48,742 bases of DNA from a virus. The stretch lies in IMG/VR virus record IMGVR_UViG_3300021093_000117, positions 1 through 48,742 of that record; one strand, written 5' to 3'. Shown here in pieces: positions 1 to 48,742 of this stretch. A program made the translations under genes and the position numbers. The first letter of the stretch is position 1, and each line of letters opens with the position of its first letter. The notes below the pieces were generated by a model. The model was not told the DNA's origin. It searched no databases and was given only the letters and a program-made list of their open reading frames with translations.

Positions 1-2660
1 AATCACATTTCAAAAAATCGATTTTTTCAATGTTATTGTCATCTAAGAATTCTTTAAAACTAAATGTTGGTACACTTTCAGAAATGTTGTCCCAACTGAT
101 TTCTATTTTCTTTTTATCTGTAATTGCCCCTTGAATTATTTTTACATTTTCTCGACCAACATTTTTTTTCAATACCTCAACTTGATATGATAAAGGTTCC
201 ACAACAAAACATTGTTTAGGATTTTTTGGTAATATTGAATATGTAAACGGCCCTAAAGAAGCCCCCAAATCTACAACAACATCCCCCTCCTCAACCTGAA
301 AAATTCTTTCATAGATATTACCCTCAAATATTTCTTTGGTTACGGCATTTACATACCATTCACTTTTCTTTCCCCAATCAAATGAATGGTCGTTAAAATT
401 TTTGTTCATTAATTTTTTATTTATTATTTTGTTTATTTCAAAAATAACCATTTCGGATGTTATTTGTTTTGTACATTCAAACATCCTTTCAGTTTCTTTA
501 TGTAATGGACACCAATTCCAGTCACCCGCGTCTAATCTTTCTTTATTGAAACATCCATGACAGACGTTTTCATTTATTACCCGATAAGTGTCCAAAGTAG
601 TTTCTGTCCATTTTTCACTAAAACCTGAAATCAAAACAATTGGTAGTTCGCAAGCCCATGCTAACCATGACAACCCTGACCCAAGACCAACAAAAAATTC
701 ACAAGTTGACAGATCGTCAATAACTTCTTGTAAATCACCTCCTTTGAATATTTTTACACCTTTTGGGTAATTGTTATTCATGTAACTATCTCCTTCTCTT
801 GAGTAAATCATACATTCATATCCTTGTAATGTGAGATAATCAACAACTTCTTGCCAACCATTTGGGTTGTTCCAATATTTTGCCTGTGCCGTTGAGTGAA
901 ATCCAATACCAACCTTTTTTTGTTTTTTTACTTTTGGTAAATTTAATTTGGGTCTAATTTCTGTATAATCTAATCCTAAGATGTCACTAGCTGTTTTTTG
1001 AAGTGGGTGACTTTTAACATCGAATTTGTGATTATTTAAATTAATTTCCCCGTCGTCTTTATAAAACCACCCTAATTTGTATTGTGCATAAACGTTATAA
1101 ACAAGTTCACCAGGTTCTACAAATTCAATATCGGGGTATTGATCTTCAAACAAGAAGTTCATAAATGTAGAAACTATTAGTTCACAGTCGTGTTTTTTTC
1201 TAAACTCCTCACAATATGGAAACCAAGCCATTGTATCACCCAATGATTTAGAACCAAATGAAATATAAACCCTACGACCTTTTAAATCTAAAGTGTTTTC
1301 ATAAATCAATTCATTGTTCTCTCTAATTTCAGTTTTCCATTTTGTGTAATATTCTCTATTAAGTTTTACCCAATGATTTATTTTTGATTTATTGTAATAT
1401 ATTAAATCTTCTCCATCAAAATATTTAATTTCAAAATCATTGTCACTTTCACCTAAGACTTCTAAAAATGGATTAACAACAAAATGTTGATTAATCACAT
1501 AATCATTTTTTATTTTAAAATTTGAAACAAACGGTGACTCCATAACTTTATTATAGAAACTCAACAATTGAGTACCAAAATCTTTTTCTATTTTCAACTT
1601 GTAACTATTAGTTTCTGAAATTAAATTTAATAAGTCGTTTTTAATTTGTTCGGGATTATTACTAGATATTGGATAAATGTAATTTGAAAACATATTCACA
1701 TACTGAGGAAGATCTCTTGCTAATATCTTCAAACCATAATTTATTGATTCTCTAATAACTAAAGGATTACATTCCCAAGTAGAATTAAACATTAAAGCGT
1801 CAGACGCAATCATAAATTTCTCAACGTCATTTCTTTCGCCCCAAACAGTTACATTACTTGGTAAACTATCCATTATAGGTTTCCAATAATCTTCAAAATT
1901 TGGCGCTTGATTTCCAATGAAATGAAAATGAATATCAGGATGAGAATTTTCTAAAAGTCTTGCAACCTCAACTCCTTCTTTTTGATTTTTACCTGATGTC
2001 CATAACCCAACATTTATTATGTGTGTTTTCATAGAGTCCAATCCCAATTCATTTCTTACCTCAATTTTTTTCAAAAGTGGAACTTTATGATCGTCATAAA
2101 ATATTTCTAATTCATTCAGAATTGGTTTAACCTTATCTTCATATGGATAAATTATTAAATCTTTAGGTGATACCGTATTTTTAAATGAAACTTCGCCGTG
2201 GTAAGGTGTTACAAAACAATAATAATCAGGATTTAATCTTTTGTTGTTGTTACCATCAAACCAAATGTTATGACATGTCTCAACAATTTTATATGATCTT
2301 GAGTTATCATAAAGTTCATTTAACAACTCAAAAGGTATTTTATTAAAACTCTCAAACGCCTCAGGTAATTCTTCTGAATGAACAATATCAATATTATTTT
2401 CTTTTATAATTTTTATAAGATTATATTTTTTTTCGGTTTCTGTTGTACCACCCAACGAATAAAAATGATCTTTACCCAATAACTCTATGATTTTATTTCT
2501 TTGGACAATGTATGTGTCACTAAATTGTGAATATTCGATCAAAAAAATCTCAATCTCATCTTTGTATTTTTGTAGTAATTCAATTCTTTTTAAAACAAAT
2601 TGTGGCATTCCACCAGTTGATAGGTGGGGTGTTAAGTATAACAATCTAATCTTTTTCATG
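1..2660 (-). CDS. Three-domain glycosyltransferase (GT4-like + TibC/Aah-type heptosyltransferase + FkbM methyltransferase), 3' end outside window
   Basis: Read leftward, one frame stays open from about base 2641 to base 1 (over 880 codons) and leaves the window. Numbering from the ATG at 2660 with a one-base correction, residues 1-360 look like a GT-B family 4 transferase, with the N-terminal TPHLSTGGMPQ loop and ECNPLVIRE near residues 295-310. Residues 455-735 resemble the bacterial autotransporter heptosyltransferases (Aah/TibC): SFGSKSLGDTMAW, GLGSGLSWLAW, and CHGC...WCPLH...FEC with Cys700, Cys703, Cys717 and Cys729, the type of site that binds iron in TibC. From about 780 an FkbM methyltransferase begins (VVVDLGASLGPFT, Asp797). 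Known family members put heptose on Ser of adhesin repeats, so protein glycosylation is a fair inference. The ATG at 2660 is out of frame with the domains because of one extra A/T near 2639-2642 (see findings). The first in-frame ATG would lose the first strand of the GT4 fold. Confidence 0.8.
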
Positions 2661-2695
2661 GATAAAAAATAAGTTTATAGTTGGTAAACTAAAGT

Positions 2696-2703
2696 ATTTA
2701 TAG
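2696..2703 (+). promoter_or_regulatory. TATTTATA late-type box
   Basis: Eleven bases before the ATG of the lectin frame. On the other strand it reads TATAAATA, the T4 late promoter, and could serve the leftward transferase gene. Confidence 0.45.
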
Positions 2704-2714
2704 AATAAAGAAAA

Positions 2715-3716
2715 ATGCCAAATTCAATAAAATACTCTACAACAGGAGATACCCAATCAATAAAAAAGGGTAATTTATATTTTGGTGTTGGGGATGTTCC
2801 AAAAGGGCCAAGTGCCGACACCAACTATTACAATGGTATTACTCCTGCAACTAATGGGTATACTGTTTATAGATATGAACCAACTGAAAATAGTAAATTG
2901 GCATTTTATATCAACCCAACATGATCTGATTTGGTGACGTACACAAACAATTTTTTAAATCAAGATTTCTCAACGGCAACTGAATGTGTTAATTAGTTTA
3001 ACACTCAAACTAATTACGTATGTGTCAACAAAGATTATGACCCAATTATAACTTCAGGTTTGACTCTTTGTTTAGATGCTTCATTTACACCATCATATTT
3101 TACATCAGGGAATACATGTTACGATTTATCATATAATTCTTTATCCACAACATTAGTCAATGGGCCAACTTTTGATTCGGCTAATGGGGGATCTTTGTTG
3201 TTTGATGGTACTAATGATCAATGTGTTGTTACCTCAAATGGTTTTGGGACATTCAATAATCAAAAATACACAATAGAAGCTTGAGTAAAATTCACAAGTA
3301 ATAGTGGTGACATCCCAATCTTTAGTTATGACTTCACAAGTTTTAACCCACCATATTACTCAGTACACCTTAGAAACACAGGAACAGGTCAGATTTTTTT
3401 GGGTTGGAATATGGGTGGATTTGGTTCGAGTATTCAAACAGGAGGTACCGTAATTACTGCAGGTAATTGGTATTATGTTGTCGGTGTAGTTGAAAGTGGT
3501 AGACAACAAATTTATGTAAACAACGGTTTGTATGCTTTCGGATCTCAAACAGGGACAATAACTTATTATAACACCCCAGTATATGTTGGTTATTTCCCAA
3601 ACGCACCTTTGGTTATGTATGGAAACATTGCGGTGGTTAGAGTTTATAATAGAGCATTTTTATCATCTGAAGTGGCACAAAATTGGAATGCACAAAAATC
3701 AAGGTTTGGATATTAA
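2715..3716 (+). pseudogene. LamG/concanavalin-like virion protein frame with three in-frame stop codons
   Basis: A single frame of 333 sense or stop codons starts MPNSIKYSTTGDTQ and ends SRFGY. It is interrupted by TGA at 2922-2924, TAG at 2994-2996 and TGA at 3282-3284, with no frameshift. The N-terminal part (GNLYFGVGDVPKGPS) resembles phage virion proteins. The second half is a LamG/concanavalin A-like jelly roll: LCLDASFTPSY, LLFDGTNDQCV, YTIEA(stop)VKF, AGNWYYVVGVV and a final helix of the SSEVAQNWNAQKSRFG type. In LamG domains the TIEAxVKF gap is Trp, so the last TGA replaces a conserved TGG. Three other TGG codons remain (3405, 3468, 3684). TGA and TAG end other genes here, so a whole-genome recode is unlikely. 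The gene is either decayed by G-to-A changes or read through by suppression. A late-type box sits 11 bases before the ATG. Confidence 0.7.
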
Positions 3717-3758
3717 AAAAGATAGATTTTATACCATTTTGATTTATATTTTTTTATA

Positions 3759-4691
3759 ATGAAAAATATTTGTATTGATGTTACGGGTTGTAGAGCTTTG
3801 GGAGATACTTTATGCGTTACACCAGTTGTTAGAAAAATATGTCAAACTTATGATAAAAAAGTCACGGTAATATCTCACCACCCTGAATTATTCTCCAACT
3901 CTCCTTATGTTGAAAACAGCTTCGGGTATGACACAACTATATTGAATTGGCTAAAAGACAATTGCGAAGTTCTTTCAACTTTTGATGTTTCATACAAAGA
4001 AAATGGTGTTTGTAACAAACATAATGTTATGGACATCAGACAACTTCACGCAATAAATTTAGGATTCATGTTAACAAAACATGAAATGACCTTAGATTAT
4101 TTCCCGAAAGATGTGATACTTCTAGATCTACCAAAAAAATATGTTTTAATACATCCTGTACAAAATTGGAACTCAAGAACTTGGTCTACCAAAAATTGGC
4201 AAATATTAACCCAACTTTTAAATGAAAAAGGAATTCATGTTATTTCTATTGGAAAAGATTCTTCTGAGTTAGGAGGGTCAAATGTTGATAAACCAGTTTT
4301 CAACTTCCCAATTAAACTCGGATATAACTTAATGAATCAAACTACTTTGGATCAAACTTGGCACCTCATAAATAATTCGTCTTGTTTTGTTACCATGGAT
4401 TCAGGTCTTTTACATTTAGCAGGAACAACTGACTGTGAAATATTACAATTAGGTAGCTCAATAAATCCTGAGTTTAGGTCACCATATCGAAACGGATCTC
4501 AAGAATACAAATATCGTTACGTAATAGGTGGGTGTCAACTACATTGCGCTTCTGACATGAAGTACGGAGTTAGAGAATGGGGTTCCATTCAAGGGGTGCC
4601 TTCATTGGTTGATTGTTTAGAAAAAAAAGAATCGTTCGAGTGTCATCCTCAAGTAATACAAGTTTATAAAAAAATATTAGAGATAATTTAA
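3759..4691 (+). CDS. Glycosyltransferase family 9 (heptosyltransferase-like)
   Basis: The 310-residue GT-B protein has the GT9 hallmarks: a first strand and loop with CRALGDTLCVTPVV at residues 11-24, IHPVQNWNSRTWS in the middle, and VTMDSGLLHLAGTTD at 211-225, which forms the sugar-nucleotide pocket. GT9 enzymes transfer heptose or related sugars from nucleotide donors. Four cysteines near the C-terminus (259, 263, 286, 295; GGCQLHC then DC and FEC) recall the metal-binding Cys clusters of TibC-type heptosyltransferases, but the spacing differs and a metal site is only a suggestion. The gene lies between the lectin frame and a Pro-Thr-repeat protein. Its target is unknown: it could be virion proteins or host surface glycan. 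Confidence 0.8.
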   Translation: MKNICIDVTGCRALGDTLCVTPVVRKICQTYDKKVTVISHHPELFSNSPYVENSFGYDTTILNWLKDNCEVLSTFDVSYKENGVCNKHNVMDIRQLHAINLGFMLTKHEMTLDYFPKDVILLDLPKKYVLIHPVQNWNSRTWSTKNWQILTQLLNEKGIHVISIGKDSSELGGSNVDKPVFNFPIKLGYNLMNQTTLDQTWHLINNSSCFVTMDSGLLHLAGTTDCEILQLGSSINPEFRSPYRNGSQEYKYRYVIGGCQLHCASDMKYGVREWGSIQGVPSLVDCLEKKESFECHPQVIQVYKKILEII

Positions 4692-4715
4692 TAAGGACCA
4701 AATTACTTTACAAAG

Positions 4716-4723
4716 TATTTATT
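4716..4723 (+). promoter_or_regulatory. TATTTATT late-type box
   Basis: Ten bases before the Pro-Thr adhesin ATG. Confidence 0.45.
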
Positions 4724-4733
4724 GTAAAGTTGT

Positions 4734-6875
4734 ATGGATTGTTCCGCATTAATTATTGAAAGTGTTAATTACGATGGTGAGTTGGCTAATATTATATTTA
4801 CGCCAGACAATGAAGATATCTCAATAAATTTAGGAGATGTTGTGTTACCCTTTTTATTTGAGCCTTGTAATCTTGTACCTCCAAGAGAAAGATTCGGATT
4901 CTATACAATTTTGACATATAACCCAAGATGTACAAACTTCCTTAGAGTACCAAGAACAACCCCAACACCTACACCGACACCAACACCGACTCATACTCAG
5001 ACACCAACCCCTACACCAACAATGACCCCTACACCTACGTTTGATCCTTGTTTGGTACCAACACCCACACCAACAGTTACTGTTACTGCAACAATAACCC
5101 CAACTCCTACACCAACCCCAACAGAAACTTGTACAAACCCTTGTGGGTGTCCAAACCCATCACAAACACCCGTACCAACAAATTCACCTTTACCTCCACC
5201 TCCACCACCTACATGTACAAACCCTTGTGGGTGTACTTTAACCCCAACGGTAACACCAACTCATACACCAACTCCCACACCAACTAACACACCAACTCCC
5301 ACACCAACCCCAACAGAAACAACTGACGCTGCCTCTCTATGTGTACCATTATTTTTAGACAGAGACAATGCAACATCATCATCAAATTTATATTCTTATA
5401 ACCCAACAACAAATATCACAACTTCGCTAGCACTACCTTTGTCTTCAGGATTTTTTGGTTTAATAATGGCTCAAACATCTAATAAATTGTGGATTTGTGA
5501 AAATTCAACTTACACAATTCGAGAATGGGACATAACAATTAACCCTTGGTCGGCAGTTTTTTCAAGAGACATTACATCACCTAGCGGGGTTCCAAGTTTG
5601 GGGGCCTTGGCAGGGGCTCTTTGTGTTTATAGAGATCCGATAACAAACATTGTAAATCCAAATCTTTTAGTATCCATGGGATTCCGTAGTGGCGGTGGTT
5701 TTGAACTTGTTTTAGTTGATATAAGTGGATCTGTATGGAGTAAAATACCAATATTCAATTTAACAACGTTGAGTGCCGATAGACAAGTAAGTGCTATTGT
5801 TATGAATACTAATTCTAAAATGATAACATTAAATTTTGATACAACTTTATCTCAAAAATATGTAACTCAATTTAAATATGTTTCGGGTTCTTGGCAAGTG
5901 GATATTGACATATTGATTCCAGTACCAACTTTAATTCATTCATTATTTCAATGGAATAATGATTTTTATATTGGTTCATATACCCCTTTAGGTTTTGGGG
6001 CTCTTAATTTAATACAAACTTCACAACCATATACTACCACATTTCTTGGAAATCTTTTACAATCTGAAACAATAGAGTCTTCTCAAATACCCGGTTGTGT
6101 AACATTGGAGTTTGATCCAGTTCAATTAAGTTGTGCGGTTTACAGTAGAGGTATTAATGGTTACATTGAAACTTACGATTTAATCAACAACACTTTAACA
6201 CAAGTTACATTACCAAATGATAGTTTTAGTAATTTTCCTATAACACATACATCTACTAAATTGTGGAAAGCCGATCAGGCCAATAAACTAATAAATGAAT
6301 GGACGACATCAACTCCGGCTTCTATGTCATTTGTAAGAACAATAACGGTTACGGCAACCTTACCAGGAAATGGTTGGTTATGGCCTATGGGATCAATTAC
6401 AGACACAAGATTAATTATGTTTACAACAAATTTAGTTAATAGTATAAATGTAATTGAGATGGATATCACATTCAATACCGTCACAAACTCAGAAATTACA
6501 CAATTGTTTCAAGTACAAGCACTTAATTTAGGTGAGTCAATAATGTATACCTCGAACAATAAAATCATATTAATGGCAAGAAAAAACTCGGCCCCTTATA
6601 CGGATTTATATTTTATACAACAATATTCATACCCTAACGGTGTTTTGGAATTCGACATAAGTACTTTACCTCTCGGAGTTCCAAGTATATCGAGATATTA
6701 TTCTTTATTTGAAGAATCTAATCGAATTTATATTGTTAGAATGGACTCAACAGGGACTTCTATTTTCTTGGTTGGTTTAACTCCGCCTCACACATTTACA
6801 CCTGTTTGGTCATCAACAAGTACAAATTACGGAGTTTGGTCAGCATCAAGAACATGTAACACAGTTAATTTTTAA
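4734..6875 (+). CDS. Virion adhesin-like protein with Pro-Thr repeats, Cys motifs and a C-terminal propeller-like domain
   Basis: The 713-residue protein has three parts. Residues 1-75 form a small beta-rich domain ([26 protein letters not shown]). Residues 77-200 are low-complexity PTPTPTPT linker broken by two copies of a CTNPCGC motif, whose DNA is nearly identical at about 5128-5155 and 5214-5237. Residues 203-713 are a long domain with repeated blade-like segments such as [18 protein letters not shown] and [16 protein letters not shown], consistent with a beta-propeller although the family was not identified. It sits directly before two other virion-type genes and starts 10 bases after a TATTTATT box. 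It is likely a tail- or capsid-attached binding protein; ligand and virion position are unknown. The Thr-rich linker is a plausible glycosylation target. Confidence 0.65.
4962..5320 (+). repeat. Pro-Thr coding microsatellite (adhesin gene)
   Basis: A CCAACACC/CCTACACC-type repeat coding PTPTPT, broken by two near-identical CTNPCGC-coding units. Confidence 0.85.
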
Positions 6876-6878
6876 AAA

Positions 6879-7175
6879 ATGCCACAAATACAACTATCAG
6901 GAATAACAGGATGCTCACCTTACAATATTATAGTTTGTGATGTTACATATTCTTTGTGTATTTTGGTTTATTCTTCAATCACACTACCTCCTTTAATTTC
7001 ATTTGTACCACCACCACCACTTGATGTTGCCGAGAGTATTATTTTGGAAATACAAGATTCCTGTGGGTGTTCATCTTTTGTTGTACTAGAATGTCCTGAC
7101 AAAGCAAAACTATTCCAAGACAGTACAATTTTATTGATGATGGATGGTGATGTCTATCTATTTCAGAATCAATAA
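6879..7175 (+). CDS. Small virion-type hypothetical protein
   Basis: This 98-residue protein starts three bases after the stop of the Pro-Thr protein and is probably co-translated with it. It is beta-rich: IQLSGITGCSPYNIIVCDV, a proline run (VPPPPLD), then LEIQDSCGCSSFVVLEC, and a final LLMMDGDVYLFQNQ. The SCGC motif echoes the PCGC motifs of the upstream gene. No catalytic motif, signal peptide or membrane segment is visible. The position between an adhesin-like gene and the collagen-like fibre suggests a structural or fibre-attachment role, which is inference only. Confidence 0.6.
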   Translation: MPQIQLSGITGCSPYNIIVCDVTYSLCILVYSSITLPPLISFVPPPPLDVAESIILEIQDSCGCSSFVVLECPDKAKLFQDSTILLMMDGDVYLFQNQ

Positions 7176-7183
7176 TATTTATA
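7176..7183 (+). promoter_or_regulatory. TATTTATA late-type box
   Basis: Seven bases before the collagen-like fibre ATG. Confidence 0.45.
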
Positions 7184-7190
7184 AAATAAA

Positions 7191-9182
7191 ATGCCAAACT
7201 ACGCTTTTCTTACGGATCAATTACCAGCACCTCCTTTGACATCAACGGATTTAATTCACGTTGTAATACCAACTGACTTGTCTCAAGGTAACCCTGCTGG
7301 TTCGTCCTACAAGGCAACTTTGGCACAAGTTGCTACGGCAATTGGTAGTGGGACATCAGGTACATCAGGGACATCAGGTACATCGGGAGCGAATGGAACT
7401 TCAGGTACAAATGGTACGTCAGGTATCAATGGAACTTCAGGTACAAATGGTACAAATGGAACTTCAGGTGCTAGTGGAACATCGGGTACTAACGGAACTA
7501 ACGGTTCTTCAGGTACTTCGGGAACCAACGGTTCTTCAGGTGTGAATGGAACGTCGGGTACAAATGGAACTTCAGGCGTAAATGGTACTTCAGGTACAAA
7601 TGGAACTTCAGGCGTAAATGGAACGTCGGGTACAAATGGAACAAATGGGACTTCGGGTACAAATGGAACAAATGGGACGAGCGGAACCTCTGCATTGGGG
7701 ACAAGTGGTACTAATGGAACTTCAGGTACTAACGGGACAAGTGGTGCTAATGGTACTTCAGGTACTAACGGGACAAGTGGTGCTAATGGGACTAGCGGTT
7801 CTAATGGAACTTCAGGTACTGACGGAATTAATGGGACATCAGGTACTGACGGAATTAATGGGACATCAGGTACCAACGGTACTAATGGAAGTAGTGGGAC
7901 ATCAGCCGTAGGTACAAGTGGTACCGATGGAACATCAGGTATTAATGGAACTAGCGGTGTGAACGGTACTTCTGGTATCAACGGTACTAGTGGAATAAAT
8001 GGAACATCAGGAACTAATGGTTTTGATGGGACTTCTGGAACAAATGGAACTTCAGGTACTGATGGAACTTCAGGTACTGATGGAACTTCGGGTGTAAATG
8101 GGACATCGGGTACAAACGGAACAAATGGGACATCGGGTACAAACGGAACTTCAGGTACAAATGGAACATCGGGTACAAACGGAACTTCAGGTACAAATGG
8201 AACAAATGGGACGAGCGGAACCTCTGCTTTGGGGACAAGTGGTACTAATGGAACTTCAGGTACTAATGGGACTGACGGGATTAATGGAACTTCGGGCACC
8301 AACGGTACTAATGGAACATCAGGTATTAATGGGACTAGTGGTACAAACGGTACAAACGGTACTTCTGGTATCAACGGTTCTAGTGGAATAAATGGAACAT
8401 CAGGAACTAATGGTTTTGATGGGACTTCTGGAACAAGTGGAACTGATGGGACTTCAGGTAAAGATGGATCCGCCGGTACTAACGGAACATCAGGTACTAC
8501 ACCATTACCTTCTCAAGTAGATACGGTTACAAACAACAATGACCAAACATTTTTTCCTACATTTGTTGATTCCAATAACCCTACCGCTGTTCAAGAGTTT
8601 TTATACACAGACGTTGGATTTACATATAATCCATCAACAAATACTTTACAGGTTGACGGCTATGTTCGAACAGGTAATGGTAGTGTTTCTTTACCAAGTT
8701 TTTCTTTTAGTTCGGACACCAATTTGGGTCTTTATAGAATAGCACAAGATACCGTTGGTGTAACAACGGGTGGTCTTAGAAGAATGTCTATTGATAATGT
8801 TGGTACTGTCAATTTGGGTGCGGGGGCTTCAGGTTCAATGAATTTTGATTTAGAGGGGGGGGTTACAACAACTAACGCAACACCAACTACTTTAGTTACA
8901 ATAACAACAAGTAATAATAGAAGATATACAGTCGAAGGTTGGGTAATTGGTGGGGCAATAAACCATACAATCGGTGGAAAAGTTTTAGGGGTTTTTGAAC
9001 ATGTAGGAGGTGTTTTAGCTGTTGTGGGAAGTCCAGTGACCACGTTGTTTGAAGATTTTCCTGGTCCCCCAACCTTTACCTTAGACACCAGCGGAACAAC
9101 AATACGTTTAAGAGTTACAGGACAAGCGGGGACAAACATTTCTTGGTACGGTAAACTAGTTTATGTTATGTCGAAGGAGTAG
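7191..9182 (+). CDS. Collagen-like tail fibre protein
   Basis: The 663-residue protein opens with a short globular head (YAFLTDQLPAPPLTSTDLIHVV) like other phage fibre N-termini. Residues about 54-440 are Gly-rich repeats of the GTSGTNGTSG type, in which Gly at every third position indicates a collagen-like triple helix. They end in PLPSQVDTVTNNNDQTF and a beta-rich tip that includes LGLYRIAQDTVGVTTGG, a motif frequent in fibre C-termini. The last 120 residues (TTLVTITTSNNRRYTVEGWV) form a jelly-roll-like tip. Nearly every repeat contains Asn-Gly-Thr or Asn-Gly-Ser, which are sequons, and many Ser/Thr. The stop is TAG. The gene lies next to the glycosyltransferase island, so its shaft is an obvious candidate substrate. 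A box at 7176-7183 is 7 bases from the ATG. Confidence 0.8.
   Translation: MPNYAFLTDQLPAPPLTSTDLIHVVIPTDLSQGNPAGSSYKATLAQVATAIGSGTSGTSGTSGTSGANGTSGTNGTSGINGTSGTNGTNGTSGASGTSGTNGTNGSSGTSGTNGSSGVNGTSGTNGTSGVNGTSGTNGTSGVNGTSGTNGTNGTSGTNGTNGTSGTSALGTSGTNGTSGTNGTSGANGTSGTNGTSGANGTSGSNGTSGTDGINGTSGTDGINGTSGTNGTNGSSGTSAVGTSGTDGTSGINGTSGVNGTSGINGTSGINGTSGTNGFDGTSGTNGTSGTDGTSGTDGTSGVNGTSGTNGTNGTSGTNGTSGTNGTSGTNGTSGTNGTNGTSGTSALGTSGTNGTSGTNGTDGINGTSGTNGTNGTSGINGTSGTNGTNGTSGINGSSGINGTSGTNGFDGTSGTSGTDGTSGKDGSAGTNGTSGTTPLPSQVDTVTNNNDQTFFPTFVDSNNPTAVQEFLYTDVGFTYNPSTNTLQVDGYVRTGNGSVSLPSFSFSSDTNLGLYRIAQDTVGVTTGGLRRMSIDNVGTVNLGAGASGSMNFDLEGGVTTTNATPTTLVTITTSNNRRYTVEGWVIGGAINHTIGGKVLGVFEHVGGVLAVVGSPVTTLFEDFPGPPTFTLDTSGTTIRLRVTGQAGTNISWYGKLVYVMSKE
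7345..8500 (+). repeat. Collagen-like coding tandem repeats
   Basis: About 1.15 kb of short units that code GTSG, GTNG and GINGTSG. Larger blocks are duplicated inside: 7655-7730 recurs near 8190-8265 (offset 534 bases), and the segment from 7992 recurs from 8385 (offset 393 bases). Both offsets keep the frame. Confidence 0.9.
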
Positions 9183-9274
9183 ACTCGGTGAACGTGTATT
9201 TTGTATCATGTTTACCTGGATACCTCAGCTTAAAACAATTTACATTTCTTGTATTTTACAATATTTTTATTTTT

Positions 9275-10519
9275 ATGAAAATATTTGTACAAATTGCGTC
9301 TTATAGAGACCCACAGTTAATACCAACAATTCAAAACATGTTGGAAAATGCTAAAAATCCAAATAATTTAGTCATATCAATTGCAAGACAATTTAATCCT
9401 GAGGATAAATTTGATGACCTTTCGGAGTATGAAAATGACAAAAGATTTAAAATTTTAAACATAGATTATAAAGAATCAAAAGGTGTTTGTTGGGCAAGAT
9501 ACCTCACTCAACAACAATATGATGGAGAAGAGTATACATTACAAATAGACTCTCACATGAGATTTGAAAAAAATTGGGACAAAACTTTGATTGATATGAT
9601 AAAAGATCTACAATCAAAAGGACACAAAAAACCTTTGTTGACAGGTTACGTGTCATCTTTTGACCCTGACAATGACCCAAAAGGTAGGGTTATGGAGCCT
9701 TGGAGAATGGCCTTTGACAGGTTCACACCTGAAGGTGTGGTTTTCTTTCTACCTGAAGTCATTCCAAATTGGAAAAAACTTGATGGTCCTATACCTGCAA
9801 GATTCTATTCGGCACACTTCTGTTTTACTTTAGGTGAATTTTCTAAAGAAGTACAACATGATCCCGAATTTTATTTCCACGGCGAAGAAATATCAATTAC
9901 TGTAAGATCATTTACTCATGGTTATGATTTATTTCACCCACACAAAGTTGTTATATGGCACGAATACACACGAAAAGGAAGGACTAAACAATGGGACGAT
10001 GACAAAAATTGGTATAAAAAAAATGAGGCGTGTCATATAAAAAACAGACAGTTGTTAGGCGTTGACGGTGAAATTTATAGTGGAGACACTAATGAGTGGT
10101 TTGGTACTGAAAGAAGTATACGTGACTATGAAAAGTATTCGGGGTTGTTGTTTGAAAAAAGAGCAATACAACAATATACATTAGATAAAAGTTATCCACC
10201 AAATCCATATGATTATAATACTGAAGATGAGTGGAAAGAAACTTTTTTATCAATATTCAAACATTGTATTGACGTTGACTTAAATAGACTACCTGAAACT
10301 GATTATGATTTTTGGGTTGTTGCATTTCACGACAAAAACGATGAAACAATATACAGACAAGACGCAGGTCTTGACGAAATAAACCGATTGAAAACAGATC
10401 CTGACGGTGTTGCTAAAATATGGAGAGAATTTAATACCCAAGAAAGACCAACTTATTGGGTAGTTTGGCCACACTCAACATCCAAAGGATGGTGTGAAAG
10501 AATTGTAGGAGCACTTTAA
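9275..10519 (+). CDS. GlcNAc-transferase-like glycosyltransferase (GT60, PF11397-type)
   Basis: I place the start at the ATG at 9275 (MKIFVQIASYRDPQL), giving 414 residues. An upstream start at 9188 would add a hydrophobic stretch unrelated to the family. Family features are ASYRDPQLIPTI at the N-terminus, LQIDSHMRF with Asp92-Ser-His94 in the place of a DxD metal motif, AHFCFTLGEF, FHGEEISI (His202-Gly-Glu-Glu) and IWHEYTRKG (His229). PF11397 includes the Dictyostelium Skp1 GlcNAc transferase, which modifies hydroxyproline, and mucin-type Thr enzymes, so the family acts on protein. Residues 330-414 hold an extra C-terminal domain (EWKETFLSIFKHCIDVD, YWVVWPHSTSKGW) of unknown role. The gene follows the collagen-like fibre gene at 92 bases and leads a tightly packed enzyme operon. 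Confidence 0.8.
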   Translation: MKIFVQIASYRDPQLIPTIQNMLENAKNPNNLVISIARQFNPEDKFDDLSEYENDKRFKILNIDYKESKGVCWARYLTQQQYDGEEYTLQIDSHMRFEKNWDKTLIDMIKDLQSKGHKKPLLTGYVSSFDPDNDPKGRVMEPWRMAFDRFTPEGVVFFLPEVIPNWKKLDGPIPARFYSAHFCFTLGEFSKEVQHDPEFYFHGEEISITVRSFTHGYDLFHPHKVVIWHEYTRKGRTKQWDDDKNWYKKNEACHIKNRQLLGVDGEIYSGDTNEWFGTERSIRDYEKYSGLLFEKRAIQQYTLDKSYPPNPYDYNTEDEWKETFLSIFKHCIDVDLNRLPETDYDFWVVAFHDKNDETIYRQDAGLDEINRLKTDPDGVAKIWREFNTQERPTYWVVWPHSTSKGWCERIVGAL

Positions 10520-10523
10520 TAAT

Positions 10524-11282
10524 ATGAATAAATTTTGTTTTTTATCTGAAGCTAATTACCCTAACTATACCAAAAGACTCAAGGACTACAACCTAAAACG
10601 TTATTTAGATTTGGGGCTTGATATACCATTTTATATCTCAACAAATCGACCTTACGATTTTTTAGAGTATGAAAATCACCCATTGATAAAAGTTTTTGAT
10701 ATTGAGGATTTAAGAAAAAATAATAAAAATTCACAACTTAATGAACCTTTACCAACGGACCCTAAAGGAATTTATCCCGCAAGGTACCCATGGAATCTTA
10801 GGCGTTTTATATTAAGAAAGGCAATCGAGGACGGATTCAATGGACTATTTTTTTTAGAGTGTGATACAAAAATATCTGATCACACAACAAAAGAAGATTT
10901 GATTTCTTTTATGAATGAAATTTATGAACCAAACACAGTTAAAACTTCTTCTGCTAGATTTGTATACAAAGATAGGCAACCAAATCAAGAGTTATTTTAC
11001 TATCACCCAACTTACATAACGGACTTACAATTAAATTTTAATGATGATCAATACGACACTTTAGACGGTACTAATCAATTATTTTTTGGTGATTCTCAGA
11101 ATTCTCTTTTAAAATTTTTAGATAATTGGGATTTTATTTGTGACTACGGTTATCAAAAAGGTTACGGTTATAAAACAGGATACTTATCTAATCTTTCATT
11201 TATAATACCAATGTCGGGATTTAGACTAATTCATAGACACACACCATTTGTTACGGATCATAAATTTGAAGATAGGTACTAA
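10524..11282 (+). CDS. GT-A-fold glycosyltransferase-like protein, family not identified
   Basis: The 252-residue protein begins MNKFCFLSEANYPNYTKR. A central strand LFFLECDTKISDHTT looks like the metal-binding acidic motif that ends the nucleotide-binding half of GT-A enzymes. It is followed by TLDGTNQLFFGDSQNSLLKFL and a late RLIHRHTPFV with paired His. Its stop overlaps the next start (TAATG), and it starts 4 bases after the previous stop, so it belongs to the enzyme operon. Substrates are unknown. Assignment as a glycosyltransferase is by fold-like motifs and context only. Confidence 0.5.
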   Translation: MNKFCFLSEANYPNYTKRLKDYNLKRYLDLGLDIPFYISTNRPYDFLEYENHPLIKVFDIEDLRKNNKNSQLNEPLPTDPKGIYPARYPWNLRRFILRKAIEDGFNGLFFLECDTKISDHTTKEDLISFMNEIYEPNTVKTSSARFVYKDRQPNQELFYYHPTYITDLQLNFNDDQYDTLDGTNQLFFGDSQNSLLKFLDNWDFICDYGYQKGYGYKTGYLSNLSFIIPMSGFRLIHRHTPFVTDHKFEDRY

Positions 11283-12097
11283 TGGAGAAAAAACTAACGG
11301 TAGTTATTGTCGGTCATCTGCTTGATAACTTTATTTTTTATTTAAAATATCTAATACATAGCTTACCTGAAAGTCTTAAAGATTGTAAGTTTATTGTACA
11401 TTATGATAATAGTGACGGGTTTGATGAAACGAAATCTCGTAATGAAATAGAAGGTTTGTTAAACTCCAAAAATTTAAATTACAAATTAAGTTTTAGTTTT
11501 GGTGGTTTAATTTCCTCAATAAAAAAATGTTTGGAAAAAATTGAAACCGATTATTATTTGTTTTTAGAACATGATTGGGTTTTCTTAAACAAAACTAATA
11601 TAGAGTTTAATAAAGTTGTTGAGGTTTTTGACAAATATAATTTTGTTAATTGTGTATGGTTTAGTAAAGACGACAACACCCAACGTGGGTTTGAAATTTG
11701 TCAGGATCTTACGGGAAATATTACTCCGTTTGCTTTAGAAAAAAGAATTAAAGAATTAAATTTAATTACAACATGTCGATGGTCTAACAACCCTGTAGTA
11801 TTTCGGACTTCAAAAATGAAAAAATGGTTTAGTGATTTTATAAATAATGAACACGTGGGCAAACTAAATCAAAGACAAGGTAATGTTGAGGAAAAAATGA
11901 TTTCTGTTTATAGAGAATATATTTCTAAAAATAAATGGGACGAGATCAAAGATGATTGGGGTACTTACTTGTATGGTAACTTTAATGAAGGTCCTTATGT
12001 TGGTCATACCGACGCATCAAAAAGATATCAAGGATTAAGTAAAAGCCAACCAGAAATAAATGGAGAAAATTACATAAAAAAATATAAAAATGTTTAG
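11282..12097 (+). CDS. GT-A (GT2-like) glycosyltransferase candidate
   Basis: The 271-residue protein begins with a strand-loop typical of GT2-like enzymes (KLTVVIVGHLLDNFIFYLKYL). It continues with FIVHYDNSDGFDETKSRNEI, then an acidic motif in YYLFLEHDWVFLNKTNI where His-Asp replaces the usual DxD, and RWSNNPVVFRTSKMKKW. The ATG overlaps the previous stop by one base, and the TAG stop overlaps the next gene start by 8 bases, so translation is coupled. No membrane segment is seen. It could equally be a GT-A relative without catalytic activity; donor and acceptor are unknown. Confidence 0.55.
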   Translation: MEKKLTVVIVGHLLDNFIFYLKYLIHSLPESLKDCKFIVHYDNSDGFDETKSRNEIEGLLNSKNLNYKLSFSFGGLISSIKKCLEKIETDYYLFLEHDWVFLNKTNIEFNKVVEVFDKYNFVNCVWFSKDDNTQRGFEICQDLTGNITPFALEKRIKELNLITTCRWSNNPVVFRTSKMKKWFSDFINNEHVGKLNQRQGNVEEKMISVYREYISKNKWDEIKDDWGTYLYGNFNEGPYVGHTDASKRYQGLSKSQPEINGENYIKKYKNV

Positions 12098-12827
12098 TAT
12101 TTTAGGATTGAATTTTGCTAACAAGGGTTATTTTATAAATCTACCTCAAAGTACTGATAGGTTGAAAAACGTTCGTAATTTAGAAAAAAAATACAACATC
12201 AAAGGTTTAGAAAGATTTGAAGCACTAACGGATGAATTACATGCCTATTCTTGTACTAAAAGTCATTTGAAAATATTTCAAAATTCCAAAGAACAAAATT
12301 TAGAAACTATTTTTGTTGCAGAAGACGATTTTAACATTGAAGACACTTCTTACTATCCCGGTCAACGTAAACACTTAAAACCAACTCTACAACAAGTCCA
12401 CAAAGATTTACAAAAAGTTCATTGGGACGTTTTATTATTTGGTTGTAATCCGAAAGAAATTATGGTTAAAGTAACTGATTGTCTTTACACAATACCAAAA
12501 AGTACTGGAGCTTGGGCTTATATTATTAAAAAAAATGCTTATGAATACATTTTAGATAATTTGAATTATAGAAAAGATTACATAGCAATTGACGATTATT
12601 TACCTTTATTAAATTCCAAAGGTTTTACAACATTAACGACGGTACCCCTATTAATCAATCATGCGGTTGGTTTTGTATCTACATTACAACCAAGAGGTCC
12701 AGTAAATTACGATGTATGGATACAAGGGAACTATCATAATTTTGTGTACGACACAGAACAATTTAAAATAAAAAAAGTAGAACCAAATAAAATTCAAATA
12801 CACCAATTAAAAAAAGTTTTTAAATAA
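12090..12827 (+). CDS. Glycosyltransferase family 25 (LPS-type)
   Basis: The 245-residue protein carries the GT25 signature: GYFINLPQSTDRLKNVRNLE near the N-terminus, HAYSCTKSHLKIFQ, and ETIFVAEDDFNIED with the acidic metal motif. A second region contains VLLFGCNPKEI, SKSTGAWAYIIKKNAYEYI-like residues (KSTGAWAYIIKK) and AIDDYLPLL, matching the second conserved acidic motif. GT25 members add galactose or glucose to lipooligosaccharide or to hydroxylysine of collagen. That second activity is suggestive beside a collagen-like fibre, but family membership alone does not say which acceptor is used. The start overlaps the upstream stop and the next gene begins one base after its stop. Confidence 0.75.
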   Translation: MFSILGLNFANKGYFINLPQSTDRLKNVRNLEKKYNIKGLERFEALTDELHAYSCTKSHLKIFQNSKEQNLETIFVAEDDFNIEDTSYYPGQRKHLKPTLQQVHKDLQKVHWDVLLFGCNPKEIMVKVTDCLYTIPKSTGAWAYIIKKNAYEYILDNLNYRKDYIAIDDYLPLLNSKGFTTLTTVPLLINHAVGFVSTLQPRGPVNYDVWIQGNYHNFVYDTEQFKIKKVEPNKIQIHQLKKVFK

Positions 12828-12828
12828 T

Positions 12829-15147
12829 ATGAAAAACATAATAAAATCAATATTAAATTTTGAAAACAACAAAATTGACGCTTCAATTATTAGTAGTGAA
12901 CAAATTTCTCATATTGTAAAAAACTTAACTGAAGTTTTACAAAAAAATCTTGAAGGGGATGTGGTTGAATTGGGTTGTTATGTTGGAGAATCATCCAAAT
13001 ATATTAGAAAAACATTGGATGTATTCGAATCTTCAAAAACCCTAACTGTGTTTGATTCTTTTGAGGGTTTACCTCCTTTGAGTGAGTATGAAATTAATAC
13101 AGGATGGAAACCATCAACGTTAAAAACCACAGAAGACGTACTTAGAGGAAACTTTGAAAATAATGGGTTGACACCACCAAAAATAGTAAAAGGGTGGTTC
13201 AAAGACATTAATGAAGAAGATTTACCTGAAAAAATTTGTTTTGCTTTTTTAGACGGAGATTTTTACGATTCAATATACGATAGTTTGAAAAAGATATATG
13301 ATAGAATGGTTGACGGTGGAGTTATTCTTTTTCACGATTTTAAAAGATTTGATTTGCCAGGTGTTGACGCTGCAATTAAAGTTTTTTTCAAACAAAAAAA
13401 TATTCCATATAATTTAGAAGTTGTGTGTAGTCAATTAGGCAGACACGTTGTTGGCGGACCAATACCTGTTGTAAAAAGTAAAAAAATTACTTTGGTTACA
13501 GGTCTTTGGAATATAGGTCGAGATTCATTAAAAGAAGGTTGGTCAAGAAGTTATGATCACTATCTAAACAAATTTTCAGATTTATTAGATATCGATTGTA
13601 ATTTGATAATTTTTGGTGACGAAGAATTAGAAAAATTTGTGTTCAATAAAAGAGAGCCCGATAACACACAATTTATTCTCAGAGATATAAGTTGGTTTAA
13701 AAACAATGAGTTTTATAATCAAATTCAACAAATAAGAAAAAACCCTAATTGGTATAGTTTAGCGGGTTGGCTTGGGGACTCAACACAAGCAAAATTAGAG
13801 ATGTATAACCCATTGGTTATGTCAAAAATGTATTTATTAAACGATGCTAGAATATTAGACAAGTTCGATTCTGAAAGTTTATATTGGATTGATGCCGGTC
13901 TGTCCAACACGGTAAGTATGAACTATTTCACTCATGATAATGTTTTAGATAAAATAGAATCTTTTGATAAGTTTTTCTTTGTTTGTTTTCCATACAACGC
14001 GCACAATGAGATTCATGGATTCGAGTATTCAAAAATGAATGATTATACCAATCAAAAAATTGACAAAGTTGCAAGAGGAGGTTTTTTTGGTGGTCCAAAA
14101 AAAACGATCGAGATTCTAAATACGATGTATTATTCTTTAATGCAAGATAGTTTAAACAAAGGATTAATGGGTACTGAGGAAAGTTTATTTACAATCCTAC
14201 TTTATAATAACCCAACTTTGATTGACTACTTTGAAATATTACCTGATGGTTTATTATACACATTTTTTGAAAATTTAAAAAACGGTTCTGCGGTTTTAAA
14301 AAACGCATCCAAAATAAAAGTTGTGAGTAATAATACAAATGGTGAAGTAGGGTTATATGTAATAACATTTAATAGTCCCGAACAATTTGAATTTTTATTA
14401 AAATCAATGGATGACTATGATGAAAATATACTGTTGAAAACAAAAAAATATTTATTAAACAATTCTACAGACCCTAACACATTTTCAAGATATCAATCAT
14501 TATGTGACCAATACGGGTTTGAACACATAAAAAAAGATAACATTGGTATTACAGGAGGTAGGGTTTTTGTTGCAGAACATTTTGACCAATCAGAAATGTC
14601 ATATTATATGTTTTTTGAAGACGATATGTCTTTTTATTCTGGAAGAAAAGGGGTTTGTAAAAATGGATTTAATCGTTACGTTGAAAACTTTTACAACAAA
14701 ATGTTATCTATAGTAAAAAAAGAAAATCTCGATTTTTTAAAATTTAACTATACCGAATTTTATGGCAGTCACGAAAAACAATGGTCTTGGTATAACGTAC
14801 CTCAAACTTTCAGATCTAAACATTGGCCACAGAATCAAAATTTACCAACCCACGGACAAGACCCGAATTCTCCATCGTTAGAATTTAAAAACATTAAATC
14901 TGTAGAAGGAATTCCTTATGCGACTGGAGAAATATATCTCTCGAATTGGCCAATTATAATGAGTAAAGAAGGTAATTATAAATGTTACTTGGAAACAAAA
15001 TTTGCAAATCCTTACGAACAAACCCTAATGTCTCATTGTTACCAAGAAACCGTCAAAGGAAGAATAAAATCGGGGGTTCTTTTGATGACACCAACTGAAC
15101 ATAACAGATTTGACTTTTATGCTGCAGAATTGCGAAAAGAATGTTAG
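12829..15147 (+). CDS. Three-domain TylF-like methyltransferase / YibB (HtrL, WlaTC) glycosyltransferase-like / GT-A fusion
   Basis: The 772-residue protein joins three enzyme-like domains. Residues 1-215 are a TylF/MycF-type O-methyltransferase: VVELGCYVGESSKYI with the SAM-binding acidic residue at Glu47, FDSFEGLPP, and FAFLDGDFYDSIYDSL with the metal-binding acids. Residues 217-490 match the HtrL/YibB family: ITLVTGLWNIGRDSL, WSRSYDHYL, LYWIDAGLS near 350, and GGFFGGPKKTIEIL. Residues 505-772 resemble a GT-A domain: VGLYVITFNSPEQFEFLL and MFFEDDMSFY, with Glu-Asp-Asp at 597-599. A sugar methyltransferase fused to transferases suggests that it extends and methyl-caps a glycan, which is inference. 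It is the last gene of the enzyme operon; the stop is TAG. Confidence 0.75.
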   Translation: MKNIIKSILNFENNKIDASIISSEQISHIVKNLTEVLQKNLEGDVVELGCYVGESSKYIRKTLDVFESSKTLTVFDSFEGLPPLSEYEINTGWKPSTLKTTEDVLRGNFENNGLTPPKIVKGWFKDINEEDLPEKICFAFLDGDFYDSIYDSLKKIYDRMVDGGVILFHDFKRFDLPGVDAAIKVFFKQKNIPYNLEVVCSQLGRHVVGGPIPVVKSKKITLVTGLWNIGRDSLKEGWSRSYDHYLNKFSDLLDIDCNLIIFGDEELEKFVFNKREPDNTQFILRDISWFKNNEFYNQIQQIRKNPNWYSLAGWLGDSTQAKLEMYNPLVMSKMYLLNDARILDKFDSESLYWIDAGLSNTVSMNYFTHDNVLDKIESFDKFFFVCFPYNAHNEIHGFEYSKMNDYTNQKIDKVARGGFFGGPKKTIEILNTMYYSLMQDSLNKGLMGTEESLFTILLYNNPTLIDYFEILPDGLLYTFFENLKNGSAVLKNASKIKVVSNNTNGEVGLYVITFNSPEQFEFLLKSMDDYDENILLKTKKYLLNNSTDPNTFSRYQSLCDQYGFEHIKKDNIGITGGRVFVAEHFDQSEMSYYMFFEDDMSFYSGRKGVCKNGFNRYVENFYNKMLSIVKKENLDFLKFNYTEFYGSHEKQWSWYNVPQTFRSKHWPQNQNLPTHGQDPNSPSLEFKNIKSVEGIPYATGEIYLSNWPIIMSKEGNYKCYLETKFANPYEQTLMSHCYQETVKGRIKSGVLLMTPTEHNRFDFYAAELRKEC

Positions 15148-15153
15148 TTGTTA

Positions 15154-15161
15154 TATTTATA
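15154..15161 (+). promoter_or_regulatory. TATTTATA late-type box
   Basis: Thirteen bases before the second Pro-Thr gene, right after the enzyme operon. Confidence 0.45.
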
Positions 15162-15174
15162 AAGAAAACTGTTA

Positions 15175-15849
15175 ATGGATTTCTTTATAAAGAAAAATGC
15201 TACGCTTCCTCTTTTAAAAATGCAAGTTATAAAAGATGGGAGAAGTGATTACAACAACATGATGGATTTCATCGAAGAGTCTGCAATATTCTTTTCGATG
15301 GTTAACACAGAGACAGGTATTCCAAAGATATCAACAAGACCTTGCGGTTTTGTAGAAAAAATTCTTATCGAGCCAAACGCAAGTCCTGAGTATTATGTTT
15401 ACTACCAATTTACACCACGAGATACTAGTACTACAGGAAGATACGAAGGTCAATTTTTATTCAGAAATGACCAAGGTACCCTACTTCTTCCAATAAGAGA
15501 AAGGTTATACATAAATGTACAAGAAAGTTTCATAGCTGACGATTTGCCTTGGGAAAGTTGTTATGTTATTGAATTCCCTTGTTGTATCGGACCTGGACCA
15601 CTACCACCATCAATTACGCCTTCACCAACGCCAACACCTGAACCTTCAGTACCTGTACCAACACCAACTCCAAGTGTTTCTCCTGATACAAACCCAACAC
15701 CGACACCAACGCCAACACAAACTTCAGGATTAACACCAACACCGACACCAACAAGAGGTTTAATACCTACTCCAACACCAACCCCAAGTGCTGCGGTAGC
15801 TGGTGTCTCAACAATTTATATGACATTTAAAACTAAACCGATATGTTAA
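15175..15849 (+). CDS. Virion protein with C-terminal Pro-Thr repeats
   Basis: The 224-residue protein has a beta-rich N-terminal domain (residues 1-140: [58 protein letters not shown]), of a kind I recognise from phage virion proteins but cannot name. [14 protein letters not shown] segment follows, then a PTPTPTP linker at about 150-208 with TSGLTP and TRGLIP inserts. It ends [23 protein letters not shown] box lies 13 bases before the ATG. The stop overlaps the protease-domain gene (ATGTTAA), so the two are probably made in fixed ratio. Role: surface or tail appendage, by inference. Confidence 0.6.
15619..15800 (+). repeat. Pro-Thr coding microsatellite (second virion gene)
   Basis: The same CCAACACC-type repeat as in the adhesin gene, coding PTPTPTP with GL-type inserts. 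Confidence 0.85.
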
Positions 15850-17807
15850 ATAGTGAAATACAAAAGTTAATCAATGACTTATACATAACTACACCTGATT
15901 ATGTGGGTGTAGGTTATGGTCATAAAATAAAAAATGGAGAAATGACAGGGGAAATGGCAATTGTTTTTACAGTCCCAACAAAGTTCCCTGTTGATGTTAT
16001 ACCACAAAATGAACTACTACCAAACGATGATTTTATTGTAAATGGTGAAGTTTTAAAAGTAGACGTTGTTGAGGTGGGTGAAATTAAAACAATGGCTTGT
16101 AACCCGACTTGTCTTTTTTGTCATACATTATCAAATCCCTGTCCTAATAGACAATACATAAGACCAATATTAGGTGGAACTATGATTGCTAGTAAAGGTA
16201 TTGCTCAGTCACTTCCTGCCGGTTCTTATTCTTTGGGTACTTTGGGGTTTGTTGCCGTTGACAATCAAACTCAGGCTTTAGTTGGTGTAACAAATAACCA
16301 CGTTGTTATACGTGATGCTTTTTATACAAGTCAAAGAAATTTGTCAGGTGTAATTCAAAATGAGTATGATTTAGGTAATACAGGATCAAGAGATGAGGAT
16401 TTTGTTTATAGTCCATCTAATTCTCCTTGGCCTATCCCGAATGCTTGGAAAATTGGTGAGGTTGTAAGGTATGTGCCAATGTTCTTGACTGGTGGTGTAA
16501 ATAAAGTAGATGGGGCATTAATATCTTTGGACTGTGCTCCTGTTGTAAGTATACCTGGTTCTTCACAACAATTTGGGATAAGTTATGGGTCTCCCTATCC
16601 CTTTGCAACAACCTCTGAAATAAACAATCTCTTATCTACAAATCCGATGTTGTTTAGTTCTGGTGCTAGAACCGGTGTTAAACAAGGATTACCGTGCCCT
16701 TTGAGGGTTTTTGCAGTTGGTGTTACCATACCTGTTGGGGGTTTTAAATTACAAGGTAGTGTACAGACTGTAACATTTACAGATGTAATACAGTTTGTTA
16801 GACCAGAAAATGACCCGAATTTAGCAACTGTATGTCCACACCCAATTGACGGTGGAGACTCAGGTTCAGCACTAATTGCCAACTTTTCGGGGGTTCAAAA
16901 AATAATTGGTTTAGTTTTTGCCGGTGGGTATACTGTTGGGTTTGCGTGTAGAATTGATCACGTTGCCGCAGAACTTAACATTTCTTCTTGGGACGGTACA
17001 AGTAAACCGTTAGTTGACCCTGACACTATAGATTATATTACGGTTGCGGGAGGTAATAGTATTAAAACCCAAATATGTTCAGGAACAACTTATTGGCAAG
17101 TCGGAGCAAGTAATTTGTCAAATACTTGTGCTAATGCCGTGTCTTTAACTTTATATGCAAATTACACCGAAGGTTCGGTTGTCTGTGATTATGTTTTAGA
17201 AGCTTCAAGCGCTGTTAATTTTGATTACATTTTCAGTTGTTCCAATGTTTTGACCACTATAAATGGTGAACCAATTGTGATCAACCCAACTATCGAAATT
17301 AAAAGTAACACTACGGTTGGAACTTACAAAGAAACTGTTGCCAGAAATTATGATGATTTAACAAAACAAACGGATTTTGGAACTTTCCAATTGAATTACC
17401 CGCCTCTTGAAGAGTTGGAAATCACATTGGAAATTATTTCTTTCTTTGGTCCCGAAACCACACCTACACCAACACCAACAAAATCTGCAACGCCAACCCC
17501 AACACCAACCAAAACACCAACTAAGACGCCGACACCAACACCAACTCCCACACCTACAATGACTCCAGAGCCTCTGTTTGTTTATTATAGTGTTTCAAGT
17601 TGTGCTGATTTTGAAATTAGGGTTGCAAAGTTTTCTTTAACTCCACCTTATTTTGTACCAATAGTTGGTTACACTTATTATTTAACAACAGACTTTGCTG
17701 ATTTTGATGCTTGTTATAATATTCTTAACATTACGACAGGTCCAGAAACTTTCACCGTTACAAACATGTCCACAGAATATGTTGATTGTGGAACTTGTCA
17801 ATCATAA
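15843..17807 (+). CDS. Trypsin-like serine protease-domain protein with Pro-Thr linker
   Basis: In this 654-residue protein residues 1-110 form an unknown N-terminal domain ending in a Cys-rich turn ([14 protein letters not shown]). Residues 115-385 look like a chymotrypsin-fold protease: [21 protein letters not shown]-type strands, His153 in TNNHVVI, Asp223 in [10 protein letters not shown] and Ser340 in [11 protein letters not shown], the expected triad in the expected order. Residues 395-530 are beta-rich and 535-575 are PTPTPTK repeats, with a final small domain from [17 protein letters not shown]. No signal peptide is seen. It is coupled to the upstream Pro-Thr protein, so it is likely a virion component. 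It may process virion proteins, cut host surface proteins or use the fold only for binding; none of these can be told from sequence. Confidence 0.75.
17455..17565 (+). repeat. Pro-Thr coding microsatellite (protease-domain gene)
   Basis: A third copy of the repeat type, with Lys inserts ([10 protein letters not shown]). Confidence 0.85.
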
Positions 17808-17808
17808 T

Positions 17809-17837
17809 TTGACAAGAGTAATTTTTACTCCTATATT
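17809..17837 (+). promoter_or_regulatory. Probable early/middle promoter of the DNA polymerase gene
   Basis: TTGACA at 17809-17814 and TATATT at 17832-17837 are separated by exactly 17 bases. The same stretch also reads TTTG (17808-17811), N20, TATATTTA, close to the Bacteroidota -33/-7 pattern. It lies directly after the previous stop and 60 bases before the polymerase ATG. Confidence 0.65.
17816..17830. repeat. Perfect inverted repeat inside the promoter spacer
   Basis: GAGTAA-TTT-TTACTC forms a perfect 6-bp inverted repeat with a 3-base centre, located between the two promoter boxes. It could be an operator bound by a repressor. It could also act as a weak hairpin after the upstream gene, although no clean T-run follows. 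Confidence 0.45.
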
Positions 17838-17852
17838 TATTTACGAAGGTAA

Positions 17853-17876
17853 ATGCCGACCTTATTCGGTAGCTAA
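17853..17876 (+). other. Seven-codon mini-ORF in the polymerase leader
   Basis: ATG at 17853 begins MPTLFGS and stops at TAA. It starts 11 bases after a TATTTATT box, the same spacing seen before real genes, and ends 20 bases before the polymerase start. It may be a leader peptide, a gene remnant or chance. Confidence 0.25.
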
Positions 17877-17896
17877 TACACCAAAAGTAAATAACT

Positions 17897-20689
17897 ATGA
17901 TATCACAAGAAGAAATTGAACAATTTCTTCAGGGAAATGATCCTGAAGAATTCATCGTATCGGTAGAATACGATTACTTATCCGACAAGATTTTTAAAAT
18001 TAAAGAAGTTCCTGAAAAAGGAAAACAGATCCAACGAGATACATTGATATCTTTTGCTTGGGTAGGAGATCTACGTAATCTTAACTTCTATTCAAAATCC
18101 AAAGCATTACAAAAAGAAGCCATGACAAAACATGGTATTATTATAGAAAAACTACGAACTGATGGTAATGATCGTTTAGAACGTGGTTTAACATTTCTTG
18201 TTAAGTCCATGAAAGGTTATAGAAACCTGATTCAGTTCTTTAGAGAAGGTGGGGTAGATCCTTGGGGTGAAAATGTAAGAGACCTCATCATGGTATTACC
18301 TCCCGTTGAACAATACCTCATCTCAAAAGAAAAAAGATTATTCAAAGGTTTTGAGGAATACAACGACATTACGAGGATGGTATTTGACCTTGAGACGACC
18401 TCACTTGAGCCCAAGGATGGTCGTATCTTCATGATCGGAATCAAAACAAACAAAGGATTCAAAAAAGTTATTGAGTGTACCAACGAAGACGAAGAACGTA
18501 GAGGTATTACGGAGTTCTTTAATATTATTGAGGAACAAAAACCTTCCATTCTTTCAGGGTACAACTCATTTAACTTTGACTGGTATTGGATTTATGAAAG
18601 ATGTAAAATTTTAAATCTTGATATTAAACGAGTTGCAAAATCTCTTAACACTGAGAAATCTATTTCACAAAAAGAGTCAATGTTGAAACTTGCAAACGAG
18701 GTAGAGAAATTCACTCAAACTCAAATGTGGGGTTACAATATTATTGATATTCTACATTCAGTTAGAAGAGCTCAGGCGATTAACTCAAACATCAAAGAAG
18801 CTGGTTTGAAGTATATTACCAAATATATTGAGGCTGAGGCTACTGATCGTATTTATGTTGAGCATAACAAAATTGGGTCAATGTATCGTGAGAAAGAAGA
18901 GTATTGGTTAAATATTGAAAATGGTAAATATAAAAAAGTTGGGGTAGACCCAAAGATTGATGATATCTGTGGTAGACATTCTAAAGTGTATATCAAAACA
19001 ACTGGGGACGACATTATTGAGCGTTATCTTGACGATGACTTGGAAGAAACTCTATTGGTTGATGAAGAATTCAACCAAGGTTCATTCTTGTTGGCATCAC
19101 TTCTTCCAACAACATATGAAAGAGTTTCAACGATGGGTACTGCAACATTATGGAAAATGTTGATGTTAGCTTGGTCTTATAAACATGGACTTGCAATTCC
19201 TTCTAAAAACGACAAAGGGAACTTCGTAGGAGGACTTTCTCGTCTAATTCGAACAGGATACTCAAAGAATGTATTAAAACTTGACTACTCGTCTCTATAC
19301 CCGTGTATTCAGTTGGTACATGATGTATTCCCCGAGTGTGATGTCACAGGTGCGATGAAAGGTTTACTATCCTACTTCCGTAACACTCGTATCAAATACA
19401 AACAATTATCTGAGGAATATGCGACTATTGACAAAAAGAAATCAACTTCTTATGACCGTAAACAATTACCAATTAAGATTTTCATCAACTCGATGTTCGG
19501 TGCGTTGTCAGCTCCACAAGTTTTTCATTGGGGTGACATGGATAAAGGTGAGATGATTACTTGTACAGGTCGTCAGTATCTTCGTATGATGATTAATTTC
19601 TTTATGGATCGTGGTTATACACCTTTGGTAATGGACACGGACGGTATTAACTTCTCGGTTCCTGAAAGGGTAGAGGAAAGAAAGTATGTTGGTAAAGGTC
19701 TGAATTGGAAAGTTGTTGAGGGTAAAGAATATGTAGGTGAAGAAGCTGATGTGATGGAGTTTAACGATCTTGCGATGAGGGGTGAGATGGCTCTTGATAC
19801 TGATGGTCAATGGCCGGCGTGTATTAACTTGTCACGTAAGAACTACGCTCTTATCACTGCAAAAGGTAAAATCAAACTTACAGGAAACTCAATTAAATCT
19901 AAAAAAATGCCAATCTATATTGAAAAGTTCTTGGATAAAGGTATTAAATTACTCCTTGATGGTAAAGGACAAGAGTTTGTTGAATGGTATTACGAGTATG
20001 TACAACAAATTTTTGACTTACAAATTCCTTTGATGGATATTGCAAACAAGGCAAAAGTAAAACAAAGTATTGATGACTACATTATTCGTAGTAAACAAAC
20101 AACAAGGGCAGGAAGTTTAATGTCAAGACAAGCACATATGGAACTTGCAATTAAGGAAGGACTTAATGTAAATCTTGGTGATGTAATCTTTTATGTTAAC
20201 AACGGAACTAAAGCTTCACACGGAGATGTTCAAAAAGTTAACAAACCAAAAAAAGGTTGGTCACAAGAACATATTGATATTTACGGTGGGACTATTCCTG
20301 AAAACTTAGATTCTATAATTCAGTTAAATTGTTACCGTATTGATCCTTCGGATTTAGAAAATAACCCAACAATGAAAGGTCAGTATAATATCCAAAGAGC
20401 AATTGCAACTTTCAATAAAAGAGTGGAGCCATTACTTGTTGTATTCAAACAAGAAGTGAGAAATGGATTATTGGTTAAGAATCCTGAGGACAGACCTTTC
20501 TTCACTAAAGGACAATGTGAACTAATAAATGGACAACCTTTTGATGAGGGTGATCAAGATAAGTTAGAAGATGTGATGGAAATCTCACCTGAAGAAATGT
20601 CGTTTTGGAATAGGGTCCAAATAAGTCCATTTCATATGTATGAATTAGCTGAAGGCTCTATGAACAAGTACTTACCTATGACAGTTTGA
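17897..20689 (+). CDS. gp43: Family B DNA polymerase (T4 gp43-like)
   Basis: The 930-residue replicative polymerase is close in length to T4 gp43 (898). The N-terminal domain is followed by a 3'-5' exonuclease domain with DLETTSLEP (Asp164, Glu166) and the Exo II motif YNSFNFDW. The polymerase domain has motif A LDYSSLYP (Asp463), motif B KIFINSMFGALS (Lys527) and motif C MDTDGINFS (Asp580, Asp582). Motif C reads DTDG where the family usually has DTDS, a conservative departure that keeps both metal ligands. The thumb lies in the last 250 residues. The ATG at 17897 follows an A-rich leader without a Shine-Dalgarno sequence. It has its own promoter and converges with the leftward gene block, overlapping its last gene by 14 bases. 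The stop is TGA. Confidence 0.95.
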   Translation: MISQEEIEQFLQGNDPEEFIVSVEYDYLSDKIFKIKEVPEKGKQIQRDTLISFAWVGDLRNLNFYSKSKALQKEAMTKHGIIIEKLRTDGNDRLERGLTFLVKSMKGYRNLIQFFREGGVDPWGENVRDLIMVLPPVEQYLISKEKRLFKGFEEYNDITRMVFDLETTSLEPKDGRIFMIGIKTNKGFKKVIECTNEDEERRGITEFFNIIEEQKPSILSGYNSFNFDWYWIYERCKILNLDIKRVAKSLNTEKSISQKESMLKLANEVEKFTQTQMWGYNIIDILHSVRRAQAINSNIKEAGLKYITKYIEAEATDRIYVEHNKIGSMYREKEEYWLNIENGKYKKVGVDPKIDDICGRHSKVYIKTTGDDIIERYLDDDLEETLLVDEEFNQGSFLLASLLPTTYERVSTMGTATLWKMLMLAWSYKHGLAIPSKNDKGNFVGGLSRLIRTGYSKNVLKLDYSSLYPCIQLVHDVFPECDVTGAMKGLLSYFRNTRIKYKQLSEEYATIDKKKSTSYDRKQLPIKIFINSMFGALSAPQVFHWGDMDKGEMITCTGRQYLRMMINFFMDRGYTPLVMDTDGINFSVPERVEERKYVGKGLNWKVVEGKEYVGEEADVMEFNDLAMRGEMALDTDGQWPACINLSRKNYALITAKGKIKLTGNSIKSKKMPIYIEKFLDKGIKLLLDGKGQEFVEWYYEYVQQIFDLQIPLMDIANKAKVKQSIDDYIIRSKQTTRAGSLMSRQAHMELAIKEGLNVNLGDVIFYVNNGTKASHGDVQKVNKPKKGWSQEHIDIYGGTIPENLDSIIQLNCYRIDPSDLENNPTMKGQYNIQRAIATFNKRVEPLLVVFKQEVRNGLLVKNPEDRPFFTKGQCELINGQPFDEGDQDKLEDVMEISPEEMSFWNRVQISPFHMYELAEGSMNKYLPMTV

Positions 20690-21026
20690 TCCCGTCAGAA
20701 GAAATAATATACCAATGTTGCTGAACAAATTGAAATTGCACACAAGCCCCTTTTTCAATTGTTAGTTCGTCCCATTCTTGATCTACCAATCCAAAATCTG
20801 GTTTAATTATGACTGTTGTTAATGATTTTACCGTAACCTTATCATTAACTGATGAATTTAATGTAACTTCACATAAATCAACGTTTAAAACAACAACTAA
20901 GTTTTCGGTTCCTGTGGTATAGGAAGAAGATTCCACTATGACTGAAGAATTCTTTTTATCTATCTTATGATGGATAACTTTTTGAGTTTGTATTTTAATA
21001 ATGTCTTTACGATTAGTTTTTGTCAT
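20676..21026 (-). CDS. Small hypothetical protein, possibly virion-associated
   Basis: This 116-residue protein is beta-rich after a basic N-terminus (MTKTNRKDIIKIQTQKVIHH). The C-terminal half alternates strands and turns (VNDKVTVKSLTTVIIKPD, GACVQFQFVQQHWYIISSDG), which suits a small sandwich fold such as those of decoration or fibre proteins. Its ATG overlaps the stop of the neck-like gene in an ATGA arrangement, so the two are translationally coupled and may act together at the head-tail junction. Its TAG stop lies inside the 3' end of the converging polymerase gene. I do not recognise the family. Confidence 0.6.
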   Translation of the reverse strand: MTKTNRKDIIKIQTQKVIHHKIDKKNSSVIVESSSYTTGTENLVVVLNVDLCEVTLNSSVNDKVTVKSLTTVIIKPDFGLVDQEWDELTIEKGACVQFQFVQQHWYIISSDGIKLS

Positions 21027-22147
21027 ATAACATAAATTTGTCTTGGCATTGGTCTGAACTTCAAAGTTTTGTTCAAATTTTCAGCTAAAAGAGCTTCTCG
21101 TTCTAATACTTTATCTGGTCTTAATCTTGTCAAACTTCCTTCAGCACCTGTTAACTGCTCAATTAACTTCAATTTTTCGTCTTTTCCTTCGGTGGCTAAC
21201 GTAGTATATTCCATAGTTAAGTCACCATCAGGGGTTTTCAAGTTACCACTAAATTTACCCCTTACTTTTGATAAAGTTTCTTTACAAGATGCAATGAAAT
21301 ATTTCCTTACCCATTGTTGTGCGGGATTATTTAAATCATCCCAACTAAGTTTTTCAAAAGGAACTTCAGAGGGATCTTTAATTATATCAGGATTATCTCT
21401 TCTACATTTGTCTTTGTCTCCATCGGTTGTATCATAATACCAATACCAAACTTTCCCCCTCATTAAAGTCGCGTTACCGAAGTCAAATTTACCTCCCGGT
21501 GTATTCATCAAGTGAACAGCTTTCTTTCCGTCAGGTAGTGCGGTAACTCTATAAGTTAAGTCACCAGCAATAATTCTTCTTTGGATGTTAATTTCTTGCA
21601 TTCTCAATAACATATCAAATGCCGGCATCAAAAAGTAACTTCCTGAAACATTACCTACTTGAGCGTACCCTGCCGGACCTGAGATACCTCCCCCAGCAAT
21701 ACCACCAAAAGCCCATGGATCAAATAACATATTATTTAATTCCGCAGGACTAAACCAAAGTAATTCATTTAATTCTCTATTAGCAGGAATCTCATAGATT
21801 TGGCGGCCCCTTTCTAATTGTATGTAATCTTTCTTTAATACCCAATCACCCCCTGTTTGTAGACCTGCAATCTTTGAATATGCATAGGTGTACCTTGTTT
21901 CAAAATCTAAACTTTTAGTAAGGAACGCTCTTGATAATGATTGTGTCTCAACATTCAACCCCCAAAGATTAGTCCAATTTGATTCTATTAACCAATTTTG
22001 TATAAACTCGGAATAATCATCAATCGAAAATTCCAATAGAGTATCCATTTGTTCATCTTCTAACTCTATTGATCTCAACGGTGCACCTAAGACATGCCTC
22101 ACTTTTTGATATAGCTTAGTTCTATCAGGTTCATTAATAATTGACAT
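21023..22147 (-). CDS. Neck protein candidate (T4 gp13-like)
   Basis: I choose the ATG at 22147 (MSIINEPDRTKLYQKVRHVLG), giving 374 residues. A frame start at 22240 would run back into the previous gene and across its promoter-like box. The N-terminus has the helical head-completion pattern (LGAPLRSIELEDEQMDTLLE, then IDDYSEFIQNWLIES) seen in gp13-type neck proteins. A Gly-rich loop follows (GGIAGGGISGPAGY), and the last third is helical (KYFIASCKETLSKVRGKF, DKVLEREALLAENL). T4 gp13 joins the filled head to the tail. Here the gene is on the opposite strand from the other tail genes. A TATTTATA box on its strand ends 13 bases before the ATG. The stop is TGA. Confidence 0.5.
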   Translation of the reverse strand: MSIINEPDRTKLYQKVRHVLGAPLRSIELEDEQMDTLLEFSIDDYSEFIQNWLIESNWTNLWGLNVETQSLSRAFLTKSLDFETRYTYAYSKIAGLQTGGDWVLKKDYIQLERGRQIYEIPANRELNELLWFSPAELNNMLFDPWAFGGIAGGGISGPAGYAQVGNVSGSYFLMPAFDMLLRMQEINIQRRIIAGDLTYRVTALPDGKKAVHLMNTPGGKFDFGNATLMRGKVWYWYYDTTDGDKDKCRRDNPDIIKDPSEVPFEKLSWDDLNNPAQQWVRKYFIASCKETLSKVRGKFSGNLKTPDGDLTMEYTTLATEGKDEKLKLIEQLTGAEGSLTRLRPDKVLEREALLAENLNKTLKFRPMPRQIYVI

Positions 22148-22160
22148 ATTGGTTTTTATA

Positions 22161-22168
22161 TATAAATA
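22161..22168 (-). promoter_or_regulatory. TATTTATA late-type box (leftward)
   Basis: On the coding strand of the neck candidate, thirteen bases before its ATG. This supports the 22147 start. Confidence 0.45.
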
Positions 22169-22169
22169 T

Positions 22170-24362
22170 TTATTGGTCACAAATAATTTTATTTCTATCT
22201 TTTTTCGGCACATTATTAACAACGCCAACAACCTTACCATTTCCTTGATATCTGTAAACTTTTAAATTATCTATGTTTGGTTTTATTCTAAATCTTATAG
22301 ATAATCTTTTTTCTAAACATCCTCTTTGCCCTTTGTTTGACCAATAAAGATCAATATTTTCTATTGGTACTATAAGATTATTTTCGTATATAATTCCTGC
22401 AATTTGTGATTTTACCTTTTGTAAATAAGAAATTGCGTTTTTATTTTCGGTTAACCAAACATATATCCTATTAATAAGTTCATTATACAAACTAAGATAT
22501 TCTTTTTTGTGAATTTTCAAATTACTTTCTTTGAAAATGGAAAAAAATTCAGAAAGATAACTATCAATAAAAGGATCCATTTTCTTAACTTCAAAATTAG
22601 ATTTTCCTGAAAAAATTAAATTACCTTCCTCATCATATAAATCATTTTTACTTTCTAAATCTGATTTAATATAGTACGAACCTTTCCTAAATGAATTGTA
22701 CAAACAACTTGTTATTTGAAAAAAGAAAAAATCTAAACTTAGTTTTTCACTTTTAACGGATTGAAGTGTCTCAAAAAATTTTTGTTTTTGATCGTCTGAA
22801 CATCTATAGTTAAGTTGGAGTTTTGTTGGTTTGTATAAAAAATCGTCCCCCTCAAAACTTTTTTCATATTCTTGATGTGAAAGGGATCTTACGTATGAAA
22901 CTAATTCATCTATAGTATCAGGAACAACTGAAGTTTTTTTCAAAGATTTTATAATTTTAGATTTCTGATACGGGTCAATTTTTTGGGAGACGATAAAATC
23001 TGAAATTAACTCTAAAAAGTTTTTGGTTTTTTCTTCGTTTACTAACGAAAGATCAACAATAATTGGAAAACTACCTACGACTTTTTTTTCAAAAAATTTA
23101 TCAAGTACTAATATGGATCTTTCTAAACTTTGAATTATTGATCGGTCAGTCAAATTATCTCTATACTCTTGTAACTTACAAAATGGTGAATCTTTTATAT
23201 TTTGAGAATGTGCGTAGTCACATAAGTAATCTATTTTTGAATTTGTTCTTACCGCAATTTCATTTATTGTGGTTTTACTTTTTTTTTTAGATTGGTAGAG
23301 CTGATTTACAAACTCCCAATTTACTGATGACCAAAAATTTTTAACGTATTGGTCTCTTTTATTTTTATATCTCAGGTAGTATGCGTGCTCCCAAACATCT
23401 AATCCTAAAATAGGAAACCCACCCTTTTCAACCACATCCATCATAGGATTGTCTTGATTTGGTGTCGACATAATTTTTAAATTTCCGTTTTTCAAAACGA
23501 TCAACCAAACCCATCCCGATCCAAATCTATCTAAAGCAACTTGATTAAATTCATCCTTCAAATTCTTTAAACTACCAAATTGACTATTAATTTTTTTTAA
23601 AATTTCTCCTTTCGGTACTTGTTTTGTTGGGGATAACATTTTCCAAAACAATGCATGATTAAACGCCCCACCTGCGTTGTTTCTTATTTTGTCATTATAT
23701 TTTCCTACCTTTAAAATTATTTCTTCTAAATCTAAATCTCCATAGTTTTTTTCAGATAAAGCGTCATTTAATTTTTTAACATAACCTTTGTAATGTTTGT
23801 TATAATGAACATCCATTGTCATTGGGTCAACAAATCTTTTAATTGCTGAATATGAATATGGTAATTTTTCTATACCAATTTTTTTCATTTCGGTTATAAA
23901 ACCTTCATGAATCGATTGTTTTTCATTTATTAAAATATTCTCGTTCAGTTTGTTAACTTTGTTTTCAAAAACGTAATTCTCATACATCATCTCCTCTTGT
24001 TGGGGATTTTCCTTTTCAAACATTTTAACTAATCTTCCTGCAAAGGCATTTGCCTCGTCTTCATTTCTTCCGCCAATGTTTGGTCCGTGTTTTCTATTTA
24101 GAATTGTCCTCTGATGTTCATGAACCCACTCGTGTGATAAAGTTCTTAAAATATCTCGGTTCATTCGATTCTTAGTTAAAATTTTTATTTTATCGTCCAT
24201 TCTACTTCCAGTAGTCATTTCACCATATCGTTCACCTAAAAATTCGATTGTGACATCATTTTTTAAGGTAAATTCTTTGTTTAAAAATTTTATAAAAGAA
24301 TTGATCAATGATTTATCATTATCAGATAAACCCGAATTTACGTATTTTACAGTAACTTTCAT
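22170..24362 (-). CDS. Zincin-like metalloprotease + Mn-type superoxide dismutase + unknown C-terminal domain fusion
   Basis: One uninterrupted 730-codon frame. Residues 1-130 hold a zinc-protease motif, SHEWVHEHQ (His77-Glu78-x-x-His81), with EDEANAFAGR at 101-110 offering a third glutamate ligand. Residues 162-357 are a complete Fe/Mn superoxide dismutase: LPYSYSAIKRFVDPMTMDVHY (His186), GGAFNHALFWKML (His236), LDRFGSGWVWLIV, and LGLDVWEHAYYL (Asp322, His326), so all four metal ligands are present. Gly231-Gly232 before the second ligand and Gln303 in STPNQDNPMM are Mn-type features. Residues 370-730 are a helix-rich domain that I do not recognise. SOD converts superoxide to peroxide and oxygen. 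The protein has no signal peptide. It starts 25 bases after the SNF2 gene and precedes the neck gene, so it may be packaged in or attached to the virion, which is inference. Confidence 0.85.
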   Translation of the reverse strand: MKVTVKYVNSGLSDNDKSLINSFIKFLNKEFTLKNDVTIEFLGERYGEMTTGSRMDDKIKILTKNRMNRDILRTLSHEWVHEHQRTILNRKHGPNIGGRNEDEANAFAGRLVKMFEKENPQQEEMMYENYVFENKVNKLNENILINEKQSIHEGFITEMKKIGIEKLPYSYSAIKRFVDPMTMDVHYNKHYKGYVKKLNDALSEKNYGDLDLEEIILKVGKYNDKIRNNAGGAFNHALFWKMLSPTKQVPKGEILKKINSQFGSLKNLKDEFNQVALDRFGSGWVWLIVLKNGNLKIMSTPNQDNPMMDVVEKGGFPILGLDVWEHAYYLRYKNKRDQYVKNFWSSVNWEFVNQLYQSKKKSKTTINEIAVRTNSKIDYLCDYAHSQNIKDSPFCKLQEYRDNLTDRSIIQSLERSILVLDKFFEKKVVGSFPIIVDLSLVNEEKTKNFLELISDFIVSQKIDPYQKSKIIKSLKKTSVVPDTIDELVSYVRSLSHQEYEKSFEGDDFLYKPTKLQLNYRCSDDQKQKFFETLQSVKSEKLSLDFFFFQITSCLYNSFRKGSYYIKSDLESKNDLYDEEGNLIFSGKSNFEVKKMDPFIDSYLSEFFSIFKESNLKIHKKEYLSLYNELINRIYVWLTENKNAISYLQKVKSQIAGIIYENNLIVPIENIDLYWSNKGQRGCLEKRLSIRFRIKPNIDNLKVYRYQGNGKVVGVVNNVPKKDRNKIICDQ

Positions 24363-24366
24363 TACT

Positions 24367-24374
24367 GATAAATA
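24367..24374 (-). promoter_or_regulatory. TATTTATC late-type box (leftward)
   Basis: On the coding strand of the SOD fusion gene, four bases before its ATG. Confidence 0.35.
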
Positions 24375-24387
24375 GTTTAAAAAAAGA

Positions 24388-26151
24388 TTATTTTTTTTTG
24401 TTAATTAGATTTAGTATTTCTTCCAACGTATCTCCGAGTTCTTCTTGAGGTTCGTCACCCATCACGGTATTGATGATTTTCTTTTTCTTATTTAAGATGT
24501 CATAAATTGCACCTTCGATTGTATTTTCAAATAAAGGATAATAAACCAACACGTTTGATTTTTGTCCATATCTGTAAGCCCTATCTTCTGCTTGTGCATG
24601 TTCAGCGGGAACAAAAGATAAATCGTTCATAATAACAACCTCAGCCGATGTTAGTGTTAAACCAACACCAGCAGCTTTCAAGTTACCAACAAAAACTTTG
24701 ATTTTTTCATCGGTTTGAAATGAATCAACGGATTGTTGTCTCATTGCATTTGAACAACTTCCATCAAGATAGACCGCTTGTTTTCCAAAATGTTGATAAA
24801 TTGTTTGTAGAGTATCTGTAAAATTAGTGAATATGATTACTTTTTTTCCTTGTTCTAAAATGTTTTCAGCAAATTCAATTGTTTGTTTTACTTTTTCGTT
24901 TGCAATTACTTTTCTAACTTTCATTAATTTAGAAAATTGTATTGTAAGAGATTGAGATTCTTCGGTTTTATTTTCATACCAATCATAATACTCACCCATA
25001 AGATTTTCATATTCTGTGGATTTTAAACGTAAATAAACAGGAGTAATAATTTTATCAGGAAGATCTAATACATTTTCTTTTAATCTTCTCAACACTTGTT
25101 TTGATGTTCGGTCACGTAGTTCTTCTAAATTTGACGCACCTGTTACATTCCAAACTTTTCTTTTTCCTGCAATGAATTGATATCCTTGGCAATATCTTAT
25201 AGCATACGCCATCCAATTTTGAGCGACAGAATTTTCTATTATACTTAATAAATTGTAATAGTTCATTGGTCGTGATGTCATCGGAGTTCCAGTTAATAAC
25301 CAAACTCTTTTAACTTTTTTTACAAAACTATTTATTATTTTTGTTCTTTGAGCTTGTACGTTAGAAATCATATGTGCCTCATCCAAAATCACTAAATCAA
25401 AATTGGATTGTTCTAACAATGAACTTTCTTTGTCTTTAGAATTGTGGAAATTTTTTAATATATCATAATTTACAATTACAAAATCAGAATCGACAGAATA
25501 TTTTTTTCCCTCACAAATAAAAGTAGGCCTGTTTGAATAGTTCTCAATTTCTCTTTGCCAATTAATTTTTAATGATGCGGGACAAACAATTAATATTTTT
25601 TTTGCCCCTGTCTCTAAAGCTGCAATAATTGTTGAGGTAGTTTTACCAAGTCCCATGTCGTCGGCTAAAATAAATCTTTTAGATCCTACTAACTTTTCTA
25701 TGGCTTCTTTTTGGTGTGAAAGTGGCGGTCTATGATTATATTTAGAGTAATCAATTTCAACTTTATCAACAGAGTGAGATTTTATAAGAGCTGATTTTGG
25801 TATCCAAAATTCACTCAACACATCTTTTTCAAAGAACTTAGCCCAAACGTGATAGGATTTTTCTTTTTCTACTAACAATTTCTCAATGAATATTTTTTCA
25901 GGAGTTTGGAACAGGTATTTTTCTTCTGCAAACTTTTCAGCAAAATATGTATCTAACTCAACCCATTTTCTTGCAACTTTGGGTGTTGTGTCAAAATAAT
26001 TTATTACATAGTCCGCTTGAGTTCTTGTAGGAAAAAACTTTTTAGAAGTATCCTTTTTGTTTTTTAAAAAAATAATATAGTTGTTTGCACCTGAATACGA
26101 ATCAAGTAACTCCAAAGCTTTGTGTTCTAATAAAGATTTAGTAGTTGTCAA
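24388..26151 (-). CDS. SNF2-family DNA helicase/ATPase
   Basis: The 587-residue protein starts at TTG 26151 (TTGACAACTAC) because no ATG precedes the conserved part. An N-terminal region of 140 residues is followed by Walker A DDMGLGKTTS (167-172), VCPASLKINW (Ia), a DEAH box in VILDEAHMIS (257-260) and LTGTPM (III). The second RecA domain has VIIFTNFTDTLQTIY, DGSCSNAMRQQSVDSF, AAGVGLTLTSAEVVIMND and an AEDRAYRYGQ arginine-finger motif. The order and sequences are those of SNF2 enzymes (SMARCAL1/RapA-like annealing or remodelling helicases). In phages such enzymes may remodel forks or recombination intermediates. It leads a leftward operon with the SOD fusion. Confidence 0.9.
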   Translation of the reverse strand: MTTTKSLLEHKALELLDSYSGANNYIIFLKNKKDTSKKFFPTRTQADYVINYFDTTPKVARKWVELDTYFAEKFAEEKYLFQTPEKIFIEKLLVEKEKSYHVWAKFFEKDVLSEFWIPKSALIKSHSVDKVEIDYSKYNHRPPLSHQKEAIEKLVGSKRFILADDMGLGKTTSTIIAALETGAKKILIVCPASLKINWQREIENYSNRPTFICEGKKYSVDSDFVIVNYDILKNFHNSKDKESSLLEQSNFDLVILDEAHMISNVQAQRTKIINSFVKKVKRVWLLTGTPMTSRPMNYYNLLSIIENSVAQNWMAYAIRYCQGYQFIAGKRKVWNVTGASNLEELRDRTSKQVLRRLKENVLDLPDKIITPVYLRLKSTEYENLMGEYYDWYENKTEESQSLTIQFSKLMKVRKVIANEKVKQTIEFAENILEQGKKVIIFTNFTDTLQTIYQHFGKQAVYLDGSCSNAMRQQSVDSFQTDEKIKVFVGNLKAAGVGLTLTSAEVVIMNDLSFVPAEHAQAEDRAYRYGQKSNVLVYYPLFENTIEGAIYDILNKKKKIINTVMGDEPQEELGDTLEEILNLINKKK

Positions 26152-26184
26152 ATCTTTTTTATATAAAAATACTACAATTTTTAA

Positions 26185-26192
26185 TATTTATC
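26185..26192 (+). promoter_or_regulatory. TATTTATC late-type box
   Basis: In the 55-base divergent region, fourteen bases before the neck-type gene. Confidence 0.45.
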
Positions 26193-26206
26193 AATAAAAA
26201 CAACAA

Positions 26207-26719
26207 ATGAACAACAAAGTTCCTATAACTAGATTGGGTAAATTTTTTGGAGATAAAGATTTCCAATTAGAGATCTCGATTGGTCAAGAGTGGTTACTTG
26301 GTGACATGAACTATACTTGTGTACTTTATAGAATTGATAGAAACAGAATAAAAATTGATGATGTTTATGGTGAAACGTTAGAAGACGGTGTTACTTTCTT
26401 ACCACCCGTTGAGTTCAATGCTTATGTCGCAATTACTGCACCGACAAATAGTTTTTTAGGTAGTACCAAAATGGATCAAGTTGAACCTGGAAATATTACT
26501 ATGTCTGTTTATTTGAAAACATTGGAAGATTTGAATATTGATATAAACTATGGAGATTATGTTGGGTACTATGATACTGAAAATTTTGTTAGGTATTATT
26601 CAGTCGTAAACGATGGTAGGGTTACATCTGACATAAAACATACTTATAAAGGTTACAAACCTTTTTATAGAACAATAATCGCGGCACCTGTAGGTCCAAA
26701 TGAATTTAGAGGAATATAA
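26207..26719 (+). CDS. Neck/head-tail joining protein candidate
   Basis: This 170-residue, beta-rich protein (FQLEISIGQEWLLGDMNYTC, RNRIKIDDVYGE, NAYVAITAPTNSFLGSTKMD) has no enzymatic motif. It begins 14 bases after a TATTTATC box in a short divergent region facing the SNF2 gene. Its TAATG stop overlaps the next gene, which fits coupled virion genes. Order before the sheath suggests a neck or tail-terminator role comparable with T4 gp14 or gp15, but I cannot assign it to a family. Confidence 0.5.
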   Translation: MNNKVPITRLGKFFGDKDFQLEISIGQEWLLGDMNYTCVLYRIDRNRIKIDDVYGETLEDGVTFLPPVEFNAYVAITAPTNSFLGSTKMDQVEPGNITMSVYLKTLEDLNIDINYGDYVGYYDTENFVRYYSVVNDGRVTSDIKHTYKGYKPFYRTIIAAPVGPNEFRGI

Positions 26720-27750
26720 TGGCGTTACCAAATAAAATAAAAAAATATATACCACTCAAACAACCTGTCACTCCTTATGAAAGAAGAGAAGAGTTACTTG
26801 AGATAATAAAAGAAAAAGGTACATTTTTACCTAAAAGTTTATTACACGCTGATTTGGATGGCGGATTTTTGCAATTTGTAAAAGATCAATTATCAATATC
26901 TGTTTCAGGTAAGAAAGTTCCTACTGTAGATATTTTAATAACCACTCAGAATTGGGCTCAGTTTGTCGAGACGTGGGATTTTCAAAATATTGATAAAAAC
27001 GTAGAACCACCATTTATTGTTGTTGTTCGTGCACCTGAAGTAAAATTTGGGGATCCCGTTATAAAATATAATATACCTAATAGAAAATTATATCACTACG
27101 CAGAAGTACCAACTTGGGATGGACAAAGACATGGAATAGACATTTATAAAATACCCCAACCAATTCCTGTTCAAATAACATACACTGTTATAATAGTTTG
27201 TAATCGTATGAGGGAACTTAATACTTTCAATAAAACTATTGTAGAAAAATTTGCTTCAAGACAAGCATACCAAGTTATAAACGGACACTATATTCCTATA
27301 GTATTAAACGACGTAACAGACGAGTCAATTTTGGATTTGGAAAAAAGAAAGATGTACATACAAAAATATGGTATGACTCTACAAGGTTTTCTTTTGGATG
27401 AAGATGAATATAAAGTATCACCCGCAATTGTGAGAACGTTTCAAACTTATGAAGTGGATGATAAAATAAAAAGTAGAAAAAAGAAAAAAAATACAGAATC
27501 ACCTACAGATCTTACATTTAATTTCCCAAAGAACAAAAATTCTTTTGAAATCAAGGTTGACTATACTACAGATATGAATATAACAACTACGGAAAATGTA
27601 GAAGAGTACAACGTTTTTATAAATGAAGATTTTTATGGAACCGATTTGAATCAGATACAACTAAACACAAATGATATTATAAGGGTAAATGTTATTAAAA
27701 AAGATAATAATGAAAGTTCATTTATAATTGTACAACAAAAACTAATTTAG
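26719..27750 (+). CDS. Tail completion / sheath stabilizer candidate (T4 gp15-like position)
   Basis: The 343-residue protein has an N-terminal region (KKYIPLKQPVTPYERREELL), a middle domain LYHYAEVPTWDGQRHGIDIY followed by VQITYTVIIVCNRMRELN and FASRQAYQVINGHYIPIVL, and a C-terminal extension after a Lys-rich hinge (KIKSRKKKKNTESP). The middle section resembles the sheath-terminator gp15 group in style and position, just upstream of the sheath. That group caps the tail and binds the neck. The stop is TAG, and its last 4 bases overlap the converging small gene. Assignment is moderate to weak. Confidence 0.4.
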   Translation: MALPNKIKKYIPLKQPVTPYERREELLEIIKEKGTFLPKSLLHADLDGGFLQFVKDQLSISVSGKKVPTVDILITTQNWAQFVETWDFQNIDKNVEPPFIVVVRAPEVKFGDPVIKYNIPNRKLYHYAEVPTWDGQRHGIDIYKIPQPIPVQITYTVIIVCNRMRELNTFNKTIVEKFASRQAYQVINGHYIPIVLNDVTDESILDLEKRKMYIQKYGMTLQGFLLDEDEYKVSPAIVRTFQTYEVDDKIKSRKKKKNTESPTDLTFNFPKNKNSFEIKVDYTTDMNITTTENVEEYNVFINEDFYGTDLNQIQLNTNDIIRVNVIKKDNNESSFIIVQQKLI

Positions 27751-27908
27751 TTTTCACCATAAATATCTTTTTTATCCTTACACTTTTCTAAAATAAGATT
27801 TTCCAAAAATTTATACATTTTGATTCCCCTTTTGTCACAGTATTTTTTTAATACATTATGTACCTCTACTGATATCTTAAGATTCTTTATTTTTTTAGTG
27901 TTTGACAT
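27747..27908 (-). CDS. Small ribbon-helix-helix-like protein
   Basis: A 53-residue protein on the opposite strand to its neighbours, starting at ATG 27908 (MSNTKKIKNLKISVEVHNVL). An upstream start at 27941 is possible but adds unrelated residues. The pattern KNLKISVEVHNVLKKYC, then a turn (DKRGIKM), then YKFLENLILEKC is a ribbon-helix-helix fold (strand, helix, turn, helix), like Arc/MetJ/CopG-type DNA-binding proteins. Its own strand carries a TATTTATA box at 27951-27944. It lies head-to-head with the sheath gene and may regulate late transcription, which is inference. Confidence 0.6.
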   Translation of the reverse strand: MSNTKKIKNLKISVEVHNVLKKYCDKRGIKMYKFLENLILEKCKDKKDIYGEN

Positions 27909-27943
27909 GGGCAGAAAAAAGGCAGAATAAAATCTCACCAAAA

Positions 27944-27951
27944 TATAAATA
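27944..27951 (-). promoter_or_regulatory. TATTTATA late-type box (leftward)
   Basis: On the coding strand of the ribbon-helix-helix gene, 35 bases before its ATG. Confidence 0.35.
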
Positions 27952-27987
27952 CTTTATTACAAGTAAAGTTTTTCTAATTTTTGTCGG

Positions 27988-27995
27988 TATTTATA
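27988..27995 (+). promoter_or_regulatory. TATTTATA late-type box before the sheath
   Basis: Thirty-three bases before the sheath ATG with an A-rich leader, the same layout as the tube gene. Confidence 0.5.
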
Positions 27996-28028
27996 TAGAA
28001 AAATAAATAAAATAAAAAAATTTTAATA

Positions 28029-31000
28029 ATGGCTACAAACAGTAAAGTATTTGTTTCACCAGGAGTTTACACATCGGAAGTTGATTTAAGTTTCGTTGCA
28101 CAAAGCGTTGGTGTCACAACCTTAGGAATTGTTGGAGAAACTATTAGTGGTCCCGCTTTTGAACCGATCTTTATAAGAAATTATGAAGAATTCCAAAGTG
28201 TTTTCGGACCTACTTCTCCAGAAAAATTCATTAATACACAAATCCCAAAATATGAGGCAGCATATATCGCTAAATCATATTTACAACAATCAAATCAATT
28301 ATTTGTAACAAGGATCCTTGGTCTATCTGGTTACGATGCAGGACCATCTTGGTCTATTGTAACAAGTGCAAATGTAGATCCTGCTACTGTTGATTTCTAC
28401 TGTGAGGAACCTGTAATTGTTGACTGTGAACCGGCATGTAATAACATCTTAACTTCAGGATTTACTGTTGATTTTACAGGTTGTACAAATTCACAATCCT
28501 CAATAACATTTTTAGACAGTTTCCCACCTGAAATTGAGTCAATTTTAACTGTTCCTTATGAAAACTTCAATGGCACAACTTCAACGTTGGATGAAGATCA
28601 CAGATCTTTTGTTTATGGTCGAATTGTAAATCCATTATCTCAACCAACATCAATTGCATACTTTGGAACAATTGACGGAATGGATTATGATATGTTAACA
28701 GGATATACCGCACAAACGAATGTGTTTAATTTACCTTCAGTTTCAAGTACTTTAACTAATTATAGCTCTCCGTTTAATGACGCTTGGTATTACGCATTAT
28801 TTTCTAATGTTGGTAATGGTATGTATTCAGGTTATTCTTATTGGACAGTTGTGACTGGTTTAACACACATCAATCCTGTTACTACTACAACTACTATTAT
28901 ACCAACAACAACTACAACAACGTCTAACCCTTGTGTTACACCAACACCTGTTGTTCCTACAACAACAACCACAACAACTGTTACAGATTGTTATTCAGGA
29001 AGCGTGGTCGGTATGGTTTATTACTATACAGGTAACTCATATACATTATATGATGACTTAGTTGTAGCAACTTTAAGGTCTAGAGGTATATCTACTTACG
29101 CAACAGACGAAAACCCAACTTTCCAAATCACAGGTTTGACAGATGTTTCTATGGATTGTTCAGGTCAGTACTCTGGAGTAACTAAAAATCCTTTCTCAAC
29201 TTTTGTTATAAATGCAAAAGATAGATTAGGAAACAATTTTAAATTCGAAACATCATTCACAATAAGTGATTCTTCTTATTTGACTAAAGTTTTTGGGATA
29301 TCAAACTTCCAAAAACCAAGAAATATAGTTCCTTTGTTTGTTGAAGAATCTTTCCAAACAATGTTAACTTATTCATATAATAAAGGTTATATACGAGGTT
29401 TAAAATGTGATTTGATTAATTTACCTGAAGCTCAAAGTTCTGATCCTTCATCTATTTCATGGTATCTTGAAAAATATCAGTCACCAAGTTCACCTTGGGT
29501 TGTTTCTGAAGTAAGAGGTAACAAAGTTTTTGATTTGTTTAAATTCTATACAATTTCTGATGGTGACAACGCTAACTTTGAAGTTAAAATGTCAATCACA
29601 AACGTATCTTTCTCTAACCAAAACTTCGACATATTAGTACGTGATTATTATGACACAGATTCTAATCCTGTAGTTTTAGAGAAATTTACAAATTGTTCTA
29701 TGAATCCTGCCGAAAACAACTTTGTAGCTAAAAAGATTGGTAGTTTAGATGGTGAATTTGAATTAAAATCAAAATACATCATGGTTGAAATGAATGAAGA
29801 TGCCCCTATTGATTCACTTCCTTGTGGGTTCAATGGTTACAACTTCAGAGAATATGCAGGAGCACGTTCTCCATTCCCAATTATCAAAGCGAAATATGAT
29901 TATCCAGGGGAAGTAGTATTTAACCCACCTTTTGGTTTACCATCCGGGAATGATGACGCTGTAATATCAAGTGGTGATAATATTAGAAAAACATACTTAG
30001 GATTCTCAACAAGTGCTGACTATGGTTACGATCCTCAATTCTTTGAGTATTACGGAAAAAGAAACCCAATAAACACTTGTTTTGCTGTTGAGTCCTCTGA
30101 TTGGAATTACAGAACGGCAGGTTTCCACATGGATAAAAATGCAAGTGGTATTACCCTACCTGATGTATTTGCATCAAGTGGTGAACCAAGATTCATCTGT
30201 GGAGCAGGGTCTTTTAGTTCAGAACCTGAAACAGACACAAATCCTTACTACAGATTAAACACTCGTAAATTTACATTGTTAGTACAAGGAGGATTTGATG
30301 GATGGGATATCTACAGAGAATATAGATCATACAGAGATGAGTTCCAACTTGGAAGACGTGGTTATTTAAGAGGGGCTTGTCCTACAACAAGGTATCCAAA
30401 TGCAACAGGTTGGGGAGCATTCAAACAAATTACAGTTGGACCTGGAACTGATGAATATGCTAACACCGACTTTTACGCATATCTATTAGGAATTAATACC
30501 TTCTCAAATCCTGAAGCGGTGAATATCAATGTTTTTGTAACGCCAGGAATCGATTATGTTAATAACAGTAACTTAGTAGAATCTGCAGTTTCTATGATTG
30601 AGGAACAAAGAGCTGACTCATTATATGTTGTAACAACCCCTGACTATAACTTATTACTACCTACAACAACAGGTGTAGACGGTTTGATTTATCCTCAAGA
30701 AGCTGTGGATAATTTAGAAGAATCAGGTTTAGATTCAAACTATACGGCAACTTATTATCCTTGGGTATTGACAAGAGATACAGTAAACAACACTCAAATT
30801 TACATTCCACCAACGGCTGAAGTTATAAGAAACTTAGCGTTAACTGACAACATTGCATTCCCATGGTTTGCTGCAGCTGGTTACACTCGTGGTATTGTCA
30901 ACTCAATAAAGGCACGTAAAAAACTTACACAAGAGGATAGAGACGAACTTTATACAGGAAGAATCAACCCAATTGCTACGTTCTCAGACATCGGTACTGT

Positions 31001-31355
31001 AATTTGGGGTAACAAAACACTACAAGTTAGACAATCAGCACTTGATAGAATTAACGTAAGACGATTATTACTACAAGCAAGAAAGTTAATTTCAGCAGTT
31101 TCCGTAAGATTGTTATTTGATCAAAACGATGACAAAGTAAGACAAGATTTCTTAAATGCGGTCAATCCAATTTTGGACGGAATCAGAAGAGACAGAGGTC
31201 TTTATGACTTTAGAGTTACGATTTCATCTGATCCTGAAGATTTAGATAGAAATCAAATGACAGGTAAAATTTATATCAAACCAACAAGATCTTTAGAGTT
31301 TATTGATATAACTTTCTACATAACACCAACAGGAGCATCTTTTGAGGATGTGTGA
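28029..31355 (+). CDS. gp18: Tail sheath protein (T4 gp18-like) with large insertion
   Basis: The 1108-residue contractile sheath subunit is much longer than T4 gp18 (659). The N-terminus KVFVSPGVYTSEVDLS, followed by VGVTTLGIVGETISGPAFEP, and the C-terminal part (AFPWFAAAGYTRG, DRINVRRLLLQARKLIS, RDRGLYDFRVTISSD, TRSLEFIDITFYI) are classic sheath sequences that form the inner handshake domains. Residues about 125-640 are extra and include TTTTTIIPTTTTTTSNPC and VVPTTTTTTTVTDC at about 284-321. Such insertions face outward on the tail. The gene has a 33-base A/T leader after a TATTTATA box, ends in TGA and is followed by a strong terminator, in keeping with high expression. Confidence 0.95.
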   Translation: MATNSKVFVSPGVYTSEVDLSFVAQSVGVTTLGIVGETISGPAFEPIFIRNYEEFQSVFGPTSPEKFINTQIPKYEAAYIAKSYLQQSNQLFVTRILGLSGYDAGPSWSIVTSANVDPATVDFYCEEPVIVDCEPACNNILTSGFTVDFTGCTNSQSSITFLDSFPPEIESILTVPYENFNGTTSTLDEDHRSFVYGRIVNPLSQPTSIAYFGTIDGMDYDMLTGYTAQTNVFNLPSVSSTLTNYSSPFNDAWYYALFSNVGNGMYSGYSYWTVVTGLTHINPVTTTTTIIPTTTTTTSNPCVTPTPVVPTTTTTTTVTDCYSGSVVGMVYYYTGNSYTLYDDLVVATLRSRGISTYATDENPTFQITGLTDVSMDCSGQYSGVTKNPFSTFVINAKDRLGNNFKFETSFTISDSSYLTKVFGISNFQKPRNIVPLFVEESFQTMLTYSYNKGYIRGLKCDLINLPEAQSSDPSSISWYLEKYQSPSSPWVVSEVRGNKVFDLFKFYTISDGDNANFEVKMSITNVSFSNQNFDILVRDYYDTDSNPVVLEKFTNCSMNPAENNFVAKKIGSLDGEFELKSKYIMVEMNEDAPIDSLPCGFNGYNFREYAGARSPFPIIKAKYDYPGEVVFNPPFGLPSGNDDAVISSGDNIRKTYLGFSTSADYGYDPQFFEYYGKRNPINTCFAVESSDWNYRTAGFHMDKNASGITLPDVFASSGEPRFICGAGSFSSEPETDTNPYYRLNTRKFTLLVQGGFDGWDIYREYRSYRDEFQLGRRGYLRGACPTTRYPNATGWGAFKQITVGPGTDEYANTDFYAYLLGINTFSNPEAVNINVFVTPGIDYVNNSNLVESAVSMIEEQRADSLYVVTTPDYNLLLPTTTGVDGLIYPQEAVDNLEESGLDSNYTATYYPWVLTRDTVNNTQIYIPPTAEVIRNLALTDNIAFPWFAAAGYTRGIVNSIKARKKLTQEDRDELYTGRINPIATFSDIGTVIWGNKTLQVRQSALDRINVRRLLLQARKLISAVSVRLLFDQNDDKVRQDFLNAVNPILDGIRRDRGLYDFRVTISSDPEDLDRNQMTGKIYIKPTRSLEFIDITFYITPTGASFEDV
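28879..28985 (+). repeat. Poly-Thr coding repeat in the sheath insertion
   Basis: ACAACAACT-type repeats code two Thr runs around an SNPC...PTPVVP segment in the outward insertion of the sheath. Confidence 0.8.
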
Positions 31356-31377
31356 TTTTAAATCATAATTAAAATTA

Positions 31378-31405
31378 GGGGGACAAGTTGTTCCCCTTTT
31401 TTTTT
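31378..31405 (+). terminator. Rho-independent terminator after the sheath gene
   Basis: Stem GGGGGAC (31378-31384) and GTTCCCC (31390-31396) pair with a 5-base loop AAGTT, including one G-T pair, followed by nine Ts (31397-31405). This is a strong terminator that separates the sheath from downstream genes. Confidence 0.9.
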
Positions 31406-31414
31406 GTTTAATGA

Positions 31415-31422
31415 TATTTATT
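31415..31422 (+). promoter_or_regulatory. TATTTATT late-type box
   Basis: Three bases before the preferred start of the HAD gene. It overlaps the alternative upstream ATG, which argues against that start. Confidence 0.35.
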
Positions 31423-31425
31423 ATT

Positions 31426-32331
31426 ATGGGTTTAAAAAGAATCATATACGAAACTTTAGAGGATACATTTTCTCCACCAACAATATATTATGCTTTAGAT
31501 TGGGATGATAACATAATGAGAATGCCAACTAAAATATTTCTATTAGATGATAACGGAAAGGATGTTGGAATGTCTACTGATGATTTTGCTATCTATAGAG
31601 AAAAAGTTGGAAAAGAAGAGTTTAATTATGAAGGTCATAACATAGTTGGATTTTCACCGAGAGCATTGGTTGATTTTCAAACAACGGGAGATAAAAAATT
31701 TTTAGAAGATATAGAACGAGCTCCTTTAGTGAAAGTTGGTTGGGAAAAACTAAGAGATTCAATTAACAACGGGGTAATATTTGCAATCATCACTGCAAGG
31801 GGTCATTCACCTATGACTCTGAAAAAGGCAGTTGCTAAACTTATAAACATGAGTCGTGGTGGTATAGACAAAGAACAATTAATAAGGTCGTTAAAACAAT
31901 TCAGAAATGTAATGGGATTAAAAAATCTCGATAATTCAGAGTTAGTAAGAGATTATTTAAATAGATGTTTTTTTGTACCAGTAAGTTATGGATCGGACGA
32001 TGCAATCTCACCTGAAAAAAAGAAAAATATTGCAAATCATAAATTTCACGACTATACGAGTAGATTATCTTACCGACTTCAGAAAAAAGAATATTATGGT
32101 AACTTTATAAACAACCTCGGACCTATAGAGAGTGGATTTGTTTTTGTTTCGCCTGAAATACACTTTTTAGATGACGATGAAAAAAACGCCTTAGCGTCAA
32201 AAAAATATTCTAAAGAAAAAGGTTTAGATAAATTAAGAACATTTCTTACTAAATCAGGAGAAGAAGAAGAAATATTCGAGAATAAAACAATTAAAAATTT
32301 AAAGGCTAGAATTAAAAGAACAATATTTTAA
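31426..32331 (+). CDS. HAD-like phosphatase/nucleotidase
   Basis: The preferred start is the ATG at 31426 (MGLKRIIYETLED), 301 residues. The ATG at 31411 lies over the TATTTATT box. HAD motif I is YYALDWDDNIM with nucleophile Asp25 and Asp27, and motif II is IFAIITARGHSP with Thr123. A Lys-rich segment (SPEKKKNIANHKFHDY) could supply motif III, and LDDDEKN lies near the end. HAD enzymes remove phosphate from small molecules, proteins or DNA ends. The ARGHSP form is familiar from phage and bacterial polynucleotide phosphatase-like proteins. A non-structural enzyme between sheath and tube genes is unusual. The substrate is unknown. Confidence 0.65.
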   Translation: MGLKRIIYETLEDTFSPPTIYYALDWDDNIMRMPTKIFLLDDNGKDVGMSTDDFAIYREKVGKEEFNYEGHNIVGFSPRALVDFQTTGDKKFLEDIERAPLVKVGWEKLRDSINNGVIFAIITARGHSPMTLKKAVAKLINMSRGGIDKEQLIRSLKQFRNVMGLKNLDNSELVRDYLNRCFFVPVSYGSDDAISPEKKKNIANHKFHDYTSRLSYRLQKKEYYGNFINNLGPIESGFVFVSPEIHFLDDDEKNALASKKYSKEKGLDKLRTFLTKSGEEEEIFENKTIKNLKARIKRTIF

Positions 32332-32370
32332 AAAAAAACAAAGTAAATAGAAAAAAATTTACACAACAAA

Positions 32371-32378
32371 TATTTATA
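32371..32378 (+). promoter_or_regulatory. TATTTATA late-type box before the tail tube gene
   Basis: The box is TATTTATA, 32 bases before the ATG, with an A-rich leader between. See the motif finding for its recurrence. Confidence 0.45.
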
Positions 32379-32410
32379 AATAAAATAAAAAAAATTTAAA
32401 ACAACTAACT

Positions 32411-32899
32411 ATGGCTGATTTGTTAATGAAAGTACCAATCCCTTACGAACCTAAAAAGAAAAATAGGTTTATTCTTCGATTCCCTTCTGATTTAGGGATC
32501 AATGAATGGTATGTACAAAGTGCTGCAAGACCAAAAATTGATATCACATCTACACCAATTAAATTTCTTAATACAGAAACCTATGTTGCTGGTTCTTTTA
32601 AATGGAACCCAATTTCGGTAAAATTGTTGGATCCAATTGGACCTTCTGCCTCTCAAGCAATGATGGAATGGATTAGAACAATCGCTGAATCAGTAACAGG
32701 TAGAATGGGATATGCTGCAGGATATAAAAGAAATGTTGATCTAGAAATGTTAGACCCAACCGGAGTTGTTATTGAGAAATGGTTACTTGTAAACGCATTT
32801 CCTACAGGAGCTGATTTTGGTACTGTAGGATATGACGGTGACGGTTTAGTTGATATTTCATTTAGTTTACAAATTGATAGAGCAATTCTTGTTTACTAA
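32411..32899 (+). CDS. gp19: Tail tube protein (T4 gp19-like)
   Basis: At 162 residues it is almost the same length as T4 gp19 (163). It shows the compact beta-barrel pattern of tube proteins: KKKNRFILRFPSDLGINEWY, AARPKIDITSTPIKFLNTET, GSFKWNPISVKLLDPIGPS, then DLEMLDPTGVVIEKWLL and LVDISFSLQIDRAIL. These subunits stack as hexamers inside the sheath to form the DNA channel. Position between sheath and chaperone genes supports the call. A short inverted repeat and A-run follow before the next gene. Confidence 0.85.
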   Translation: MADLLMKVPIPYEPKKKNRFILRFPSDLGINEWYVQSAARPKIDITSTPIKFLNTETYVAGSFKWNPISVKLLDPIGPSASQAMMEWIRTIAESVTGRMGYAAGYKRNVDLEMLDPTGVVIEKWLLVNAFPTGADFGTVGYDGDGLVDISFSLQIDRAILVY

Positions 32900-32927
32900 T
32901 TTATAACTTGTAATTTACATTTGATAG

Positions 32928-32950
32928 TTCAATATTATTTTTATATTGAA
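32928..32950. repeat. Perfect 8-bp inverted repeat between tube and chaperone genes
   Basis: TTCAATAT (32928-32935) and ATATTGAA (32943-32950) flank a 7-base loop and are followed by an A-run, not a T-run. It is therefore not a rightward terminator. It could be an RNA hairpin that tunes expression between an abundant tube and a low-copy chaperone. Confidence 0.35.
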
Positions 32951-32964
32951 AAAAAAATATTACT

Positions 32965-33717
32965 ATGGAAGAAAAAGAATATGGACAAGTTAATTTTAAT
33001 TTACCTCACGACATAATCAGATTACCGTCGAAGGGTCACTATTATAAAAGTAAAAAATCAAGTATCAAAGTTGGGTATCTTACAGCTGCGGATGAGGACA
33101 TTATTAATTCAGCGGTCGGAAATAACAACTTTCTTTTTCAATTATTAAGAAGTAAGATATACGAACCAGATTTAAGAGTTGAAGAATTGTTAGAAGGGGA
33201 CATTCAAACCGTTCTGATTTTTTTAAGAAATAGTTCATTTGGTCCTGAATATAATGTAACATTAGTAGACCCTGTAACAGGTAAACAATTCTCTCATACT
33301 TTTTTAATAGAAAGTTTAGATTTTAGAAAAAGTGAAGTTGAACCTGATGAAAATGGATACTTCACAACAACACTTCCTAGAACAAACAAAACGGTTAAAA
33401 TTAAACCATTAACATTTGGAGAAAAACAAGAAATCCAACAAATGGTTGATAAGTATCCATCTGGAATGGTAGCCCCACAAACTCTTTGGACATTTACAAA
33501 ACAAATTTCTGAAATAGACGGAAACTCAGACAAAGGTTTTATTTCTGAATTTATTCGAACAATGCCTATTATGGATTCTAAACATCTTAAAAGATTTATT
33601 GACACCAATGAACCTGGATTAGATTTAACTGTAAATGCAATCGCCCCGTCTGGAGAAAACGTATCCTCAAGGATAACGTTTGGGGTGGAGTTTTTTCGGC
33701 CTTTCTTCGGAGTATAG
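32965..33717 (+). CDS. gp26-like baseplate/tail assembly protein (PF12322 type), likely frame-0 tail chaperone
   Basis: The 250-residue protein shows the T4 baseplate gp26 family features: HDIIRLPSKGHYYKSKKSSI at the N-terminus, a helical LTAADEDIINS, GDIQTVLIFLRNSSFGPEYN, VKIKPLTFGEKQEIQQMV, and a C-terminal ITFGVEFFRPFFGV. In this family and position, just before the tape measure, the protein probably acts like the lambda G-type tail assembly chaperone. The TAG stop (33715-33717) lies in a region where the +1 frame stays open from 33677 into the next small gene, so a frameshifted longer product is likely (see findings). Confidence 0.75.
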   Translation: MEEKEYGQVNFNLPHDIIRLPSKGHYYKSKKSSIKVGYLTAADEDIINSAVGNNNFLFQLLRSKIYEPDLRVEELLEGDIQTVLIFLRNSSFGPEYNVTLVDPVTGKQFSHTFLIESLDFRKSEVEPDENGYFTTTLPRTNKTVKIKPLTFGEKQEIQQMVDKYPSGMVAPQTLWTFTKQISEIDGNSDKGFISEFIRTMPIMDSKHLKRFIDTNEPGLDLTVNAIAPSGENVSSRITFGVEFFRPFFGV

Positions 33718-33757
33718 TTCATACCTTATAGATCAATACATTTTCTTATCCAAAAAT

Positions 33758-33859
33758 ATGAACATGTCATATGATGATTTTTTAAAAATCCCAACTTATA
33801 AAAGAATGTATATCATAGACAAGTTAATCAAAACCAACGATAAAAATGGTTGGGCTTAA
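33758..33859 (+). CDS. Small helical chaperone-extension protein, probably made by +1 frameshift from the upstream gene
   Basis: Read alone it is 33 residues from the ATG at 33758: MSYDDFLKIPTYKRMYIIDK plus a short charged tail. The same frame is open back to 33677 and adds EYSSYLIDQYIFLSKNMN just before, giving a helix-loop-helix with the (I/M)Pxx(K)RxxxI pattern common after gp26-type proteins in other phages. Upstream residues in this frame look coding, which favours expression as a C-terminal extension of the gp26-like protein by +1 (or -2) frameshifting rather than from its own ATG. It ends 20 bases before the tape measure start. Confidence 0.6.
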   Translation: MNMSYDDFLKIPTYKRMYIIDKLIKTNDKNGWA

Positions 33860-33867
33860 TATTTATC
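33860..33867 (+). promoter_or_regulatory. TATTTATC late-type box
   Basis: Twelve bases before the tape measure ATG, directly after the small chaperone frame. Confidence 0.45.
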
Positions 33868-33879
33868 AAATAAAAAATT

Positions 33880-35865
33880 ATGTTTTTTGTAGGAACTGGT
33901 GATACTTTTATTGAAAACATTGCGGCTTTACCTTCCGATATTGGAGAGGTATTACTTAAAAACCTAACTACAATTAGGTCAACTGTAATAGAAATAGATA
34001 AAGCATTTACAGATATTGGTAACAATATAGGTGCCGGTAGAGAACAAAGTTTTTTATTTAAAAAAGTTTTAACTGAAAATCTTACTGAAGTTATTAGATT
34101 AGGGGGGGATGTTAATATCATTGTAAAACAACAACAGGCTCTAAATGACGTATACCAAACCACAGTAGTTTTAAATAAAGAGTACACAGACGATTTATAT
34201 GCGGTAACAAAAGTAACCGGAAAAGAGGCAAAAGATTTGTTTGAAGCGTACGCTAACGTAGGTAAATCCGTGTATCAAGTTGCGGATGACATGGGTGGAA
34301 TTGTTCAAAATATGCAATTAATTGGGTTGAATGCGAAAACAGTCACTGCCGCTGTTGTAACAAACATGGACGCTTTGAGTAAGTTTAATTTTCAAAACGG
34401 AGTTCAAGGGTTAACAGACATGGCGGCTCAATCTGCAAAACTAAGAGTTGACATGAAAACAGGTTTGGATTTTGCAAACAAACTTTATGATCCAGATGCC
34501 GCTCAAGAATTTGTTCAAAACATAACTAATCTTGGAATTCAAACATCTTCGGCATTGAAAGATGTCAATCAAGTTAGATACATGGCTTTGAATGATCCGA
34601 TGAAATTACAAGAAGAGTTAGCAAAAAGTTTATCAACTTTAGTAGATGAATCAGGAAATATAGGTGTAGTGGCATCGAAAAAACTCGAACAGATATCACA
34701 ATATTCGGGTTTACAACTAGCAGATCTTAAAAAAATGGCAATTTCAATGTCAGAGATTCAGAAGAAACAAGAGTTAATAAATGAAGCAGGAATTAATGTA
34801 ACGGACCCGGAACTTGAAAGATTAGAAAACATACTTCAAAAAGGTAAAACAGGGGAATTTGAAGTAAAATTTATGACTTCAACCGGTGAAGAAATTACAA
34901 AGGCCATAAAAAGTTTATCATCTACAGAAAAGATAGAGTTAGAACGTTATTTAGAAAAACAAACCGATGTAATTACAAAACAAACAACTGATGATAAAGG
35001 AGAAATTTCTTTGAAAGATTTAGCATTTTCTCAACAATCAATTGGAGAACAATATAAAAAAACTATGGATGCACTTGAAAAAGTTATTCCAGCTGCAATT
35101 GCCGGATCTTTGAGCGGTGAAAAAATTGTTCAATCAATATCAGACGTTACAAGTAAAACTTCAGAATCTCTTCTTAAAAATATTGATAAGTATAAAACCA
35201 AGGCAGATGATGCTGTTACTGATATGCTTACCAAAAACAAACAGGTTATTGATAAAATTGAACCTTTTACCGACAAATTGGCAACTATAGTGTCGAGTAG
35301 CGTAAATGTTATGTCAGTGGCCATAACTGATCTTATTAATAAAATGGATGGTGTTATATCAGGAAACTCATCCATAATTGACGCTTTAAAAAAGATTTTG
35401 GGTATTCCAGATTATTTGTCTTTACCTGGAGGAGGAGACAGATTCATAATAGAAAAAGGTACAATAGGTAAATTTGATAAAGAAGATGTTATCACCGCTA
35501 CCCCTAATGGACCCAAAACAAAAGAAGAAGCTGAGGCCTTTATAAATGCAAAACCAACCACGCCGGTCATCCCAACAACAAACCAAATATCAGGTCAACC
35601 TTTGGGAATAACAAACGTTGCAATCACAGATTTAGCTTCTAAAATTGCTGAAATGTCTATACCACGAAATAATGAGACAAAAAAAGTTGAAGCGTCATTT
35701 GAACCGTTAAACGTGAATTTTAATATGAGTTTAAAAATAGACGGAGCAACAAATATAGATCAAAGAAAGTTAGAAGAAACGTTAGATGCAATGCTTAAAA
35801 CAAACGAAGTTGCAGAACAAATAAGAACGTCTTTAAAAGGAATTCAAGGAATCTCATTCAAATAA
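33880..35865 (+). CDS. Probable tail tape measure protein
   Basis: The 661-residue protein is mostly alpha-helical and coiled-coil-like: LPSDIGEVLLKNLTTIRSTV, DLADVKKMAIS-like LADLKKMAISMSEIQKKQEL, and TDMLTKNKQVIDKIEPFTDK, with the last 80 residues less ordered. It directly follows the chaperone pair, which is the usual place for the tape measure that sets tail length. In T4 the comparable protein is gp29. Homology is not visible by eye, so position and helicity carry the call. A TATTTATC box ends 12 bases before the ATG. Confidence 0.6.
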   Translation: MFFVGTGDTFIENIAALPSDIGEVLLKNLTTIRSTVIEIDKAFTDIGNNIGAGREQSFLFKKVLTENLTEVIRLGGDVNIIVKQQQALNDVYQTTVVLNKEYTDDLYAVTKVTGKEAKDLFEAYANVGKSVYQVADDMGGIVQNMQLIGLNAKTVTAAVVTNMDALSKFNFQNGVQGLTDMAAQSAKLRVDMKTGLDFANKLYDPDAAQEFVQNITNLGIQTSSALKDVNQVRYMALNDPMKLQEELAKSLSTLVDESGNIGVVASKKLEQISQYSGLQLADLKKMAISMSEIQKKQELINEAGINVTDPELERLENILQKGKTGEFEVKFMTSTGEEITKAIKSLSSTEKIELERYLEKQTDVITKQTTDDKGEISLKDLAFSQQSIGEQYKKTMDALEKVIPAAIAGSLSGEKIVQSISDVTSKTSESLLKNIDKYKTKADDAVTDMLTKNKQVIDKIEPFTDKLATIVSSSVNVMSVAITDLINKMDGVISGNSSIIDALKKILGIPDYLSLPGGGDRFIIEKGTIGKFDKEDVITATPNGPKTKEEAEAFINAKPTTPVIPTTNQISGQPLGITNVAITDLASKIAEMSIPRNNETKKVEASFEPLNVNFNMSLKIDGATNIDQRKLEETLDAMLKTNEVAEQIRTSLKGIQGISFK

Positions 35866-35882
35866 AAAAATAAGATTTATTC

Positions 35883-35890
35883 TATTTATA
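35883..35890 (+). promoter_or_regulatory. TATTTATA late-type box
   Basis: Thirteen bases before the 1601-residue protein. Confidence 0.45.
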
Positions 35891-35903
35891 GAAAAACCCT
35901 TAA

Positions 35904-38900
35904 ATGTCAGAAAGTTTATTAAGTTTTCAAAATAGTGCAACTTTTAGAAATAAATTAATCACAAGGACACTACCCAAGTATAGTGTTGCGGGTTTTTATT
36001 CATCACCACAAGGACCAACTAATTATGAGACAGTACTTTCTGATTTTAGTGATACAAACAGTCCTAATATCGGAGATACAAACATTGCAAACTTATTTTA
36101 TCCATTAAATGAATACGGACCAAATGGTGGATTTGTAAATCAAATTAGTTTTAACGGTCCGGCACAAATAAATTCATCTAATCAAGGAGAGTATAACCCA
36201 AACTCAACACAATTATTTGTACCATCAGAACCTAATAGAACAAATGCTTTTGTTAAAAATGTTTATGGACCTATTGGAGGATACAACAATTTAATTACAT
36301 TATCCGAGATTCAAATTATAGATCAGATTCATCAAAATTATTGGGAACCACCATCTTTTAATAATTCTTCTTACGATACCTACAACTTATTCTTAAATAA
36401 TGATCCTTCAGGGTCAAATGGATTTTTATCAAACGATTCATATATTGCAAAACTTGGTCAAGAATCTTTAAGAACAAACTTTAATGCGTCTATTGCTGCT
36501 ATAGATTCACGACAACTTTATAGACAAACCAATACAAGTCAAACATCTCCATCTGCATTAGCAGGAAACGGACTTGGTGGATCGGTTGATTTTAGAATTA
36601 CGTTATCACCTTCACCAATTTCATTTTTAGATGCGTTACAAGGAAATTTTTCACCAACTTCACCAATAGAAGGTGGTATTTTTATTGATGATAATGAGGA
36701 TAGAAGCCCAACAACTTTCGGACAATTACAAAATGTTTCACAAAATATTGCAGGAGGTTCACTAAATTTATTGGGAGGTTTTGATAGATATACTCAACCA
36801 TCAAGAAAACTTTTAGAACAAACAGGTGGAGGTCAAGTTGCAACATTATATAGTTTATTAAATAAAAATATATTTAAACCATCTTATGTTTTACCAACTG
36901 GAGGAAATGTTGTTATCAATGGTGTTAATAGTATTTTAAGAAATTTTGGAGCGGCTGTTGAAGGAGGTTTCTATGTTGGATCTGATATAAATAACCCATC
37001 ATTTATTGGTTCTCCTTTAAACGCAATTCCTATTGACGCTTACGGTAATAGATCCGACGCTATGGTGTTTGGTCCTGACGAGTTAAGTAATATATATGAA
37101 GGAGATTCATCTATAGGTTGGTCATGGGGATTGGGGGGATTTGCTTATGACGATTGTTCTAAACCAGACGCTGGTATGGTTTGGATATCTCCAAGATTTT
37201 TTAATAACGCAGGGTTCAGAGTAAAACAAGGAGGAGATGCGGTATCTATTGATGACGACTTCAACCAAATTGCATCAACATACTTTCAAAATGTATCGGA
37301 CAGATTTAATTTTAAACAAGGATCCATTTTAGATGAAACTCAAAGATTAGTAAACGCTGCAGATAATATCACAGGTGTAAGAAGATTAAAACACGCAGGA
37401 AATGCTATCAATCAAATATCAAAAGTTTTTCACGATGGTTATAGAGAAATTACAAAAGGATCTAAAGTACTTAAATATTTAGACAACTCAACAGGTGAGG
37501 AAGCTGGAATTCAGTATCAAAGAGTTTTTACAAAAGACACACCATACTATACCTTTAATGATTTACAAAAAGTTGAAGGTATCACAACTAGTAACAGAAG
37601 ATTTCAAAATTCTGTTTTTGATAGAACATATAACTTAAATATTGCACCAACCAAAGGATTGGGGTCAACAAGTGTTGGAATCAAAAATGCTAAAAAATAT
37701 ATGATATCAATCGAAAATTTGGCATGGAGAACATCCGATAGACCAGGGTTTACCTATGAAGATTTACCTATATCAGAAAGAGGACCAAACGGCGGAAGAA
37801 TCATGTGGTTCCCACCTTATGATTTAAGTTTTAAAGATAGCTCAACCGCATCATTTGACGAGGTACCATTTTTAGGAAGACCAGAACCCGTTTATACATA
37901 TAAAAACACAACTAGAACAGGTAACCTTTCTTTTAAAATTGTGGTGGATCACCCGTCTATAATGAACCTTCTTGTTAATAAACAATTAACAAACATTAGT
38001 GATGAAAAATTTCAATCTATTGTTAATTCATTTATTGCAGGGGCAACCAAATATGATTTGTATGAGTTAGCAGCAAAATTTAACACACTTCCATTAAGAG
38101 AGTTAGAAACATATCAAAATATACTTAACGATAATAGATTGACTGAAGAGGAATTACAACAGATACAAGGATCAATTCCAAAAGAAAACACAAACCCTGA
38201 AAATGCACAAACTGTAGCATCACAACAAACACAAAACGAAACGTTTATAAATGAAAATAAAGGAAAGTTAGGATTTTATTTTTTTCCTGGATCAACAACT
38301 TTTGTCGAATCTATTATAAAATTTGAAAATGATAATGATTTGATTGACCAAAATGCACCAACAACGGTTTCAGTAGACGCAATTCAATATTCTAAAACAA
38401 CCGCTTCCGAATTTCGTGGAAATGTTTTTGGGACAAACTACGACCAACTCAATGGAACATTTGGGGATAATTTACTAACGGCGATCTCGAATAATAACAC
38501 CGTGAGTATTAAAATTTCAGGTAAAAACTCAACATTTGCCGAAGCCGCTAAAAATTGGATGTCGGAAAATTTCAAGACACAAGTCGATAATGGAGATTTA
38601 ATTATTACAACTGATGGATCTTTATCTAATGTAACCGTTTATAAATTTGAAACTAACTCATCAAACAAAGGACAAACATTTCAAACATCACCAACAATTA
38701 CAAATGTAACAGGAGACGGAAATATAATTTATTCATATCCCGCTTTAGCTTCAAACGTTGCTATTATTTCCGATATAGTTGTTAAAGAAAAACAAACCGA
38801 TACTGACCCTACAAAACAAAATAATTTAAATCAAAGTAAACCCGATCAACCAAACCCACAAACAGTAAAACCTCAACCTAACACAGATTTACAAGATAGA

Positions 38901-40709
38901 TTGAAACAACAGATAGGAAAAAAAATTGTTAGGACATTATTAAATGAACAGGATTACTTTGAGATGCTTAAAGATTCAGACCCTATAGCATTTAAAGGAT
39001 TAAAAAGTAAATTGAAATATTTTAATCCGGCATTTCACTCAACAACTCCTGAAGGTTTGAATGCGAGATTAACTTTCCTTAATCAATGTGTAAGACCAGG
39101 ACAAACAATTCCTGTAATAGGACCTGACGGGAAACCAAAATATAATGACGCTTTGAATACTTCATTTGGAGCACCACCTGTGTTAGTTATTAGAGTTGGT
39201 GATTTTTACCATACTAAGGCAATACCTGGAAGTATATCAATTGATTATGAAACTCCACAGTTAGATATAAATCCAGAAGGAATTGGTTTACAACCCATGG
39301 TTGCAAAAATTAGTATTGAGTTGAAATTTATTGGAGGACATGGGTTAGCTCAACCTATTGAATCTTTACAAAATGCCTTGTCATTCAATTTTTACGCAAA
39401 TACAGAAATGTATGACGAAAGAGCTGAAGAAACAGAATTAAATTATGCTTTAGTAGAACTTGTCGATAAAGCAATTGCAAATCAAACACAAGGAGATATA
39501 ACAGGAAGAGAGGGAGGTGAAACAATTGGAAGTATATTGACAACCGCAGTGACTGGCGACGTTGAAACAGGAGACATTGATTATTCAAAAATATATAATC
39601 AAACTGCAACACAAACTACTGATTACGTAAATGTTAGTTATAATCAAATAAAATCATTGAACGATATTACTAATTATAGTATGTATACATTATTAACTAG
39701 TAAGAGAAATTTTACAAGTGGAGATACAGCGGTTTACTCTGAAACACCTCAAAAAACTTATATTTTTGGAAAACCAGAAAATTATGAAAAAAAATTAAAT
39801 AAATTATCAAGTAAAATTAAAGAAGATATTGATTCAGATTTAAATCCGATAATTCAAGATGTCAAAAACATACCAGGTATGACTGAACCAATTCTGAGAA
39901 ATTTGAAAAAAGATTTAAAAAAATATGTTGAAAGTGTTAGTAAGGAGATTGTAACAGACACAGTGGACCCATTAAATCAGATAGCTTCAACCCAACAAAA
40001 TTTGGTGAATCTTTTCAATAAAATGAATATTGTTACTATGCAAAAAATTCCGGCAGCAGGACCTCAACAAAATGTAACAGGACAAGATGGAAAAATATCA
40101 ACAAAAGGAGATGTGATTTTTTATGATTTAACTGACCCAAAACAAGTTTTTGACAAAATGTTATTTGATTATAAATTGATATCAGAAACATGTAATTCTT
40201 TGAATAATCTCTTCAAAGTGGCAAAATTAATACCACAAGATGAAACTAATAAACTATATGACGATGAAAAGGGATTTTCAATTGTAGGATTTCCAAATAC
40301 TGTGTCGGTCGAAAGTAAAAGATTTTATACATTATGTTCTCAAACTTTTACAAGTTCAGAAAAATTCCCACTTTTTGTATCTTACATCATTACACCACAA
40401 ATAAAAAGGGATGGTTTTGAGGGATTTGTTAATAAAATTCTTGTTGATCTAAAAAACCAATATGATGGAATATATGAAGAGCAATCCAAAATCATAAATT
40501 CATTAGATTCAAACGAACCCTATGTTGAGTATCAAAATCTCAAAACATTCAAATTAGAGGAAACCGACAGAAAACTTTTATACAAAACAGCTACAGGGTT
40601 TCCAGATTCTTCGTATGTTATTAGGCAAGATAGAATATTAGACATATATAGCCCATCTAATCCAATATTCAACAGAAGTACATTTAACGGAAAAAACAAA
40701 TTAAATTAA
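35904..40709 (+). CDS. Very large baseplate/tail structural protein (1601 residues)
   Basis: A single 1601-codon frame starts MSESLLSFQNSATFRNKLI. I recognise no catalytic domain. The middle includes MISIENLAWRTSDRPGFTYE and GRIMWFPPYDLSFKDSSTAS. A segment near residues 1095-1170 (APPVLVIRVGDFYHTKAIPG, ISIDYETPQLDINPEG, ISIELKFIGGHGLAQP) has the look of tube-initiator or tube-cap proteins, which stack on the tube barrel. It is polar and rich in Asn and Gln, with a helical segment around 1290-1390. It follows a TATTTATA box by 13 bases. It probably forms the baseplate or tube cap; sub-unit assignment is not possible by eye. Confidence 0.55.
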   Translation: MSESLLSFQNSATFRNKLITRTLPKYSVAGFYSSPQGPTNYETVLSDFSDTNSPNIGDTNIANLFYPLNEYGPNGGFVNQISFNGPAQINSSNQGEYNPNSTQLFVPSEPNRTNAFVKNVYGPIGGYNNLITLSEIQIIDQIHQNYWEPPSFNNSSYDTYNLFLNNDPSGSNGFLSNDSYIAKLGQESLRTNFNASIAAIDSRQLYRQTNTSQTSPSALAGNGLGGSVDFRITLSPSPISFLDALQGNFSPTSPIEGGIFIDDNEDRSPTTFGQLQNVSQNIAGGSLNLLGGFDRYTQPSRKLLEQTGGGQVATLYSLLNKNIFKPSYVLPTGGNVVINGVNSILRNFGAAVEGGFYVGSDINNPSFIGSPLNAIPIDAYGNRSDAMVFGPDELSNIYEGDSSIGWSWGLGGFAYDDCSKPDAGMVWISPRFFNNAGFRVKQGGDAVSIDDDFNQIASTYFQNVSDRFNFKQGSILDETQRLVNAADNITGVRRLKHAGNAINQISKVFHDGYREITKGSKVLKYLDNSTGEEAGIQYQRVFTKDTPYYTFNDLQKVEGITTSNRRFQNSVFDRTYNLNIAPTKGLGSTSVGIKNAKKYMISIENLAWRTSDRPGFTYEDLPISERGPNGGRIMWFPPYDLSFKDSSTASFDEVPFLGRPEPVYTYKNTTRTGNLSFKIVVDHPSIMNLLVNKQLTNISDEKFQSIVNSFIAGATKYDLYELAAKFNTLPLRELETYQNILNDNRLTEEELQQIQGSIPKENTNPENAQTVASQQTQNETFINENKGKLGFYFFPGSTTFVESIIKFENDNDLIDQNAPTTVSVDAIQYSKTTASEFRGNVFGTNYDQLNGTFGDNLLTAISNNNTVSIKISGKNSTFAEAAKNWMSENFKTQVDNGDLIITTDGSLSNVTVYKFETNSSNKGQTFQTSPTITNVTGDGNIIYSYPALASNVAIISDIVVKEKQTDTDPTKQNNLNQSKPDQPNPQTVKPQPNTDLQDRLKQQIGKKIVRTLLNEQDYFEMLKDSDPIAFKGLKSKLKYFNPAFHSTTPEGLNARLTFLNQCVRPGQTIPVIGPDGKPKYNDALNTSFGAPPVLVIRVGDFYHTKAIPGSISIDYETPQLDINPEGIGLQPMVAKISIELKFIGGHGLAQPIESLQNALSFNFYANTEMYDERAEETELNYALVELVDKAIANQTQGDITGREGGETIGSILTTAVTGDVETGDIDYSKIYNQTATQTTDYVNVSYNQIKSLNDITNYSMYTLLTSKRNFTSGDTAVYSETPQKTYIFGKPENYEKKLNKLSSKIKEDIDSDLNPIIQDVKNIPGMTEPILRNLKKDLKKYVESVSKEIVTDTVDPLNQIASTQQNLVNLFNKMNIVTMQKIPAAGPQQNVTGQDGKISTKGDVIFYDLTDPKQVFDKMLFDYKLISETCNSLNNLFKVAKLIPQDETNKLYDDEKGFSIVGFPNTVSVESKRFYTLCSQTFTSSEKFPLFVSYIITPQIKRDGFEGFVNKILVDLKNQYDGIYEEQSKIINSLDSNEPYVEYQNLKTFKLEETDRKLLYKTATGFPDSSYVIRQDRILDIYSPSNPIFNRSTFNGKNKLN

Positions 40710-40710
40710 A

Positions 40711-41037
40711 ATGCAATTACAATATTATAATAGGTATAGTCAATTTTTAGAGAATGGAGAACCAATCACAGTTCCATATGTTTTATTAAATCCAAAACCA
40801 AGCGATAAAAATTATATTTACAAGGTTGCACAATCAAGATTGGATAAAATATCTCAACAATATTATAATAGCCCTTATTTTGGTTGGTTAATAATGGTTG
40901 CAAATCCAAAATACGGAGGACAAGAGTGGAACATTCCTGATGGAGCTATTTTGAAAATTCCATTTCCTTTGATTACGTCTTTACAAGATTATAAAAATGC
41001 AGTAGAAAATTATTATTTTTATTATGGTAGTCAATAA
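40711..41037 (+). CDS. Baseplate wedge protein with LysM-like fold (T4 gp53-like)
   Basis: The 108-residue protein contains a LysM-like core: YIYKVAQSRLDKISQQYYNS, then PYFGWLIMVANPKYGG, and EWNIPDGAILKIPFPL, matching the LysM pattern of a helix pair and the final P-G-x-x-L-x-I-P strand. T4 gp53 is a wedge protein with this fold, and tail X proteins of other phages have it as well. The start is one base after the 1601-residue gene stop, and its end overlaps the 2130-residue gene by 14 bases, so it is part of a tightly packed baseplate operon. Confidence 0.65.
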   Translation: MQLQYYNRYSQFLENGEPITVPYVLLNPKPSDKNYIYKVAQSRLDKISQQYYNSPYFGWLIMVANPKYGGQEWNIPDGAILKIPFPLITSLQDYKNAVENYYFYYGSQ

Positions 41038-44000
41038 CGAAAACATATTAGTAGATTTTGATTATCAAAACGTTCTTTTAATTGACCCAAACAAACTTAT
41101 TGATAATGAGGGTAATGTAAAAACAAGACACGTAAGACAAGAAAATTTTGTAATGTATGCAAACTTAGAATGTAAAGTTTCACCAAGAACAAGGTTGTCT
41201 TTAGGTATTGATCAAAACGCAAATGAACAACAAACAATTTCTGTTGCAACAATTAACTTTTTGAATCCAGGACTCCAAAAGCTTCTAACAAACAAATACA
41301 CTGATGAAATAACTGGAAGAGGTGCTTTAGAAGGACAAGGAATTAATCAAGCAGTCCAATCACAAGTTTCAAGACCACTAAATTCAGATGAATTTTATTT
41401 GAATCAAACATTCATGTCTGAAGGTCAAAATCAAACAACTCAAACAGGATTGTTAGGTATAAGAAGTATTAGTATACAAGATTCAAGTAGTTTTTTTCCT
41501 ACTGTTGATATTCGTTTAATCGATGTGAGAGGAAGAGCATTATTTGAATTAGGAGATAACTCACCGTACTCGGTTTTTTTCCAATACCCTTATCCTCCAT
41601 TTTTTTTGACAATTAAAGGTTATTACGGAAAAGCAATTAGATATCAACTACTTTTGAAAAAATTTAGTAGTAGATACGACTCTGATACAGGATCTTTTGA
41701 CATTACTTTAAAATTTGAGCCATATAAGTTTAATATACTTGGTGAGGTAACACTTTCAGATTTGGTCGCTCTTCCAAATATGTACGAAACACAAATTAGT
41801 ACTTTGTTAAATGTAAACGCAACTAACAACAATGCTCAAGTTAACAATAATCAAAGTACAACATCTTCGAATACTGTTACTAAAGGATATGAAAAAATTA
41901 GAGAAGTTTACAATGAATATAAAAGTAAAAATTTAATTGATAAAAATGTTCCTGAGTATACCTTAATTGAGTTTAGAGAAAATTTAGTTCAGTATATAAA
42001 AAACATTCAACAAAATTATCAAAAACAATCTTTGACAGGATTGACTAACGCTGAAATATATAAAAATGATTTAGGTGAATTTACAAATGTAATTTATAGT
42101 AATCAAGATTCTTGGTGGAAAAAAAATATAGATTTAACTAATCCTATCTTAATAGATATTGGACAAAACGAGAGAATTGCAATATTTCCCTTAAAAAAAG
42201 AAATAAACGATGACCCAGGAAAAAGACAAAATACCGACAATGAACTTAAGAATTTAATACAAAAATATGTCAATAAGTTAACAACTAATGCAACTTTTGG
42301 AAAGGGAAAAGAATATGTTATAGGAAAAAAAACAGTGAAAAGCGAAATACCTGTTGCTTTAGAGTTGGATGATTTTTATTACCTCAAATCTAAAACCATA
42401 TCAACAAGTTATAGTATAAATTACGAAAAAACTTTGATTGCTAAAAGTGCCGCAAATTCACAACCAACACCTCAAGAAGTTACAGATTTTAAAAATAAAC
42501 TTGATAACGAAATAACAAGTACAAGTAAAGATTGGTATTACTACATATTAGAATCTATACCTGGACAAACATTTTTTCCAAAAATAAGTGAATTACAAAA
42601 ACAAATCAAAGAAAAAAAACAAGAGTTGGAAACTAATCTAACAGAGTTTTTTGCCCAAGATCTTTCAAAACAATTAGGATATGAACCAACAATAAGAAAT
42701 ATGGTTGGAATAATAGTGGCAAATGCTGAAGCATTTTTAAGATTGTTAGATGATGTCCATGTTAATTCATGGTATCAAAGAGATAACCCGATCAAAAAAA
42801 GAGCAATTATTGATAATAATCAAAATAGTGTTTCCGTTGATAAACCAAATATTCCAAAAAAAAATCAACCAGTATATCCTTGGCCACAACTTATAAAAGA
42901 AAAAAATGTAAACAACAAAACAATTTATGAGATTTCATATCCTGGAGATTACCCCGAAACAGGTTCTGACGACTACAGTGTTTGGCCCGAAGTTGAATTT
43001 GTTGAAGAATATCTAACTGGTTTGGTTCAAAGAATAAACCCATCAACACCAAAATCTTTAGGTAATACAGGTTTAGCTGACAAATATGTTACATATAATG
43101 CTGTTGAATATCCTTTGACGGCAGAAATATATGCCAACAAACAAGAAGTAAAATTTATTTATGAAATATATGAACGTTTAACAACTTATGCTTTTTATAC
43201 AAAACTTGGTAGAACTAATTCGGTTGAAAAATCTGTGTTCAAAACATTAATGCAGGCGGAATTAAATAACATATTAGAAGCATTACAAAATAGCAATCCT
43301 TTTTTAATTGAAACATTAAAAAATTTTACTTTTAACGCAGCAAACTTCGAACTAATATTAAGACATATATCAAATGAAGGTACGGGAGAAAGTTGGGAAA
43401 ATTATTCAAGAGGAATCTACAACACCCCATACCTAGAAAGTGTAACTCAAACTCCATATTATATTTCTAGTTTTACTCCTCCAAGTCAGAAATCGGGGGG
43501 CGATATTACTAATCTCAATGATTACTTGTCGGGATCTACAATTGATTCAGATCAAACAGATGTTTATCCATATGTGATAGGAAAATGGATTTTAAACAAT
43601 GTATCCGACTCAAACCCACTTACATCCGATATTAAAAATTTCTTAAGTACTTCTAAAGTAATCAAATTTAATTCAATACAACAACAACTATCAAATTTTG
43701 TAGGTTCAATAACTATTAGACCATATACCAATTTTGCTTGTTTAAACACTAACCCTACTGGAGATATTTCTTTTAATTATCAAACATTAAATGAACTGAA
43801 ATTATTTTACAATGAAAGAAAAGATGACCCAACAAAACAATATGTAACTGAAGGTAATTTAAATTATTTGAATTATAATGGTTTTCTTTTAGAGTCAGGA
43901 ACAACCTCCATGTTAAATACCCCATACTTTATTAATGCGATACTCAAAGGAGTAGATAACTATAAAAATTTTAACAAATACCCCTATAAAGAGGCCGCTT

Positions 44001-47000
44001 ACCTATTTTTAAATAGTTTACCTTTATCAACATTAAGAGAAAAATATTTGAGTGGAGATGATCCAGCCGATGAGTTGGATTATATTTTATCAACAATAAA
44101 AAGATTTGGTGCAATACATAAATTACCTTTTGCTTGGATTTTAAAATATGGATCGATTTGGCATAGATATAAAAATTGGGTAGAAACAGGTACAGATTTT
44201 ATGGTTCCAATTTGGAATAATTTTGATGCAGTTGCAAATTATGATCCTATCACAAACGACCCAACCAAAAAATATTCAATTACCGCAAATAGCCAACCAT
44301 ATGAGGTAGTTTTACAAGAAGATATAACCTCAGGGTTTTTAACATCAACGGAAATGGATTTGGGGTTTTATCCAAGGTTAATGAATGATTTCAATTACTT
44401 TTATAATGGTTTGAATTTGTTTTCTGCATATACTTCACAAGAAATACAAAAAGATATTGACAGCGAAAAATTAGTAGTAAGTTATTTTCCTGATGGAATA
44501 ACAAATTTTCCATTTGGTATAGATCCTGCAGACCAAAATAGGAGTATTACAATTAAAACATGGTCATGTTTTGTAAAGGACGATTTAGATGGCGATTACC
44601 TTGTAATTCCGTCATTCGGGTCTAAACTTAATCAAACAAAATATGAATGTTTTAAACAATCAAACCAATCAGGTTGGACTATGGGGATAGAGGTTAAAAA
44701 TAATCCAGCAGTTTTCAATGGGTCAGCACGTATGTTTTGGGCAGCACCAAACTACGGATACTTCGATAATAGTAAAGTGGCTCTCAACAGGCCCGATCAA
44801 TATTTAAAACAAATATTACAAACTAGAAAAAAACAAGAAAACTTTAGAATTCAATCTGAAGTTACAACACCAATTCAATTATTGTTCAAAGATGTTGCAG
44901 AATATTCTTTCATTGAGGAAATGTTTTCAGTTTTTGAAAAAGATATTTTGGACTTGTTTGAACAACATTTTTTAGAATTTTCTAAATCTAAATATGATTA
45001 TGAAAATATTTTAAAAACCCCACAAGGGTACCAAACAATCGATACCCCTACAACAACAAGTTACAAAAATTTTCAAACATTAATGAAACAATTGATGAAA
45101 GTTAAACCATCAACTACGGTTAGTTTGGCACCAGATGATGTTGTCTCAAATGTAAGACAAGTACAATTAAACTATATTACAACAGTAATTAAAGATTTTG
45201 TTAATTATGACATATTGTTTGACATGGGAAATCCATCAAATTACAACAAACAAAAATTTTTCTCACTAACAAGATTTCCTTTGGTTGATAAATACGTACC
45301 AAAGGCATACACGGTTAACACACCATACGCTTTACCTGCAGTTAACAATACAACAACTTTAGCTCAGTCAGTTATCAATTATCCTGATGAATGGAGAACT
45401 CTTGAACTTTATGTAGGATTTTCTACAATTCCTGAATTAATTTATAAAGATGCTGGGTCATACATAACAGATTTTTTTATTGATCTTAATATAGAATTCA
45501 CAGTACAAAATATCGAATATTACTCGTATCTAATAAAAATTTACGCAACACAAAAATTATTAAACCCAACGATAACATCCTTACAATTTTCTCAAATATT
45601 ACAAAACTATATTGAAGTTACAAATATTTTCAGAAACGACATGGTTAATGATTTAATGCCTCAATTAGTTAAAAATTTACCAAATCAAACTATAACCAAA
45701 ACTCCGAAAAAGGCACCCGTAAGTGGAAAAACAAGTAAAATTGAGGTGTACGAAAAGTTCAAAGCGTTGAATGATAAGTACATTGCCGGTAATGATTATA
45801 AATTACAAACTCTTTTTGAGGATTTTTATTTTGTTGATCGTGCATCACGAAATATTGGAAACACCCTCTATTGTGATGTTGTCTATTGGAAAGATAAAAT
45901 TGATAAATTGTTAATAGAAAATCCTGAATATAACATAAAAATTTTTTTGGAAGAAGCAATTCTTGACGCCGGATTTAACACTTATCAACATCCAGGTTAT
46001 GTGAATTACTATGACGTAAACGACATAAATGTGAGACCAAATTCCAAAAATCAGGGGTCTACACAAATTGCAAATGATATTTTTGGAACTCATTTAGATG
46101 TTGACTATAGAAAATCAAGAAGTAAGTGGTTGAATGTTCTTGGGACAACAAATAGTGTTAATTTAGATATACCTGGAAATGATTTTAAAAATGATATTTT
46201 CCAATTGTCAAGACAATCTGACATGCCTCTTTTAGAAGATCAAACAAATAAATTAGATTGGGCGTACTCGAACAAGGTTGTGGCTTTTAATGTGGATGTA
46301 GGAACTTTCAACCAAGGTGTTTTTAAAAGTTTTGACATCAACATGGAAACGGGACAAAAAACCGCCGAAGAAATTGAAATAAATTATGCAACAGCACAAC
46401 AAGCGGGAGGTCAAAAATCATCGGCACAATCATACTCAATGTATAATTTATACAAATATAGAGTATATTCTTGTAATCTAAGTATGATGGGATGTGCAGT
46501 TATTCAACCGCTTATGTGGTTTAATTTAAGAAACGTACCAATGTTTTATGGTCCATATATAATAAGAACTGTTAGTCACACTATAACTCCAGGATCATTT
46601 ACAACTGACGTGGTTGGATATAGACAAAGAATTGCAGAATATGCACCTCAAGATAGTTATTTGCAAAGTATTAGAGATAATTTTGTTACACCATTAATCT
46701 CAAACATTTTAAATACTACTTCACAAGGTATTACAACCAATTTAAGTACACAACAATCAAACAAAGTCCAATCATTAGATAGTATTTTAAATGCGGATAC
46801 TAATGATTCTTGTGGAGTATTAAAAACAAGTAATTTTAATAATATCTTGTATAGTGCAACAACAAGTGCAAGTGTACCTGTACAAAACGTGTACAAAGAA
46901 ATAACTGATGTAATAATAAGTACATCGGCAACAACATCAAATCTACAAAAAGATATTTTAAGAGAAATTGTTTATACCATTATATATTTGTCAAACGCCA

Positions 47001-47416
47001 ATCCAAGTGGAACACAAATAGATCATACTGGGTTCAATTTGGGAGATATTGATTTAACTAATTTATGGGGAGGATTAATCCCGTCAATTATTAATACAAA
47101 CAATAAAGGGTACTTTTGTGCAAGAGTTAATTCAAACGAAAAATTTTTACCTTATCCGGCATTTAACTCGATAACATTTCCAATAGAAATTATGGTTAAT
47201 TATTTTGAATCAATTGTTAGAAACGATGCAACACTACTGACATTAACCCAAGAACAGAAAGAAACTGAGTATGCAAAAATTTATACATTGTATTGGCCAC
47301 GAGTGGTTCAAAGTAATGTTTGGGACACGTTATTAGATGATGATAAAAATAAAATTTTAAACAAGACAAAACTGGCGGTTTCAAGTTTGGCTCAATTACC
47401 TCAAACTTCATTTTAA
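41024..47416 (+). CDS. Giant baseplate hub-like protein (2130 residues)
   Basis: This is the longest gene of the window. The N-terminal region (MVVNNENILVDFDYQ, SISIQDSSSFFPTVDIRLID, FFLTIKGYYGKAIRYQLLLK, DITLKFEPYKFNILGEV) and the C-terminal segment (LSMMGCAVIQPLMWFNLRN, MFYGPYIIRTVSHTITPGSF) look like the two halves of a hub protein in the gp27/gpD group, which recognise a central spike. The long stretch between them, about residues 270-1800, is not recognised and is rich in Asn, Tyr and Phe. A hub split by a large insertion is my reading. No lysozyme or peptidase motif is apparent. The start ATG lies inside the end of the gp53-like gene. Confidence 0.5.
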   Translation: MVVNNENILVDFDYQNVLLIDPNKLIDNEGNVKTRHVRQENFVMYANLECKVSPRTRLSLGIDQNANEQQTISVATINFLNPGLQKLLTNKYTDEITGRGALEGQGINQAVQSQVSRPLNSDEFYLNQTFMSEGQNQTTQTGLLGIRSISIQDSSSFFPTVDIRLIDVRGRALFELGDNSPYSVFFQYPYPPFFLTIKGYYGKAIRYQLLLKKFSSRYDSDTGSFDITLKFEPYKFNILGEVTLSDLVALPNMYETQISTLLNVNATNNNAQVNNNQSTTSSNTVTKGYEKIREVYNEYKSKNLIDKNVPEYTLIEFRENLVQYIKNIQQNYQKQSLTGLTNAEIYKNDLGEFTNVIYSNQDSWWKKNIDLTNPILIDIGQNERIAIFPLKKEINDDPGKRQNTDNELKNLIQKYVNKLTTNATFGKGKEYVIGKKTVKSEIPVALELDDFYYLKSKTISTSYSINYEKTLIAKSAANSQPTPQEVTDFKNKLDNEITSTSKDWYYYILESIPGQTFFPKISELQKQIKEKKQELETNLTEFFAQDLSKQLGYEPTIRNMVGIIVANAEAFLRLLDDVHVNSWYQRDNPIKKRAIIDNNQNSVSVDKPNIPKKNQPVYPWPQLIKEKNVNNKTIYEISYPGDYPETGSDDYSVWPEVEFVEEYLTGLVQRINPSTPKSLGNTGLADKYVTYNAVEYPLTAEIYANKQEVKFIYEIYERLTTYAFYTKLGRTNSVEKSVFKTLMQAELNNILEALQNSNPFLIETLKNFTFNAANFELILRHISNEGTGESWENYSRGIYNTPYLESVTQTPYYISSFTPPSQKSGGDITNLNDYLSGSTIDSDQTDVYPYVIGKWILNNVSDSNPLTSDIKNFLSTSKVIKFNSIQQQLSNFVGSITIRPYTNFACLNTNPTGDISFNYQTLNELKLFYNERKDDPTKQYVTEGNLNYLNYNGFLLESGTTSMLNTPYFINAILKGVDNYKNFNKYPYKEAAYLFLNSLPLSTLREKYLSGDDPADELDYILSTIKRFGAIHKLPFAWILKYGSIWHRYKNWVETGTDFMVPIWNNFDAVANYDPITNDPTKKYSITANSQPYEVVLQEDITSGFLTSTEMDLGFYPRLMNDFNYFYNGLNLFSAYTSQEIQKDIDSEKLVVSYFPDGITNFPFGIDPADQNRSITIKTWSCFVKDDLDGDYLVIPSFGSKLNQTKYECFKQSNQSGWTMGIEVKNNPAVFNGSARMFWAAPNYGYFDNSKVALNRPDQYLKQILQTRKKQENFRIQSEVTTPIQLLFKDVAEYSFIEEMFSVFEKDILDLFEQHFLEFSKSKYDYENILKTPQGYQTIDTPTTTSYKNFQTLMKQLMKVKPSTTVSLAPDDVVSNVRQVQLNYITTVIKDFVNYDILFDMGNPSNYNKQKFFSLTRFPLVDKYVPKAYTVNTPYALPAVNNTTTLAQSVINYPDEWRTLELYVGFSTIPELIYKDAGSYITDFFIDLNIEFTVQNIEYYSYLIKIYATQKLLNPTITSLQFSQILQNYIEVTNIFRNDMVNDLMPQLVKNLPNQTITKTPKKAPVSGKTSKIEVYEKFKALNDKYIAGNDYKLQTLFEDFYFVDRASRNIGNTLYCDVVYWKDKIDKLLIENPEYNIKIFLEEAILDAGFNTYQHPGYVNYYDVNDINVRPNSKNQGSTQIANDIFGTHLDVDYRKSRSKWLNVLGTTNSVNLDIPGNDFKNDIFQLSRQSDMPLLEDQTNKLDWAYSNKVVAFNVDVGTFNQGVFKSFDINMETGQKTAEEIEINYATAQQAGGQKSSAQSYSMYNLYKYRVYSCNLSMMGCAVIQPLMWFNLRNVPMFYGPYIIRTVSHTITPGSFTTDVVGYRQRIAEYAPQDSYLQSIRDNFVTPLISNILNTTSQGITTNLSTQQSNKVQSLDSILNADTNDSCGVLKTSNFNNILYSATTSASVPVQNVYKEITDVIISTSATTSNLQKDILREIVYTIIYLSNANPSGTQIDHTGFNLGDIDLTNLWGGLIPSIINTNNKGYFCARVNSNEKFLPYPAFNSITFPIEIMVNYFESIVRNDATLLTLTQEQKETEYAKIYTLYWPRVVQSNVWDTLLDDDKNKILNKTKLAVSSLAQLPQTSF

Positions 47417-47435
47417 AATTTTCTAAAACTTCAGA

Positions 47436-47443
47436 TATTTATA
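47436..47443 (+). promoter_or_regulatory. TATTTATA late-type box
   Basis: Twelve bases before the ATG at 47456, after the giant baseplate gene; matches the recurrent box. Confidence 0.45.
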
Positions 47444-47455
47444 AAAAAAAACATT

Positions 47456-47683
47456 ATGACAAACACTAAATTAATTTTAGACAACTTTTTAGGAAAAAAT
47501 ACAAGAGTTTCCGAAAAAGATTTAGGTGACGGAACCAAACAAGTTTGTGACTTAGATACAGGAGATTGTTACACAATCAGAATGAAAGACGGACTTATTG
47601 AAAGAGTCGACAATACGATGAAACAAAATAGAAGAGTTCAAGTAGAAACCAAAACAGGTATAAAACAATTATTGAATGGTTAA
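47456..47683 (+). CDS. Small hypothetical protein (75 residues)
   Basis: A basic, beta-hairpin-like protein: ILDNFLGKNTRVSEKDLGDG, QVCDLDTGDCYTIRMKDGLI, ERVDNTMKQNRRVQVETKTG. Cys pairs at CDLDTGDC could form a turn. It has no recognised family. Its TAA stop overlaps the start of the Gly-Pro-rich gene, which implies a shared mRNA and perhaps a shared role in virion assembly. Location after baseplate genes and before gp32 gives little further help. Confidence 0.55.
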   Translation: MTNTKLILDNFLGKNTRVSEKDLGDGTKQVCDLDTGDCYTIRMKDGLIERVDNTMKQNRRVQVETKTGIKQLLNG

Positions 47684-48440
47684 AATGAAAATAGATCAAA
47701 AAATAATAGAAGAGTTAAAAAGATATAACTCAATTAATAAATATATAAAAGAACAAGCTGAACCGCCAGCTGAAGAACCCACAGAGGATCCACTTGCAGG
47801 AGCGTTAGGGGGACCATTAGGTGGTGGAGACCTCGGAGGACCATTAGGCGGAGGAGCTGATTTGGGTGGATTACCACCACCTCCAGGAGGAGCACCCGCA
47901 CCACCCACACCACCTGCACCTGGAGCTCCCGCACCTGGAGCACCCGAAGCAGGGGCAACAACTGGAGCAACACCTGTCGACGTTGCTAAAGACCCTGACG
48001 TTGAAGAGGTGGGTAAAGAAGAAGATGAAACTGAAGAGTTAGATATAACAGATTTAATAAATTCTCAAAAAACTATAGAAGATAAACAAGAAGAATATTT
48101 TAATAACCTTTTTAAACAACTTGAAACTTTAGAGAAAAAAGTCGGTGAGATGGATAATTTAGTTAACACCATTAATAGTTTAGAATCCAAGATTGAAAAA
48201 ATGAGACCAAAAACTCCTGAAGAAAAATTGGAGCTTAGAAGTTTGGATTCAGGACCTTTTAAACAAAAACTAACAGATTTTTTTGTTGATAAAAAAGAAG
48301 AGATGGAAAAATCAGGAAAAAACGAATATGTTTTAACCTCCGATGAAGTTGAAGATTATTCACCAGGAGAAATAGAAGATTCTTTTTATGACTATGGAGA
48401 AAACAACGAAGATTACCCCGGACAATTTTCACGAAGATAA
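47676..48440 (+). CDS. Gly/Pro/Ala-rich linker and coiled-coil hypothetical protein
   Basis: The 254-residue protein has a short helical N-terminus (residues 1-30), then a linker rich in GGPLGGG and PAPGAP (about 35-105), an acidic stretch (DPDVEEVGKEEDETEEL), and a heptad-like coiled coil (NLFKQLETLEKKVGEMDNLV, TINSLESKIEKM). It ends in an acidic tail DDSFYDYGENNED-like (FYDYGENNEDYPGQF). Two starts are possible, 47676 or ATG 47685. No catalytic motif is seen. A scaffold or internal virion role would suit the composition. It is followed by a strong terminator. Confidence 0.6.
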   Translation: MVKMKIDQKIIEELKRYNSINKYIKEQAEPPAEEPTEDPLAGALGGPLGGGDLGGPLGGGADLGGLPPPPGGAPAPPTPPAPGAPAPGAPEAGATTGATPVDVAKDPDVEEVGKEEDETEELDITDLINSQKTIEDKQEEYFNNLFKQLETLEKKVGEMDNLVNTINSLESKIEKMRPKTPEEKLELRSLDSGPFKQKLTDFFVDKKEEMEKSGKNEYVLTSDEVEDYSPGEIEDSFYDYGENNEDYPGQFSRR

Positions 48441-48447
48441 TTTTTAA

Positions 48448-48480
48448 AAAGGTCGAGTTTTTCGACCTTTATTTTTTTAA
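48448..48480 (+). terminator. Rho-independent terminator
   Basis: Perfect 9-bp stem AAAGGTCGA (48448-48456) and TCGACCTTT (48462-48470) with loop GTTTT, followed by A and a run of seven Ts. It ends the structural operon. Confidence 0.9.
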
Positions 48481-48488
48481 TATACAAT

Positions 48489-48517
48489 TTGACATTTACT
48501 TATTATACAACTATAAT
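48489..48517 (+). promoter_or_regulatory. Consensus promoter of the gp32-like gene
   Basis: TTGACA at 48489-48494 and TATAAT at 48512-48517 are perfect -35 and -10 boxes with a 17-base spacer, placed directly after the terminator and 33 bases before the ATG. TTTG plus a TAATTTTA-type box is also present, so a Bacteroidota sigma could use it. Confidence 0.75.
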
Positions 48518-48549
48518 TTTAACACATAAACTTTTAATTTTAATTACAC

Positions 48550-48742
48550 ATGGCGACAAATTCATTAGACGCAGTACTTGCACAGTACGAAAAATCAACT
48601 CAGAACAGCGGAGCAAGCGGTTCTAAAATGTCTCAAGAAGACCGAATGAAAAAATATTTCGCGGCTCTTTTGAAAGACAATGAAAAACAAGGACAGAGAC
48701 GAGTACGTATTCTTCCTACAACTGACGGATCTTCACCGTTCA
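48550..48742 (+). CDS. gp32: Single-stranded DNA-binding protein (gp32-like), 5' part only
   Basis: The first 64 codons begin MATNSLDAVLAQYEKSTQNS. They continue MSQEDRMKKYFAALLKDNEK and QGQRRVRILPTTDGSSPF, then run off the window. The N-terminus is flexible and the KYFA...RRVRILPT...SSPF block is the start of the ssDNA-binding core in gp32-type proteins of T4-like phages, where the basic RxRILP strand precedes a binding fold. gp32 coats ssDNA during replication and recombination. It has its own consensus promoter, like the polymerase gene. Confidence 0.65.
   Translation, partial: MATNSLDAVLAQYEKSTQNSGASGSKMSQEDRMKKYFAALLKDNEKQGQRRVRILPTTDGSSPF

Follow-up and report, generated by a model that had tools for sequence, protein, structure and literature searches.

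In phage T4, the prohead protease gp21 cuts after L/I-X-E, and processing is inhibited when Asp occupies the cleavage position (PMC9026906). A capsid-targeting peptide is thought to load varied proteins in T4-like phages, and T4 is able to package and deliver fused β-galactosidase or GFP (PMC9026906). In the T4 protein Alt the cleavage sites are ITE-6 and LTE-619 (PMC5694885). A precedent for a virion-packaged viral superoxide dismutase (SOD) is found in the chlorovirus PBCV-1, whose Cu/Zn-SOD (A245R) is packaged in virions and is believed to reduce the superoxide of the cells it infects (PMC7019647); it differs from the enzyme described here in being an unrelated Cu/Zn enzyme, encoded by a single-domain gene of an algal virus. 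Phage SODs of the Mn/Fe type occur in Wroclawvirus (e.g. MIJ3/PA5oct) and in Vibrio phage 2.275.O. They belong to the same Pfam family as the domain described here but are only about 27–30% identical, have 182–189 residues in a single domain and lie in other neighbourhoods; those we inspected, from Pseudomonas and Vibrio phages, are standalone genes.

Here we analyse a gene in a stretch of viral DNA of 48,742 nucleotides (IMG/VR record IMGVR_UViG_3300021093_000117; the window) in which an HExxH domain, a complete Mn/Fe-type SOD and a third domain, C1, are joined in one chain (Table 1). The earlier note on this DNA knew of no described system with the HExxH–SOD fusion and, as far as the open-access literature goes, we too have found it described nowhere. 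One close parallel is with the T4 internal proteins IPI, IPII and IPIII and with Alt. Long relatives carry a gp21-type protease and a gp23-type capsid gene, (I/L)xE sites are present, and the presumed cargo is interchangeable and poorly conserved, as in T4, where Alt is cut at both ends. In T4, however, each cargo protein stands by itself and bears a targeting peptide at its N-terminus, whereas here there are several modules per chain, the first without such a peptide, and one of them is a SOD; hence we say that the gene may work like these proteins, not that it is a member of their class.

Table 1 Features of the fusion gene and its two neighbours (window coordinates)
Feature	Position	Strand	Basis
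Whole gene, 730-aa ORF: HExxH domain – SOD – C1 domain	22170..24362	(-)	
HExxH domain "MP", residues 1–128	23979..24362	(-)	standalone genes, AlphaFold model, zincin fold
HEWVH motif, residues 77–81	24120..24134	(-)	H77, E78 and H81 invariant in 25 sequences
E101 (E-x-x-A-N), invariant, candidate third zinc ligand	24060..24062	(-)	assigned by motif
Linker 1, residues 129–163: LNE 139–141, INE 145–147, IHE 151–153, ITE 156–158	23874..23978	(-)	
Mn/Fe-type SOD, residues 164–358: ligands H186, H236, D322, H326; second-sphere Q303	23289..23873	(-)	
INE, residues 366–368, SOD/C1 linker: predicted prohead-protease-type site	23259..23267	(-)	
C1 domain, residues 369–730	22173..23258	(-)	
C1 conserved motif D568...E591-V-K593	22584..22661	(-)	
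SNF2-like helicase gene, directly upstream, conserved neighbour	24388..26151	(-)	
Neck/head–tail adaptor gene, directly downstream, conserved neighbour	21023..22147	(-)	

The gene and its three domains

The gene is a single uninterrupted frame of 730 residues with an ATG start (24362–22173, minus strand), ahead of which no clear Shine–Dalgarno sequence was seen. A gap of 25 bases separates it from the preceding helicase gene, and one of 22 bases from the probable start of the neck gene that follows, placed at 22147 because relatives begin MSII or MAII. The same gene recurs between helicase and neck in dozens of IMG/VR contigs: 61 loci were found when viral contigs were first scanned, and HExxH–SOD fusions account for 95 unique ORFs. 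The order common to the SOD-bearing loci is tail sheath, two small genes, helicase, fusion, neck, a 115-aa gene and DNA polymerase. An artefact of assembly, which the earlier note had raised, is ruled out by the many independent contigs with identical gene order, and its placing of the gene between a helicase and a neck gene was correct. The carriers, in which the SOD is real and conserved, form a group of T4-like phages from water, all of them uncultured. In one group of loci (L010–L012) an extra 234-aa gene lies between helicase and fusion (L010:5091–5792 (+)) and matches phrog_16348 (E = 6e-7, unknown function). Elsewhere in the window (2–15147), a glycosyltransferase-rich block with a TylF-type methyltransferase surrounds a 663-aa collagen-like (GTSGTNG) gene resembling a tail fibre, possibly for virion glycosylation.

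Pfam, PDB and motif searches agree with the earlier reading of the chain as an HExxH domain, a complete SOD and an unmatched C-terminal part. The first domain also occurs alone, as a gene of 128–140 residues in other phages. AlphaFold predicts a zincin fold for residues 1–128 with confidence (pLDDT 91.8), with the HExxH motif on a helix beside a mixed sheet and the candidate third ligand on a later helix. In VIA comparisons it resembles YbeY-like 1oz9 (Z 9.8, rmsd 2.7, 107 aligned) and, at Z of about 9, M1 aminopeptidases and Wss1. The label metalloprotease used in the earlier note is supported for fold and motif only, the domain being assigned to no family. For membership of the ImmA/IrrE peptidase family M78 (PF06114), a tempting link to IrrE-controlled oxidative stress, there is no more than a hint: a single relative matches, below threshold (14.3 bits against a cut-off of 22, E = 0.036), the likeness of E-x-x-A-N to M78 is by eye only, and M78 is not among the VIA matches listed.

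The SOD domain is matched by Sod_Fe_N (PF00081; residues 164–244, E = 3e-19, 69.6 bits against a cut-off of 27) and by Sod_Fe_C (PF02777; residues 250–354, E = 1e-39, 135.2 bits against 20.9). The best PDB match of residues 166–358 is a Mn/Fe-SOD (E = 7e-64), and the domain aligns end to end with solved MnSODs. All four metal ligands are present as previously noted and, together with H190, Y194 and Q303, are invariant in 95 of 95 unique phage SOD domains. The Gln at position 303 and the best matches, which are MnSODs, are cues to metal type, metal use itself not being readable from sequence. Because it is under such strong constraint, the SOD probably works as an enzyme and is not just a fold that was recruited, and the seven invariant active-site residues speak against an inert structural part. 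Among the sampled sequences, the SODs of phages group in a single clade (support 0.91) beside those of Bacteroidota (Cytophagales, Chryseobacterium), the closest cellular relatives found, which are as much as 52% identical across the full domain.

The 362 residues of C1 have no family match in Pfam, PHROG or PDB, as the earlier description of some 360 unknown residues had implied. The AlphaFold model is fairly confident (pLDDT 86.8, pTM 0.73); it has no match in the PDB and one in BFVD, an uncharacterised marine phage protein. The invariant D568, E591 and K593 recall the motif of PD-(D/E)xK nucleases, a putative assignment in favour of which no Foldseek, VIA or profile match stood out.

Exchange of modules among relatives

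Domain architectures were counted over unique ORFs with profiles for four domains. The HExxH domain stands alone, with other neighbours, in 21 ORFs and is followed by SOD in 33, by SOD–C1 in 30 and by SOD–C2 in 32, while in 11 a SOD precedes another domain of 280 residues, C3. SOD–C1, SOD–C2–C1 and C1 alone are also found, and a fourth tail, C4, is carried by some HExxH–SOD ORFs (693–699 aa). C2 and C3 are related to each other (hhalign 96%, E = 3e-9); C1, C2/C3 and C4 are mutually unrelated in the profile comparisons made. The conserved G-x-D...Q-(V/I)-K-P of C2/C3 and D...S-C-K of C4 recall PD-(D/E)xK enzymes, as does the D...E-V-K of C1. Searches of isolate phages for C1 and C2 found neither.

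The slot between helicase and neck varies in a similar manner. It holds SOD–C3 in G011, whose HExxH domain has its own gene at another place, a SOD gene of 239 residues alone in G005, and C3 and C1 genes without SOD in G007. The last shows that C1 exists by itself, the search for which had been proposed in the earlier note. The same note had held that a separate SOD gene in related genomes, with the fusion an artefact, would count against it; the separate gene is there in G005, in the same slot, but the fusion is real and widespread. This variation also bears on a reading of the protein as a virion component, structural or associated with tail or neck, with zincin and SOD placed in the neck or entry device of the particle. 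Its conserved position beside the neck gene would suit such a role, but the slot does not behave like an essential part and the catalytic residues of the SOD are conserved beyond structural need, and we consider the reading improbable.

The C-terminal type changes about 24 times by parsimony across 63 SODs (shuffled mean 33), an approximate figure as the SOD tree is shallow. So many changes, and the nuclease-like motifs, could indicate that C1, C2/C3 and C4 are mobile nucleases, inserted after SOD and propagated through homing or recombination, in which case the fusion itself would have little function. We give this explanation little credence: the insertions are in frame and follow a conserved linker, disrupted target genes were not seen, and no nuclease fold or sequence match stands out.

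(I/L)xE sites in linkers and leaders

The (I/L)xE linker that joins the modules is the new observation here. At least one such site is present in 50 of 50 non-redundant linkers between SOD and the C-terminal domain, usually two, with a typical pattern K-(L/I)-x-E-S-...-(I/L)-x-E-(A/G/S/N), as in KLDESVTTKKIISEG or INEIA. In total there are 94 sites, compared with 25.7 ± 4.5 in shuffled linkers. The enrichment is specific to an offset of 2: the reverse orientation gives 34, offsets 1, 4, 5 and 6 show no enrichment and offset 3 only a z of 3.3, although these linkers share descent and z-scores therefore overstate their independence. Across linkers the corresponding (I/L)xD is not enriched (5.5 vs 11.4 per 1000). 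The linker is kept ahead of three unrelated families (C1, C2/C3 and C4), whereas none of the 15 proteins that end after SOD has an (I/L)xE tail. A count of 0 in 3 for the linkers between C2 and C1 was discarded as a boundary artefact, since the two domain matches overlap; in L136 the sequence between C2 and C1 reads ..LNLTESKKIVITKKQLQRITEA.

In the linkers between HExxH and SOD the motif occurs in 52 of 52, within an amphipathic helix rich in E, I and L. The raw linker enrichment (83 vs 9.7 per 1000) overstated the case here: against composition-matched background windows it falls to 1.5-fold, each linker having 3.1 sites compared with 2.0 (median p 0.37), and the excess is not significant for single linkers.

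Short leaders containing (I/L)xE (e.g. MKIIISESQ) are found on standalone SOD genes and on most standalone C1 genes. An (I/L)xE within residues 4–33 is present in 49% of background ORFs. Similar leaders are carried by endolysin-like proteins of related phages, so that a leader of this type does not by itself mark head cargo and could mean something else. Several further genes have leaders of this kind. Divergently oriented to the HExxH-alone gene is one whose product starts M.KK(L/I)(L/I)I(T/N/S)E.EK..IK.LY... (L052:5117–5941 (-), and similarly placed in L041, L043, L044 and L060); the L052 product is GH19/endolysin-like, the leader family being common to lysins and possible head proteins. A phage lysozyme and a SleB-type cell-wall hydrolase gene with MKIIITESQ leaders adjoin C1 genes (L105:5059–6012 (+) and L098:5065–5922 (+)). 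In a 995-aa relative (L100:2027–5014 (+)) a membrane-like stretch is strung together with a second HExxH-like region (AHEIQHMLE) and with C1, and LNIILTEDQYKKL is repeated before modules; in the window itself a Pro/Glu-rich protein (47676–48440 (+)) has a leader-like N-terminus, ..NSINKYIKE↓QAEPP.

Because the modules occur separately, swap between relatives and are joined by stretches rich in (I/L)xE, it is doubtful that the fusion acts as one working enzyme, and after maturation its parts may be proteins of their own. One alternative is an intracellular auxiliary enzyme of several domains, in which the SOD is an antioxidant in the infected cell, the zincin and C1 are fused partners and the (I/L)xE stretches are mere helical linkers. 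The fully conserved active site of the SOD is consistent with this, as are the common occurrence of (I/L)xE in E-rich helices and the non-structural settings of standalone phage SODs (between clpS/ibpB and hypothetical genes in MIJ3, beside a topoisomerase in Vibrio phage 2.275.O). It leaves unexplained why (I/L)xE at a specific offset precedes unrelated domains and is absent where SOD ends the protein, and why standalone modules have (I/L)xE leaders. On balance we judge it unlikely, if the most serious of the alternatives.

Possible prohead processing and head cargo

Peptidase_S77 (E = 1e-23 to 1e-25) and Gp23 (E = 1e-64) are both found in five long relatives (G001, G004, G007, G008 and G011), of which G001 and G004 carry HExxH–SOD–C2 and G007 carries C1 alone. 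In the two capsid proteins that were read, those of G001 and G007, a predicted propeptide of 60 residues ends ..YLINE↓ATSD and ..FLINE↓ATSE, respectively, and small proteins near these capsid genes start, for example, MDRLNKIIKRVIKE↓ATSD. Neither gp21 nor gp23 was found among the scanned genes of the 48.7-kb window, the record being a fragment.

The match of the (I/L)xE linkers to the gp21 motif, together with the S77 and gp23 genes and the LINE↓A propeptides of the relatives, leads us to favour a head-cargo polyprotein, a reading that we hold to be about as probable as its opposite. The precursor (zincin domain – SOD – C1) would enter the prohead core, where a gp21-type protease would cleave the (I/L)-x-E sites of the linkers at head maturation and release a free Mn/Fe-SOD and its partner modules. 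These would remain in the head with the DNA and be ejected on infection, the SOD then removing superoxide met during entry and takeover. What the zincin and C1 domains do is inferred, as are cleavage, packaging, ejection and the activity of the SOD. There are reasons to hold back: no N-terminal capsid-targeting peptide was found on the window protein, whose chain opens directly with the zincin domain, endolysins carry similar leaders, (I/L)xE is common in the background and the linkers share descent. Two roles proposed in the earlier note, blunting an oxidative host defence and protecting packaged DNA during entry, would each fit the head-cargo reading.

Somewhat more tentatively, we propose that these phages exchange SOD, zincin and nuclease-like modules bearing prohead-protease sites, such that one gene could deliver several separate proteins along with the DNA. 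Within the reach of our search, one of these would be the first phage SOD injected into a bacterium. If this is true, a phage head carries an antioxidant enzyme and delivers it together with the genome, a sign that superoxide encountered in the opening minutes of infection affects how well the phage succeeds. The bounding of modules by (I/L)xE would then also provide a sequence rule for finding ejected effectors in the many uncultured T4-like lake phages.
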